From contig NC_049987.1 of assembly GCF_000003815.2 (NCBI RefSeq), positions 7,940,877 to 8,004,876 on the forward strand: a stretch of 64,000 bases of DNA, given 5' to 3'. The translations under genes and the position numbers were made by a program. Under the pieces are notes generated by a model. The model saw nothing but the letters and a program-made list of their open reading frames with translations. It was not told the DNA's origin and searched no databases. Origin of the DNA: Branchiostoma floridae (taxonomy: Eukaryota; Chordata; Leptocardii; Amphioxiformes; Branchiostomatidae). Shown here in pieces: positions 1 through 64,000 of this stretch; the stretch's first letter is position 1; each line of letters starts with the position of its first letter.

Positions 1-346
1 CTCGTTCGCTTCGCTCGCTCGGTGGTTTATTCGGTGGTTGTGGCACAGGGCCAGGGATTATCTCACCATATACACCTCGGGGCGGGGCATTAACCCTTTA
101 TTATTCACCTGCTTTATCTACCGGTACTGGTTTTATAGTTGTTGTAAATACTAGGAGAAAGACTACAAGAAAGAGAGAAAAACTAGGTAATGCATTTAGA
201 GTTTATCACTTCAAGGAAAATTTATTACACAGTCTTCTACTTTTTTTCCAGGGAGTTTGTTCAAAGCCTTTTTTCTAGTCATTCCTCGATGATATGTACA
301 TGTGTATGGAAATGTGATTTAGCGATGTTTGTATGAAGGCCCCCAG

Positions 347-3300
347 TGAGAGCAGTCTGAGTGACTTCTCTACTGATGAGGAGGACATCATTCCACAAGG
401 ACAGGATGGCGAGAAATCAAGGAAGTCAGAAAAGAGGAGGAAATCCCTGGAGGATCCTGGAAACAGGGTGAGGATTTCATAAAAGAGAAAGAGCAAGATT
501 TTTCCTAGCCTGATTTAATCATTCTTCTATATATCCTGCCCTACATTGCCGGTGCTAGTTACAGCCCTGGACAGCAAGGTTTTTATTACACAGACTACAT
601 TTTCTCATCTTGAATGTTTGCGTATGTTTTTTTGGTCAACATTCTTTAACAGATCTTTACAATCTTACACATAACCACTTTCTTGTTGTTTTTTTTGCAC
701 CAGAGACCAGCATCACGCCAGTCTTCCCTTGACGGCAGTCACCTTAATGTGTCCAGTGTGACGTCCAAGGGCAAGGCAGAAAGTAGCAGGAAAGAGAACG
801 ACACACATGGAGAAGAGGAGTCCTTGGATGTGTCCAGGGCCTCCGACAGCTCAAAAGTCTCCTTTGACCTTCCCATGGACAATGCAGGTACTGTTGTATA
901 CTAGTAATCAGATTATTCAACTTCTCTGTTCTGGATTTGACTGTAAATGTATTCCAAGCGGCACAGATTTTTCTCCGCTATTATCATTAGGAAACACATC
1001 AACTTCATGTAATCCATTGAGATATGTTTGCTGAAGAAAACTCATTGTATACTTTAAAATTGTTCAGTGTACTCTAAAGTGCTTCAAAATTGTATAGGCT
1101 ACCCACTCAAAGCATTTTATTGTGTGCTATTAATGTGATAGAAATTGACAGGTTTGGTCAAGTTAGAGTAGCATGAAGAGCAAACAAGTAACATGTATTA
1201 GCATAATATTAGAGACATTGGTAGGAGTAATACAAACAAAGTTTAGACAACATATGCTGCTTATATTTTTAATTTGTAAACTTGTAAAACAGACCTGTCA
1301 TGTTTTGGTCATGCTATGGACATGTAATTTTGTTATATTCTTGAATAGATAGAACCAACAAGAGAAGCACTTTCTGAACCTTCCAGGTCCCAGTGCTGGT
1401 GTTGACGGTCTGTCAGTGGAGAGACTAACCCTACTGGGAAGGGTACACGTAGCTCGAGTTGTGATCGAGTCACTGCAAGTCAGCACTGGTGATGACAACA
1501 AGCAAAAATCTACCAAGACAAAAGACAGTAAAAACAAGCTAAGGGGTAGGCCACCCAGACCCTCTCCAAAAAGAGCCAAGAGGTATGTGCTGAAAAGTTG
1601 GATTAAGATTGTATATTATCAAGTAGTTTTGTTTGCCTTTCCCTCCCTGTTTCATATCCTTCAATTTGTGATGAAACAATGAAATAAAATAGCTCAACAA
1701 AACCAAGAGGAATATATTTCATGCCAAACTGTTACATCTCCTTGCAAAAAGGAAAACCTTGCTTAAGACACATTTTGGGCAATAGTCATGCTACTTGAGT
1801 TTTCCAGGGTCTGTAAACAACTATGTGTTTCATGTATGTGAAAATGAAATCATGGCACAGCATAGCCTACTGAACTGAAGTGATATTGAAATGTGTTGTT
1901 CAGCACCTACTTCGTGGAGTACCAGTTCCCAGTAGCAGCCAGCTCCAGGGACAAGGGTGGAGCCAGCGCCATGGCAACAGAGGTCATGAGGGTCGCATCC
2001 AAGAAAATGAAAGATGGAGGTACTAAACATGTTTCACAACTGCAGATTCTGTCAGAATATCATAAAAAATTATAAATTTAGTCTCTTAAACTTTAGTTTC
2101 TAATATCAAGTAGTCAAGTATATGAATGACTGAATGTAGATAATTGTGCACATCTCTCTTACGTACATTCATTTTAACAAGCTAACAAGTCTGTATAGCA
2201 TGCATTTGTACAGTTGTACTTCTGGATCATGATTTATCAGATTGAATCACACTGTCATAGTTGCAACCTCATACATGCACTGATAAATGTTGATGCTTGA
2301 TATGTGTCCTTATGATGTCTTGGTTGTAATAATGTGTGCCATTTTTTTCTGTTGTTGTGTTTGTAGTTATTACATTTGGGCACAGATCGATGTTTCCTGT
2401 CCAGTTTGATGGACCCTGTGTGGAACGGTGGTGGAAACAGCCGCTAGAGTTCAAAGTCTTCTGTAGGAACCCTGGTCAAAAATCTGTAAGTAGCAACATA
2501 GCTTTGAATCTTTTGTTCAATATACAACCTATTTTACAATCTAATTGTAGATAGTTGCAGTGATATCTTGCTGTGAGAATTTGCTGTAAGTGTTTTTTTA
2601 CACAGTGGTGTAAAATTTTGTAGACTTTCCTATAGTATAACCGTATCGTGATATTTGTTGTTGTACTTTTCAGCCAGTCTTAAAGGGAACTTGTAGCCTT
2701 CCTTTGAAGTCAGTCTTGAAGTCAGAAGACCTGAGTGTCTTTTGTGACCTTGAGGTGAAAGGTGAATCCAGGTCAAGGTCATCATCCACAACCTCAAGGT
2801 CAGAGTCAGAAGCTCTGCAAGAGGGAGGACTAGGACCATTAAAGGTATTGTACATACAACTTTTCGGTTGAAATGATAAAAGGCTGGACCTTAAAAAGCT
2901 CACATTATTCTTGCTTGTGGTACCTCTATCTATAGTCTATAATAATCTGTTACAGTAAAGGATTGTTTTATTATTGTCTTTCACTTTTTCACAGGTGTCT
3001 GTTGAGTTGGCTTCTGACAGTAAAGACTTCCCCTCGGCTTTGGCAAAGACCAAGTTAGCGGAACTGAAGGGGTCGAAGGTGGTGCCCATCCCTCAGCCAA
3101 AACACAAACCTGTGACTGCAGTGCAAAGGGTTGTTCAAGACATTGTAGAGAAAGGTGCTTTTTTCTTCTTTGTGACTTTAGAAAACGATTTGTTACATAT
3201 GTAGGTGTATGATACATATATTGATAGATATACAAAAATTTATGATTAGACTAATAATGTTAGCCTACATGTATTCTTGAGTGACTGTCTCTACCATGTT

Positions 3301-6300
3301 TTTTGTAGGCGCATAACTACTGCCACTGTATGGTTGCAAAATAGGAGTGTTTTGCCAGTTTACAGAGACAACCCGTGTTTACAGAGAGGTCCCGTGTATG
3401 GGGAGAGTCACACCCCATGCACGTTAAAGAACCCCCACACGTGCGATGGTGCGGTGTGCGATGGAACAAACCCTTCTGTCTGGAGTTGGTGATTCACTTC
3501 AAATCACCCGGATGGAGGCCTGGCGAACCTCCATACCGTATCAGCCACACGGTGATTCACATCATTCACCCGGACGGGAGACCTGGCGCATCACCGTCTT
3601 GTATTCAGCTAGAAGAAAGGGTGTGCCACGCCGTAAGGGGCGGTATAACCCCAACAGTGCTGTAATACACCGTATGACTATGACTGACTGACTGACTGAC
3701 TTACAGAGACAAAGTATTTTGATGTGGATGGAAAGTTAATCTATCAATTGATGTGAATTTCCCCCACATACAATGGGAGTAAACATAAAGTGTTATATTC
3801 TGGATGACTGGAGTATTTATTTGTGTTTACTTACTTCTTTGAAATATTTTATTGTTCATCTACATGTGCAGGTGACAAAGCAGCTGTGCATACATCCGAT
3901 CAGCCACCTGTCCGAGCAACTGTGGGCCAAACAACACCTTCCGAGTCTTCTGCATCCTTAAAGCCTCCCCTTCCACAACCAGCATCAAGGCATGGTCAGA
4001 CAGGGGAGACAGGCAATCATGAGGTACTGTATGGTAGACTTCATATTGTTGATACAAGTACAAGTACAGCGGGGATGTCAGCATATAGAAGTTAGAACTA
4101 ATCTATGCTATAAACATGTATCGTCAGCTATGGATGGATAGTTGCTGTTGAACATGCATGATTTCAGTAGGGCAAGTCATTTGATCTGTCTTCATTAGGT
4201 TATGGGTTTGGACATGATAGGTCCTGACATCTTTGATAACTGGATAAGCTTATTCTTGAGGGGCTATCTCTACCATGTTTTGTATAGGTGCATAACTGCT
4301 GTCACTGTATGGTTGCAGAATAGGGATGTTAGGTCAGATGACTATGCATTTTGATGGGGAAGGGAAGCTTGTAGATATGCAAACATTTGTCATCTGCAGG
4401 AGGCCCAGGCTTTGCATATGCTGCTGCTCGTCACAGAAGGCCGTAACATCACGCAGAAGGGGATTTCCTCTATGGCTAGCAGGGGCAACAGAGATCCGTA
4501 CCCTCCTCCACAGCCAGTTCCTAGAGTGGGACCAGTAGTATCAGGTACAGTGTCAACATCTAGCATACTGACTCTCAGTTTGTATGGTCAAAACTTAGGG
4601 CACCTCTTCAATTTTTTCGTCTAGTGTGTTTCAAAATTTCCAACCCAAGGATGTTTTTTAATAAATTTTTGGTCAGCTGTATTACCCACATCATTTTTCT
4701 TTCATTATCAGACCTCTTATACATGTTGATACAAACCAGTACAGTTGACCAACCCTGCATAAGGACCACCTGGTCATTGTGGCCTGTCTTGTCCTGTCTG
4801 TGTAGACTTGCCACCTAGTGACAGTATATGGTGCTGCAGCTGCATGTTTTCTGCATAAACTGCATAAACTGATATATAGATTTTAAGATATGTGACTGGT
4901 GAATAGTCAATTTTACTGTTCATCAGTCTTTTATATTTCTAAAATAACATCTGTCTAACTTTGTTACAGGATTTCATGCTGGTTGTGACCTGTCTGTGCG
5001 TAACCCGTATTTGGTGTGTCGGATGTTCTGGTGCGATGAAACTGTTCGCTCCAACGTTTCCTGGGGCACCAACGACCCCCGCTTCGACTTCCATCAATCA
5101 GGCCCCGTCCTGCTCACTCCTGCCTTGCTGGAGCGCATGAGGAACAACTTCATGATAATCGAGGTCTGGGACAAGAAGACGTCAGCACAAAACGACGTCC
5201 TTGTGGGAATCGTGAAGCTGCCGCTCCACAGCTTGTACATGTCGTTCCGAGATAAGCGAATCACCCAGGCTCTCCTGAAGTCTCAGTACCCTGTGGTGTC
5301 AGTCGACAACTACATGCCAATAGTGGACCCCTTCACTGGTGTACAGTATGGGGAACTGAAAGTCCTGTTGGCAATGGGAGCTGTTCAGCAGGTACCTTCT
5401 TGTGGCAAATTCATCATGATTCTGTCTTGCTGTATAGATGGCATCCATCCAAGTTTTTGCATTGTAACCCAAAGTTTCTCTCTACCACAAGGGGACCAAC
5501 TTCCTACTCTTACATATATCTGTTAGAATGATAACTGCTATATAATGTAATCCTATCAGCTATTCATTATTGAAGTCATCCTCTCTCCTATGAAACAAAC
5601 AGTTATAATTATATTCCCTGTTGTCCCTTCCAGGTGACAGAACTACAGAGAATAAAGCTGGACAGGGATGATGTGATCCTACCTGACAGACCACAGCACC
5701 ATCTGCACAGCAGGTCAGAATCTTAATTTTGCGGTAGTGAGGAAATGGAGTGTTCACTGTGGTTTTGAGTTCGCTGTAGCACCATACACTGTAGTCACAT
5801 ACAGTACTGTAATGGGTAAATGGTGGTTTAGGGTTCGCGGTGAAGCAGCCTCGCAAACACTGCAAACATAAAACCATCACGAGCGTTTCTGCATCTTGTC
5901 CTGGCACTTAACTTGCGTTTCTTATTTGGTGAAAATATTGTCTACAAAAGTGTGTTTTGTCCCCAGGTCCCAACAGGGTCCTGCCCCCAGTTACCCAGAA
6001 CCAGGAGCACCCCCAGACCAGACGGAGCACATCTTCGAGGTGGTTGTGGAGGGGGTGCGTGGCCTGTCCCAGTTTGAGACAGCTGTGTGGGGGGAGGCAG
6101 ACTGTTTCGTGCAGTATCACTTTCCTGCCCAGCAACAAACTGCGCAAGCTGGAGGGCCTACTGTTAGACATGGTGGGTGCCACCTTGTGGCAGAATATGG
6201 TACTGCAGCTGCATGTTTGACAGTTACTTGTACTAGTATATACAAGATGTATAACTGTTTTCTTTCTGTACAACTCCTTTCATGGCCATTTCCTGAATAA

Positions 6301-9300
6301 CTGTAATGAGCTATTGCTTGCTCATGAGCTCATTACATAACTCAACCCACCCCTTGATACCGAAAAATACATTGAATATGCTTACAATCATTATGTGGTA
6401 TTACAGATCAAAGATCACGCTTGATACACAAGAAAATGAAGCAAATACATACTGAAATATGTGCTTAATTAGCCAATTTTCCAACTAAAGCACTTGGAGT
6501 TGGAGTGTTTTTAGATTAAGTTTCTTAAGAGTATTAGCAGCATAAAACAGCTATGTGCTGTCACAGGTTTGTTTGAACCTTAAAGTTTGTATCTTCACAG
6601 ATTCATGAAAAGCTCAATTCAGATGTAGGCATCACATCTGTTTTCAAACTTTTGTTCCCCTTGATGCAGCGATGATCACCCTGAAACCCCACAGAACAGT
6701 GACCACCCTGTGCGTGCCTGACCCGACGCTGCACCACACGACCAGGCACCGTCTCCAGCTGCCGCAGGGCACCCCTGTGCAGCGGGAGCTGCTCACTGCC
6801 TGCGCGGGGGTGGGAGGGGGCGCCGGAGGGATTCCCTTCGAAGTGTGGTGCAGATACTACTACCCAAACATCAGGGACCAGATCATTGCAAAGGTAACGC
6901 CTTGTCGGTATTGCCTTGCCAGTTTGGAAATAAAAAGGATATACATTGACAAGCTAAAATTAAAGAAACAATCTTATAAGTCACCAACATGCCAAAATGT
7001 GTTTCTTGTGCCTCAGGGTCTTAACAGAATCTCAAGGTTTTATGGTAAAGAAATTACAATAAATATTTTTACTAATGGTATTGTCTTCTGTATGTTAAAA
7101 ACAGGCCACCCTCCCCCTGGCTAAGCTGTGTGGTATGGTCACCATGCACAAGCGAGGAGACACCAGCGTCCAGACGTACGCCCTCCCTCTCACGGCTGTA
7201 CCAAGCGACGACGAGCCTCAGACCCTAGAACAGCTGGCCAAACTACAGGACAGCGGCCTTCTGGACGTCAGCTTGAACTACAGAACAGCGGCTGTCCACG
7301 TGGACAGCACAGGGGCCATAGGTCAACACGACGGCCTTCTGTCGAGCCCGCAGGTTTGCCTGACTGTGGGGCTGTTGAGAGCATCAGGGCTGAAGGCTGC
7401 TGCGCTGTCCCTGAGCCAGCAGTATGCAGATATGGAGTACCCGGCTGAGGTGGGGGTGAACGTGTACTGCAAGGTGACAGTGTCATTCCTGTCTCAGGAG
7501 GTAGGGGCTGCTTACTGCATGTAGTAACAGTTTCTTTATTTCTTGGTTTGGCTGTTCAGTACGCACAGCTAGCCAGGGCTGCCTAACTAGCCTGTGGCTA
7601 TTATAGAGCTGCTGACAAAAGCAGAAACAATACAAATGAAATTTGACAAGGACAGGATACCTATCAATAACAGTATTCTGAATACATAAAAAGATAAGAA
7701 TAAAAAAGAACTTTTTTATATACATGGTGTATTATGTAAATAGTTGTAACAATGTGCAACAAACTTGTTAGTTACTTGTAAGTTTAGCAACAATGTCTGT
7801 TGACTTAGTAGTACATGCAGAGAAGAAAATGGAGCAGATTCTATGACCTCTAATGAACAAAAAAACAAATGTGTATCAGTGGCGGCGGCACAGTGGGGGC
7901 AGTGGGGGCAGTCGCCCCCACAAAAAATATGTTGTGGGGGCCATCAAGCTGAAACCCATGTGTATTTTTTCACCAATAGAAATTTCATAAACCTACCTAG
8001 TCCACCAGCAAAATTTGCCCCAGAAAATGCAGGAAATGGTGAAAGGGCCAGATCTTAAATTTTCCCAAACCTCCCTTGCGACGGCTCGCGCCTAAAGCGC
8101 TGGACACGGTGAAAATGTATTGACACGGACCAAGCATCCCCCTGCCTGTTCTTTGTTCTATTCCTGGTAAAAGGAATATCCCTCTTACCGTGTCTTTTAC
8201 CGGGAATAGAACAAAGAACAGGAAGGGGAACGCTTGGTCTGTGTCATCGTGTAGGCTTATGAGAATTAGTGAAAGGGTCCGTTGTCGCGGTAGGTGGTCT
8301 GTGATGTCACGCAAATGTTGCTCCCAACATGAACTCCACTCGGCATAGCCTGGCAGAACACTGGACGTGACAACATGCTCACAAATCTATCACCAGTATT
8401 TTGCCCCCACAAAGGAAATTTGCTGCCGCCACCTCTGTGTATGATATCCAGTATTGCTTTCTGTACTGCCATCTTTTTTCTGTTGATAGATTTAAGTCCA
8501 GCAGAATATTTTGCTTGCTTTTGTGAACTCCTACCTTGATAGTAGCCTTTCAGCACAAACGTACGATGAGAGCAAAAATATGTGAGCAATTAACTGATAG
8601 TGATATGATTTTCTTCTCTAAAATAAGGAACAGCATGTGTGTGATGAGAACAGTTCCGCGTGCGTTAGCATAAAAGTACAGTACTACAGATGTATGAAGT
8701 AAAAAAAGGGTAATAGTTAAGTAATGATGATATATTTTTTCTTTTCATAAATAAGGAACAGCGTGTGACGCGTACGGTGGCGCGCACGTTTGCCCCCGAG
8801 TTCCAGTATCACCTGGACTTCCCCTGCCCCCTGGTGTGGACGGACCCCCAGGGTCTGAGGGACGGGGCATGTCTGGCCGAGCTGCTGGAGGAGGGGGAGG
8901 TCGTGCTGCAGTTCTGGCACCAGATGCCAGGGGGCAGAGCAGGTGTGTGGCATGAAACTAGGAGACCCAAAGCTATGCCAAAGAATCTTGACTATAACAT
9001 GTGCAAATACAAAAACCAGCAGTTATCATACATTACCATAGAAAGCCACTAGGGGGCACATTATTTGAACATTGCCACACCTACAGTCAACCTGCCTGCC
9101 ATACAACACTTCACCCACTTACAACTCTACAAAAAAAATTCACACAAATGGCCACCGCCTCTGATTTTCTCTCACATACAGCCCCTTTATTTCTAAAATT
9201 GAAGATATTGAATGTGTTTGATATAAATAAGCTGCAAATTAGTATATTCACGTTTAACTGTCTTTCTAACAATCTCCCCGATATGTTTAAAACTTTCCTA

Positions 9301-12300
9301 AACCCTAATTCACATGTACACAATTATCATACCAGGCAAAGAAATCTACTCCATACCCCTCTCTTTCGAACATCATTAGCGCAGTCCACCGTAAAATATA
9401 GATGTGCCACAATCTGGAACAGTCTTCCTACAAATATCAAAAACACTTCTTCCCTCCTTACATTTAAAAATGCCCTGAAAACATATCTCATAAACCACCC
9501 TAGCCCCTTATAGAAATATTTATCCCATCTTAATTCATATTGCTATCATCATTTGATTTCATTGATCACACATTTTCTTCTTTGTATTATTATAACATAT
9601 GACTGTGTTAGTTACTTCTCCTTGTTATTTATTGATCCACTGATCATACATCGTTTGTTGTATTATTATAACATATGATTGTGTTAGTTACTTATGTTTG
9701 TTATTTATTGATTTCACTGATCGTACATCTTTTGCATTATTATAACATGTGCTAGTTCTTTCTTTGTTTAAAAAAAAATTATGATTTCATTGATCATATA
9801 TTTTGTATAAGCATAGAGGAGGAGGGCACAGCATAAACCGTTAAGGTTTTTTCCCTCCTCCTGCACCTGTTTTATATTTTATTCTCTTCTGTATCTATTA
9901 TCATTTTGTATGTGCAAACTGAATAAACAAACAAACAACCAATTTTGATAAAGATCCAGTCACTGCTTTTTGAGTGATGCTGTTAGATATCAGATGAAGT
10001 TCAACCATGCAATAAGCTGCCTCGCATGACAAATTAAAAATGTACCTAGAACACACATCACTTAAGTTAATGATATCAAATGTCTCTGTAGTAAGAGATA
10101 TAATAGTACATGTTGTAGTTACACTCAGGGATAAACAAGTCCACTAGCCCTATAGTCCCGGGCAAGTGAAAATGCCAATCGGGCAAGTGCATGTCCTTCC
10201 CCACTTGCCCGATCGGACAAGTTAGCTTTTCTCCATTGAGTGAGATTTTGATGTACTTACTACTTTTCAAAGTCATGACATCAAGCATTGATTAACACAG
10301 AAAATAGAGCCAATAACAAAAATTCCATTGAAGGCCATGAATATACATAGAAAAATGTCATTTAGATTTCGGGCAAGTGAAAATTTGGTTCGGGCAAGTA
10401 AATTTTTTAAGTACTTGCCCGATAGGACAAGTCAATTTTAGAAAACTTGTCCAACCCTGTACACTTACAGCTTGATCATGTGTACTGTAAAAATGATTCA
10501 ACTTAATAAATGTTAATTAAGTTTTTCTTGGCCAAATTCACAACTGTTTTCCTTGCCTGCTCTGGTTCCTGCTAGACTTGGAGGGTCAGTATGTTGATGT
10601 CGGCCCCAGGGAGTCCCAGGTAGTGGGCAGACGGCTGTTCCACAGTACGGGGGATGTTCTACTGGGGACTACAGTCCTGCCACTGGCAGCCCTGCTGCAC
10701 AACAGGACAGGTACAGGATGACAACAGCCCTCTCTTTTTATCTCTATTACTTTCCTTGGTGATTGAATGATTAAGCATCTTATCTACATGTAGAAAAAAT
10801 GTGCAGGTCTTGCCACAGATGTTTCAGCAGCATTTGCACTAGCTACTGTACATACTTTTACATTGTATTTTTTTGGGAGACTTAAGTTTGCAGTAGATGG
10901 AGAAAGGTCTTGGTGGTGTTCTGAATTCATAGTTGGAACAATTTTGTAGTACGGTAGTAATACATTGAAAAGACATAATTACGGCAGAGAAATCACTGTG
11001 AAAACGACAATAAAAGTGTCAATATCTACAGTATGAGCAGCAAAGAATTGTCATGTAGAGCTTTTAAAGTAGGAAAAACTTGTACCTGATGTGCGATTTA
11101 CATTCTACTTCTTTCAAATTCAGGATTACATGGGTGGCACCCCATCACCCGGCCTCCCATTGGCTGGGAGAGAGGCGAGGATAACATGCATGACAGTCCT
11201 GCAGACCCACCTGACCAATCACACGACAGTGATGGGTTACAGCGCGTAGTGGGCGGAGCGGAGCTGTCTGTCAAGTTTGCCCATGCCGATGACAGGGAGA
11301 GAGTGGTGCATGCTGGGAGGACCATGGGCTGGTCTCCAGAGGATGATGTGGAGGACCTTTGGATGGATGATGGTTTGTTTGTTTGTTTATTGTTCTGCAT
11401 AACTGGTAGGCATAACACACCATGATAAGTAGGTACAAGCTACGATGTACATACAACCAAACTAAGGTTTGAACCATGCATACCTAAATGGAATCACTCA
11501 TTTTGATAAGGTTTTTTAATGTGGTGGAGGTGTGGCTCCTTTGGCCCCATTCAAGAGAACATCCCTATGCAAAGCTAGGTACTCATTTTCATCTGAGTCA
11601 AGTAAGGAAATAGGTGCAAACAGTTCATCATTTGGGCCTGCTAGGGACCTTGCTACCTGGCACCATGATTGTAAACTGTTCCAACCTTCAACATCTAAAT
11701 CCTTATTTAACAGAAGGATTCAGCTGGTAACATGCTATATGGCATGATACCACCAAAGTATTATGTAGCTAAGAATTTTGTCTGCAAAATATGTTGCAAA
11801 GGAAGGCAGTTTTCACAACTTTGCCATAGAAAAATCCAAATTTTGCTCAATATCTTTGTGATTCAAAATACAGGTGACAGCTCCAAAATGAACTGCTCTC
11901 ACAAGCTGCTTACCATGTCCTTTAATCCATAGACCTAAGTTTCATGGTTTTGACTATTTACAATGGATGACCTGTGACTCTTAACATGCCACAGACGACT
12001 GCTCCATGACAAAGACGTGTGAGTTGTTGGTGTCGGTGTCGGATGTCTGGTTCCCCCTGCACTGTGCCCTTCTGATTGGTCAGGACAAGCTGGACAAGTC
12101 TGCCCGGTGCTACATACGCTACAAGTTCTATGACAAAGGTGAGTAGTATGATGTTTACAGTCAAGCCTATCTGTGGTAAGCCACTCAATGGTCATAGTAG
12201 TTAATACTTGGGTCAGTAAGAAAAATAATCTTACTTTAACTTAGGAACTGTAAAAAAGGAGAAATAGTGACCAGGTGGAAATTCTGCAGGCCACTAGCAT

Positions 12301-15300
12301 AGGTTTGACTGTGATTTTACTTTGAAAAGTAGATCTTAAGAGTCAGAGAATTATAGACTAAGTGCATAAATCTAATCATTTCCCCTGAGCCTTTTCGTCT
12401 TCTCTTTGTCAACATTCTTGCCTTGGTTTGCTTCTTCTTGTTCAACTAGGTCATCAGTGTGCAAAATTTGATGTTTTGAGCTTGATCCAAATCTTGAGTT
12501 TCTGTGGTTGATTAAGCTTCTAGATGGTTGAGCACTTTCTATGACCAAACTAATGGTTTGGGGCAAGTCTGCTGCCTACATTATCCAAGGGATTTGCAAA
12601 TAAGCCATGATATGGTCTTTTTACATAAACATCTTGTACAAGAGAAGACCACAGGTCATGTACTGTTCTTTCCCTGGATAAGTATGTTTAATGAATGATA
12701 ATTGAATCATGTCGTTTGTAATGTTTTGTTGTGAGTCAGACTGATAAACAAGAAGCTTCATGTTCAGTTAACAAAACTTTTATTCTAATCTTGTGACAAA
12801 GTCAAACTCCAGCGTGACAAAGCAAAATAAATGAAAAATATAGTCTAGGGTTTCCCTCTCTCTAAATACGTAACTGTACTAGACACAATGTCATCTTTCT
12901 ACTCCAGGTATACATTACATACCAGTATACATAAAATACAGTATAAGAAAATATAAATATAATATAGCAACACATTCCCAATATGTTCTACTTTTTTAAT
13001 GAACAAATAAAATAAATAAATAAATAAATATGTATCTATCCAGCTCCATTCTACAGCAATGTGCTAAGCATAAATCATCTCTTTCATCATAAGGTTCTGC
13101 ACAGTGCATTATGAAATACACCTTTCCACAGGCAAAAAAGTAAATGGCAGCAAAGTTGCATGAGCCTTATTCCAATGGGATTCTGTATAACATCAGACGG
13201 TCACTAAAAGGATTTTTTAACTTTTAAATGGCGCCTCCTGATTGGTCAATGTTGCCTGGCTATACGACAATTATGCTAATCAGTTTTTGCAAAGCAAATA
13301 TCTCATTGTGAGATACAACCCCACATGTTACCCCTTACTGGGATAGATTTAAAGAATGCAACATGTCGTCAAGCATACACGGTACACGAGACGGTTGCCA
13401 GGACGAAGCTCGTCCGTCTCACGGGATGCTCTCACGCTCCTCCAGTTCGGCAAAGACGCTGGACAGGTGGCTCAGGAAGATTTCGTAGTCACGGAAGGTC
13501 AAGTAGGCGCGCAGGGTCATGTAAAACTCACTGGTGGCTGTGCCAGGGTCGACATGCTCATTGGTGTTGTCCAGGGGGTGACCCAAAGCGTTGGCCTGAA
13601 ATCCAGAAAACAATGAATGATTAGAAAATTAGAGGTACAATTTCTATGTCATGTTTTACAAGACGTAGTGATGTAAGAATGTAAGAGGGCAGAATGGGCT
13701 GGTTGGGACAACCCCACCATAACTGACCTTCGTACTCTATTGTTCATGTTGGGCAAAGTTCAACTTTGCACAGGTAGACTTTTAAGCTTTGGTTCGTGTA
13801 TGTTAGCACTAGAATTCCATACAAGATGTAGGTCATCATTCAACAAAGTAAGGTTAAGAAAGATACCGCTCGGTAAGGCTCAATTAATTGCCTTTTCAAC
13901 TTGTCGATTGCTTGTTTTATTCAAGAAAAAAAAAGCTATTTACCGTAACAGCCAGGGAAGTCTGGAGCTCTTTTGTTTTGTCATGGACCTCTTCTACCTG
14001 GCGACGCACAGCTTCCACCTCTCCAGTGTTGTCAGCTGCCTCAAGTGCAAGTTGATCCAGCTTCACTGCTTCCAGATGCCTCTCAAAGATGTGGAGCTGA
14101 GACTTCAGGGTTTGAAATACCTCAGAATCCTGCAGAAAGGAACAAGGATGAGCCATGAGTCATCAGCTAGCTATAGACATCTTTGTGTTGGTTCTGTGTC
14201 TACAACTAAACATACTTCTTGGTTTCTGTCTTACGGCTGTGTTCTCCTTTTGGAAAGAATGATTCAATTGCCGGTGTAAATGCCTTGTTTGCCGAGCAAA
14301 CCTTTATTGTGGTGGACAGATTTATTTACGGACACACTTTGTCTGGTCAGAAACTACATAAAACACTTGTAGCTATTTTGAACCTTGCCTTGTCATGGTT
14401 TCTGGATGGGAATTTCTCATAATAAACAAGGGTTTGTCAAAGATATTTTTGATTCAATGAGAAGAGAGCAAGGGCATTAACTATAGAATGTGGACAGATT
14501 TATTTATGGACACACTTTGTCGGGTCAGAAACTATGTAAAACACTGGTGGCTATTTTGTACCTTGCCCAGTCATGGGTTTTGGATGGGAATTTCTCTAAA
14601 TAGGTCTGATATTTTAGATTCAATGACTAAATGAAAAGTGAACAAGGACAAACTATAGAATGTGACAGATCTGACAAAAAATTTTTCCTTGAGACACAAT
14701 AAGAGTTTGTCTTGCCAAAATCCTTTCCAGTAATTGTTATCAGAAGAAAATATGATCATGCTGCCCCCTTACCTCCATTGCACTTGTTTCGATGTCCTCA
14801 GCTTTTATGATGTCCTCAGAACTAGGGAGTGTGGTAACGGAGAGATCCGGGTAGCTGGCTGTTCCACTGAAGTGAACAGTGTTCTGTAGGACAAAGAAGA
14901 AGTACATGTATTAGTCTTTACTGAGTTTGTGGTTACGCAGTCTGGTATCTTATATTCGATTTTCCAGCAAGAAACTCATTCTCTATATTGGTGGCTTCTA
15001 CAAAATTTTTTTCGGACCAATTTTGTACACTTTAAGTTGGAAGTATTGTCCAAATGATTTTTCATTCAAGATTCAGTGTCAAGTGATGCAAGCAGTTTCA
15101 CAGTCAGCATATTGTACAACTGCCCCTGTAGAAAAGGGTTTGATGCTACACTATTTAAATCAAACTTGCTGATAGGAAATTGAATTACACAGTATTATCT
15201 GGTTAGGGTATAAACATATGCACTACCATTTTGCACTGTGGCAAATCATTGACAGTCTAACTGCCCAACAGACAGGCAAGCGGGTACGGATGGTGCATTG

Positions 15301-18300
15301 TATTTTTAATATTATTAGGTACTTACAATGGTTCCAAGGGCCGTAGTTGTACGTTCCAAAACAAGCTCCGTCTTCTGAAGGCTGGCGGTTAGAGCTTCGG
15401 TTACAGTCTGCTGTGAGCGGACAGCAGGAGCCACTGTTGTGACTGGCACTGCTGCTGCAGAGTGGAAGACACCGCAGAAAACTGCCAACATGTACACTGC
15501 TGTCATCTGTGCCATCGTAGTGGTAGCCTGGAGGTTTGTCTGGAGGGAGGAGAGCGTGGTCTTCGTAGCGTCGTGGACCGAGGGAGTAACTTTTCCTCTC
15601 CAGCAGGCTTGTATTTATGGGGACCATGATGTTTTTTTAAGTAGGTGTCATACAGGTGTAAATATCCTGGCAGGAAGGTGGGAAAACTGGGGGAATACAA
15701 AGAATCCAATAAATAAGTATGTAAGTGAGGGGGTTGACGTCAGTAGTGAAGCGTCTCTTCATCCCTGCCCCTGAATTCCTGGAAGATTTCTTGATCAATA
15801 GGGGGGAACCCCCACCATTGGTGCCAAGCCTCTGGGATTGTGCTTAATCAAATTTGTGACGTCACACTTCCTGGCTCTCCAGTGCTACCTGCTTGACACG
15901 CCCACTTCTTACGTAGACAAGCAAGAGGAGTACTTGTGGGTCAGTTGCCGGAAACTCTGTGTACTTGTTGGTTAGTTGCCGGAAACTGTGTGTACTTGTT
16001 GGTTAGTTGCCGAAAACTGTGTGACTGTACTTGTGGGTTAGTTGCTGGAAACTGTGTGTGTGTCAACAGCAGGAATGTGGAATGAAAGTATAGCAGGGGC
16101 GTACTCATGAACACTCATGGAACCTACATTGTACTGAAAACGGGTTGTCAAACAAGAAGCCACAGCCCGAAAGTGTAAAAAGGATAGTGGGAAGTACTGT
16201 AAATGCATTTAAGTTCGCGGGGATTTACTTTCACAGTAGCGTGAAAATGGTGTGTTCGCAGTGGTTTTAAGTTTGCGGTAGCGCCATAGACTGTAGTCTA
16301 AAACTATAATGGGAAAATGTTTCCAGTGGTTTAAGTTCGCGGTGAAGTGGCCACTGTGAAATCCGCGAACATAAAACCACCGCGAACATTTTTGCATTTA
16401 CAGTATATCAACTTAAGCTACTGCTGGTAAACAGGTGGTTGTTTTAGATACCTGCAGCATAGGTTTTTTTTAAGCATTTTCTGTCATACTTTTATGGTAA
16501 CATTAGGAAAATGTGTAAAAAAAGATTGTATAAAAGCTGTGATGTCTTTTTTGTTTATCAAAATTTCTTTCTAAAGTAAGTCAACTATCATCACAGGAAC
16601 TATTAAAACAGCTTGTTTATATTAAGGCTTCTGAGTCTGCTGTTTATTTTTCTTCAAGTGCATTCAAACAGAAAAAGGAGGAAAAAGCACTGCAAGCCAG
16701 TCTGTTTCCGTTCTTTAAACAACTGTCAGAGCCTATCCCTTAATTGCATTTCCTGTGTAAAACTAAAACAAGCATATATGTTATGCAAGGAATAAATAAG
16801 GAGTAAAAGTTTAACAACCAAGTCAATAAACATCTTGTTTGAGAGATGACTAGACCACCCATACCGTTTGTTTTGTGCCCGGAAAATACTGAAAGTAAAC
16901 TGGTAAAAAAAGGTTTAACAATAATATTGACTTTTACCATTGTCAAGGTGTGTGGAGCACTGTTTAGTCATAGGGATATTACTAACTGTTCTAATAGACA
17001 GGAACCTTAGTCATAAGATTGGAGAGAATATGTTGTATTACTATTATGTACCAAATCAAGGCAAGAATAAAATTTAGCCAGGAAGGAAGTGGAGCCCCCA
17101 CACTTTGAGGTGGGAATGAATTTCTTATGACTGGAATGAAGCATTTTACCACCTCTTTTTTTACCGTTTTTGGTGTGTCCGTGTGTCAGTCTGTGTGTCA
17201 GGAAATTTGTGGTCAGCATAACTCAATGGTATGTGGGTAGGGGTTTGGATGACGAAGGTCAGTGTCGATTTTGGGCCCCCTGGTATGTGACCTTTTGTTA
17301 AGATGCTGCATGAACACCTAATCTAAGATTTTTCTACCCTCACCATTTCACACATATTGTATGTATACTTTCATGCTACTTAGTGACTACAAGTATTTCA
17401 TTCTCCTGAAATAAATAGTGCTTATTAATCTTTTGCAAGACTTCTCTGATGACTTAAGTGTATTAAATCTTTAAATTGTTAGGAACGTTTGTGAAATTGT
17501 CATAAATGGATTAGCGGCTGGCACTGTCAAGTCATGCACATGCTTGTTCTATCAAGGAGGTTAAAAAGCACGTTTTTTAACCTCCTTGGTTCTATAAAGT
17601 AATAAACTTGTTAAAAGATTATTTGAACAGGAAAGGTCAGTAGTTTGTTTGCTTCTACATGTAGTATTACGTCAAGGGCAGAAACAGGCGACACTATATA
17701 TATGTATATATATATATACACTACATATGATAATCAGGTTAAACACTTTCAATTCGGAGAAGTGATTTTTGCAAAACAGTTCGAGGAAGGGATTTAATAT
17801 TTCAGAATATGACATGACATAAAGACAATAACAGTTACGTAGGTAACATTAACAGGTCCCAGGGGAGTATTCTGTAAATGTAGGTCAGTTCTGCAGAATT
17901 CCGTGTGCACTATAGTCACTGTTTGTAAAGTTCTGTTCCTGTTCTCTTTGGCATTCTGAAGTATTACCTGTACCAAAAGTACCATAAACCCTCTTATAAT
18001 AAATTACAGTAATCATAGCATTTTACTGCCTGCATTTTAAAGTGAACAGAAAATCACCTCAGCCAGTTAATTGCTGGTTAAAGATCAGACTTATCCAGAA
18101 TGATGGTAATCTGTTTTCAATGGCCTTAAGTCTTAACTCTAAAGTACGAACTACCTGTTACCAAAGGTATTTTAAGATTTGCCCCAAACCAAGATCAAAA
18201 CACTGCCGAGACCTCTCCCTTTGGCTGTATACTCATTTCCGCCATACACATCTGTCAATAATGTGGTGACAGGTCAGAAAGCAGCTTTGTGGGAGGGACA

Positions 18301-21300
18301 AAGGCAAGCACACACCTTGCAAAGCCCCATAAAGCCTTATTTCTACAGTCATATCCTGTGGTTCCCAGGCATTGTGACCAAGGGGTGTACTTCAAAGTAG
18401 CGACTGTTTGAACTTTTTTGCTCAGAGTCAGAAAGCAAGTACATGTAGTACAGTTGTTAAGGCATTCAAGGAAAGGAATTCCTGTAATGTACTCTTTTAA
18501 TAAAAGTCAATGACAATTGTTGCATTTGCCTAACAGTTAGTATGACATTGTAGGGTCAAATCAAATTTAAAAGCTCAATATAACTTTTAGTATACAGTTA
18601 TGACAGAAAAGAATGTGTTACACACTTAAAGTCACAAGATTCACAGCAACCAATCAAAAGAATAGAGGAAAATAGTTGCCAAGGGGTAACTACAATGTAA
18701 TACTATGTAAAAATGGACAGGACTGTTTTAATGTGGCTTGTGACTGCAGGTGGTTGCCTGTGGTAGCTGATGCCACATGTGCTACTAGTACTAAATGATT
18801 ATACATTACAAGGCTTGAATTAAGTAAGATTTAGTTCCTTTGACTAAGACCTGTTTTACATTATGCATTGTATACCTTTATAATATTCAGACTATAAAAA
18901 GACTTTAACTATATAAATGCTAGTTCATTTTTATATCATCAATATCTATAATGATACCAAAAAGAATTGCCTGTAACAGTGTAAGCATAGAATGATAGAA
19001 TATAATGAATATGCAAAATGTATTAGTTTAAGTTCAGGCACAGTTCTGTGGAATAGTCTGGGGGAGAACCTGAGGTGGGCATAGGGCTGTGTACTTAAAT
19101 ACCCGTACCTGTACCGTACCTAAAAAATTGTTTAGGTACAGGTCCGGACCTAAATATCTGTGTACCTGTACCTGTACCTGTACCTGTACCTAAACACACT
19201 AAATCACTTATTTTTACCAATTCTTAAGACTGCTGGACAAATAAATCCCCAATCAACAATGACAATCGTGATAATCTTGCAGTTGAAACTCAAGAAAACT
19301 TGTTTCGAGATTCAAATATGCAATGCCCTATATATAGATGACAATTTATCACCTAAGAAAAGACAGTTAGCTACATGTTTAACTTACATATACTTGGTTA
19401 AAATTCTTTAGGTACAGGTGCAGGTCCGGACCTGTACCTGTACCTGTACCTGAAATTTGTTTAGGTACACAGCCCTAGGTGGGCAACTTCAGTATTATCA
19501 GGAACATGGCTTAACAAGAAATCATGTAACTATGGACTATGAGATGAACTGATATGATGTTGACTACTTCGAAAGTGATTATGGAATGTTGAATTGTTTT
19601 TTTTTGTGTGTACTAGTAAGAAGGCAAGACCTCTGACCTCCTCCACCCTTGAAATCTTGAAAACGGCTTAGGCCGAAGATGTATCAAGGTTGAATATAAG
19701 TAAAAAAAAAGTTTAAATGTCTTTCTTCGCAGCACCGACCTGTTCCAAGCCACACCACCTGGAGTTCACCCGAGCAGACTACCTGACCTGTCAGACCAGA
19801 CACAGCAGGAGGATGGTGTGTCAGCTCACACAGCCGCTCCACTGGTACGCTCACATCTTCAGTCATTTTATTTGTAGAATCACAAGCAGTAGCCTGATTA
19901 AATCTCGCTTATAGCAGCCTGCCTAACATCCGGCCAGCCTACTGGGAGGAGAGGCCAGTTATAGCCCCGGACAGTAGAATTTGTGTTGCATAGACTGCAT
20001 ATTATAAGCAGGATATTAGATAATTCTTCTTCACAACCAGTGGTTTTGTTGCCTATCACCAGACATCTTCCTCTGAGCCTCTACTTCTACATGTCTGGCA
20101 GGCATTAAACATAAGGTAAGAATCACTGGTTATAAAGAAGAATTTTCCAATATATATTTTACCAACCTGATGAAACTACATTGTACTTGTCCATCTCAGT
20201 CAGTCTGTTGGACTTTGTTGATGTACCTAATTGGAAAAGTTAGTGCTTGGACTTGATGACTGGTGTGTTGCCTTTGCCAAGAAGGTTATGCCCCTATCAT
20301 TTGTTTCAAATTGTGGTCTGACTCGTCATATCATATTAAGTTTTATCCCTGATTATAATTTGACTTTTCCATTGCTTGCTTAGGAAAGTGTATTTAACTA
20401 GGATAAGGCCAGTCCGCTTGATTTAACATTTAACTGTAATATTTAACTGTTTGACTGATATGCTAGAACAATATTCAATAAAATAGAAAATGTTGGTGTT
20501 CATTCTGGCAAATGACCTCATCACACTACCATCTGCAGTCGTTGTTTTGAAGAGAGGCTTCAATAGATTTTAGTGCTTCAACGTGGAACTGCTTACTGGT
20601 AGTTAATAAGCCAGAACAATATTCTGCAAAATAGGAAAATGTTGGTGTTCATTCTGGCAATTGACTGAGCCAAACACTACCGTCTGCAGGTATTTTCTTG
20701 AAGAGGGGCTTGAAGTGAATTTAGTACTTAAACGCTTCACTGATAGTGATGATAGATAGAGAAGTACAATATTCTACAAAATAGGAAAATGTTGGTCTTT
20801 ATTCTGACAAAGAACTAAGTCAAACATTCTGTGCAATTACTACCGTCTGCAGGTATTTTCTTGAAGAGGGACTTGAAGTTGAAGTGACTTAAGTACTTAA
20901 ATGCTTCACTAATAGCGATATGTTAGTACAATATTCTACAAAATAGGAAAATGTTGGTCTTTATTCTGACAAAGGACTAAGTCAAACACTCTGTGCACAC
21001 TACCGTCTGCAGGTATTTTCTTGAAGAGGGACTTGAAGTACTTAAACGCTTCACTGATTGTAATAAGCTAGGAAGAAATTCTGACTAAGTAAAACATGAC
21101 TGTCTGCAGGTATTTTTGTGAAGAGAAGCTTGAAGTGATTTTAGTACTTAAACGCTTCACTGATAATAGTAAGGACGATATTCTGCTACAAAGAAAAATG
21201 TTGGCGTTTATTGTGGCAAATGACTAAGTCAAACATGACTGTCTGCAGGTATTTTCGTGAGGAGAGGCTTGAAGTGATTTTAGTACTTAAACGCTTCACT

Positions 21301-24300
21301 GATAATAGTAAGGACGATATTCTGCTACAAAGAAAAATGTTGGCGTTTATTGTGGCAAATGACTAAGTAAAACATGACTGTCTGCAGGTATTTTCGTGAG
21401 GAGAGGCTTGAAGTGACTTAAGTACTTAAATGCTTCACTAATAGCGATATGTTAGTACAATATTCTACAAAATAGGAAAATGTTGGTCTTTATTCTGACA
21501 AAGAACTAAGTCAAACATTCTGTGCATTCTTCCGTCTGCAGGTATTTTCTTGAAGAGGGGCTTGAAGTGACTTAAGCACTTAAATGCTTCACTGATAGTA
21601 ATAAGCTAGGACGATATTCTGACTAAGTAAAACATGACTGTCTGCAGGTATTTTCGTGAGGAGAGGCTTGAAGTGCAGGTGTGGGTGTCCTGTACTTCTG
21701 GGAAGGACGTGAGGAGACCGCGGAACAGGGACCGGCTTGTGGGGTCTGCCTACATCGACCTCTCACCGCTGACTCGTGCACACAGGAGGGCCCTGAGGAT
21801 CAGGTGAGCTGGCCATTTGTACATACTGATACTGGAGATGTCAAAACTTTCGCAAAGTCTATTTTAGGATGTAGAGGGCCCGAACCAGGGGTTCTAAGAG
21901 ATCACAAGGGTTCGAAGAACTGCAGCTCCGTCGTGACTGTCACCCCATGAACATACTGGTGGTTTGTCATCTAAAATTTGGTAAAAGTCTATTTTGGGAC
22001 ATCGAAAAATATGTTGTTTCCAGTTAGCTGACTGACACTAGCAAGAACTTGCCTATCCTAGCCTTTTTTCTTGAGTGAGGTGTGTATCCTCCAGTCAAGG
22101 GGCATAGAATTCTTTATCATCATCTGAGCAAGGAGGTTCCTAGAACTGTCAGAGGGATTATTGAAAATAATACACTCTGTTAACAGATTGAGGCTTTGAA
22201 CAGTTGATGTACATGTAGGAATGAACTTCTTTAAACTTGTTCACTTTATTGATATGTTAGAAGCTGCGCTTGTACAATTCATATCATTCTGCATATTTAC
22301 AGTATGATGTTGAAAATACCAGTTCCTGCTGCACTTCAGTTTTACATTCAATTTATTAAATTGTATTTTAATTGGATCACAACATACGGATGTACATATA
22401 CAATTACATGTAGGCCTTGCCACTTGTTGGTGGTCACAGGAGACCAAGTGTGTACGTTTCAGCATTGTATTTCCTGTCCCTCTTATTGACTCATATTTTT
22501 GTCAAGAATTACAGCATAGAGTGGGGAAAATGCTGTTTCTCCCCAAACAATACGTAGAGCTAAAATAAAAGCTGACACACAAAAGCTTATTGTCTTGAGA
22601 AAGATGTGTTAAGCTCTGAAGTGTTCAAGTTACTGATTTTGAATTGGGTGTTTCATGCAAGCGCAGATGAATAAGCCTTGTATCCATATTATTCTAGCTT
22701 TGGTTCACTCCTCTGATCGCTTCCGTGCTTAATAGTCTGGCACTGGGTAGTAAAGAAATGAGTGACATTTAAATGTTTCAGTTTTATAAACTATATGATA
22801 CAGATCAGAGCTGCTTGGAGTCATCATTTTGGATATGAATTATTTCTATAATAAGCTTGACTGAGATCAAACTTCTGAATGCCTGTTTAAACCCTGTTAC
22901 CAACCATTGCCAATCAGAGCTCTTACATGAATATATGAATTTGAATGCTTTTCCAGCCCATTTATTCATTCATTTGTTCATTCGTGCTTTCATTTCTTCA
23001 TTCATTTTTTCGTTCACATAGCTACAATTGCCCATTGAGTAATAAAGACATGGAACTTGCCATCCTGTGCCAATATTTTTCACCAATCGCCTGGACTATA
23101 TCAGTCGTTTCTCTATCAACCAATGGCAGACTATTGAGTAGGGGAGCAATCCGGATACTGACTAAATGCTGATGAGAAAACCATTAAAAGTTACTACTAT
23201 TATAATAGCAACTTTCCATTGAGTTATGAGCCTGTGTTAATGATTGTTTGTTGTTGATGGCCGGACCCTTTTTCTCCAGTGGGCAGTACCCTCTGTACAA
23301 ACCTGGAGTTAGCAACTTGGGCGGAGCCTGCCTCAGGGTACACCTGGAGATGCAGGTAACAGGAGACCATGGTGGGGATGGCAGTGAGGTACAGCAGCTT
23401 TTATTCAGACACCTACTCACACTCACAGGTTCTAATGTACATAAGACTGTAACGCTAGTTAACCTTTATTCGTTCAGTTACCTTAATTCGTTTTTTCAAA
23501 AACAGGGAATCTATGGAGACACGGTAAATGCAACATCAGTAATAACCACAGGAATGCATAACCGAGAGACTTAAGTGTTCAGAATATTCATGAAAAGGCT
23601 CCGATGACCACGCATTTGAAAACAGCGAGGTCAAAAACGTACCGTCCCTTATTGTAATAGCCTACCGCTCTATGGGAGGATTGCGTCACCGTGTTGTTCG
23701 CCGGAATGGCAGAGATCTATCACATTCACTTCCAGTTCACATTTATCATGCACAAGACAACTCAATAAAGTTTGTGTTGCTAACCAGTAACTGGACTCAA
23801 AGTGTGATCAATTGTCGAAAACCGTCTCTTTGTTGCCACAACCTCCCGCACTTGTGGCGCACTCGATCGAACGTCGCCATGTTTTTCCCCAGAAACCTAC
23901 GGTCGCAACCGCGGGAAAAAGATTGGATGACGACATTAAAAGGCATTTATTAAACTTACCTTTAATAACTCACTAACTCGCCTTTTTCTCTTAGATTATT
24001 AAGCAGCCATCTATTAAACAATTTATGCACCACCAAAAATGGAAATGATATGGAACATCGACAAATTAATTGATTTTACTCTGGTCCCCTTTTTTTAAAA
24101 TGTGAAAGTCCCAAGGCAGATCATGTAAACTGTTGCAAATACGGCCTTGAAGACGATACCAACTGTCTCAGTACGGGTATGGTACACCGATAACAAGATT
24201 TGCACTGCATATTTGTCGACCACAAGTCTGACAGCAATGTTTTATATCATTTATTGTGGAATCTTTCGTTCTTTGATCCAGGGCATTGACAACAGCGGCA

Positions 24301-27185
24301 TATCAGACACTTTACACCCCTTCATCTTTAGTGTTGTTGGCCGCCGGAATAGACCTTTGACACAAATACATGTGTGTATATCGGGTTACATTTTGCCGCG
24401 TGGAGGATGCAAAACACTGTACAGATGGTTGTACTGCAAACTGATGATTACCCGCTTGGAAATAGCCACAGCACGCCGTTCAAGTTGCAACGAAAGGTGC
24501 ATAAGTTTCATGGAACGGTATGGCGCCAGGATCGATTCTACGTCACGGTCTACTGACCCAACAACCTCATTTTTTTTACCAACGCGCTACTGCGTGTGAC
24601 GGTAAATACTCAGCGGTAGTTGTCGGGATTTTTTTGTTGCCTGAATAAGTTTGTAATCTACAACACTCCATTCATGTCAAGAAAGGAACAATAGCTTCAG
24701 CATAAAGTAATTAGCAGCGGACAAACATAACGAGTCTCGTCAGAACGAATAAAGGTCACGCCCTCCGGGAGCGCCGTCGTTCTCAACGCAACGCGACGGT
24801 GTTTTCAAATTGAGACATTTTCATATTAGCATGGTAGGAGAGAAAATATATCGTGGATGGGATGAATGACAAAGGTAAACAACAATATCACCATGTTGAA
24901 TACAGAAATTATGCTTTGTTTTTCTGCCAGATTGGAATAAGCTGACTCTTGGTGAAAAACGCAACGAATAAAGGTTAACTAGCGTTACAGTCAAACCTGT
25001 CTAGGGACTGGAAGAAATGGTCACAGTACAGTATACTTAAACACCACAAATCACAAAGAGGTCTGATATGCAGTGTTCGTGGGCAAGAATCTTGTGTAAA
25101 GCACTGGATATACTGAGGCTTGCTTCAAATTAATGTTTTTTTTATTCATAATTTCATAGACAATATGTCCAGACCATCACACAAGCTCCATTTTTCCCAT
25201 GTACATGTCTAGTTTGTGATGGTTTGTGGTATCTAGACATACCCGTCTTAATGCTTGAGTCAATAGGAATAATAATACATTTGTGTAGTCTAAGCGGCTG
25301 CAGAAAAGTGGTCACAATGGTCCTTATGAAGAGGTTGGCACCTGTATAGGTTTGACTGTATAGTGCCGATCTGAGGGATGGAATTTTCCACCTTTTACAG
25401 GAAGTCCCTGAAGAATCTCTGACATCATTCATGATTCCAGGAATGTTGACCCTTATTTGACTTTTTTATGGGAAACCCCCATCATGATAATGAGTGTCCT
25501 TCATCCTTACATCATGTCACAAGTATGCTTTCAGGAAGCAACTGCTTAATGTAAATTATTGATTAACATTTTTTGGTATTTTGGAGTTCCTGGTTGAAAC
25601 AAGAATTTCGAGGAAATGATAGGTACTAGCTTACATGTACATGTAAATCAAAAGTTTGCAATGTTTATGAATTTGTGGTTGAACCCGGGAGAAAAATGCA
25701 AACATGGCACTTGCACTTGAGACAAGTGTTTGCGTCATTACCTAACTGTTTGGGTTTGTTGTGAAACAACAGTACTCGTAGTTATGCAATTGAAGACAGA
25801 ACATAACATTGATTGATTGCATATAATACTTCATGGGGAGAGGTTACTACAAAAAACAGCTAACTTAAAAACATGGTAAAAATAACCGTAGTTTACTGCA
25901 GAAATTCCAAATCCAAGTACCACTACAACACAAAGATTTTGTATCAACCAGTTCTATCTTGATCCTGCCTTGCAGGTATTTGTCTTCTTGACTTCATGAT
26001 TTTTGACCTTTTACTTTGTACATGTAGTTGTCTGAAGAAATAGAGGAGGAACTGTCCGATGAAAATACAGAGCATAGACGGAGCCATGCACTACCCAAGA
26101 AGGACAGTAGAACAGACAAGGACAGAGAAGACCATATACCTACTCCAGAAGACTCCATCCCTGCCCACGTGGGTGTGGAAAGAGCCGTGCACCTCTCCTC
26201 CATTCCAGGAGGACACAGTGTGATTCCAGCCTACTATGTGACATTCCAGCCTCTACAAAAAGGGGGCGCTGTTACCACCCATGTGTCAGAAGGGAAGAAC
26301 CCCCTGTGGAACTTTGATGGTGACGTGTACCTTGGGAGATTTCTCCTGGGTCCGGACCGCAGTCTTGTGTTTAAAGTGTGGCAGAAAACCTCGGAGAAGA
26401 AAGAGCCTGGCAAGTTGAACTCCTAAGAAACCTCCTAGCATCATCATGTTTAATCTCAGTGTTTTATACATTTTTGTGTGGCATTAACAATGTACAATGT
26501 AGTATGTCTTACATGTTTTACTCTTAACCTTCACTATAATCAGGATACTTAATGCTTAAGTTAATGGGAGAAATTAATGAAGGGACCAAAAAGTGGTCAT
26601 ATTGAGCAGGTGGTCCTTATGTAGAGGTGGTACATGTATGACTGTATAACTGAAAAGATACTGTAAATGCGTTTAAGTTAGCGGGGATTTAATTTCGCGG
26701 TAGCAGGAAAATGGACTTTTCGCGGTGGTTTTAATTTCGCGGTAGCACCATGCACTGTAGTCTCTTACTATTAGAAAAAATATTCGCGGTGGTTTTAAAT
26801 TTGCGGTGAAGCGGCCGCCGCGAAAACCGTGAACATTAATCCACCGCGAACATTTCTGCATTTACAGTTGTGTTTATCATTCATATCAAGCATGATGTAG
26901 ATCTTCTCCCTGTGTTCCAGATGTAACACAGGACCGTGTGGTTGGCTTTGCCTCTGTGGACCTGTCTACATTGTCAGCAGGTCTGCACTTCATCTCAGGC
27001 TGGTACAACATCATGGACTTCAATGGGCACTGCCACGGACAGATCAAGGTACACTTGTTAACATCAATCATTGTTACGATAGTGCAACATTAAGCTGGTG
27101 TGTTAAGGGCCACAAGTTTTGCCAGATTTACAGATAGAAAGTATGCTAAGAAGGGTGTAGTAGCAAGAATTGCTAAGGGAAGGTA

Positions 27186-27223
<38 letters not shown>

Positions 27224-30200
27224 ACAGAAGCACACACACATCTTTTTCTTTTATCCATCTATAAACATGGGGTATCATGATTGTGTAGATACGGATGAAA
27301 CTATGTTGAAAAATAGAGTCTTATTCTTTTATTAGTGAAATAAGTTTTTATGATTCTTAACCTCCAGGTCAGTGTAATGCCCAAGGAGAGAGTTTCTCCG
27401 AGCCGGCAGAGACCCAGCATGCACCCTCCCCTGATGTCTGGTCTCCATGGCTACACCACCACTGCTGCCTATCCCATGTTCCCCAGCCACATCGCAAGGT
27501 ACCCAGAACAAGCTGTGAAGCTCCACAGGTCAGTACACTAACCCTTCAACCTGCGGATTATCTGACAAACTTTGTCAGTAGCATTCAAAGGGTTCAATAA
27601 AGTCTCAATAATTATTGAACCTCATCAACATAGTCTTCTTCTTTATCTCAAGACAACAAACACTAATATCATACTATACAGAATATGCTTTTAAGTGCTT
27701 TTTGATTTACGGACCTTGTAGTATCATTGGATTAAGATGAGCTTGATTAAAAGAGTATGGGGTTGATGAAAAAATATAGAAAACATCAGACATTTAAAGG
27801 GTACTGTTTGTCTTGACTGTTACTGTGCTCTAATGATGTAATCTTCCCCGGGTCACTCTTTCACTCCATTGCAGACATTGATTCCACTGCAGTTCTCAAG
27901 AAAACAATTTCTATCCTATCTTTACAGTCCAAGTAGACCAAAGCACTTTGCTGAGCACTACCTGAATGTAAGACAGTACCACAGGAGTCTGCAAGAACAG
28001 CAGCAGGATGGGCAGGAGTCTGGGATATTACCACATCAGGCAGACAGGCATGATGTAGATGGGGACAAAGAGACGCAGCTCATGGACAGCAAGGAAACAT
28101 CCAGGTCACTGCTACTGCAGAATCTAAGGTAGTGTATTAGATACCTCCTCGATATACAGGGCTTGAAATTCATTTTTGTGATTAGGTGCACTGTTGCACC
28201 CAGCTTAAAAGATTGGGTGCACCAAAAAATGTTTGGGTGCATCACTTAGATTTAAGTAATAACCTAATAATAAAACTTAGTTACAAGCTATCAACTTCTT
28301 AAACAAGTAAAATGACAGACATTTTTATTATCTTTCTAACACTAAGTTAGATGTCAAGAATATGATGTATACCCGTATACTTTGATATTTTTACATACAT
28401 AAACGTAAGAAAATATTTGGGTGCACCCTGTGCACCCACAGAAAATAATTGGGTGCACAGCTCCAATTTTGGGTGCACCTGGGTGCACATGCACCCAGTA
28501 TTTCGAGCCCTGATATAACATCACCAGTCCACTCATAATGCCACCAGGTGCCTTAATATAGCCTCATCAACAAAACATTGTAATAGAGGCCTTCTCTAGA
28601 TTGTTTTGAACACCTTCAGACATTTGTATCTGAAGTGTACATACCTCGGAAATACTGATGCTGCATTGGCACATCTCTTTGAATCTTTTAAAATTCATGT
28701 GTTTTTTCTCATGTGTCAGTATCTGGTGGAATTATGAGATTTTTTGTAATGTAAGTTGGAAACTGTAGCATGTTGTTTGCGAGTTGAAGACTAATTTGAT
28801 TGCTACTAATTGCAATACTTACAATGTTTCAATTATTCACTCTTTATTTCCTGACTTGTGAATTTTTTTAGGAAGAACATGGAAGAGCTAGACCAGCTAA
28901 AGGGAAGGATGCAAAATCTTCTGACAGGCAAAAGCACAGAGACCACAGACACTACAAAACCACATGAAGTTGTTGAATTGCCAAGTTCAGTTTTGTCCGG
29001 ACATGGAAGAGATGATGACCCAGAGAATGGATCTCATCTGAGGAGGACATATGACTTAAGTGACGGTGTGGTACCTGTAGGACATGAAGAACCAACCAAA
29101 ACAGATAACACACCACATGACCACAACGGTGATGATGACGTTCTTTTAGATACAGTACACAAGGCTGTTGGTGGTTTGTTCAGGTCTAATTCCTTGGAAA
29201 GGGCAATACGAGAAGCCAACAGTGAAAGCCAAGATGAGCAACTACCAGGTGTCTATACAGGAATGACTCATTCTCAACGTCCTCAGCCCACCCTCCAACA
29301 GTCTCAAGATGCAATGCTATCCCATCATGCACAGCTGACAGGTCAGGATTTTACCGTCCCAGTAGAAGATGTACGAGGTGCTGAAGGTCATAGGTCACAG
29401 AGAGATCGACCACACGCAGGTGAAAGGTTATCCTATTCTGAGGACGATTCCATCAAGTGGGAAGATAGTATCCAGTTCAGTGATGCAGATGAGGAGGATG
29501 TTGTTCCAGTCAGGCCACTGAATGATGTTTCTTCAGCACACTTTGCAAACTGGTCACCAGAAGCAATCGCCGGTACACAGGAACAAGAGATAGCACCCAC
29601 AGACAGACTTGCAGAAGACAATGGAAATTTTCCCGGTAATTCTCTTCCTTTAGATGATCCCCACACGTCATTCAGCTATGGAGGTTTAGAAGGACCAGTT
29701 TTCTCTACCGATTCAGCCAAAGAAACGCCTCCTGCTGCTCCAGAAAGAGATCCTCTCCTTGATGACATCTTTGAGACGACTCATGAAGTAGTGAGGTCTG
29801 ATGAGGACTCCCATCAATCCCATGAGGGTTTCCCACTTGAAAAACCAGCCGAGCCAGAACAAAACAACCTTGGAGAACAAGCGCTATCCATGTTTGATCA
29901 TGAACATAACAGGGAAAGGACAAAGTCAATGTCATCTGAAGGTTCTGGATCATTACCTTCTCCTATTCCTCTGACTCCAGATGATATGGACTCTTTAAAT
30001 CATGTAAATGATCAGCAAACAAGAGACAGGACAGACTCCATGGGCAGTGATGGGAGTAGAACCAGTGTCCCTCAGACATCGGAGAACAGGAGGATGGAAG
30101 ACAGTCACAGGAGGGGCAGAGAGAGTGACAAGGAAAATGATTCGGCTGGATCAGCTGAAGAGGATAACAGGAGCCAACCAAGGCTGTATCCTTCACATGA

Positions 30201-32669
30201 AATCATCATTCTAAGATGTTTGCATTGATAATATTAATCTTTGCTACTGCTATTATCTTCACTTAGGGAACAGGAGATTTAAATGTTGCAGTCAAACCAA
30301 CTTTGTTGTCAAGTTACATGTACAGCACAATAAAGGACCTGTTCCTAAATCTAGCACCAATTTTATATACATGCAGGTCTGAAACTTTCTTGTTATACAT
30401 GTATCTGTTTGTTGCCAAACCACATGAACAACACAATAAACTTTAAGGTGTTCCTCAGTCTAGCACCAATTTTCAAAAATTTCTATAAGAAAACATACTA
30501 GGTCTTCAACTTTCTTGTTATATCTGTTTAACCACAAGGGATTACTGTGAACATGTTTCTTCCTTTTTTTGTATGATGATTATGTTTAAAGGCTCTCCTT
30601 AACAAGTCTCCTTATCCAGTCGTGTTCCCCCGATGCCAGTACAAGTCCCCAACTTCTTCCTCCCCCCACAAGACCTGGAGGCGTCCATGCGAGCCCTGCG
30701 ATCAGCCACAGCAGCCGTACCCCAGCCAAGGGGTGCACCTGCACATGTACAGGTCAGTTCCTTGATTGTACAGGGGCAGCATTTTTTACATTCTTTGTAC
30801 ATGAACTAAGCCTGAGGATATTTCTTTGTGAGTGCACAATTAGTATACAGGCAGTAACTGATACAACTGAGCCATGTGTAATTCCACGTTCTTGCATCTG
30901 ATTAACCTTCTTGTAATACCCATGACAGAGCACCTTTTGATGGCCCATTCACCTTTTGACCTTAATGAGGTGAAACTGTGCTATGCAAAATTTATGTCAA
31001 CCAATTTGTTCAGTATGCAGACCTCTACATTGTTCTGCAGGTCACGTACGTGTGCAGGTCACGTACATGTGGTTCAGACAGACTTGCATGTGTGTTTTTT
31101 CTTGACATGATAACTTACATGTACGTTTTAGTGGCGTTGGCGTGGCGTAACTGGTAGAGCGTTCGGCTCTGAATCAAAAGGTTCCGAGTTCGATTCCCAC
31201 CATGCCCCGACGTTGTGCCCTTGGGAAAGGCACTTTACACGACTTTTCCTTACGGTGGAGTGATGCCCACCGAGCCTCTTCGGCTAATCTGTCTGTGTGC
31301 CAAAAACACACTACGGATTTGGTGCGTTGATGTGCCAACATCTGCACATTGACTTCCACCAAGAACCGTTAAATTTTTTTTTTTTTTAGCAGCAGGCTTC
31401 CTTGCCTTACCATGCCCACTCCCATCCTCATGTCTGAGGGGGATGGCACTATGGTGGCATCCAGTATCACTATCAGCCTTTTCCACTCTCTCTAGTTTCT
31501 CTGTGGGCGCACTCTGGCATTACATAATCTTAAATGTTCAGAATGCAATGTCAATCATCATCAGAACTGACCTTACCCGCATACATGTATTATACTACTC
31601 AGCATAAGCCCTGGAGCTGCTTTCAGTAAACACATACCATACTTTCTCAATTCAAGGACAGTATATATCCATGCTCAATTAAAGTATACACCACCAACTC
31701 GGGACACTACACTGACAAACCTGCAAGACTGAAAAGTAAAATAGAAAAACTGACAAATAAAGTACACCCTCTTCCCCACCAATCTTGAACACGTTTAGAA
31801 TGGGATAAATTCAAAGTATCTGTCTCAAAAAAATCGCTGTCACCACAGGCTTAGAAATGGCATGGTCATTATAGACAGGGATCGGGCACTCGTGATCTTC
31901 CTTGCAAGGTGATTGGCCAGCACTTGTGTATATTTTTCTTCCAAAAACATTAATTTTATGGATCTTTTGGTGCTGTTGCAAACTACATTCGTTCGCATTC
32001 CCATGTTTCACTCGGTCCCTGGTTCGAGGTTCTCTCCTCATTTGTCCAGGCAAGAGCTTCAATTTTTCAAATTAAGTACAATCTACACTTGACTTTTGTA
32101 ACTACTTGAATCACCTTATTAATTTCATTTTTTTTAAGTCTGTACTTTATGCAAAAAAACAGTGACCTGGTAACAAAAGAGTCAGACAAGGAGACATTAA
32201 AATATAATTTTATTTCGGGCTAAAAATTTGAATACGGTTGAACAGTGGAAGCCACATTTATTGAACTGTCTTTACCCACATGTATCATGTATGATACAGA
32301 TACAGGTATATTGTACATTCATTATGTATATGTCAGCTTGGACTTTTGCATTTCAGCTGAATGATGAAAGGGTAACTTATTGGATTGAATTCTATTGGAG
32401 TTAGTCCTCTCCATCAAGAGCTATGGTACAACTGGATACCAGGATATCATAGTTAATTCGTCCCTCTAAACTACATCTCTTTGTCATAAAACACACAGGA
32501 TGGAAGCCAGAGGGCATATGTTACAAAGACAGGCCTTGATGACAGGGTGGCTGAAAGGAATGGTCAAAGGTCACAGCGACTTCACAGACCACCTAACAGA
32601 CAAGCTCCCACAGCAGAGGAGGCCAAAAGGATCGCTAAGATATTCTCCTCCAAATTTGCTGCATCATAA
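347..32669 (+). CDS. C2CD3: C2 domain-containing protein 3 (C2CD3), 5'-partial, 28 exons
   Basis: C2CD3 is a centriole distal-end protein needed for centriole elongation, appendage assembly and ciliogenesis (family knowledge). Exons: 347-467, 704-887, 1387-1582, 1904-2019, 2367-2485, 2674-2844, 2995-3154, 3872-4023, 4400-4544, 4970-5391, 5634-5713, 5967-6172, 6670-6893, 7105-7500, 8756-8942, 10576-10710, 11124-11372, 11995-12138, 19733-19844, 21648-21803, 23280-23355 (or 23388), 26028-26409, 26921-27048, 27368-27528, 27928-28128, 28872-30185, 30620-30752, 32499-32669. Every junction keeps frame, giving about 2,080 codons with the TAA stop. Recognition rests on the exon at 4970 ([30 protein letters not shown]) and the C-terminal motifs [17 protein letters not shown] and [10 protein letters not shown]. 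Six C2-like modules and a long acidic, Ser-rich tail are visible. The N-terminal part lies upstream. Odd points: a probable GC-AG intron after 26409, repeated acceptors before 21648 and an antisense gene in the intron 12139-19732. Confidence 0.93.
1387..2844 (+). other. C2CD3: C2CD3 first C2-like module in window (exons 3-6)
   Basis: Four exons encode a C2-type beta sandwich. It opens with [17 protein letters not shown], continues with [12 protein letters not shown] and [16 protein letters not shown], and closes with [13 protein letters not shown] plus [21 protein letters not shown] Lys-rich loop (the [13 protein letters not shown] stretch) splits the first strands. I see no five-Asp calcium site, as expected for the structural C2 domains of this family. 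Exon 6 ends in a Ser/Arg-rich linker. Confidence 0.75.
3372..3700 (+). mobile_element. SINE-like insertion with (GACT)n tail and 12-bp target duplication
   Basis: The 329-bp insert lies between perfect copies of TTACAGAGACAA (3360-3371 and 3701-3712). It ends in a GACT repeat, as retroposed short elements do. The pre-insertion sequence is partly recognisable in a diverged copy of the same intron segment at about 4258-4378, which lacks the insert. No open frame with family features is seen. It lies in the intron between C2CD3 exons 7 and 8. Confidence 0.75.
4240..4378 (+). repeat. Diverged copy of the intron segment at 3270-3371
   Basis: Both segments share TCTCTACCATGTTTT and then CACTGTATGGTTGCA in the same order, at about 80 percent identity by eye. 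The upstream copy was later split by the SINE-like element at 3372-3700. Confidence 0.6.
4400..5391 (+). other. C2CD3: C2CD3 second C2 module (exons 9-10), best conserved
   Basis: Exon 9 starts [16 protein letters not shown] and exon 10 (422 nt) carries [43 protein letters not shown] and [17 protein letters not shown]. This is the classic order of C2 strands: first strand, the partner strand with W-G-T-x-x-P-x-F, then I-x-V-W-D, then G-x-x-K-L-P-L. It is the most confidently recognised piece of the gene. Confidence 0.9.
5725..5895. mobile_element. Degenerate copy of the TA-site MITE family
   Basis: Intron sequence shares GTGTTCACTGTGGTTTTGAG, the CACTGTAGTC block and GGTTCGCGGTGAAGC with the intact 207-bp elements at 16197-16403 and 26661-26867. 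The terminal CTGTAAATGC is lost. Confidence 0.6.
5967..7190 (+). other. C2CD3: C2CD3 third C2 module (exons 12-14 start)
   Basis: Exon 12 reads [18 protein letters not shown] then [12 protein letters not shown]. Exon 13 reads [14 protein letters not shown] and ends [18 protein letters not shown]. Exon 14 starts [15 protein letters not shown]. The order F-x-V-x-V-x-x-V-x-x-L, then C-F-V-Q-Y, then F-E-V-W, then A-x-L-P-L is that of a C2 fold without an obvious calcium site. Confidence 0.75.
7877..8437. mobile_element. hAT-like MITE copy 1 (5-bp target duplication TGTAT)
   Basis: The 561-bp element starts CAGTGGCGGCGGC and ends GCCGCCACCTCTG, flanked by TGTAT on both sides (7872-7876 and 8438-8442). 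The interior contains a long imperfect hairpin around 8140-8225 (TTCTTTGTTCTATTCC against its complement). There is no transposase frame. A close second copy lies at 55902-56452. Confidence 0.85.
9040..9935 (+). mobile_element. 3' fragment of a CR1/L2-like non-LTR retrotransposon
   Basis: An open frame to 9513 encodes the extreme C-terminus typical of CR1/L2/Jockey-group reverse transcriptase polyproteins. It has a Leu-Phe-Lys-Ile-x-Asp-I-N-K-L-Q segment, then [13 protein letters not shown] and [14 protein letters not shown] followed by F-K-N-A-L-K-T-Y-L. The catalytic YADD part is missing. About 420 bases of 3' UTR follow, ending in an AAACA-type tail. It lies in the intron between C2CD3 exons 15 and 16. 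Confidence 0.8.
10126..10459. mobile_element. hAT-like MITE with 6-bp target duplication TACACT
   Basis: The 334-bp element begins CAGGGATAAACAAGTCC and ends ACTTGTCCAACCCTG, flanked by TACACT (10120-10125 and 10460-10465). The interior is filled with inverted copies of CGGGCAAGT and ACTTGCCCG, so the whole element can fold back. Confidence 0.75.
12139..12994. other. C2CD3 intron, 5' part, no gene seen
   Basis: Intronic sequence between C2CD3 exon 18 and the presumed 3' end of the nested minus-strand gene. Short open frames here have no family features and no splice support. A second possible poly(A) signal of the nested gene (TTTATT on the plus strand, AATAAA on the minus) lies at 12779-12784. 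Confidence 0.5.
12995..13000 (-). terminator. Candidate poly(A) signal of the cytokine-like gene (ATTAAA on minus)
   Basis: Plus-strand TTTAAT reads ATTAAA on the minus strand, 13 bases downstream of the AUUUA cluster and about 420 bases after the stop. No AATAAA is seen between the stop codon and the cluster on that strand. Use of this site would keep the AU-rich element inside the mRNA. Confidence 0.35.
13013..13029 (-). promoter_or_regulatory. AU-rich element: four overlapping AUUUA in presumed 3' UTR of the cytokine-like gene
   Basis: Read on the minus strand, this stretch is TATTTATTTATTTATTTAT-like, with four overlapping ATTTA pentamers and the nonamer TTATTTATT, 390 bases after the stop codon. 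Six more single ATTTA motifs lie between 12828 and 13229. Class II AU-rich elements of this form mark short-lived cytokine mRNAs (family knowledge). The caveat is that (AAAT)n tails also end retroelements, as at about 47228 in this window. Confidence 0.45.
13419..15515 (-). CDS. Secreted four-helix cytokine-like protein (IL-6/IL-11/G-CSF type gene layout), nested in C2CD3 intron
   Basis: Four minus-strand exons join in frame, all introns phase 0: 15515-15327 (63 codons), 14883-14773 (37), 14129-13944 (62) and 13595-13419 (58 plus stop), giving 220 residues. The start has a good context (A at -3, G at +4). Residues 1-22 form a signal peptide ending S-A-A-A before VPV. Residues ~33-62 form helix A, 63-100 a Pro/Ser-containing loop, ~101-128 and ~133-162 two amphipathic helices ([39 protein letters not shown]) and ~183-215 a long last helix with [15 protein letters not shown]. 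The mature part has no Cys and no N-glycosylation sequon. Class I long-chain cytokine genes such as IL6, IL11 and CSF3 place helix A, AB loop, helices B-C and helix D on separate exons with phase-0 introns (family knowledge). Helix D resembles that of IL-6 in L/F-R-x-aromatic-x-x-F-L. Assignment is by architecture. The main alternative is an unrelated secreted helical-bundle protein. Confidence 0.62.
15612..15864 (-). promoter_or_regulatory. Candidate promoter of the nested cytokine-like gene: TATA-like box with STAT, CRE and kappaB motifs
   Basis: On the minus strand an ATAAATA box (15618-15612) lies about 100 bases 5' of the start codon, which predicts transcription from about 15585 with no ATG before the chosen start. 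Further upstream are TGACGTCA at 15735-15742 (full CRE), TTCCTGGAA at 15776-15784 (STAT, TTCN3GAA), GGGGAACCCC at 15803-15812 (kappaB, GGGRNWYYCC) and a second TGACGTCA at 15857-15864. These are short palindromic motifs that can occur by chance. Their spacing within 250 bases of a TATA-like box is the reason for the call. Confidence 0.4.
15931..16061. repeat. Four tandem ~31-bp repeats carrying a GGAAAC core
   Basis: Units begin with TACTTGTKGG near 15931, 15962, 15993 and 16027. Each contains a variant of TTGCCGGAAACTGTGTG (one copy reads CGAAAAC, one CTGGAAAC). The CCGGAA core resembles an ETS site. The array lies just upstream of the candidate promoter of the minus-strand cytokine-like gene. 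Confidence 0.7.
16197..16403. mobile_element. 207-bp MITE inserted at TA, copy A
   Basis: It starts CTGTAAATGCATTTAAG and ends TTTTTGCATTTACAG, flanked by TA on both sides. The interior has CG-rich blocks such as AAGTTCGCGG and its complement. It lies between the cytokine-like promoter and the rest of the host intron. Confidence 0.8.
16404..19073. other. C2CD3 intron, no gene seen; one perfect 15-bp hairpin
   Basis: About 2.7 kb of AT-rich intronic DNA without a supported exon on either strand. It contains a perfect inverted repeat, CAAGGAGGTTAAAAA (17553-17567) against its complement (17574-17588) with a 6-base loop, and a short TA-rich palindrome near 17696-17720. Confidence 0.5.
19082..19477. 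mobile_element. hAT MITE with perfect 8-bp target duplication GGTGGGCA
   Basis: It starts TAGGGCTGTGTAC and ends GTACACAGCCCTA, flanked by GGTGGGCA at 19074-19081 and 19478-19485. Eight-base duplications and TAGGG ends are typical of Ac-type hAT elements (family knowledge). Next to each end are several head-to-tail ACCTGT hexamers, so the arms can pair. No transposase frame. Confidence 0.88.
19845..20520. other. C2CD3 intron before the acceptor-repeat array, no gene seen
   Basis: Intron sequence after exon 19. I see no conserved exon, RNA gene or bounded element here. Confidence 0.5.
20530..21665 (+). repeat. C2CD3: Tandem array repeating a splice acceptor of C2CD3
   Basis: Irregular units of 97-163 bp repeat intron sequence together with GTCTGCAG and the first ~30 bases of exon 20 (GTATTTTCKTGARGAGRGGC). 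Acceptor AGs lie at 20688, 20851, 21011, 21108, 21247, 21386, 21540 and 21646, with a degenerate unit at 20531. Only the last continues into the true C2 coding sequence; the others run into intron-like sequence ending in CTTAAACGCTTCACT. Confidence 0.85.
21804..23279. other. C2CD3 intron between exons 20 and 21, no gene seen
   Basis: About 1.5 kb with no supported exon, RNA gene or bounded element. The CATT-rich stretch near 22965-23020 is simple sequence. Confidence 0.5.
23445..24992. mobile_element. 1.55-kb element with terminal inverted repeats, unclassified
   Basis: The left end reads GACTGTAACGCTAGTTAACC and then TTTATTCGTT. The right end (about 24964-24992) is its complement, ending GGTTAACTAGCGTTACAGTC. 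No clear target duplication flanks it. A TTAA sits 14 bases inside each end, so a TTAA-type element inside an older palindrome is possible. The interior has a further ACGAATAAAGGT copy near 24744 and open frames of 93 and 150 codons with no recognisable domain. Confidence 0.6.
25000..26020. other. C2CD3 intron, no gene seen
   Basis: AT-rich intron sequence between the inverted-repeat element and exon 22. No supported exon or RNA gene on either strand. Confidence 0.5.
26028..27048 (+). other. C2CD3: C2CD3 sixth C2 module (exons 22-23) across a probable GC-AG intron
   Basis: Exon 22 starts with an acidic linker and then carries [31 protein letters not shown] and [12 protein letters not shown]. 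Exon 23 carries [18 protein letters not shown] and [18 protein letters not shown]. The only donor I find that joins them in phase 1 is CCTG|GCAAGT at 26409/26410, a GC donor. Without it the frame reads on to a stop at about 26425, inside the domain. Confidence 0.75.
26661..26867. mobile_element. 207-bp MITE, copy B
   Basis: Same length and ends as the copy at 16197 (CTGTAAATGCGTTTAAG to CTGCATTTACAG). It is preceded by TA and followed by TT, probably a mutated TA. It lies in the intron between C2CD3 exons 22 and 23. Confidence 0.8.
27188..27220. repeat. (CA)n microsatellite
   Basis: About 16 CA units in the intron between C2CD3 exons 23 and 24, with a shorter run just downstream. Confidence 0.95.
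28157..28512. mobile_element. hAT-like MITE with 5-bp target duplication ATATA
   Basis: The 356-bp element starts CAGGGCTTGAAATTC and ends AGTATTTCGAGCCCTG, flanked by ATATA on both sides (28152-28156 and 28513-28517). The arms carry many GGGTGCAC and GTGCACCC copies that can pair. No coding frame. Confidence 0.78.
28872..30185 (+). other. C2CD3: C2CD3 giant disordered exon (1,314 nt)
   Basis: One exon of 438 codons encodes an acidic, Ser/Thr/His-rich region of low complexity with no predicted fold. It opens with [18 protein letters not shown], a short helix-like start, and near its end carries two related motifs ([12 protein letters not shown] and [12 protein letters not shown]) about 45 residues apart that look like Ser-kinase targets. 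It ends on a phase-2 donor (CT|GTATCC at 30185/30186). The open frame runs on to a stop at 30228, which I treat as intronic because the next exon (30620) restores the family motif [14 protein letters not shown]. Confidence 0.75.
31126..31392 (+). mobile_element. tRNA-derived SINE
   Basis: The head has an A-box-like TGGCGTAACTGGTAGAGCG and a B-box GGTTCCGAGTTCGATTCCC in tRNA spacing. A core follows with TTGTGCCCTTGGGAAAGGCA, a type of central domain shared by several invertebrate and vertebrate SINE families, and a T-rich 3' tail near 31374-31388. It lies in the last C2CD3 intron. It is not a functional tRNA gene: the acceptor stem does not close and the core continues past it. Confidence 0.75.
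31393..32490. other. Last C2CD3 intron, 3' part, no gene seen
   Basis: No supported exon, RNA gene or bounded element in this stretch on either strand. Confidence 0.45.
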
Positions 32670-32857
32670 GAAGTGATCAGAATTATCTCTATGGCAACTG
32701 TAATATTTGGGCACTGTCTGGACGTGTTGCAAGTCAGAACATGTAAATATACTCATTGACATAACCTTTAGTTGTGTAAATAAGCTTATCACACATGTGC
32801 TATATTGAACGTTCAATAATGGCTAAATGTTCTTTCTACTGCATTTATTTGTTAGCT

Positions 32858-32863
32858 ATTAAA
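32858..32863 (+). terminator. C2CD3: Candidate poly(A) signal of C2CD3 (ATTAAA)
   Basis: ATTAAA lies 189 bases after the C2CD3 stop codon (32667-32669), in an AT-rich tail. It is the first good hexamer on the plus strand downstream of the stop. Cleavage would be near 32880. Confidence 0.45.
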
Positions 32864-32884
32864 GCACTCCCATGCAGTGACTTC

Positions 32885-34060
32885 TTTTTGCTGCATTTGT
32901 CACCTCCATGAAATGTCATGGAATGGAGGTTATATTTTCTGTTATGTGTCTCTGTCTGTGTAGATGATTACTCAAGAACGGCTGGATGGATTGGTTTCAT
33001 ACTTGTTGTGTTGGTGGGGTGTGATGAAAGCTCGAATCGATGAGATCTTGGGAGCCGTATCTGTCGTTATAATCGATGTAATAATATCAGAAATCACCCC
33101 TATATTTGAGATATATTGGTACAGGCATCGTGCTGTATGTGTTTGTTAATGGGCTTAGCTGCAAGCAGATAGTGAGGTGACAGCTGTTTGGGGAACCCCC
33201 AGTAGTTTTATTTATGTCTGCTTAGGACTGTTTGAAATATTTGTAACATTTGGCACAGTAGTTACTTGGATGTCTCACATACTGTACTGCTGATTTGAGT
33301 GACATGGTGATTAAAATGCCATTAGGTCCTCTCATCTTAGATGGGTTGGGTGTCAGAAGTTTTATGGGCGATACAGATGTTCTGATTTCGTTACGATAAG
33401 GGACAGTTGTTGTCTCTTTTGTAGCCAATGGTACTTGTTTTTTAGCAGACGGGGTTGGCGCCAAGTATTCATCTTACAGTTGATGTAGGGCTATCAGAGG
33501 AAAGTGTGCATCTCATTTTTGTACCGTGTGAACAGCTGATGTTATGACATATTGGTGGAAAATCAAATCACCATCTGACTAAAGTTGGCCACATCCCTTC
33601 TTCTTTCTGAGTTTCCCAACTTCCTCCCACCACACCGCTCTGAGGCACATAGTCGAACCTCAATAATGCTGACAACCTTAGACAGTTTAAATGCCAAACA
33701 TCAAGCTTAAGGAACACCACGCTACCATATGCCGTGGACCTCTTAAATGCACATTACACAATTAAGTGTCACATTTTAATAATTACTAATCAGATGGACA
33801 TCCTCTGTGTCATTAAATAAATACACCACTACTTTCCCATAACATTTATAACCATTACTCTCAAATACAACCGACTGTAAACATACATACCATCCACAAA
33901 AAAGCAATAAATATTTCATGGAGGTATGAGGTCCCCGAACTCTAGTATGTCATCTTTGTAGCAAATTGCAGGTTTTTTACTGGTACAACGTAGATCTGTA
34001 TAATATATGATGTTGAACATAACCGGTGTCGTGATGATGCGTTTCAGTTTTACACCAGGA
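32885..34060. other. Intergenic between C2CD3 and the membrane-protein gene
   Basis: No gene supported. C2CD3 and the membrane-protein gene converge here. The 95-codon minus-strand frame at 33916-34203 has no family features and partly overlaps the duplicated block. Confidence 0.45.
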
Positions 34061-34470
34061 GTATATTCTGTGTTCGATCTGAGACGGGTAATGCCCGCTG
34101 ATCCGTGACGGAGTGACTTTTGTCTAACCCGCCTAACTACTGTGCTGTGCAGGTGAGGTAAGCCGTATATTATAAGGTCAAAGCGCATCAGGGAAAGTCG
34201 CACATAAGATCAAACTGAATACCTGCGTGATCGCTTGTCTTGAGGCTATTTTAGCCAAGTCGTATAGCCTTTGTTAAGGTGGGTTCGCGCGTGCGTATAT
34301 ATTCAAGTCCGTGTACGTACGTCTTAGCCTCTACCAGGCTCCTTGGGGCGCTGTAAAAGTAATAGATTACAACACGGGGCATTCCGTATCGCCCGAGGTA
34401 CGGCTCGACCGCGGATAAAACATAGTTTTACTCAGTCTACAGTGTATTGTCATGTATTGCTGGTAGGGGT

Positions 34471-35241
34471 TTAAATAACTCCATACTCAGAAGAGTCTTG
34501 AAAGTTGTTTACAAGATGTGAGTCAGTGTCAACAATTTCTAACAGCTGATCATCAACAAATTCCTCTTGCTTCCCTCCTTGGGAAAAGTCGGGACGACTT
34601 CGTGTTACCGGAGCAACCTTCGCCAACATGACGACCGCGGTTAGGACGAGTAGGCCGTACAGAAACGTGTCATCCACACCGCTAGCACGACGGAGACAAA
34701 ACGCCCATATCAGGAGGGGAGGAAAAGACGCTACTGTCCACCTGAATTTATCACGGAAGACCAGCTCAACAGTGGTAGTGACCAGGACACCGATCGCCAG
34801 TAGGACCAGGTGAAGGGTCACCGCGGTGTCCGGCACGATGTGGAAGTCCTGGACGAGCAGCTCGCTGACCAGCGCCGCGGTCTGGACGTAGTTCCAGGTC
34901 AGGTTGAAGGCCACACAGTTCTCAACCAGCAGGGCGTAACACGCGCGGTGACAGAGGGGGATTTGGCGGGAAACCTTCTTCTCTATGTTCTCGAGCGTTT
35001 TGTGTGCAACGAGCAGACATCCAATCAAAACACACTGATTGAGAACCTTCACTAGCACTGCGTAGGGCAAGTCCAGTGGAAGTACAGTTGACACCCAGTC
35101 ATACAGTGCACTTATACCAAAGGTCCCTACGACCAGCTCGGGGATGGGAGGGGTAAAAATGTTCTCCCAGGAGTCCCTGAGCCAGTAGATCAGAGCCGCC
35201 GCTTTCCAGACGACACAAACAATGGTTGGAGCATCCGCCAT
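34471..35241 (-). CDS. Multi-pass membrane protein of unknown family, single exon
   Basis: An uninterrupted 256-codon frame. I start it at the ATG at 35241 (MADAPTIVCVVW), which has G at -3 and +4; a longer reading would need a GTG at 35277. About five to six hydrophobic segments are visible at roughly residues 34-52, 58-79, 100-125, 137-160, 168-183 and 190-208. Arg/Lys-rich turns lie between them (EKKVSRQ, FRDKFRW, CLRRASG). The C-terminal tail from about residue 210 is acidic and hydrophilic (EEFVDDQLLEIVDTDS). I do not recognise the family and assign no function. The 3' two-thirds, with about 400 bases of downstream flank, is tandemly duplicated at 35812-36749. Lack of introns may mean an old retrocopy or a naturally intronless gene. 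Confidence 0.6.
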   Translation of the reverse strand: MADAPTIVCVVWKAAALIYWLRDSWENIFTPPIPELVVGTFGISALYDWVSTVLPLDLPYAVLVKVLNQCVLIGCLLVAHKTLENIEKKVSRQIPLCHRACYALLVENCVAFNLTWNYVQTAALVSELLVQDFHIVPDTAVTLHLVLLAIGVLVTTTVELVFRDKFRWTVASFPPLLIWAFCLRRASGVDDTFLYGLLVLTAVVMLAKVAPVTRSRPDFSQGGKQEEFVDDQLLEIVDTDSHLVNNFQDSSEYGVI

Positions 35242-35504
35242 CGCGAAAACAGTACACGCAGTCACCAGATGAGGCACAACTAGTCGTCCAAATAGCCGCT
35301 TTTACTTTGCTTGAGCTACTGGATTTGATTTTTCCAGGAAAGGGCCAGACGCGTCAGATAACATCTGTTATCTTTTGTCTAGGAACATGTCGGGCGGAAC
35401 GTCATTCAAGATGCCCTGAGGCTTTTAGGTGAAAGCTACCATTTTCAATTTCAGACGAGACAAGTGATGGTTAGAGCACACATACATGTTGGGTTGGGAG
35501 GAAT

Positions 35505-35721
35505 ATGAATGCCATCCGAGGTGCCCCGTCACCCATAGTAAACTCGCCCTTGGGTGCTCGTCTCATGTCTTCAACCTTCACTAGTCCCAATAATCTACAA
35601 CAGAAACCCAAAACCAAAACCCTGGCTACGGACAGGCTACAACGTAGTTTAGAAGTTAGTAAATCTGCAATATTAGTGTCACGTAATGATGAAGTCCAGA
35701 CCAAACAGTCTTTTGAAATGG
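35505..35721 (+). CDS. Candidate first coding exon of an unidentified plus-strand gene
   Basis: ATG at 35505 opens 72 codons (MNAIRGAPSPIVNSPLGARL then ... KQSFEMG) and ends at a perfect donor, ATGG|GTAAGT, at 35721/35722. The peptide is basic and Ser/Pro-rich with SPLGARLMSS and LQRSLEVSKSAILVS. I do not recognise a family and find no clear second exon in the window. It lies 264 bases head-to-head from the membrane-protein start, which suggests a shared promoter. It could also be the orphaned first exon of a gene broken by the duplication beside it. Confidence 0.33.
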
Positions 35722-36282
35722 GTAAGTCAAGTATTTTTACAGATTTTGATTGAGACGATAAGGAATTCCATTCAAAGCACTGTCTTAGAGCACGACAAAG
35801 CTTTCTTTCTGTGTTGATCTGAGACGGGTAATGCCCCTCTTCCGTTGTGGAGTGACTTTTGTCTATCCCGCCTAACTACTGTGCTGTACATACAGGTGAG
35901 GTAAGCCTTATAAGGTCAAAGCGCATCACGGAAAATTACATATAAGATCAAACTGAATACCTGCGTAGTCACTTGTCTTGAGGCACTATTTTAGCCAAGT
36001 CGTATAGCTTTTGTTAAGGTGGGTTCACAGTTCACGCGTGCGTATATATTCAAGTCCGTGTAAGGTTCGTACGTACGTCTTAGCCTCTACCAGACTCCTT
36101 GGGTCACTGGAAAATAATAGATTACAAGGCATTCCGTATCACCCGAGGTAAAGCCCGACCGCGGGTAAAACGTAGTTTTACTTAGTTTACAGTGTATTCT
36201 CATATATTGCTGGCAGGGATTTAATTAAACAACCCCATTCTCAGAACCGTCTTGAAAGTTGTTTACAAGATCTAAGTCAGTG

Positions 36283-36748
36283 TCAACAAATTTGTAACAG
36301 CTGATTTCCAGTGAATTCCTCTTCCTTCCCTCCTTGGCAAAAGTCGGAACGACTGCGTGTTACCAGAGCGACCTTCGCCAACATGACGAGCGCGGTTAGG
36401 ACGAGTAGGCCGTACAGAAATGAGTCATCCACACCGCTAGCACGACGGAGACAAAACGCCCATATCAGGAGGGGAGGAAAAAACGCTACTGTCCACCTGA
36501 ATTTATCACGGAAGACCAGCTCAACTGTGACAGTAACAAGGACGCCGATCGCCAGTAGGACCAGGTGAAGGGTCACCACGCTGTCCGGCACGGTGTGGAA
36601 GTCCTGGACGAGCAGCTCGCTGACCAGCGCCGCGGTCTGGACGTAGTTCCAGGTCAGGTTGAAGGCCACACAGTTCTCAACCAGCAGGGCGTACCACGCA
36701 CGGTGACAGAGGGGGATTTGGCGGGAAACCTGCTTCTCCGTGTTCTCG
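36283..36748 (-). pseudogene. 5'-truncated, frameshifted copy of the membrane-protein gene
   Basis: The frame is open from about 36748 (ENTEKQVSRQIPLCHRAWYA) and matches the intact gene at 34471-35241 with few substitutions. Homology stops abruptly at 36749, so the start codon and first ~80 residues are missing. Near the C-terminus an extra T in CAAATTTGTTGA, against GAAATTGTTGA in the intact gene, shifts the frame into a stop after QLLQIC. The acidic tail is lost. Confidence 0.75.
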
Positions 36749-36749
36749 T

Positions 36750-37000
36750 TATGTTATAAATTTGGCAATATTGGGGTTATGTCTTTCATATCCCCATTAC
36801 TTAGGAACACGAATACATGTACTTTTGAAAACATTAAAAAGATTATTGTGCCACATTCCCTACGGGCTAAAAGCTAGCTCTTTCTGCTGCATTTGTTATG
36901 TCATAAATTTGGCAATATTGGGGTTTCATATCCCCATTACTAAAAAAAAAAAAAAAACTAATGCTTTTGAAAACATTCAGGAAAGATTATTCACATCATA
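36750..37000. repeat. Direct repeat of ~55 bp next to the duplication
   Basis: ATAAATTTGGCAATATTGGG followed by a CATATCCCCATTACT block occurs at about 36755 and again at about 36902, the second copy ending in a poly(A) run. It abuts the truncated end of the membrane-protein pseudogene. Confidence 0.6.
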
Positions 37001-37491
37001 TAGAAAATGTATTAATTTGTAAATTTGCAAAAAAACAGAACTCATAGGTATAGAACTAGTATATGAAGAATCAAACTTCACACCTGAGAGGCTGAGAGCT
37101 TTATCATTTTAAGATATCCCTGATCTTACTCCATTGTAAAATAGTTGAAGTAAATAAATGATATGTCAACCATCTGGTACTAGATGTGTATGAAATGCAA
37201 AGAGCAGGTACAATGAAAATAATTTATCAATCAAGTTAAATTTCACTTCATGTGTTCATTTGTACCTCTTTTTCACAGAAAAAACAAAACTGCTGTACCA
37301 TTGAAAATATGACAAACTGGGGCATGTAATAAATGAACTGAATACATAATTGCACAAAATATATATTATATTATCAACTTCCTTTGGAAAAATGATCACC
37401 ACCTTGTTAGTCTCAATATATTCCAGATAGCCCAACTGTTGTCAAACACCATTATGGGTTAAACGGTCATCACACTTGGTCAGGATTTAGA

Positions 37492-40400
37492 CTAGTTCTT
37501 CTGCAGTGCCAGTGAGATGGCCAGCTTCCTCTCCCCAGTGAAGGACATGCGGGCGTGCTTCACGTACATGTTGTTCAGCATGATCAGGTCTCCCTTCTGC
37601 AGCTGGAAGCCCACAGAAACCTACAGAAAAAGTGTCAAAAAGGTCATTGAAAACAAGTAATACTAAGTACGGTATAAAGAGTTATTGACACAGCATACTG
37701 TACCAGTCTCTAAATGAGATGAGATGAATAGGTTTATTGGATACATAACACAGTCAATGAAACTAAGGCCTAGGATAAAAACTGAAGTGTACTAAAACAC
37801 ATACCTACATAACCTCGGAAGACTGTTAAATACAAAATGTATCTAACTTGATATTTACATATAAAAGTCATAGATATTCTAACAAAGGATTCAGGAGTCA
37901 GGCATAGTGGTTTTCATGAAGCTGATCTCATGACCCATTAACCCAGGCTATATTTGGCCTGACAAGGCCAAAGGTCTTCATGAAGCGTGTTGAACTTGGA
38001 TATCACTTCACAGATCACTGCCTGGAAATCCTCCAGAACCTGATTAGGGTTGGGCACCAGTATACCCATGTACCGACTGGTTTGGGGACAAATTTGAAAA
38101 TAGAGATAATGGTTACTGTGATGTAAATTTTAAATGGGGATGCAATTCTGTCCATTTTGAGGCTGCTCTTTGAACAGCACCGCTCTGAAAATATCAACAT
38201 CATATTAATTATTATCATCACTCCAATTTAAAACTTGGAACATAATTTGTGGCACCCACAAAGACCTGTGCTCACGTTTGACTGTTCAAAATATTGATAC
38301 ATCACAACTGCACCATATAAACAGGTTCAGACCTGTTATTGTTACTGGCTGGGCAGACTACTCTCTCTATGTAGCCATGGGCTAAATTGTGAGCAGCTTA
38401 CAAGAGGCGGGCTAAATCATAAGGGTCTGGAGTGGCTGCGATTCAACACTAACACAGGTGACCTCAATGCGACTGTCGCAAGGGTCTCGAGTGGCTGCCA
38501 TTCGGCACCAACTCAGGTGACTTCAATACGACAGCAAATTGCCCCATTGGCGGCCAAAGAACTGGACCTCAATTTTCTTAACCCACCCCTACCCCTGATA
38601 ATGATTACCTGCCAACAGACGTCCCTGATATGCTGCAGCACGTCGAGGGGGATGTCCGACCCGTCGCCGTAGTAAGTGTGGAAGGGGTAACGATTGTCTG
38701 GAATGTCCTTCTTTGACCAATCAGGATGAGCCTTGAAGTACGAGGCGTTCATGGAGTGCGGCTGGGTGAACCAGATCTCCTCACCTGTGGGACAAAGCCC
38801 ATGCTAACATGAGCTAACATCTACCAGTTCATCATTATGTATATCAAGGAGGCTATACTGTACACAGTAGAAGCTGAGTTATCGGCACAAAAGATTACAC
38901 ACTTCTGTTAATTGCAAGGAATCCCAAACCGGTGTGGTCCAGCTGGAAAACTTGGCATTGTTGCACCCCCCGGATAACTAAACAAAATACGTTGGCAAAT
39001 GAGATGTGCAATTGAACGGCTTCTACTGCTTGAGCATTAACCTCCTTGGGTATTATTACTCCATATAGCATCACAAACAGTGGCCTAGGCTCTAGCTATT
39101 TTTTGGTGGCTTGTTATGCGTTTGTGTCAGGCTTTCTACTTTCTTAAGGTTCTTTTTTTGTCTGCCAGCCAAGCAGAGGCTAGGCTTTAGCTCATTTTTA
39201 ACATCTTTTAGATGTTTTTGTCATGCTCTCTATTTTATCAGGGTTTCTTTTTGTCTGCCAGTCAAGCAAGACTCGCTGACGAAGTAGACAAAGATGCCTA
39301 CACAGATGTGACAGTCAATAACCAGCCTCAGGCAAATCTCTGCTTGGAGAGTACAGGGACATGTTTACGGCTGCAATTCAGCTATGTATCAGATGTTATG
39401 GTTGATACATACTTTTCCAAATTCCAATAAATGTATCTAAATGATACTATGAGAGGCTTGAAGTTACTAGAGGCCACTTCAATCTGTACTTTCAAGTGTT
39501 AGAAGATGACACAAGAAACAAATGGCCAATCCTGGCTCCAGTGTGATAACTGATTTCAGCATCAAGTAATACTTTTGCACACTACAAGTGTCTTTATACC
39601 GTCTACAGTCACCTTTGTATGTACGTAGTGCAGGCAGAGTTGTCCACCATGACAGGGACCCGTCAGACTCCCACTGGTACCCCATGTCATTGGCCTTCAT
39701 GTAACTGTCAACAACAGACTTGTCCTCTGTCAGGAAAACCTGCAAAAATAACACAAAGTGTACACTTGTTATTTATGTGTACATGATTGCATATGAATGA
39801 TACAATGCAAAGAAATCTTGGGGCTTATTTCGGCCATATCAAGGAAGTTATATAACCTCCATAGCCATATCAAACATTATAAGATACAGCACCAGGTTTG
39901 ATTCAGGTTCAGTAAGCAACTGAGGATGGTATCAATTGTTTCTCTTCAATGCTTTATTAAGTATTATTGTACTTCACACACTACAAGTGTGTACTTCTGA
40001 AAGTGTGCACTTCTAAAAGTGTGTACTTCTAAAAGTGTGTATTTCTTCTACAAGTCTGTATTTCTAAAAGTGTGTATTTCTAAAAGTGTGTATTTCTACA
40101 AGCGTGTAACGGTATGTATACAACCGTGTATTTCTACAAGTGTGTATTTCTACAAGTGTGTATTTCTACAAGTGTGTATTTCTACAAGTGTGTATTTCTA
40201 CAAAGCGTGTATTTCTACAAGTGTGTATTTCTATAAGTGTGTACTTCTACAATTGTGTACTTCTACAATGTGTACTTCTAAAAGTGTGTACTTCTAAAAG
40301 TGTACTTCTAAAAGTATATTTCTACAAATGTGTTTTGCTACAAGTGTGTATTTCTACAAATGTGTACTTTTAAAAGTGTGGATTTCTACAATTGTGTACT

Positions 40401-43400
40401 TCTACAAGTGTGTATTTCAGGAAATGATCATAATACATTGGAAACGGTACCTCTTGCCACGACGTGTAGGACCCTGGCGCCCTGTTTGGCACGTGACGGA
40501 AGTACCGTACGCCCAGCTTGCGGAACTTGTCCACCACGGCAGAGTCCAGGCGTGGCAGGACCTCCCGTACGTCCGTTAGCACGGTCTCCCCTCCCTTGCC
40601 TGGAGCAGCCGGTTGGAGACAGAAGAACGATATCTGGAGGAAAGGAAAGAAACACATTAAGAACATCAGACTCTCTCTATACGAATGTATATAAGTATGT
40701 GTGCATGTACGTATGTATATGTATGTATGCATGTATGTATATATATATATATATATACATACTGAGAGGGTGAGAGAGATATAGACATACATGTATACAT
40801 GTATATATATAGATAGATGTAAAATAGATATTAAATATATATATATATATATATATATATCTCTAATAAAATATATATAATCAAAGACAGTATATAGGGA
40901 AGATAACATCATTTGCCTATATGCAAGAATTATGTGTTTTAAGAAACAGGGAAAACTGCATTTTAAAAAGTGATAAATGTGTGAGAATGGTAAAGTAAAA
41001 TTTTTCAACTGCAGTGCAGCATATGAAAACTGCTGACTTCGTGACCTGGACAGGACCTTTTGCCCCAATTATGTGACTACCACTGTTGCCCCTTACATTA
41101 TTTACAGTGCTGAACTGGTACAGACCAGTTTGGCAACTTGTGCTAAACCGGTGTGGACCGGTTTGCAAATGGGAAGTTACACATCAACTCATTAGTATAT
41201 ATATAATAGGTAGTCTGTAGATGTTCATATTTTCGACAACCCTGGGTCTTGGACTGGCTACAACTCGCCCTGAGCGATATTTTAGATTGGTGGACATACT
41301 GCCTTAACAGTTAAGTCGCCAAAGAGATCTGATGCTAGCCTGGTACCCAGGGTAAAAAGTGACATGGATTCTGTGGCACAAAATATAGGTCAGCACCTGC
41401 TGTCAGGCCTACCTCACATTCCCAAACCAGGGCCAGAGGGGCGGCTTTCGTGAACGAAAAGAATACAGTTGTAAAGAAAGATAGTACTGGGCATTATTTG
41501 TGTCTATTCTACGTCTAACGTTACTTTTCTATTTTTCGTTTCCGTAAACTGCCCGGTCAGGTTCTGGTTTAAGTCCTGGTTTGGAAATATGACGTTAGCT
41601 TTACTAGTATAATCACAGGTGGTTAATGAGTTGTTGGCACAGACGGAGACCCGTGTACTTATAGGCTGTCTTGGCAAACATGTCCTGACCACAATGTTTT
41701 CGTATTTATATTTCAGCCATACATAGTATGGTGAAATATATTGTATTCGTAATGTTTCTTTCTTTCTTTCTTTCTTTCTCCTGTCAAATCTTCAAAGTGA
41801 TTCATCTCCGCCGTTCCTGGACCGAATGACCTGAAATTTGGCACAGGGGTAGAATGGGTCAATACCTTGATGCTTTTTTCTCAGTTTTTTCATATCTGCC
41901 TCTAAAATGATTTTATTGAGATTTTTTGGTCAATTTTAGACCAAAACTGTATATTTTGGCCCCTGTACCCTGGTATTACAACCAAATGAGCTGAAATTTG
42001 ACAGAGATGTGCCTTGATAATGCTCCCATATAAATTCGATAACACTTTTGGTGTACAGTACAACAAAATGCTTATTTTTGCGATTTTTTGACCAATTTTT
42101 GACCAAAAAAGGACACTTTTGGCCCCTGTACCCTGGTATTACAACCAAATGAGCTGAAATTTGACAGAGATGTGCCTTGATGATGCCCCCATATAAATTC
42201 AATAACACTTTTGGTGTACAGTACAACAAAATGCTTATTTTTGCGATTTTTTGACCAATTTTTGACCAAAAAAGGACACTTTTGGCTCCTGTACCTTGGT
42301 ATTGCAACCGAATGAGCTGAAATTTGACACAGATGTGCCTTGATAATCCCTTCATATAAATTTAATAACACTTTTGGTGTACAGTGCAACAAAATGCTTA
42401 TTTTTGCGATTTTCGGCCAATTTTTGACCAAAAAAGGACACTTTTGGCTCCTGTACCCTGGTATTACAATTAAATGACCTGAAATTTGGTATAGATAGGC
42501 ATTAGATACTTGGTAACAAGATTCAAGTAAAATTTTTGACATAAACAACTTTAAAATTATTAATTTTGGCACTTTTCTGAGGGGAATTTTGTTTTCTTTT
42601 GGCCTCCTGACGTGACCTTCCGTGACCCCGCACAGAGCCACACCTGTGCGCGTCAGCCGGAGAGTTAATTGAATCAAAGACCTAGCCAATCAGCGAAGGC
42701 CCTTGACCTGCTGCGGTGNNNNNNNNNNNNNNNNNNNNNNNNNNNNNNNNNNNNNNNNNNNNNNNNNNNNNNNNNNNNNNNNNNNNNNNNNNNNNNNNNN
42801 NNNNNNNNNNNNNNNNNNAAAGCGTCGGACAGGGGTCCGGGGGCCCCCGAATGTCCCCGGCGGGGTCCAGGGGCAGGCCCTCTGTGGGGGGGGGGGGGGG
42901 GGGACCCAGGAAGCTTCTTGTATTTTAGACTATTGAGAAGGCTTCTTTTATCAGTTTTTTTAGGGCCATATCTACGATAATCGTAGCAGTCACTTACTTC
43001 TCTTCAGCAGTTTGACTTTAAAATATTTCGGGTCAAAGCTTCAAAGACAACTAAAACCTCATAAACAACAAACTTTACTTAGCTCAACAGTATACAAAAA
43101 TATTGTACGGGTTGCCATCCTTAGTTGAAGCGCTTATTTATGGCGCTAGTATCTTCGCTGCGCCGTTAGCCGCCGTGCGACTTTTGTTGACGGTCTGATA
43201 TCCCTACGTCGCCGCCTCGCTGATATTCCCACGGACATGTTTCAAGAAAAATACCCAGCAAAAAACGCTGTTCTGCGTCAAATTCTATTCTATAAAACAT
43301 GTGGGACTCAGTGTTACAGTCTAAATATTTTGTAGAAGCACCGCTGTAGGAAAGAAGGTCCAAGCAATGTAAAACATCACGTAGCATGAAGTTCGCTGTC

Positions 43401-45135
43401 AACTGGCACACAGCACATGACTGTTTGAAACTCTAAGTCTAATCAACAGCCGTGTTTGATTGATAGCCGGCGGTCCTTTGATGAAGTCGGCGAAAGGTGC
43501 GTTAGTTAGAAAATCTGCGTTTAGTTTTGATACGTAATTATAAGTTAGACAGTGGCGAGAATGATTATTTTCTCATCAATATTTCTCTTCAGAATTATTT
43601 GAACTTAATTGTACATCTAAACAATTGGCTTACCTGTGCAATGTTTATATGATTAATGATCAGTGTACTGAAATCATGTGTAACGTATGGCTCCTAGTCA
43701 ATAGATCAGCATTTTCTCTATAGTGACCACCTGTCTATAGTGGCCACATTTCCTAGTGCTGTTGTTGTTTGACATAAACTTTGAACATGTAAATTGTAAG
43801 TAACTTTAAACTGCCAGAGTTTCAGCCCAATAAAACACTCTCAGCGCCAGGGTATGAACAGACTGACCAGACAGACGAAAATAAATCCTCGAACAAGGTT
43901 CAATCGTATCTTCCGGGTCTGGCAGGAAGTTGTTAAACTAAAATAAGAATAGGCTCGATGGCTGATTGCATACAAAGTAAAACAGTTTAACAGTTTTACA
44001 GCTTGAAGAAAACAAACGCTCCTACAGTACCTGCACCTGCTTGATAATTATTAAATTGTATGCCCTACTTGAATAAAAAAAGTTCACTGCAATAATAAAT
44101 GTACCCACATCACAAGGAGCTTATACTTTTTTAAACTTACCTAGTTATCTTACTGAAAATTGTTAATGACATTACATGAAGTCATTCAACAATTTTCAGT
44201 CATGATGAAAATTTTCTGAATGGAAGGTGTGATTATTGTCATTTTCTGAAAAATAGAAGCAAGCTCTGTTTTTACCTGGAATCAATTCACAATACCAGTC
44301 CACTTTGGGGGATAATGTACTGTTAAGAGGATGTTCAATGTTGCGTGGGAAGGGGTATGGCTGAAATATGCTGTATTTGCTCTTAAGCAAATGTCGGCCT
44401 TTCTAGTTATTTGTTCGGTCTATCCTAGCGCTAAATCAAAATTTACCTGCCGACATTTGGTTCAGTGATAAAGACACACTTATACGATTATGAGCTTACC
44501 GTTAGAATAACAACAGTAAAAGTGAAGAGACCACAGACTCTCATTAAAATATGTAACGTTACCTTTTCAGGAAAGTGGTCGGTGTAGGCCATTTCATTGT
44601 GCGGTTCTATACAGAAGTTGGGTGGTTCGTTACTGGCAGTGTCCACAGAGGCAGCAAGGTTGTGGCGCACACTGGAGCCGCCTTGGTAACTGATCAACTT
44701 CAGCCCCAGGTTGGACATGAAGCGGGAGAAATCCTCGGGTGTGCTGAGGGGTAGCCCGCGGAACAGGACCGCGCCTTCGTTCTCCTTGTCCAGCAGGTCT
44801 TCGAGAACCTTGCGGGCCGGGACGGCGCACTCCTCGGGGGTACCGCCCCCCTGTCCGTCGGGCGTGAAGACGCGGGGGTACCCAGGTCTGGGCGGGGCCA
44901 GGAACTCCGGAAAGTTGGGGCTGTGAGATCCAGGGAGCCATGGTCTCCCACGGACTCGGACCGGCGGCTGGGCCTGTACCTCCGCTGGCCAGTCGACCTG
45001 CGTCTCGGCCAGGCTCACCCCGCTAGCTCTCGGAGCCGCCGCCTCTGTGCTGTAGGGAGCTCGGCACGACAAACGCACTGCAGCCCGAGAGCTGCGAAAG
45101 GCACCACGGAGCATACTGGTGACAGTAGCCATCAT
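37492..45135 (-). CDS. TauD/TfdA-family Fe(II)/2-oxoglutarate oxygenase, probably mitochondrial
   Basis: Five minus-strand exons: 45135-44563, 40633-40451, 39739-39613, 38784-38609 and 37620-37492. They join in frame to 395 residues. The N-terminus (MMATVTSMLRGAFRSSRAAV...RAPYS) is Arg/Ser-rich with no acidic residue, a good mitochondrial presequence. The catalytic domain resembles the clavaminate-synthase-like group (plant At3g21360 type): GAVLFRGLPLSTPEDF, then the metal pair in IEPHNEMAYT (His179, Glu181), LQPAAPGKGGETVLTD, and the distal His375 with Arg384 in KHARMSFTGERKLAIS for iron and 2-oxoglutarate. Substrate is unknown. Introns hold a 100-N gap, a minisatellite and a 163-bp tandem array. 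It differs from animal BBOX1/TMLHE, which carry an extra N-terminal zinc-binding domain. Confidence 0.85.
37625..39610. other. Introns 3-4 of the oxygenase gene, no additional gene
   Basis: Apart from exon 4 (38609-38784) nothing is supported. Two similar TTTTTGTCTGCCAG-containing segments at about 39150-39175 and 39240-39265 form a short local duplication. Confidence 0.5.
39970..40419. repeat. Minisatellite, ~14-16-bp unit GTGTATTTCTACAA
   Basis: About 28 variant units (GTGTATTTCTACAA, GTGTACTTCTAAAA) run through an intron of the oxygenase gene and stop about 30 bases from the donor of exon 2 (40451). The unit length gives open plus-strand frames that are repeat translation, not genes. Confidence 0.9.
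40634..41814. other. First intron of the oxygenase gene, (AT)-rich and (TTTC)n sequence
   Basis: It contains TA-rich runs at about 40738-40870 and a TTTC repeat at 41756-41780. No exon or bounded element is seen. Confidence 0.6.
41815..42545. repeat. 163-bp tandem array, 3-4 copies
   Basis: The phrase GGCYCCTGTACCYTGGTATT recurs at 41958, 42121, 42283 and 42446, a period of 162-163 bp. Each unit includes GAGCTGAAATTTGACA and TTTTTGACCAAAAAAGGACA. A diverged partial unit precedes the first. The minus-strand open frames across it are repeat translation. Confidence 0.88.
42719..42818. other. Assembly gap (100 N)
   Basis: Exactly 100 N, which usually marks a gap of unknown size. It is followed by GC-rich sequence with GGGTCC/GGGGCC repeats and a run of about 18 G near 42884-42902, a likely cause of the break. 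It lies in the large first intron of the oxygenase gene. Confidence 0.98.
42903..44562. other. First intron of the oxygenase gene, 5' part
   Basis: No supported exon. An 81-codon minus-strand frame at 43166-43411 (MCQLTANFMLRDVLHCLDLL...) lacks a recognisable family and splice context. Confidence 0.45.
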
Positions 45136-45985
45136 GCACAGGCCTACTACTAAGTCTTTACATATCCATGCGACCTTAGCGTCCGGCCAGGTGATTTTGT
45201 CTCATTACAATGCAAATGATATGCAAAGAGGTCACTTCAGTTCATATAACCAAACGGACCGTTACATGTCACTTGTATGAATTTAAAATGATTTACCCGT
45301 GACTATCAAGGTACCATACCAAATTTGATAATATTTGCATACATCACATCCATTGATGCTCGTGTCGAACCAATGACAATGAAAGCTCCTTGGTTATAGC
45401 AAGGAGGTTAAAAAAACACATATACCGTATGAGAGTATGATGATTTGAATACATGTAGAGAGTAGTTCCTGACTTTAATATGTCCCTTCTTCCCAACCAC
45501 AAAAGTTACCTACTCTGGAAGCAGCCTAAAAACATGTCAAAACAGCCGGAGTCGAACCTCTGCATGCAGAATAAGAGCTATAAAATTGTGACCATAGCTT
45601 GTCCAGAACGACGTATCAAAACCCCTGCAATGTGATAGAAAGTCGCTAGGGGCACAAATCTAATAAATTCGAGACCTTCCCACAAACAAGCATCCAGACT
45701 CTGCATCGCAGACTGTCCACCCAGGCCTTTACAGACACGCACACGAACGCTGCCGAAACCATATAAACTTTCATGGCGAAGGCAATTATCTTCAGGCCAG
45801 TGACGTTATTTGGCCATTAACTTTGATATGCACTGGCCCAACTAACGCCCCAACCCCGTGAAGTCATCTATAACTGAATTGGCTACCCAGGCGTCTGAAA
45901 ATAGACAAACAAACAAACTTTGGTCAACCTCAAAGTTCTCCAACATACTTAAGAAACCCGATCGAGAAGCCTTAGTTTTAAAGAG
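45136..45985. other. Upstream flank of the oxygenase gene
   Basis: No coding feature. The start of the oxygenase gene has no clear TATA box. A tRNA-like B-box is seen on the minus strand near 45550 but no tRNA fold. Confidence 0.45.
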
Positions 45986-45989
45986 GAAC

Positions 45990-47255
45990 AGGAAACGCTT
46001 CAGTCAATCGATCGAATAAAACACATTGAGTCAATTCTGAACTATGTACTCTCTGGTCTGGCCACTTGGTTCCAAACAAATCGTTTAACATTAAATGTAA
46101 CCAAGACTAAATGGATGTTATTTGGCACTGCTAACAGGTTAAAGCAAGCACAGTCCTTGACAGTCGAAATTGACCAAGAAATCATAGAAAGAGTTCATAC
46201 GTTCAAATATCTTGGTCTGTACCTTGACTCCCACCTGTCCTTTAATGAACATATAGACAAAGTTTGTAGTAAGGTGTCACAGAGGATTGGACAACTTAGA
46301 CGCCTCAGACACTGCCTGACTTTCAGTATTGCTGACATGTTGTACAAGACTATGATATTGCCTATTTTCGACTATTGTGACACTGTCTGGGGAACCTGTG
46401 GGGCCACCAAACAACGGCAACTACAAATACTACAAAACAGAGCGGCAAGGGTGGTGCTACAACGTAGGCAACGGGACATCAGCATTGTGAACCTCCACCA
46501 AACTCTCAACTGGAAATACCTGGCTGATAGGAGATTTGAGCACACGTGCATTATGGTTTTCAAATGTCTGACAGGCTTGGCACCAACATACCTATCCGCC
46601 ACATTTCAGCACAACTCTCGTATCCATACTTACAACACTAGGCAGACCACTAAACTACACCCACCAAGCTACACCACCACATGTGGACAAAAAACATTTG
46701 CATACTCTGGCACTAGCCAGTACAACAAACTAGCAGATAACATAAGAAACATCACAACACCAAAAGGCTTTAAAACAGCTCTGAAGAACACATGTATATC
46801 TGACCTCGAGTAATATTGGAACTTAGTATGGAAAAGCACCTTTGTCTCTGATGTGCCTTACTGTTTTAATTTCTTTGTTTGTTCAATCTTTACATATGAT
46901 TTACTATCCATACTTTGTAAATTTCAGTTTCATTAATTTTCGATTTACACATGATTTGATATATGATTTGACCTCTGACCTCCACTCCATCTCTTGACAT
47001 ATTGATTTTGACCTTGGAACGTTTTCGACATGAGTATGGACACTGATTATGTTTTGACGCACCGGTTTTATGTTTTCTGTACTGTATGTTGTCCCTGGGT
47101 GTTCAAAGTTTGACTGATTGTTACCACGTTTTTGTCCTGTATTTATTATTTCACATGTATGTTTGATTGGCCCCCTTGGAAATCAACTATGCACTGTTGT
47201 AGGGGCTACCCATCTGTTTCAAGATGAAATAAATAAATAAATAAATAAATAAATT
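45990..47255 (+). mobile_element. 3' fragment of a CR1/L2-like non-LTR retrotransposon with (AAAT)n tail
   Basis: A 232-codon frame (46115-46813), preceded by in-frame sequence (LSGLATWFQTNRLTLNVTKT), encodes the reverse-transcriptase thumb and C-terminal part of CR1/L2-group elements. Motifs are FKYLGLYLDSHLSF, CDTVWGTCG, QLQILQNRAARVVL, FKCLTGLAPTYL and TYNTRQTTK. The catalytic YADD is not in the retained part. About 410 bases of 3' UTR lead into an AAAT repeat at about 47228-47252. It is a 5'-truncated, inactive copy and belongs to a different family from the fragment at 9040. Confidence 0.88.
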
Positions 47256-47649
47256 AACAGAACCTCTTATAGAAAAAGTAGTGTGTGTTACGCAGAAGAA
47301 GTAAGTATGTCGCATGTTGGTGTATGTGGCACAGCCAAAATACATGTAGGTGAGTTGAGCAGGCAAAATATGTGTCGGAGTAGGCAAAATAGGTGTGTTG
47401 CCCGTTGTTCGTGTCGTAAACGGTACACCCGAAAGCGCTCAAAAGTCAAGACTGGTATTCCACTGATACCTACTGTCTAATGTAGTAGTAATGACTTTCT
47501 TTTTCCGGATAAAGCCCACATTCATGGTGAGGAATATTCTGGCTTTTTTCGTAGTGCGTCAGAGACGGTGACCTCGTCTTAATCCAAAGGATTATCCATA
47601 AAACATCGGCCATTAACCGTTGCCTGGTCAGCACCATGTAGAACCGGGC

Positions 47650-47785
47650 TAATCTCCAACCAGATCCACGGTGCGTAATGTATAGCATTAAACTTCCCGT
47701 TGCCCGTTTGACTCCCTTAGCCGACTACACTCCTTGGCCAGCTTTGATACTATCTTATGGCACCGTAGGATCTGCTTTGAGATTA
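47650..47785. mobile_element. 136-bp foldback MITE with perfect 9-bp target duplication
   Basis: It starts TAATCTCCAACCAGATCC and ends GGATCTGCTTTGAGATTA, flanked by GAACCGGGC at 47641-47649 and 47786-47794. Nine-base duplications are typical of Mutator-like elements (family knowledge). A related element lies at 51317-51482. Confidence 0.8.
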
Positions 47786-47799
47786 GAACCGGGCCTTTA

Positions 47800-48706
47800 T
47801 ACGTAGATAAACAGTTCCGCAGCTGTCTGCTTGCGGCAGAAAGGTCTTAAAAGTCGCCGCTTCTAATGTGGTGCTCTGAAGGGAGTTCCAATCTCCTATC
47901 GTCCTAGGTACTGAGAATAGAAGGAGCCTCCGCGGTACTAGGGCCTATTGTTGACCAGTTTAAGCTGTTGCCTATGAGCACGCCTTTACCTGGGAGGCGG
48001 TGGGACAAGTTTACCCTTAATAACAGCCTGATACTGCTGACCCGTGTTGGATTTTAACTCAATGGCCTATCCGTATGCAGATACTCTAGCCCCTCCAGTA
48101 GGTAATTTTAAACACCATATCAAAAACTCACAACGATTTGTAGAACAGGTCAAACTTAAAACTTCGTTCATCATCATATGACAGCACTTTTCCCTTCTGT
48201 AGAAAATTGCACCCGATATAACGAGAGCCGTAGCCCATATCGAAATTTGCGAACCAGCGCTCCAGAATTAAGCAAGCTACAACGAAATATTTTGGAGCTT
48301 GTTGCATCAAAGCGGGATTATGATAAATAAGGTATCATATATATGATACAAAGCATTCACAGAGATTTGACGACCGAAACCAAGTTTCCGAACCAGTTTA
48401 GTGTCTACTTCATAATTTTGCACGCAGCGATGGCAGGTGTTTTCTCAGCGGTCCGGAAATGTAGATTAGCCTCTAAGGTCCGACATATTTTCTTTTGTTG
48501 CAAACTTTCAACATGAAACAAATTATAACGCTCGCACTGTAGCGTTTTTCATAGTCAATGTTAACTAGTCTATATATTGCAGGAGTATCTGTAGCGCCGT
48601 GTCCAGATTTTTATCAAATAGGTGGATGAACGGAAAATGTCTTAAGTTGCTAAGAAAAGTTAGATGACGGCCACATATACTTATTCATAACGTGCAAAAA
48701 GTGATG
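47800..48706. other. Intergenic, no gene seen
   Basis: No exon, RNA gene or bounded element recognised on either strand. Confidence 0.45.
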
Positions 48707-48710
48707 TGTA

Positions 48711-49901
48711 TGTCACAGGAGAGATGTCGATCCAGTAGAATCGTCGAGTCTCCTAGGAGAGATCTCGATCGAAGCTGGTCCTAGGGCCAGCTCCGATCGG
48801 GGTCTCTCCTAGGAGAATCGGCGATTCTACTAGTATAGATTACGATTGGGGTCTCTCCTAGGGCCAACTCCGATCCAAACTCAAATGATGCTAAGATATT
48901 GGAAACAGACTGCGATCGGGATCTCTCCTATGAAAATCGGCGATTCTACTAGGAGAGACCCCGATCGGAGTTGGCCCTAGGACCAGCTCCGATCCAAACT
49001 CAAATGATACTTAGATATAGGAAACAGCAATACTTTTTATGATAAACAATGATTCTATTTAGTATTAATGCAAACCTACTTTAACTCATTAACAACTACA
49101 CACAAGCCTACTTGTGTCACTTCTACAATGTTCACTCAAGACAAATACAAGTCTGACTAGTGTCAGTAGTGAAATGTACTCAATAGGTGTGAAATAGTGA
49201 GTATTATCTTGAAACTCTACTTAATCTTTTGACACCTGTTTGAAGACTTTACAGTTGTTATTGTTCTTCCAGTTCTTCCAAAGCTGTGAAATTTGCATAC
49301 TGACACATTGATCGCCCGTTGGTGCCTTTCACACATTATAAGATTTTTGCCACTACTGTATCAGAAATGACTTTATCAGAAAACATACTCATTTACCATG
49401 AAAGTGATGCTATATACTATAGTCTACCTTGAGTAAAGTTGAAGAAGCGACCCTATTGTGGTAGTCTTGAGTGAACATTGTAGACACAAGTAGGCTTGTG
49501 TGTAGTTGTTAATGAGTTAGTAGGTTTGCATTAATACTAAATAAAATCATTGTTTATCATAAAAAGTATTGCTGTTTCCTATATCTTAGTATCATTTGAG
49601 TTTGGATCGGAGCTGGTCCTAGGGCCAACTCCGATCGGGGTCTCTCCTAGTAGAATCGCCGATTCTCCTAGGAGAGATCCTGATCGCAGATCCTGATCGC
49701 AGTCTGTATCCAATCTTCTAGCACTACCTGAGGTTGGGTCGGACTTGGCCCTAGGAGAGACTCCGATCGCAATTCGAACCAGTGGAATCGTCGATTCTCC
49801 TAGGAGAGACCCCGATCGGAGCTGGCCCTAGGACCAGCTCCGATCGAGATCTCTCCTAGGAGAATCGACGATTCTACTGGATCGACATCTCTCCTGTGAC
49901 A
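48711..49901. mobile_element. 1.19-kb foldback element built of nested palindromes, 4-bp duplication TGTA
   Basis: The ends are TGTCACAGGAGAGATGTCGA and its complement, flanked by TGTA at 48707-48710 and 49902-49905. The two arms (about 48711-49190 and 49420-49901) are inverted copies of each other almost throughout, for example TGATAAACAATGATT near 49040 against AATCATTGTTTATCA near 49545. Each arm starts with several alternating copies of CTCCTAGGAGAGA, CCCGATCGGAG and GGTCCTAGGRCC. No coding frame is present. A 230-bp single-copy centre separates the arms. Confidence 0.85.
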
Positions 49902-49905
49902 TGTA

Positions 49906-51310
49906 CATGAATATAGGCGGCGCTTCCACAGGCAGCCACTGTGGTACTCATGCGCCTCGCGCTCGGTCTAGGATTCCATCCTTTTAATGGTAACTACTGT
50001 GTTTGTAAGCCTCAAATGAGATTCCAGATATGTGCCAAGATTCGCGGACACGTTTGGGACAAAGTCTACTGGCTTTAAGCCTAATGTCTTATTTATTTTC
50101 CCATTTTTATAAGTTAGGAGTATAAACCCCATCAGAGCCTAATCTGCAGTACCGCTCCCGGCCGCGACCGCAAAAGTGACTAAGACGACTGCCAAATTGC
50201 CAAATTTCGGTCTTTTCGGGAATGGAGAAAGGGCGAAAGGCTCACAAAGGGGTTTAAATCTTTTAGACTTATTTGACCTTGATTTCGAAGATAAAGGACA
50301 ATACAGGTGTATTGCATGATTAAACACTCCGGTAGTAGGTCATAGAATGATATATAGAAATGTAAGAGGACGAATACACACTTTCTGTGAATTGATACTA
50401 GCACTCTCTACTGAATGGCTACAATCCTGACTTTGTGGACAAGACGACGTTGATTCAACCGATTCAACAGTGTTTTTGTCGGTTTGTTGATCAATAGATC
50501 CAATTTCTGTCAAAATATTGCAGGTTTTGTGGACAGCTCATTTTTTGTAATATGAATTTGAGCACCAAGGAGACCCGTGCTGATTTGTATTACACCGTCA
50601 TCTAAGAGATTTTCTAAAATCTTATACAATACGTTACCCCATGGAAGAGTAAATGTAAACGTAAATTTGTTCCGCCATCTCCGGAAACAATGCAACCTAC
50701 CTCCTGATGAAAATTGAAAAAGTCTTCAGATCTTTAGAATCTTTAGCTTTAGTGGTAAATCTTGAGATGTTTTGAGTCAATCTTGAGTATCTTGAAGTTT
50801 TTTATCATGTCTCAAGATTCTTTAAAAATATGTCAAAATTTTTTCCAGACATTTTCAAAACATCTTAAGACACTTTCAAAGTATCTCTTCTGAAACATGC
50901 TTCTGAAAAATCTCAAGATACATAATGTTTCATATCAAGATGTTTCTTTAAGTTGTAAAACGTCTAATTATAAAACGTCAGATTCATAATGCAATATTGA
51001 AAGAAATGTTGGAAGTTATTTCTAAGATTGATATTTAAGCAAACTTTATCTTCCTGCAGTTTTGTTAATAACTCATAGGGGGCCTCGTTACTCAATACTA
51101 GTATATCGGAGGTGTGCTGTGTTCACCCAAATAACGTCCTTGGTTCACCGCATGTGCTTGTAGTTCAACAATGAAGAACGTGGTACATGGCCTATTCCGT
51201 GTAATCAACAAAACGCTCACAAAAAATCTCAAACAGGTCACCTTTCTACTTTAAGAAACGCATGTCTTGTATTTTTGTCTTCATGATAACTGGATTAAAC
51301 ATCAACTATC
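49906..51310. other. Intergenic, no gene seen
   Basis: No supported gene. The region near 50740-50950 is rich in variants of TCTTGAGATGTTT and TCTCAAGAT, giving weak internal repeats. Confidence 0.45.
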
Positions 51311-51316
51311 GTAGGG

Positions 51317-51482
51317 TAATCTCCAAGCAGATCCAACAGTAGCATATGATGGTATCAAAAGCTGCCAGAGGAGTGAAGCTGGTATAGGAGTGTGCTTATT
51401 TAAATGTACATATCTAGGCTGACTACACTCCATGGCCAGTTTAGTACTATCTTATGTCATCATAGGATCTGCTTGGAGATTA
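51317..51482. mobile_element. Foldback MITE related to the 47650 element
   Basis: It starts TAATCTCCAAGCAGATCC and ends GGATCTGCTTGGAGATTA, a perfect 18-bp terminal inverted repeat. No target duplication is visible, so the outer ends may have changed or the two halves come from different copies. Confidence 0.65.
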
Positions 51483-54400
51483 TTCAGATCACCAGGTACG
51501 ATAATACTGCCACATCAATTAAATCTTGTTATACTTAAAGAGGTCTTCTCAAGATTGTCTCCAACACCTAAATATCTGTGCATACAAGTCAGGATCACTG
51601 ATACTGCATTGGAAAGGTTACATCCCTTTGAATAAAGTTTGTATTCTCCTTATGTGGTGGTATTATGGCCTGGTAGAATTATGGGAGTTGATGTCACACA
51701 TCTCCAGACTTTCATTCCATCTCTCAACCAGTTTTCCTAAGAACACAACATTCATACACTGAATTAATAAGGACACAATGAACCAGACACAGTGGATCTT
51801 TTACCATGTTTTATTATTTTTTTAGTTTAGTTTCCTTTGCTTAATTCTGTTGAACAGTACAACTTTAACAAACCTCATTCTTTACTGTACTAACTCAGGT
51901 GTGATCTTGTATAGATTCCTAGAAGACCAGGACTGGACTTAAGTTTGGATACAGATCTAGGTTCAGGATTCACAAACTTCCCATCATTTCAGCTGTAGGG
52001 TATAATAAATGTTGGCATCAGAGTGGTGATGAGTGAAGGGGTCAAAGGGAGGCAGGCAAAAGGGGAGGGGAGGTGACAAGAAATAAGGATTATACAGGCT
52101 TGGGTGAGGTGTGAAGTAATTTAAGTTACTGATGGTACGACAGGTAAGGAGATGGTGTGGATGAAGCATGGCAGACTGGCCACACATTTCCTCCTACACA
52201 GATTTGGACCTGCGTCCTAGAACTCTGGTTGGTGACTACAGAGGAGTTTCTGTGGTGCGCATTCATCAGTCTGCATAGGAGAATGGGCCAGAATGACCAA
52301 GGAGGTTTCATCTTGATAAAATCTCCTTGGAATGATAGAGAGAGAAACCAGACTGATGAAGAGGTGATATGAGCCCATATCATATGTAGGTAACATAAAA
52401 CAATTTGATCCGCCCAACCCATAGTCTGTTACTCCTACTGAAGCCAGTCCTGTTTACTTCTCTCCTACATAACTGTGACTTCTAACAAAATCCTACAGAG
52501 CTGCAGCAGGGTCAGCTCTTTATATACCAGGTCAACATCATCAATTTTTCCAAACGTTTGTATGGCACATTACCTTGTGAGTCAGGAAGTAATTTAACGT
52601 TTTACATGTATGTACTGAAAAATACTATGATACTAATTTTGCCAATATTTTCATACATCTTCAATGCACAACAATAACTTACAAAAAAAGTGATGTTTTT
52701 ATAACATACACAAATTCATGCATACAAAGTATTAAAGCAAACAGCATGGGAAAATCTTTCTCTACCATCTCTCTCTACATATATATAATATGTATATACA
52801 CCATTGATATACCGATTATTGGGCCCCAGAAGCACCGATTATCAGCAAGAAAACAACAGAGTGCCCAGAAACTCCATTCTTCCAACCAGACCAAGTACTA
52901 AATGTGATCAGAACCAAATCCATAATCTTTGTGTGCTTGAACTATTTCTTTTTACACTCAACATTAGGGCAAGGAGCTTTCCTCAATGTACACTATGTAA
53001 AATGTATGGATCGTGCGCCGGCATTGCATGCATCATTTTCAAAACAGTTTCCTACTAATTTTAAAGGCCTGGAAAACAAATTCATGAGCCCTACAATTAA
53101 ACAAGCATTCATGCCTTTACAATGGCCTGCACTTCTTGTTCCCTTAAGTCTTAAGAATTCTTAGTTATGTTACCTTAGTTACTCCAGATTAATGGACAAA
53201 TGTGATGACAGGTATATATGCATCAGTGAGTGTTAACTGTTCTTCCTGCACATCAGCCAGAGTTTCATAGAAGTTTCCTTTCTTCAGAACTTGACCTAAT
53301 AGAACATCTCTATTTCACTTCTCCAAGTACAAAGGACAGAAATGATCTGCCCACTGTAACAGTAGCATCACATTCAGATGTCTGATACAGACAGATGTCT
53401 GTTAAAAACCTTGCAGACCAAGATCTGTCTCACTGTGAAGACATTTCCTTCTAATTTAGTATTCCCTTCCACATGCATCTAAACGATGCACACATGTACA
53501 TACATGATTCAAATGGGTACTTTGAAAACGAACACATGACATGTGGATTTCTATGCACTTCTCAGTTGTGAACTCAACTTTTCACACCATGCTCCTTCAA
53601 ATGAAAATGTGGCATGTATCCTGCAGTGCCAATAGCCTTTATGAACTAGATTTCTATGTCAAATCCATGCACAAGGCTTTTTTTCTTTAAATTTTTATAA
53701 TTTACGTTGCTTTACAGATGAGAAACACCACATCCTCCTAGGCTTTAGTTCCCACATCTAGCATTAAGGATAAAAGCTCCTTGGCAGTACTCAGGTTAGG
53801 ATCTGTTACCCTGGAGCTCAGCCTTTTAAGGTTTGGTTTGTTCCCAACGGTCACTACCCCATCAGTGGACCAAAGCTATAGTGTCAAGGAATCCAGGCTA
53901 AGGACAGTTCCATCCATACAGGGTCTGACAACCAAGGAGCACATTCACCAGCACAGTTGCAAGCAGTCAGATCCTTGGAAAGTGCCATTTAGACTGTGAA
54001 AGGCAGATCAGAAACTCTTGTTTTTTCTGTCTCACCTTTGGGATTTTCTACTTCACAGTCTAAATTCTGACAGAATCTGATGTTACAAGTCAATCCCAAT
54101 ATGGAACAAGCTCTTGAGCACCTCTGCTTTCTCTTCACTTCGTTTGTTGTTCAAACCTTTCTTGAAGCTTATACTCCTGGCAACTAGAAACAATGTAAGG
54201 AGTGTGACGCTATCTCTGTATAGGGTCAGGTGTTCTGACTTTCAGAAGGGGAGTAGCATAATGTTTCCATCCACCTGTTCCAATATGCTGCCTGAAAAGT
54301 GAGACCCATCATATCAAAGTCTTTGCTACATGTGTAACATGAACCACCTTGGATCTGCATTAAGAACAATGCCAATTATTAATTACCCCACCTTCAAACA

Positions 54401-55896
54401 TATGCAGGTGGCAATTTGGTGTATGGATCCTCAGGAACTCTTATTCTTCAAAAGGTTTCAAGCAAATTCCAAATGTTCTCAAAGAGAAATCTTGAAATCT
54501 ACCAGAACTTGATGAAGCCAACAAGCTGGCCAATGACTGGCACTGCAACACAGCAAACTAACCTGCCTGGAGATCTAACATGGTTTGCCACTGGGAAAGG
54601 AAGGGTGTTCTCCTTAGTATTGGAAAATGTGCATCACATAACTAGGAAAGTTCAAACAATAGATAGACGTTGGTCTGCAGCACATTACAAATGTTTAGTA
54701 CCTTTTGTTTTCAAAATGTGTAGATCCAGGAGACCATGTGCAAGAGTTATGTTGCATGTTACAGCCATTATCGTGTGTTTGTTAAAGGGTCAAAGTTACT
54801 CCTCTTGTTGAAATTTTATCCTTGTTTCTTCACGCTACTTCCTACAGTCTTTTCTTCATGGTATTTGTAAAATTAGATATATTTTTTTTGTACTCTAGTC
54901 AACATTGAATATATCTTTTTCAATATTTTGCATATGGGCCACAAGCACATCACATACAGAGGCACAACTATGGTTAGCAGGCTGCTAGAAATACACGGAC
55001 CTTTTTACTTATAGATTTTTCATACAAAACGTGTGACAAGTAACTGTTTCACATCAATAGTTATGCCTGCCCAGCCCAGCCCATCCCATGTCTGCATACA
55101 AGTTAACTGGATTTTTTTTCTCACACTTTTTTTTGTTTGGACCTTGCAGATTTCAGTACTATCATCTCTGGACAAGCTGAGCTTCAGTTCAAACTTCAAA
55201 GCCAAAATACAATGAAGTTTCCAACAAGGCAACTGTAAGACACAAATAACCATCAGAATCCTTGTCATGTGAATATATGCTTAGTTTCTCTGTGCTTACA
55301 TTTCACCTTTTTCTAGTTTTGTCTATGATTATTAAGTCTTGCTGTGCTGGATTTTCCTACTCTCTGCAGTCTTAATTGGACTTCTTAACAGTCACCCAAC
55401 AATGCATGCTTGCATGTTGAGGGATTTATTTGTCCATAGCATGTCTTAGTGCAAAGTGAGTTTTGCAAGACTTAATGTTTCTTTGTTGTACTTCTTCTTG
55501 CACTTGTAATAGCTCTGTGGTCTACTTGGGAAGACATGCCTTGCTTGTCTACACTAACTGTTTCTGGTTGTTCACTACTGGCTATACTAAATCTGCACTT
55601 GGAGTATCAGAGGACGGCTAGTTAAAAGTCTGTACTTAGTTGTCAGAGCTTAGGACGGCACACACATCCACTACATCTAAGAAACAAATGGTGTTACCAT
55701 CAGTGGGATGGAAGGTAGCGGCGTCTGAAAGCTGAAAACCCAACCCATTGGTAATAACTAGCATTCCCTATCTCATGGCCACTTTGTACCATACAGGCAG
55801 GTGCTTTCCTTTTGTTTGTGTAGTATTTTGGAGAACCTGGTCGTCTGTCTTCAGACACTCTCCTTTACTCCCACACACTTTCAAACTTTCTGTCTC
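51483..55896. other. Non-coding region, possibly part of a long sestrin 3' UTR
   Basis: No exon or RNA gene is supported on either strand. The nearest upstream minus-strand gene is the sestrin, whose stop is at 58976. An AATAAA on the minus strand (plus TTTATT) lies at 51810-51815. A very long 3' UTR reaching it is possible but not shown by the sequence. Confidence 0.35.
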
Positions 55897-55901
55897 TATC
55901 C

Positions 55902-56452
55902 CAGTGGCGGCAGCACAGTGGGGGCAGTTGCCCCCACAAAAAATGAAGCTGAAACCCATGTGTATATTTTCACCAATAGAAATTTCATAAACCTAGCTAG
56001 TCCACCAGCAAAATTTGCCCCAGAAAATGCAGGAAATGGTGTTTCAAGGAGTCCAGATTTTAAATTTTCCCAAACCTACCTTGCGACGGCCCGCGCCTAA
56101 AGCGCTGGACAAGGTCAAAATGTATTGGGGGAGCGTCGGCGTTGACACGGACCAAGCATCTCCCTTCCTGTTCTTTGTTCTATTCCCGGTAAAAGGCATA
56201 TCCCTCTTACCATGTTTTTTACCGGGAATAGAACAAAGAACGGGAAGGGGGATGCTTGGTCCGTGTCATCGAGTAGAGGCCACTCCCATGATCTAACTAT
56301 TACTTAGTGAAAGGGTCCGTCGTCACGGTAGGCGGTCTGTGATGTCACGCAAATGTTGCTCATGACAAGTCGGGCCTTCGGCCCTCCACATGCTCACAAA
56401 TCGATCACCAATATTTTGCCCCCACAAAAGAAATTTGCTGCCGCCGCCTCTG
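55902..56452. mobile_element. hAT-like MITE copy 2 (5-bp target duplication TATCC)
   Basis: The 551-bp element starts CAGTGGCGGCAGC and ends GCCGCCGCCTCTG, flanked by TATCC at 55897-55901 and 56453-56457. It is closely similar to the element at 7877-8437 over its full length, with the same central hairpin. The shared structure fixes both boundaries. Confidence 0.87.
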
Positions 56453-56457
56453 TATCC

Positions 56458-58975
56458 TGCTAATGTCCTTCCACATGGTCTCACATGGAGACAAAACACC
56501 CTGCAAGCAGGTTCAGACCAAGGCTTTTCTGACTGAGTCGAAAGATCTAACAACTTTTTGTAGCTTCAGGATCAACCACAATATGTTGGCAAATTCTTTC
56601 CAGTGACAATTTTTTTAAAGATCTTAACCTAAAACCACTTTGATCCACTGGTTTTGGAATGCCACTCTCCAAGATCATAAAAGAGAATTTTCAAGGTAGA
56701 GAAACATCCTTCTCTGCATCAAGGATGCTGGCATAACAGTCAGCAAGCTGAATGTGACTGACTGCTGCATCTCTTTGATACACAATACCCTACAATCCAC
56801 TAATAACGTCAGCAGGATGAGAACACCATATGTGCCTTTGATGCTGGGATAACTGATTCAGACTGAACGGAGCCTAAGAGATAGATAACCATTGTTTGTA
56901 TCTAAATTTACATCTAACCTACTTTCACATCCGTGTCGTATCATCTCTTAAATCTTTACATCTTACTAAGTGTTTCACCTTAGCTCAGCATCTAAAGGTA
57001 GAGCATCAAGACTTGGGTTTGCTTTTATTTCATAGATATATTTCTTATAAATGCAGCATGGGATAGCGCAGATAGGGATTCTGGGATGGCACAGAGAAGT
57101 GAATAGAAGTGACCTTTAACATCTGACCTACGTACCCAGTAAACTATAACCTTCAACTTTCTTCATCAACTCAACTCAACTCAAGTCAGTCTTTGGCAAC
57201 AACTTCAACAACCATGGCAACAGCATAACCTCCTGAACCTCTTATGTCAAAGGTCAGATGGCAAAGGTCATTTACAGGCCAATCAAAATCTAGAGAGCGC
57301 TAAAACAGAAACCTTTACAAGTATTCCAGCATCTGGAAATGAGTATATAACATGTCCCTTATACACAGGGCAAATTCAAATTTACAACATTCTTAATACT
57401 CAAACTGGCTTTAGTACAATTGTATACACATTTTCATTTAGTGAGTCAAATTTATCCAATTACAATTTTCTCATCTTAAACAACAGACAATATTGAACCT
57501 TTGGGTGCAATATGTCCAACTGTGTCCTTGCATAATTAAATGTCTGTAGTTGAATTCAGCAAACTTTCTGCATCGCCTATCATTTTCACAGTCTGTTCCA
57601 TACAAAAGTCATAGCTGCTCGGCGAAGAAGAACTTGAACTTAACATGACAGAACCTTACAATACTGATGTAACCAGTGTATCACACTAGCACAATGGCTT
57701 GGCACCAAAGCTGGAGAATGTCAATGATGTGGGCAATTTCTCCCTTAACAAACTACAGGAGCGGAAGGGTTATTTTCTTATAGTTACAGTAAACTGCAAG
57801 CTTCTTTTTTTTTTTACCCTGCATGCACAATCTATTCTTGGTTATTACATGGAACACACAACACATCTTTCTTGAGTCTTTTACATTTTGGAATTCTTAT
57901 TTTTGTTTAATACAAAATCTTCATTATACAACAGATATACAACTGTTACAGTTTTATTCATTTTTTTGTATATATTTTCCACTGCTCCTGTGTTTGCTGA
58001 AAGAAATGCCCAAGTTTCTTTCTTTTTTTTACACATGTGTAGAGTATAACCTTAGGATATGCAAGGGTGGATACAACCCAAGACAGAGCCTGCAAGACAT
58101 ACATGTACATGGGTGCACAACAACCCTAGACTATGCAAGGGTGCAAAACAGCCCAGACTGCACATGTACAGTATATGTGCAAAACTTGTCACACATGACA
58201 GCTGTCAATCACATCTTCCTGAAGAAGGCAGCGAATGTGTGTGTGTGTATGTGAAGTCCTTCCGTCATTTTGAAAATCTCCATGATATGTACAACACGAC
58301 TGTGCAGCCACAGTGCCAGGCTTCTCATCCCCAGTATTTACAGAGAGGGACATTTTGACACAATCAGATTTTCATTACTAACAATTAACCTGTAACAAAA
58401 TGAGGTATCAAATGTGGCAAATAAGAAAGAAGCACAAGATTGGACCTTGTTCGTAAATCCTTGGAGTGATTGACAGCTGTCAGACCCTTAGGGTGATGGT
58501 TTCAGAGACTCTGCACCATCTTTTGAACAAACGTAATTATTGCCACTAGAAGCTTTGGTGACCAAGGCCCTTGGAACAATGTTCCTTACTGTGTGCCAAA
58601 CCCAACCCTCACCCCCAACGGATAAAAGTACACTCCATAAATATGGGTGTGTGAACTGTAGTGGACTGAACTAACAGTGCAAAAGGGGTTAATACATATA
58701 TATGGAATATCAGGTACAAATTTTTTAACCAGTTTTAGTCTTGTTCCTTCCTCTGCAGCTGCCTTCTTCCTTTATCCTTTGCAGTTTTGCGAGAGCACAT
58801 CCTGTCTGAATTGTTGTATTTGTTGTCTCTTCTATAAAGCCAGTGTGTCTATGAGCAGACGAGAATCAGTGCAGGGATATCAGCTTGCTTGGCACACATG
58901 CAAGAACATTTTCAGGTTGTCATAGCGATACAGTAGGGCTGTCGGTTGCCGTGCCAACCAGACGGGGTCCCCGGC
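56458..58975. other. Non-coding flank, 3' side of sestrin
   Basis: No supported exon on either strand. This probably includes the sestrin 3' UTR. The ATG-initiated frames at 57823-58358 are low-complexity, T-rich and AC-rich sequence. Confidence 0.4.
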
Positions 58976-59062
58976 TTACGTCATATACTTCATGATGGCG
59001 CGTAGGGCGTACAGAAGTTCCGCTTGCATACGGGCCTCCTGGATCATGATGCACACATGCAC
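58976..59062 (-). other. SESN: Sestrin alternative terminal exon, distal ([12 protein letters not shown]...KYMT)
   Basis: Also exactly 87 nt, from CCCCAG|GTG to a TAA stop, 28 residues: [20 protein letters not shown] then RAIMKYMT. It keeps the family's V-H-V start and Y-M-T end but has Cys-Ile where Asn-Leu is usual. It lies 106 bases beyond the proximal copy and uses different codons for the same core helix. Confidence 0.88.
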
Positions 59063-62044
59063 CTGGGGAGGGACAGACACAACAGAGACACCGAAGTCAA
59101 TGTTTTTGTTTGCTTGTTTGTTTGGCTTGTTGTTTCCACGGTGAAGGCTGGACGGTGGGGCGGGGCGCCTACATCATGTACCTCATGATGGCACGGAGGG
59201 CATAGAGAAGCTCTGCCTGCATGCGTGCCTCCAGTACCATCAGGTTCACCTGCACCTGGGGGGGAAGAACGAGGGGGTAAGTACATGGCAGGGGACCTTA
59301 CCTTAACACCTTACATCAGTGGTACTATTCGGTGAGTGTATATGTGGTGTATTTGTTAGAATTGATGTTAGTTACTATATTAATATGTTATCCAACTTCA
59401 GATATTGGTGGCTACTGGTAAGTTGGTTCACACAGACTTCACAACTTTTCTTGGGGTTAGACAGGGAGTAGCAAGAACTTTCTGTATGATGTAAGACTTT
59501 TGATTGTTAGTGTTAGTCTTTTTTCGCTTTGCTAAGTGTAATGGCTTTGAAGGATGATTCATGATCAGGACATGTACAACAGGCAGTTTTGGTCCTCATA
59601 GATGTACTAATTAATAACAAGATTGCAGAGCTCAAAATAACGCCTGCATATGCTTGCTAGAGCAGGTAAAGTTGGGATTGTGTACGCATGTCTTATGTAT
59701 GCCTGCATCTCATAAACTGCACCAGTCCATGCACTAGCTTCATATGTGTTGGCGGGTTTTGTTTTGCCTTTGAAATGCCAGCGGAATTCCATAAATGGTT
59801 TCTTAAATGTTACAGTTTTTTTGTGCGCTATACACCACATAAAATCTGAGCAGTGCAGGGAAACCGTGTCTGGTGTGGGTGATTTTCTGAGTTCCCTGCA
59901 CCAATTATTTTGAGCTGTGTAATGTGTTATGCATGTTCTATTATTGCTGTACAAAGTAGTGGTTAGAACAAGACAGATCCAGGCAGGCCTGCAACATTAA
60001 CTGGAAAACTCCTAAGAAATTACAAGATTAGATCTATAAAGATTAGAGTTAGGAAAGGCTATACCAATAGATACCACTATTTTGTAAACTCTACATCTTA
60101 GAGAGGAGCAGAATTCAAACTTGCTCAAATTTGGTTTCATGCCTCATCATTAGCTATCTGCCAGGATGGGTTCTTATTGGTATAGCCTAAGAAATCACAC
60201 CAACTAACACAGACAGCATCTACAGACAGTTAGATATTATACCACACAGGCAACAAATACAAGAGTGTGACAAATACATGTATACTAGCAAGAGATGCTA
60301 ATTAGAACAGAGGACTGGAACATGGCAACAACAACAAGGGTAACATGTAGGTACCAACATGTAGGCCACAACACAACCACATGCTACAGGTAGGTAAAAA
60401 CACACAAACAGTGTGTAACATCCATTAACATTACTCCACTGGGATACATGATACATTTTTTGTATATCCACCACTTTGAGAAACAGTGGGTTTGAGAGAT
60501 CTTTAGTGCAGCACCTGCCAGGTGTGTACAGTTTAGAGATACAGGTGAGGAGTGTATTATACTGGGGGATGTTGTGTTGGAGATCTGTTAGGACATATTT
60601 TTTCAGGGTGGGTTTACAGTGTGGATTTACATTGTATGTACTCTGAAAACTTGGCCGAAGACAGAAGAAGATGGAAGACTTATGTTGATGGCATTGCTGC
60701 CCCTACGGCTGGTGAGGCTATGGGACTGGTGAGGTGAGGTGAGGTGAGGTACTCTGGAGGAAATACATGTATGTTAGTAGATGTTAACATGTCCACTGCA
60801 ACAACTTGCTACAATTTAAGGGCAGAACATACTATAGATAGACAGAGCATGTCGTCATGGGCACACTCCAACATAATGTCACTGGAGAGAAAACAACTAC
60901 TTGAAGTAACAGATTCCACTAATCTACGAAAGGAGAAGATAGAAGGGACAGAAGACAAATCAGGCAATCACTCAACAGGCTCAAATCTTCAACATGTCAC
61001 ATTTACTACTAACAGGACACAGATCTCTGGATGTCTCAGGCTAGGTACCTTTTCTGAATGTTTGAATTCCTTCCAGAAGTTGTCGTAGTCCTTGCGTGTG
61101 GTCCTCTCCGGGTAGCAGGTGACTGTCTTGATGAAAGACTTGAGTCTGATGTCCAGGAGCTGGTTCACCTCCCCGTAATCGTAGTCATCGTGGAAGATCC
61201 CAAACATGCAGTGGATGTAGTTCCAGATGGCGGCACGGAGCATTGACGTGTCCACATCCTTCTGTGGGCCCATTCTGCAGGAAGAAAATGCTTTAAGTAA
61301 GTCTGTTTTCCTAATGCTAGTTCACCTTTATCCGTGGGGTAACCTACAATGTATATCCATTGTATTCAAAATCAGGGTATTTAGGGATATCAAGTTGACG
61401 GAAGGTGGCTTCAAATATTTTGAAAACGAATTGGCTTAATATGCTGTTTTTAGGTATAATGGATATAGGTAACCCCACGGATAAAGGTGAATGAGCATGA
61501 ATGTTTTAATAACTTGAATTGTGAGTATTGTGTATTGTAAGTTGCAGGGTTTCCTGCAGATGTTAAAGGAGGCTTGGGATAGAATACATGGAGGTTAGCT
61601 TTATATAAGTGTGACTCATCAGAAACAATAAGTTCCATTAAGGATAGAAATGGAAACCAATGCCTGAGGAATTAACATTTCTACAGCCACACAAAGACTA
61701 CAGTCCCCTTCAATGATCACAAGAACAAACATTACATGCAGAAATTTTCGCAGTGGTTTTATGTTCACGGTTTTTGCGTTGCCAATTCACCGCAAACTTA
61801 AAACCACCACGAACGTTTTTCAATGGCAGTAAGAGACTACAGTGCATGGTACTACCGCAAACTTAAAACCACCGCGAACTTAAATGCATTTACAATTACA
61901 GTACAGGGTATACGTAGCAATGCTCGACACCTACGTGTAGTATGTCAGATTGTACGCCATCCTGAACTTGTCGTCTAGCAGCTGCCCAATGTCCGAGTAC
62001 AGGCGGTTGACCAATGAGAAGCCTTGATCCTCCCACGAGTAGTC
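58976..62044 (-). CDS. SESN: Sestrin, C-terminal exons (5'-partial) with two alternative last exons
   Basis: Sestrins bind leucine and regulate mTORC1 through GATOR2 (family knowledge). Three minus-strand exon positions are clear: 62044-61935, 61274-61049, then either 59255-59169 or 59062-58976. The first encodes [20 protein letters not shown] and ends at YNLTYYT. The second encodes [51 protein letters not shown] and HSEK. Phases agree, and either last exon completes the conserved C-terminal helix [16 protein letters not shown]. Residues that match the known human SESN2 leucine pocket are present (the two Thr of LTYYT, Thr and Leu-Arg of DTSMLR, Trp of NFW, Glu of HSEK), as is the Asp-Asp pair needed for GATOR2 binding (HDDYDYGE). 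The N-terminal half is beyond the window or not recognised. Confidence 0.92.
59169..59255 (-). other. SESN: Sestrin alternative terminal exon, proximal ([12 protein letters not shown]...RYMM)
   Basis: An 87-nt coding exon from the acceptor CCCCAG|GTG to a TAG stop, 28 residues: [20 protein letters not shown] then RAIMRYMM. It keeps the family's V-N-L. It is the first of the two terminal exons met by the transcript. Confidence 0.88.
59256..61048. other. Sestrin intron before the terminal exons
   Basis: Nothing coding is supported. A short GAGGT repeat lies at about 60728-60751. Confidence 0.55.
61321..61492. mobile_element. 172-bp MITE with 24-bp terminal inverted repeats
   Basis: It starts TTCACCTTTATCCGTGGGG and ends CCCCACGGATAAAGGTGAA; pairing extends through the adjoining TAACC/GGTTA and a GTATATCCAT/ATGGATAT block. 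No clear target duplication. It sits in the sestrin intron 47 bases from the exon at 61049-61274. Confidence 0.75.
61735..61910. mobile_element. Diverged copy of the TA-site 207-bp MITE family
   Basis: It shares GCAGTGGTTTTATGTTC, CACCGCGAACTTAAATGCAT and a TTACAGT end with the elements at 16197 and 26661. One end is degraded. It lies in the same sestrin intron, 25 bases from the exon at 61935. Confidence 0.65.
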
Positions 62045-64000
62045 CTGGACAAACATGACATTTTCATAAGGTGACCATGTTCCACAATGCCTCAGGTGAT
62101 TCTGTTTGCATGATGCACATGTCTATACACATGTCTACTTCTCTCTCTTATAGATGCTTGTCCATGTGCTGACAGTATAGTCATGATTTGACATGACCAA
62201 CAATGGCAGTACAAATCTATGTCACTATGTACCTTGGTTTGACCAAAGCATTCATTCATTCACTCGCCCATTTATTGTAGCCAAAAGTATAAAGGTTAAA
62301 ATACAAAATGTATGCAGAGGTGAGTACGGAAAATTAAGCTAAAGACATCCCTGTTAACAATGTACCGGAACTTCTTCCACAACAAACCAGGATATCATCA
62401 TGTACAGAACATTGCACAAACGAGGCACAGTTAAACAAAGCAGATATTTCTGTTAGTCTGAAAACTTATTTTGTTGGTCTCTCTTCTAAAAGGATGTGTC
62501 TGAGAGGATAAAGGGGTAAGTATCTCAAATACAGTTCAACTGATACTGGTACAAATGTAACAACTTTCAGTTACAATACATGTCTATGTTGTGCATTGTC
62601 CAAGTTGAATTAATAAACTGGACAGATAGCAAGAAAATAAAGTCTACAAAACAAACATAGCAGAGGTGCTATACCATATACAAATCTGATCATTACATAT
62701 TAAGGTTTAACCTGATATTCATACATGTACAGAAGTACGAAAGTGCAATATGGAGGCACATATTGCTGAGGCCAACAGATACATGTAGTAAAGATTTAAA
62801 GGTTACAAAGATGGAGAAAAAGAAAGAGGCTGAAGCAGAAACAAGTCTGTTATTTACAAGCAATAGTTTGCATATCTGGACAACCATTCAGAACAAACTC
62901 CATTTGAAACCTGTGTGGCCAATCATACTGTATGTGGTGTGCAACTGCAATCACACGTGCTTAGCAGATGCTCATGCTTACAACTTACAATGATTGTACT
63001 CTTTGAGCAAGCTGTATATTTAAGCTGAATTTTGTTTTATCTTTCACCCAAGTTCTCTTTTCTTTATGGTGAAGTCAATGCACATTAGAACATGCTGTAA
63101 ACTGTCACTTTTTCACCATAACAACATCCAATATCAAGCTCCACATGCCAAAGTGAGCATTGAGTACAGAGGTCAAAGACTGAGGAAAAAGAACATACCC
63201 TAAGCCAGCCTGGAGGGGCTTCCTTCTCCAAGTGGCAGGGGCAGAGCAAGCAGAGTGAGAATGGGTTGGTTGTCAAGACAACAAACCAGCTAAGCCCTTA
63301 TCCCCAAAGTAGAGATGCACCAAACCCGGCATACACTCGGGAAACCCCAACAGCATTCAAGACAGGAGACATTCTCAAGAGACCCAACAACACTAAAGAA
63401 GTAGTGACAGAAAACATCACATTCACATTGCAATAACTCGACTAATGGCATGCAGACTTAACTTCCACATTGGCTGTCTGCTGAGTCCCAAGTTTCTTTA
63501 TGTTGCCAACTTGTGGCTGGAACTCAAACCATTCAAATGTTCCTGGCAACACCTACTATGTACTGTACAGCAGTTCCACCAAGAAGACATTCGTTTGTAC
63601 TCCATAGGAACATGAACAAGCACAGAGGAACATGCTTCATCAGGTTATATTTCTGCTATTCAAACATTTCAACAGTCTTCTCTGCTGTCTTCCTCAGTGT
63701 GGAAGACAGATAAGAGGAAGACAATGGAGAAGAGAGAGGACTGTCCAAACAGCTGTGTACATTAGGAAAACTACATAATACATTGTATGTCCAACGGAGG
63801 AACATCATGCCACACAAAGTTCAAAGGGCTGAGAGGCTACAGATGCCCTTTTCCCCATAAAGGCACTTGTTGTGATCACAAAGATTATAGACGTGGCCTC
63901 TGCACATACTGTCTACAGGCTTTGGAATGTGTTGAGTAATGGCACAAAACCAATTGGTTGCTAAATGGTCTCCCTCTTGGTCTCATAGGGGGCTCCAGGA
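62045..64000. other. Sestrin upstream intron, no exon recognised
   Basis: The preceding sestrin exon should lie upstream on the minus strand but I find no sequence with sestrin motifs in this stretch. The 63-codon frame at 63085-63276 does not match the family. Confidence 0.5.

Follow-up and report, generated by a model that had tools for sequence, protein, structure and literature searches.

The locus considered here raises the question of what kind of protein is encoded by a small gene on the minus strand of the Branchiostoma floridae genome, within a stretch of 64,000 nucleotides that we refer to as the window. An initial annotation proposed an undescribed member of the interleukin-6 (IL-6) group of cytokines, nested antisense in an intron of C2CD3. 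The reading that we favour, with a probability of roughly 0.7, is a long-chain class I cytokine, secreted and built of a single four-helix domain. Its gene belongs to a family with nine or more members in amphioxus, in which the published growth hormone-like hormone (GHl) is very likely included, and whose closest matches of solved structure are CNTF and CLCF1, a branch of the IL-6 group.

The gene has four coding exons, all on the minus strand. Exon 1 (15327..15515; 189 nt, 63 aa; donor GTAAGT) encodes a putative signal peptide, recognized by eye, and helix A, which is taken from a low-confidence AlphaFold2 model and was not reproduced by a second model. Exon 2 (14773..14883; 111 nt, 37 aa; acceptor TTCTTTGTCCTACAG, donor GTAAGG) would cover a long A–B loop, exon 3 (13944..14129; 186 nt, 62 aa) helices B and C, and exon 4 (13419..13595; 177 nt with the stop codon, 58 aa) the C–D loop and helix D. 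The remaining donor is GTAAAT, and all acceptors terminate with either CAG or TAC AG, in keeping with the AG rule. All exon lengths are divisible by three, and the three introns are thus in phase 0. The product has 220 amino acids with a hydrophobic N-terminus; the cleavage site, placed by eye, leaves a mature protein of 198 residues with no cysteine. Residues 196–203 read F-R-D-Y-E-I-F-L, a pattern that may correspond to that of helix D of IL-6. Exon lengths and splice sites agree with the four in-frame exons, phase-0 introns, and 220 residues previously described, and the cysteine-free mature part and the helix D pattern were likewise found as the initial annotation had them.

The genes of IL-6, IL-11, and G-CSF have phase-0 introns that part helix A, the loop, helices B–C, and helix D in the same way, and share the helix D pattern. 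The exon layout suggested for this gene, that of IL6 and CSF3, holds for the placement of phase-0 introns but not for the number of exons, which is five coding exons in the vertebrate genes and four here. As for the proposed host gene, two of the seven plus-strand frames scanned against Pfam matched the C2 domain, both below the cut-off (4948–5523, E 0.0027; 26028–26423, E 0.0055), but there was no C2 match in the other five (5872–6297, 6609–7121, 7099–7521, 8717–9049, and 28855–30225). By these domain matches, C2CD3 as the host is only indicated.

The same genome contains relatives of this gene. The family comprises at least nine genes, namely the window gene and those that we label C12, C4a, C4b, C4c, C4d, C15a, C17, and C18; a second copy adjoining C15a (C15b), with exons 3 and 4 and part of exon 2, was excluded from alignments and counts. 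In seven genes besides the window gene, the coding sequence is likewise divided into four exons, with boundaries at matching positions. Exons were assigned visually in C12 and C4a, where the checked lengths give phase 0, so that in these two and the window gene phase-0 introns part helix A, the A–B loop, helices B–C, and helix D. The exons of C4b, C4c, C4d, C15a, and C18 came from an exon finder limited to phase-0 exons; their intron phase is therefore assumed, with matching length and sequence as support. The junction of exons 3 and 4 is uncertain in C18, and C17 has exons 2–4, its exon 1 not having been found. A hydrophobic N-terminus, judged by eye, is present in six of the nine genes. The closest paralog of the window gene is C12 (37% identity in exon 3, E 0.175; 41% in exon 4, E 0.042), and an hhalign comparison of these two with the other seven gave a probability of 97.5 and E 6.2e-12 over 183 columns, compared with a probability of 0.2 and E 0.34 for a control with the eight-member family reversed.

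These paralogs bear on the simplest alternative, in which the exons of the window gene arose as open frames by chance or belong to a dead copy. Its possible position within a host gene would be compatible with this, but the four exons, all open and bordered by consensus splice sites, the seven other genes of the same layout, and the conservation of positions across paralogs make such an origin extremely improbable. Chance is very unlikely because at least eight relatives occur in the same genome, seven of them with four coding exons assigned. Very probably, the window gene is genuine and codes for a small signalling protein that is secreted.

Evidence on the type of protein comes from profile searches of 177,635 distinct PDB sequences, reported to E 10. 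A seven-member profile, which leaves out the window protein and C12, gave CNTF (5.9e-5 and 9.1e-5) and CLCF1 (1.2e-4) as the top three of 10 matches, followed by five growth hormone chains (E 0.058–0.29), so that class I cytokines were ranked first and made up eight of the 10. The eight-member profile matched CLCF1 at 0.013 and CNTF at 0.031 and 0.046, and with nine members CLCF1 (2.8e-4) and CNTF (1.5e-3 and 2.2e-3) were the top three of 13, with keratin next at 0.29. The reversed eight-member profile had no cytokine among its nine matches, the best of which had E 0.31. The alignment to CNTF is colinear, from profile positions 24–186 to residues 19–180 of the 187 in CNTF. The likeness to CNTF and CLCF1 is low and visible only via the profile: with a three-member profile, all matches were noise, from coiled coils or otherwise, and the window protein alone gave noise-level matches, including JIP coiled coils at 0.034. 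The link of the window protein to cytokines therefore runs via its paralogs.

Searches with single proteins leave room for another explanation, namely a secreted helical protein of some other kind (apolipoprotein-like, coiled-coil, or lineage-specific) that is cytokine-like by convergence. Consistent with this are the JIP matches and a Pfam result for the window protein in which PilJ (0.024) and FlgN (0.03) come before IL11 (0.041), all below the cut-off; IL11 ranked third of seven matches in one scan and fourth of nine in another, after bacterial families. None of the nine family proteins reached the gathering score of any Pfam family. Below the cut-offs, PRF was matched by C4a (0.0091) and C4b (0.044), and IL11 by C17 (0.012) as well as the window protein; in single-protein scans the best scores were 15.9 bits for PRF (cut-off 22) and 15.7 bits for IL11 (cut-off 25.8). 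Structure prediction was of low confidence. A first single-sequence AlphaFold2 run placed helices at residues 13–46, 81–109, 114–143, and 163–194 of the mature chain, an order consistent with A, long loop, B–C, and D at a mean pLDDT of 51; in a second model, computed from a trimmed chain (pLDDT 53), part of helix A became strands. With the first model, none of 165 Foldseek matches reached E ≤ 0.001, the top ones being generic bundles from MIC60, syntaxin, and Smac, and CLCF1 was ranked 27th (E 2.3). Against convergence, cytokines come first for the nine- and seven-member profiles and not for the reversed control, and a relative, GHl, has already been described as a type-I helical cytokine in excerpts of a 2022 review (PMC9010856). 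We regard convergence as improbable.

The cytokine reading is thus preferred, and membership of the amphioxus family in the IL-6 group is largely supported at the level of sequence. The likeness first proposed, to IL-6, IL-11, and G-CSF, stands for the group, but the nearest solved matches are CNTF and CLCF1; IL-6, IL-11, and G-CSF are absent to E 10 from the PDB matches of the seven-, eight-, and nine-member profiles, and IL-11 is approached through the sub-cut-off Pfam matches of the window protein and C17. There are also differences from the CNTF type. In CNTF, LIF, and CLCF1, helix D typically opens with an FxxK motif; in an alignment read by eye, the aromatic residue is present at this place in six of nine family members and the lysine in none. 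CNTF is not known to carry a signal peptide, whereas the window gene seems to encode one.

The closest published relative from amphioxus is GHl, reportedly sequence KJ735508 of Li et al. 2014. The peptides encoded by its printed primers map to C4c (LFLDEVL identical in seven of seven residues in exon 3; TQPTDIT similar, with four of seven, in exon 4), and among ten loci the primers have the fewest mismatches at C4c (6 of 25 and 5 of 23 nucleotides). It is therefore very likely that GHl belongs to the amphioxus family and, judged via the printed primers only, that C4c is its ortholog. The window gene would accordingly be homologous to GHl, as one family joined by the hhalign comparison given above, at 22% protein identity to C4c; C4c has two cysteines, and the window protein has none at those places. 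In excerpts of the published accounts, GHl is a protein of 208 aa that is closest to growth hormone (PMC9010856), is the product of a single gene (PMC5376476), binds a GH-receptor-like protein, groups with growth hormone in a tree, and acts on growth and on osmoregulation or salinity tolerance (PMC9010856, PMC5376476); the published activity is not immune, which counts against the favoured reading. One sentence in the 2022 review mentions that the amphioxus genome has several genes for type-I helical cytokines (PMC9010856). The family is thus very likely known in part, through GHl as a paralog. The proposal of an undescribed IL-6-group member is supported in the ranking of CNTF and CLCF1 but must be qualified for novelty by GHl and the review sentence; among the matches listed from the open-licence literature, titles and abstract openings name no IL-6- or CNTF-type ligand in amphioxus.

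This relationship raises the possibility that the window gene is a divergent GHl duplicate of the growth hormone/prolactin line, with a product serving as an endocrine hormone and not as a cytokine of the IL-6 type. Growth hormone and prolactin belong to the same superfamily, and the published binding, tree placement, and action of GHl fit such an origin, as does growth hormone being the next cytokine after CNTF and CLCF1 in the PDB lists (0.058). Against it, the E-value for CNTF is approximately a thousandfold better, and the Pfam growth hormone family was absent from the lists of all nine proteins (searched to E 10, although the program's filters remove most matches beyond ∼0.1), whereas PRF or IL11 appeared weakly in four. 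Two conserved disulfides characterize the growth hormone/prolactin group, and these are lacking in the window protein, as it has no cysteine. We consider a hormone of this line unlikely, albeit clearly less so than convergence.

Searches for a receptor in the same genome bear on both readings. The Pfam family PF09067 was found above its cut-off at two places on C7, and two exons joined by eye there matched the prolactin receptor (PRLR) best (1.1e-12), which would suit a growth hormone/prolactin ligand, followed by gp130 (1e-6) and CRLF1 (1.3e-3). The C7 stretch also matches PF09240 below the cut-off. A separate genome search with PF09240, the IL6R-alpha family, gave two sub-cut-off matches that were noise-like on reading. 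From these sequence matches, a PRLR/gp130-like class I cytokine receptor ectodomain is present in the amphioxus genome.

Motifs flanking the window gene suggest how it may be regulated. A TATA-like ATAAATA (15612..15618, minus strand) starts 103 nt ahead of the ATG. Further upstream are both of the CRE-like palindromes TGACGTCA in the 64-kb window (15735..15742 and 15857..15864), one of its three STAT/GAS-like sites (TTCCNGGAA, 15776..15784), these three without assigned strand, and one of its two kappa-B-like sites (GGGGTTCCCC, 15803..15812, minus strand; 0.02 expected). The promoter motifs of C4c differ. On the 3′ side, an AU-rich element of four overlapping ATTTA motifs (13013..13029, minus strand) begins 390 nt past the stop, and a possible polyadenylation signal ATTAAA (12995..13000, minus strand) lies 419 nt past it. 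Across the family, TATTTAT occurs 26 times in the sense direction and never in antisense within 800 nt downstream of the nine stops; it is present in seven genes and absent from this interval in C4c and C18.

Taken with the preferred cytokine reading, these features allow a mechanism to be proposed. The window protein would fold as an up-up-down-down bundle with a short B–C turn and long A–B and C–D loops. Its gene may be expressed on demand through the CRE-, kappa-B-, and STAT-like sites, and the AU-rich element would keep the mRNA short-lived. The secreted protein could then bring class I receptor chains together, leading to activation of JAK and STAT; its receptor use, signalling, and any immune role are inferred.

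A broader interpretation, which we hold as tentative and at somewhat less than even odds, is that amphioxus possesses at least nine diversified class I cytokines of CNTF/CLCF1 grade that stand near the ancestral stock of the vertebrate IL-6 group. GHl would then count among these cytokines and not as an early growth hormone, and the window gene would be an inflammatory-type member, inducible through its CRE-, kappa-B-, and STAT-type promoter and controlled by its AU-rich element. If this is true, IL-6-type ligands would predate the vertebrates. The findings also call into question two statements in the published excerpts: that there is a single GHl gene (PMC5376476), since C4a and C4b are 61–62% identical to C4c, and that GHl is nearest to growth hormone (PMC9010856). 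With nine amphioxus ligand genes defined by exon coordinates and a PRLR/gp130-type receptor in the same genome, the origin of the IL-6 group becomes directly testable.

The minus-strand gene at 13419-15515 of the window is genuine and belongs to an amphioxus cytokine family that was already known in part. Its four coding exons, read from the sequence, lie at 15515-15327, 14883-14773, 14129-13944 and 13595-13419. All four exon lengths are divisible by three, the splice sites are GT/AG and the product has 220 residues, which bears out the gene structure proposed in the initial annotation; the cysteine-free mature part is likewise confirmed, with no cysteine downstream of the likely signal peptide. 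The suggested nesting in an intron of C2CD3 is no more than indicated, by two C2 matches below cut-off among the seven plus-strand frames scanned.

When the genome was searched with the window protein, two ordered, exon-sized matches appeared on contig C12 and a single one on C4, none of them strong by itself (E 0.04-0.18). On reading, these regions proved to hold two further genes, which share the window gene's layout of four coding exons split by phase-0 introns. Further searches with these and later-found genes, together with an exon finder restricted to phase-0 exons, identified a family of at least nine genes, named by contig: the window gene (C9), C12, C4a, C4b, C4c, C4d, C15a, C17 and C18. 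The number is a lower bound because the genome search scores only the best candidates. Four coding exons were assigned in eight of the nine, including the window gene; C17 has exons 2-4 only, and the exon 3/4 junction of C18 is uncertain. A tandem partial duplication adjoins C15a and was left out of the count; it comprises exons 3 and 4 plus a portion of exon 2, with no exon 1 found in C15:10349500-10359400. Identity to the window protein is 34% for C12 and 16-25% for the other seven paralogs. Alignment of C9 and C12 with a profile of these seven by hhalign gave a probability of 97.5 (E 6.2e-12, 183 columns), compared with 0.2 (E 0.34) for a reversed eight-member control. In C12, unlike the other members, a long Pro/Ala-rich repeat separates the signal peptide from helix A (∼170 residues by eye; 5313-5999 of the C12 stretch). 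C4a, C4b and C4c each carry a cysteine in the A-B loop and another in helix D, which may form a disulfide; the window and C12 proteins have none.

Passages of a 2022 review (PMC9010856) describe GHl, the amphioxus growth hormone (GH)-like hormone, as a 208-residue type-I helical cytokine, and one sentence mentions several more such genes in the amphioxus genome. The ghl primers printed in PMC5376476 translate as LFLDEVL and TQPTDIT. C4c has LFLDEVL in exon 3 (7/7) and IPPTDVT in exon 4 (4/7), and its primer mismatches are the lowest among ten loci (6/25 and 5/23; 8-10 and 7-9 at the others). Judged from the primers alone, C4c and GHl are therefore very likely orthologs, with the window gene a distant paralog. 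The abstract of PMC5376476 states that there is a single GHl gene, whereas this genome holds C4a and C4b as relatives of C4c with 61-62% identity.

Likeness to known cytokines was assessed against 177,635 distinct PDB sequences, with profiles built from amphioxus family genes only. The window protein alone had two matches, both coiled-coil, and a three-member profile gave noise only. The hits of the eight-member profile were led by CLCF1 (E 0.013), with a designed coil (0.028) ahead of CNTF (0.031 and 0.046) and growth hormone (0.69 and 0.72); cytokines accounted for 5/10 hits. With nine members the matches were CLCF1 (2.8e-4), CNTF (1.5e-3 and 2.2e-3), keratin (0.29) and growth hormone (0.78 and 0.84), cytokines being 5/13. 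A seven-member profile without C9 and C12 ranked CNTF (5.9e-5 and 9.1e-5) and CLCF1 (1.2e-4) first, followed by five growth hormone chains (0.058-0.29), YNG1 (0.4) and RGS5 (1.1), with cytokines at 8/10. A single reversed control, that of the eight-member set, gave nine hits (best 0.31), none of them a cytokine. The family-profile alignment spans CNTF residues 19-180 of 187, with large gaps absent.

In Pfam, none of the nine proteins reached a cut-off. Below it, PRF (plethodontid receptivity factor, an IL-6-group protein) was the sole match of C4a (0.0091) and the top match of C4b (0.044). C17 matched IL11 and nothing else (0.012), and for the window protein IL11 ranked third among seven matches (0.041). 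The single match of C12 was unrelated; C4c, C4d, C15a and C18 had no matches, and the growth hormone family was listed for none of the nine. The membership of the IL-6 group put forward initially gains from the first ranks of CNTF and CLCF1 with the seven- and nine-member profiles, but no Pfam cut-off was reached and the origin may instead lie in the GH group. Published GHl biology favours that GH-group origin, and sequence favours the CNTF/CLCF1 side. The split may also postdate both.

Two single-sequence AlphaFold2 runs on the window protein had mean pLDDT of 51 and 53. The first placed four helices where they were expected, but the second turned part of helix A into strands, and Foldseek with the first model found nothing at E<=0.001; the four-helix fold is therefore predicted only.

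On the receptor side, a genome search with the EpoR/GHR-type ligand-binding family (PF09067) exceeded its cut-off at two places on contig C7 (28.7 bits, the matched stretch being interrupted by one stop codon, and 26.5 bits, or 27.3 with neighbours), with seven other, weaker matches in the genome. The IL6R-alpha family had zero genomic matches over cut-off. Two exons from one of the C7 places, joined by eye, matched prolactin receptor (1.1e-12), gp130 (1e-6) and CRLF1 (1.3e-3), and in Pfam PF09067 over cut-off, with LIFR_D4 and IL6R-alpha below. The class I receptor exons on C7 are nearly identical and ∼41 kb apart; these PRLR/gp130-like copies would represent either a recent duplication or uncollapsed alleles.

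AU-rich elements, taken as a sign of cytokine-type control, were counted in stretches after the stop codons, which are putative 3' UTRs. In 800 nt past the nine stops, TATTTAT occurs 26 times in sense and 0 times in antisense (binomial p 1.5e-8), with at least one copy in 7/9 genes and none in C4c and C18; over 1200 nt the counts are 29 and 1. At that 1200-nt length, nine random windows of the sequence analysed gave a mean sum of 3.3, and 29 was reached in 0/20,000 draws. In the window gene, a run of four overlapping ATTTA begins 390 nt past the stop, with ATTAAA at 419 nt. One further overlapping ATTTA run occurs in the window, at 47230-47254 on the minus strand.

Upstream of the window gene, a motif scan placed a TATA-like box at -103, and a 130-bp cluster (15735-15864) brings CRE-, kappa-B- and STAT-like sites together. 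It contains both copies in the 64-kb window of the CRE-like palindrome TGACGTCA, one of two copies of the kappa-B-like site GGGGTTCCCC and one of three of the STAT/GAS-like site TTCCNGGAA. Two TGACGTCA per 64 kb are not unusual (15/100 shuffles have as many), but their position is. The C12 promoter shares the STAT-type site and TATA box, whereas most other members are without the CRE/kappa-B/STAT/TATA set. With seven motif types scanned in eight promoters, the cluster counts as a lead rather than a test.

The gene, its family and homology, the AU-rich elements and the presence of a receptor are shown; beyond these, we infer that the product is most likely a secreted four-helix ligand that would join class I receptor chains and activate JAK/STAT. 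An inducible promoter would drive its production on demand, and an unstable mRNA would limit it. Among the papers listed from open-licence literature, none named an amphioxus ligand of the IL-6 or CNTF type. The window gene is of interest because a 2026 survey (PMC13203501) reports IL-6 in vertebrates only, and because this amphioxus family makes the origin of the IL-6/CNTF-type group testable.
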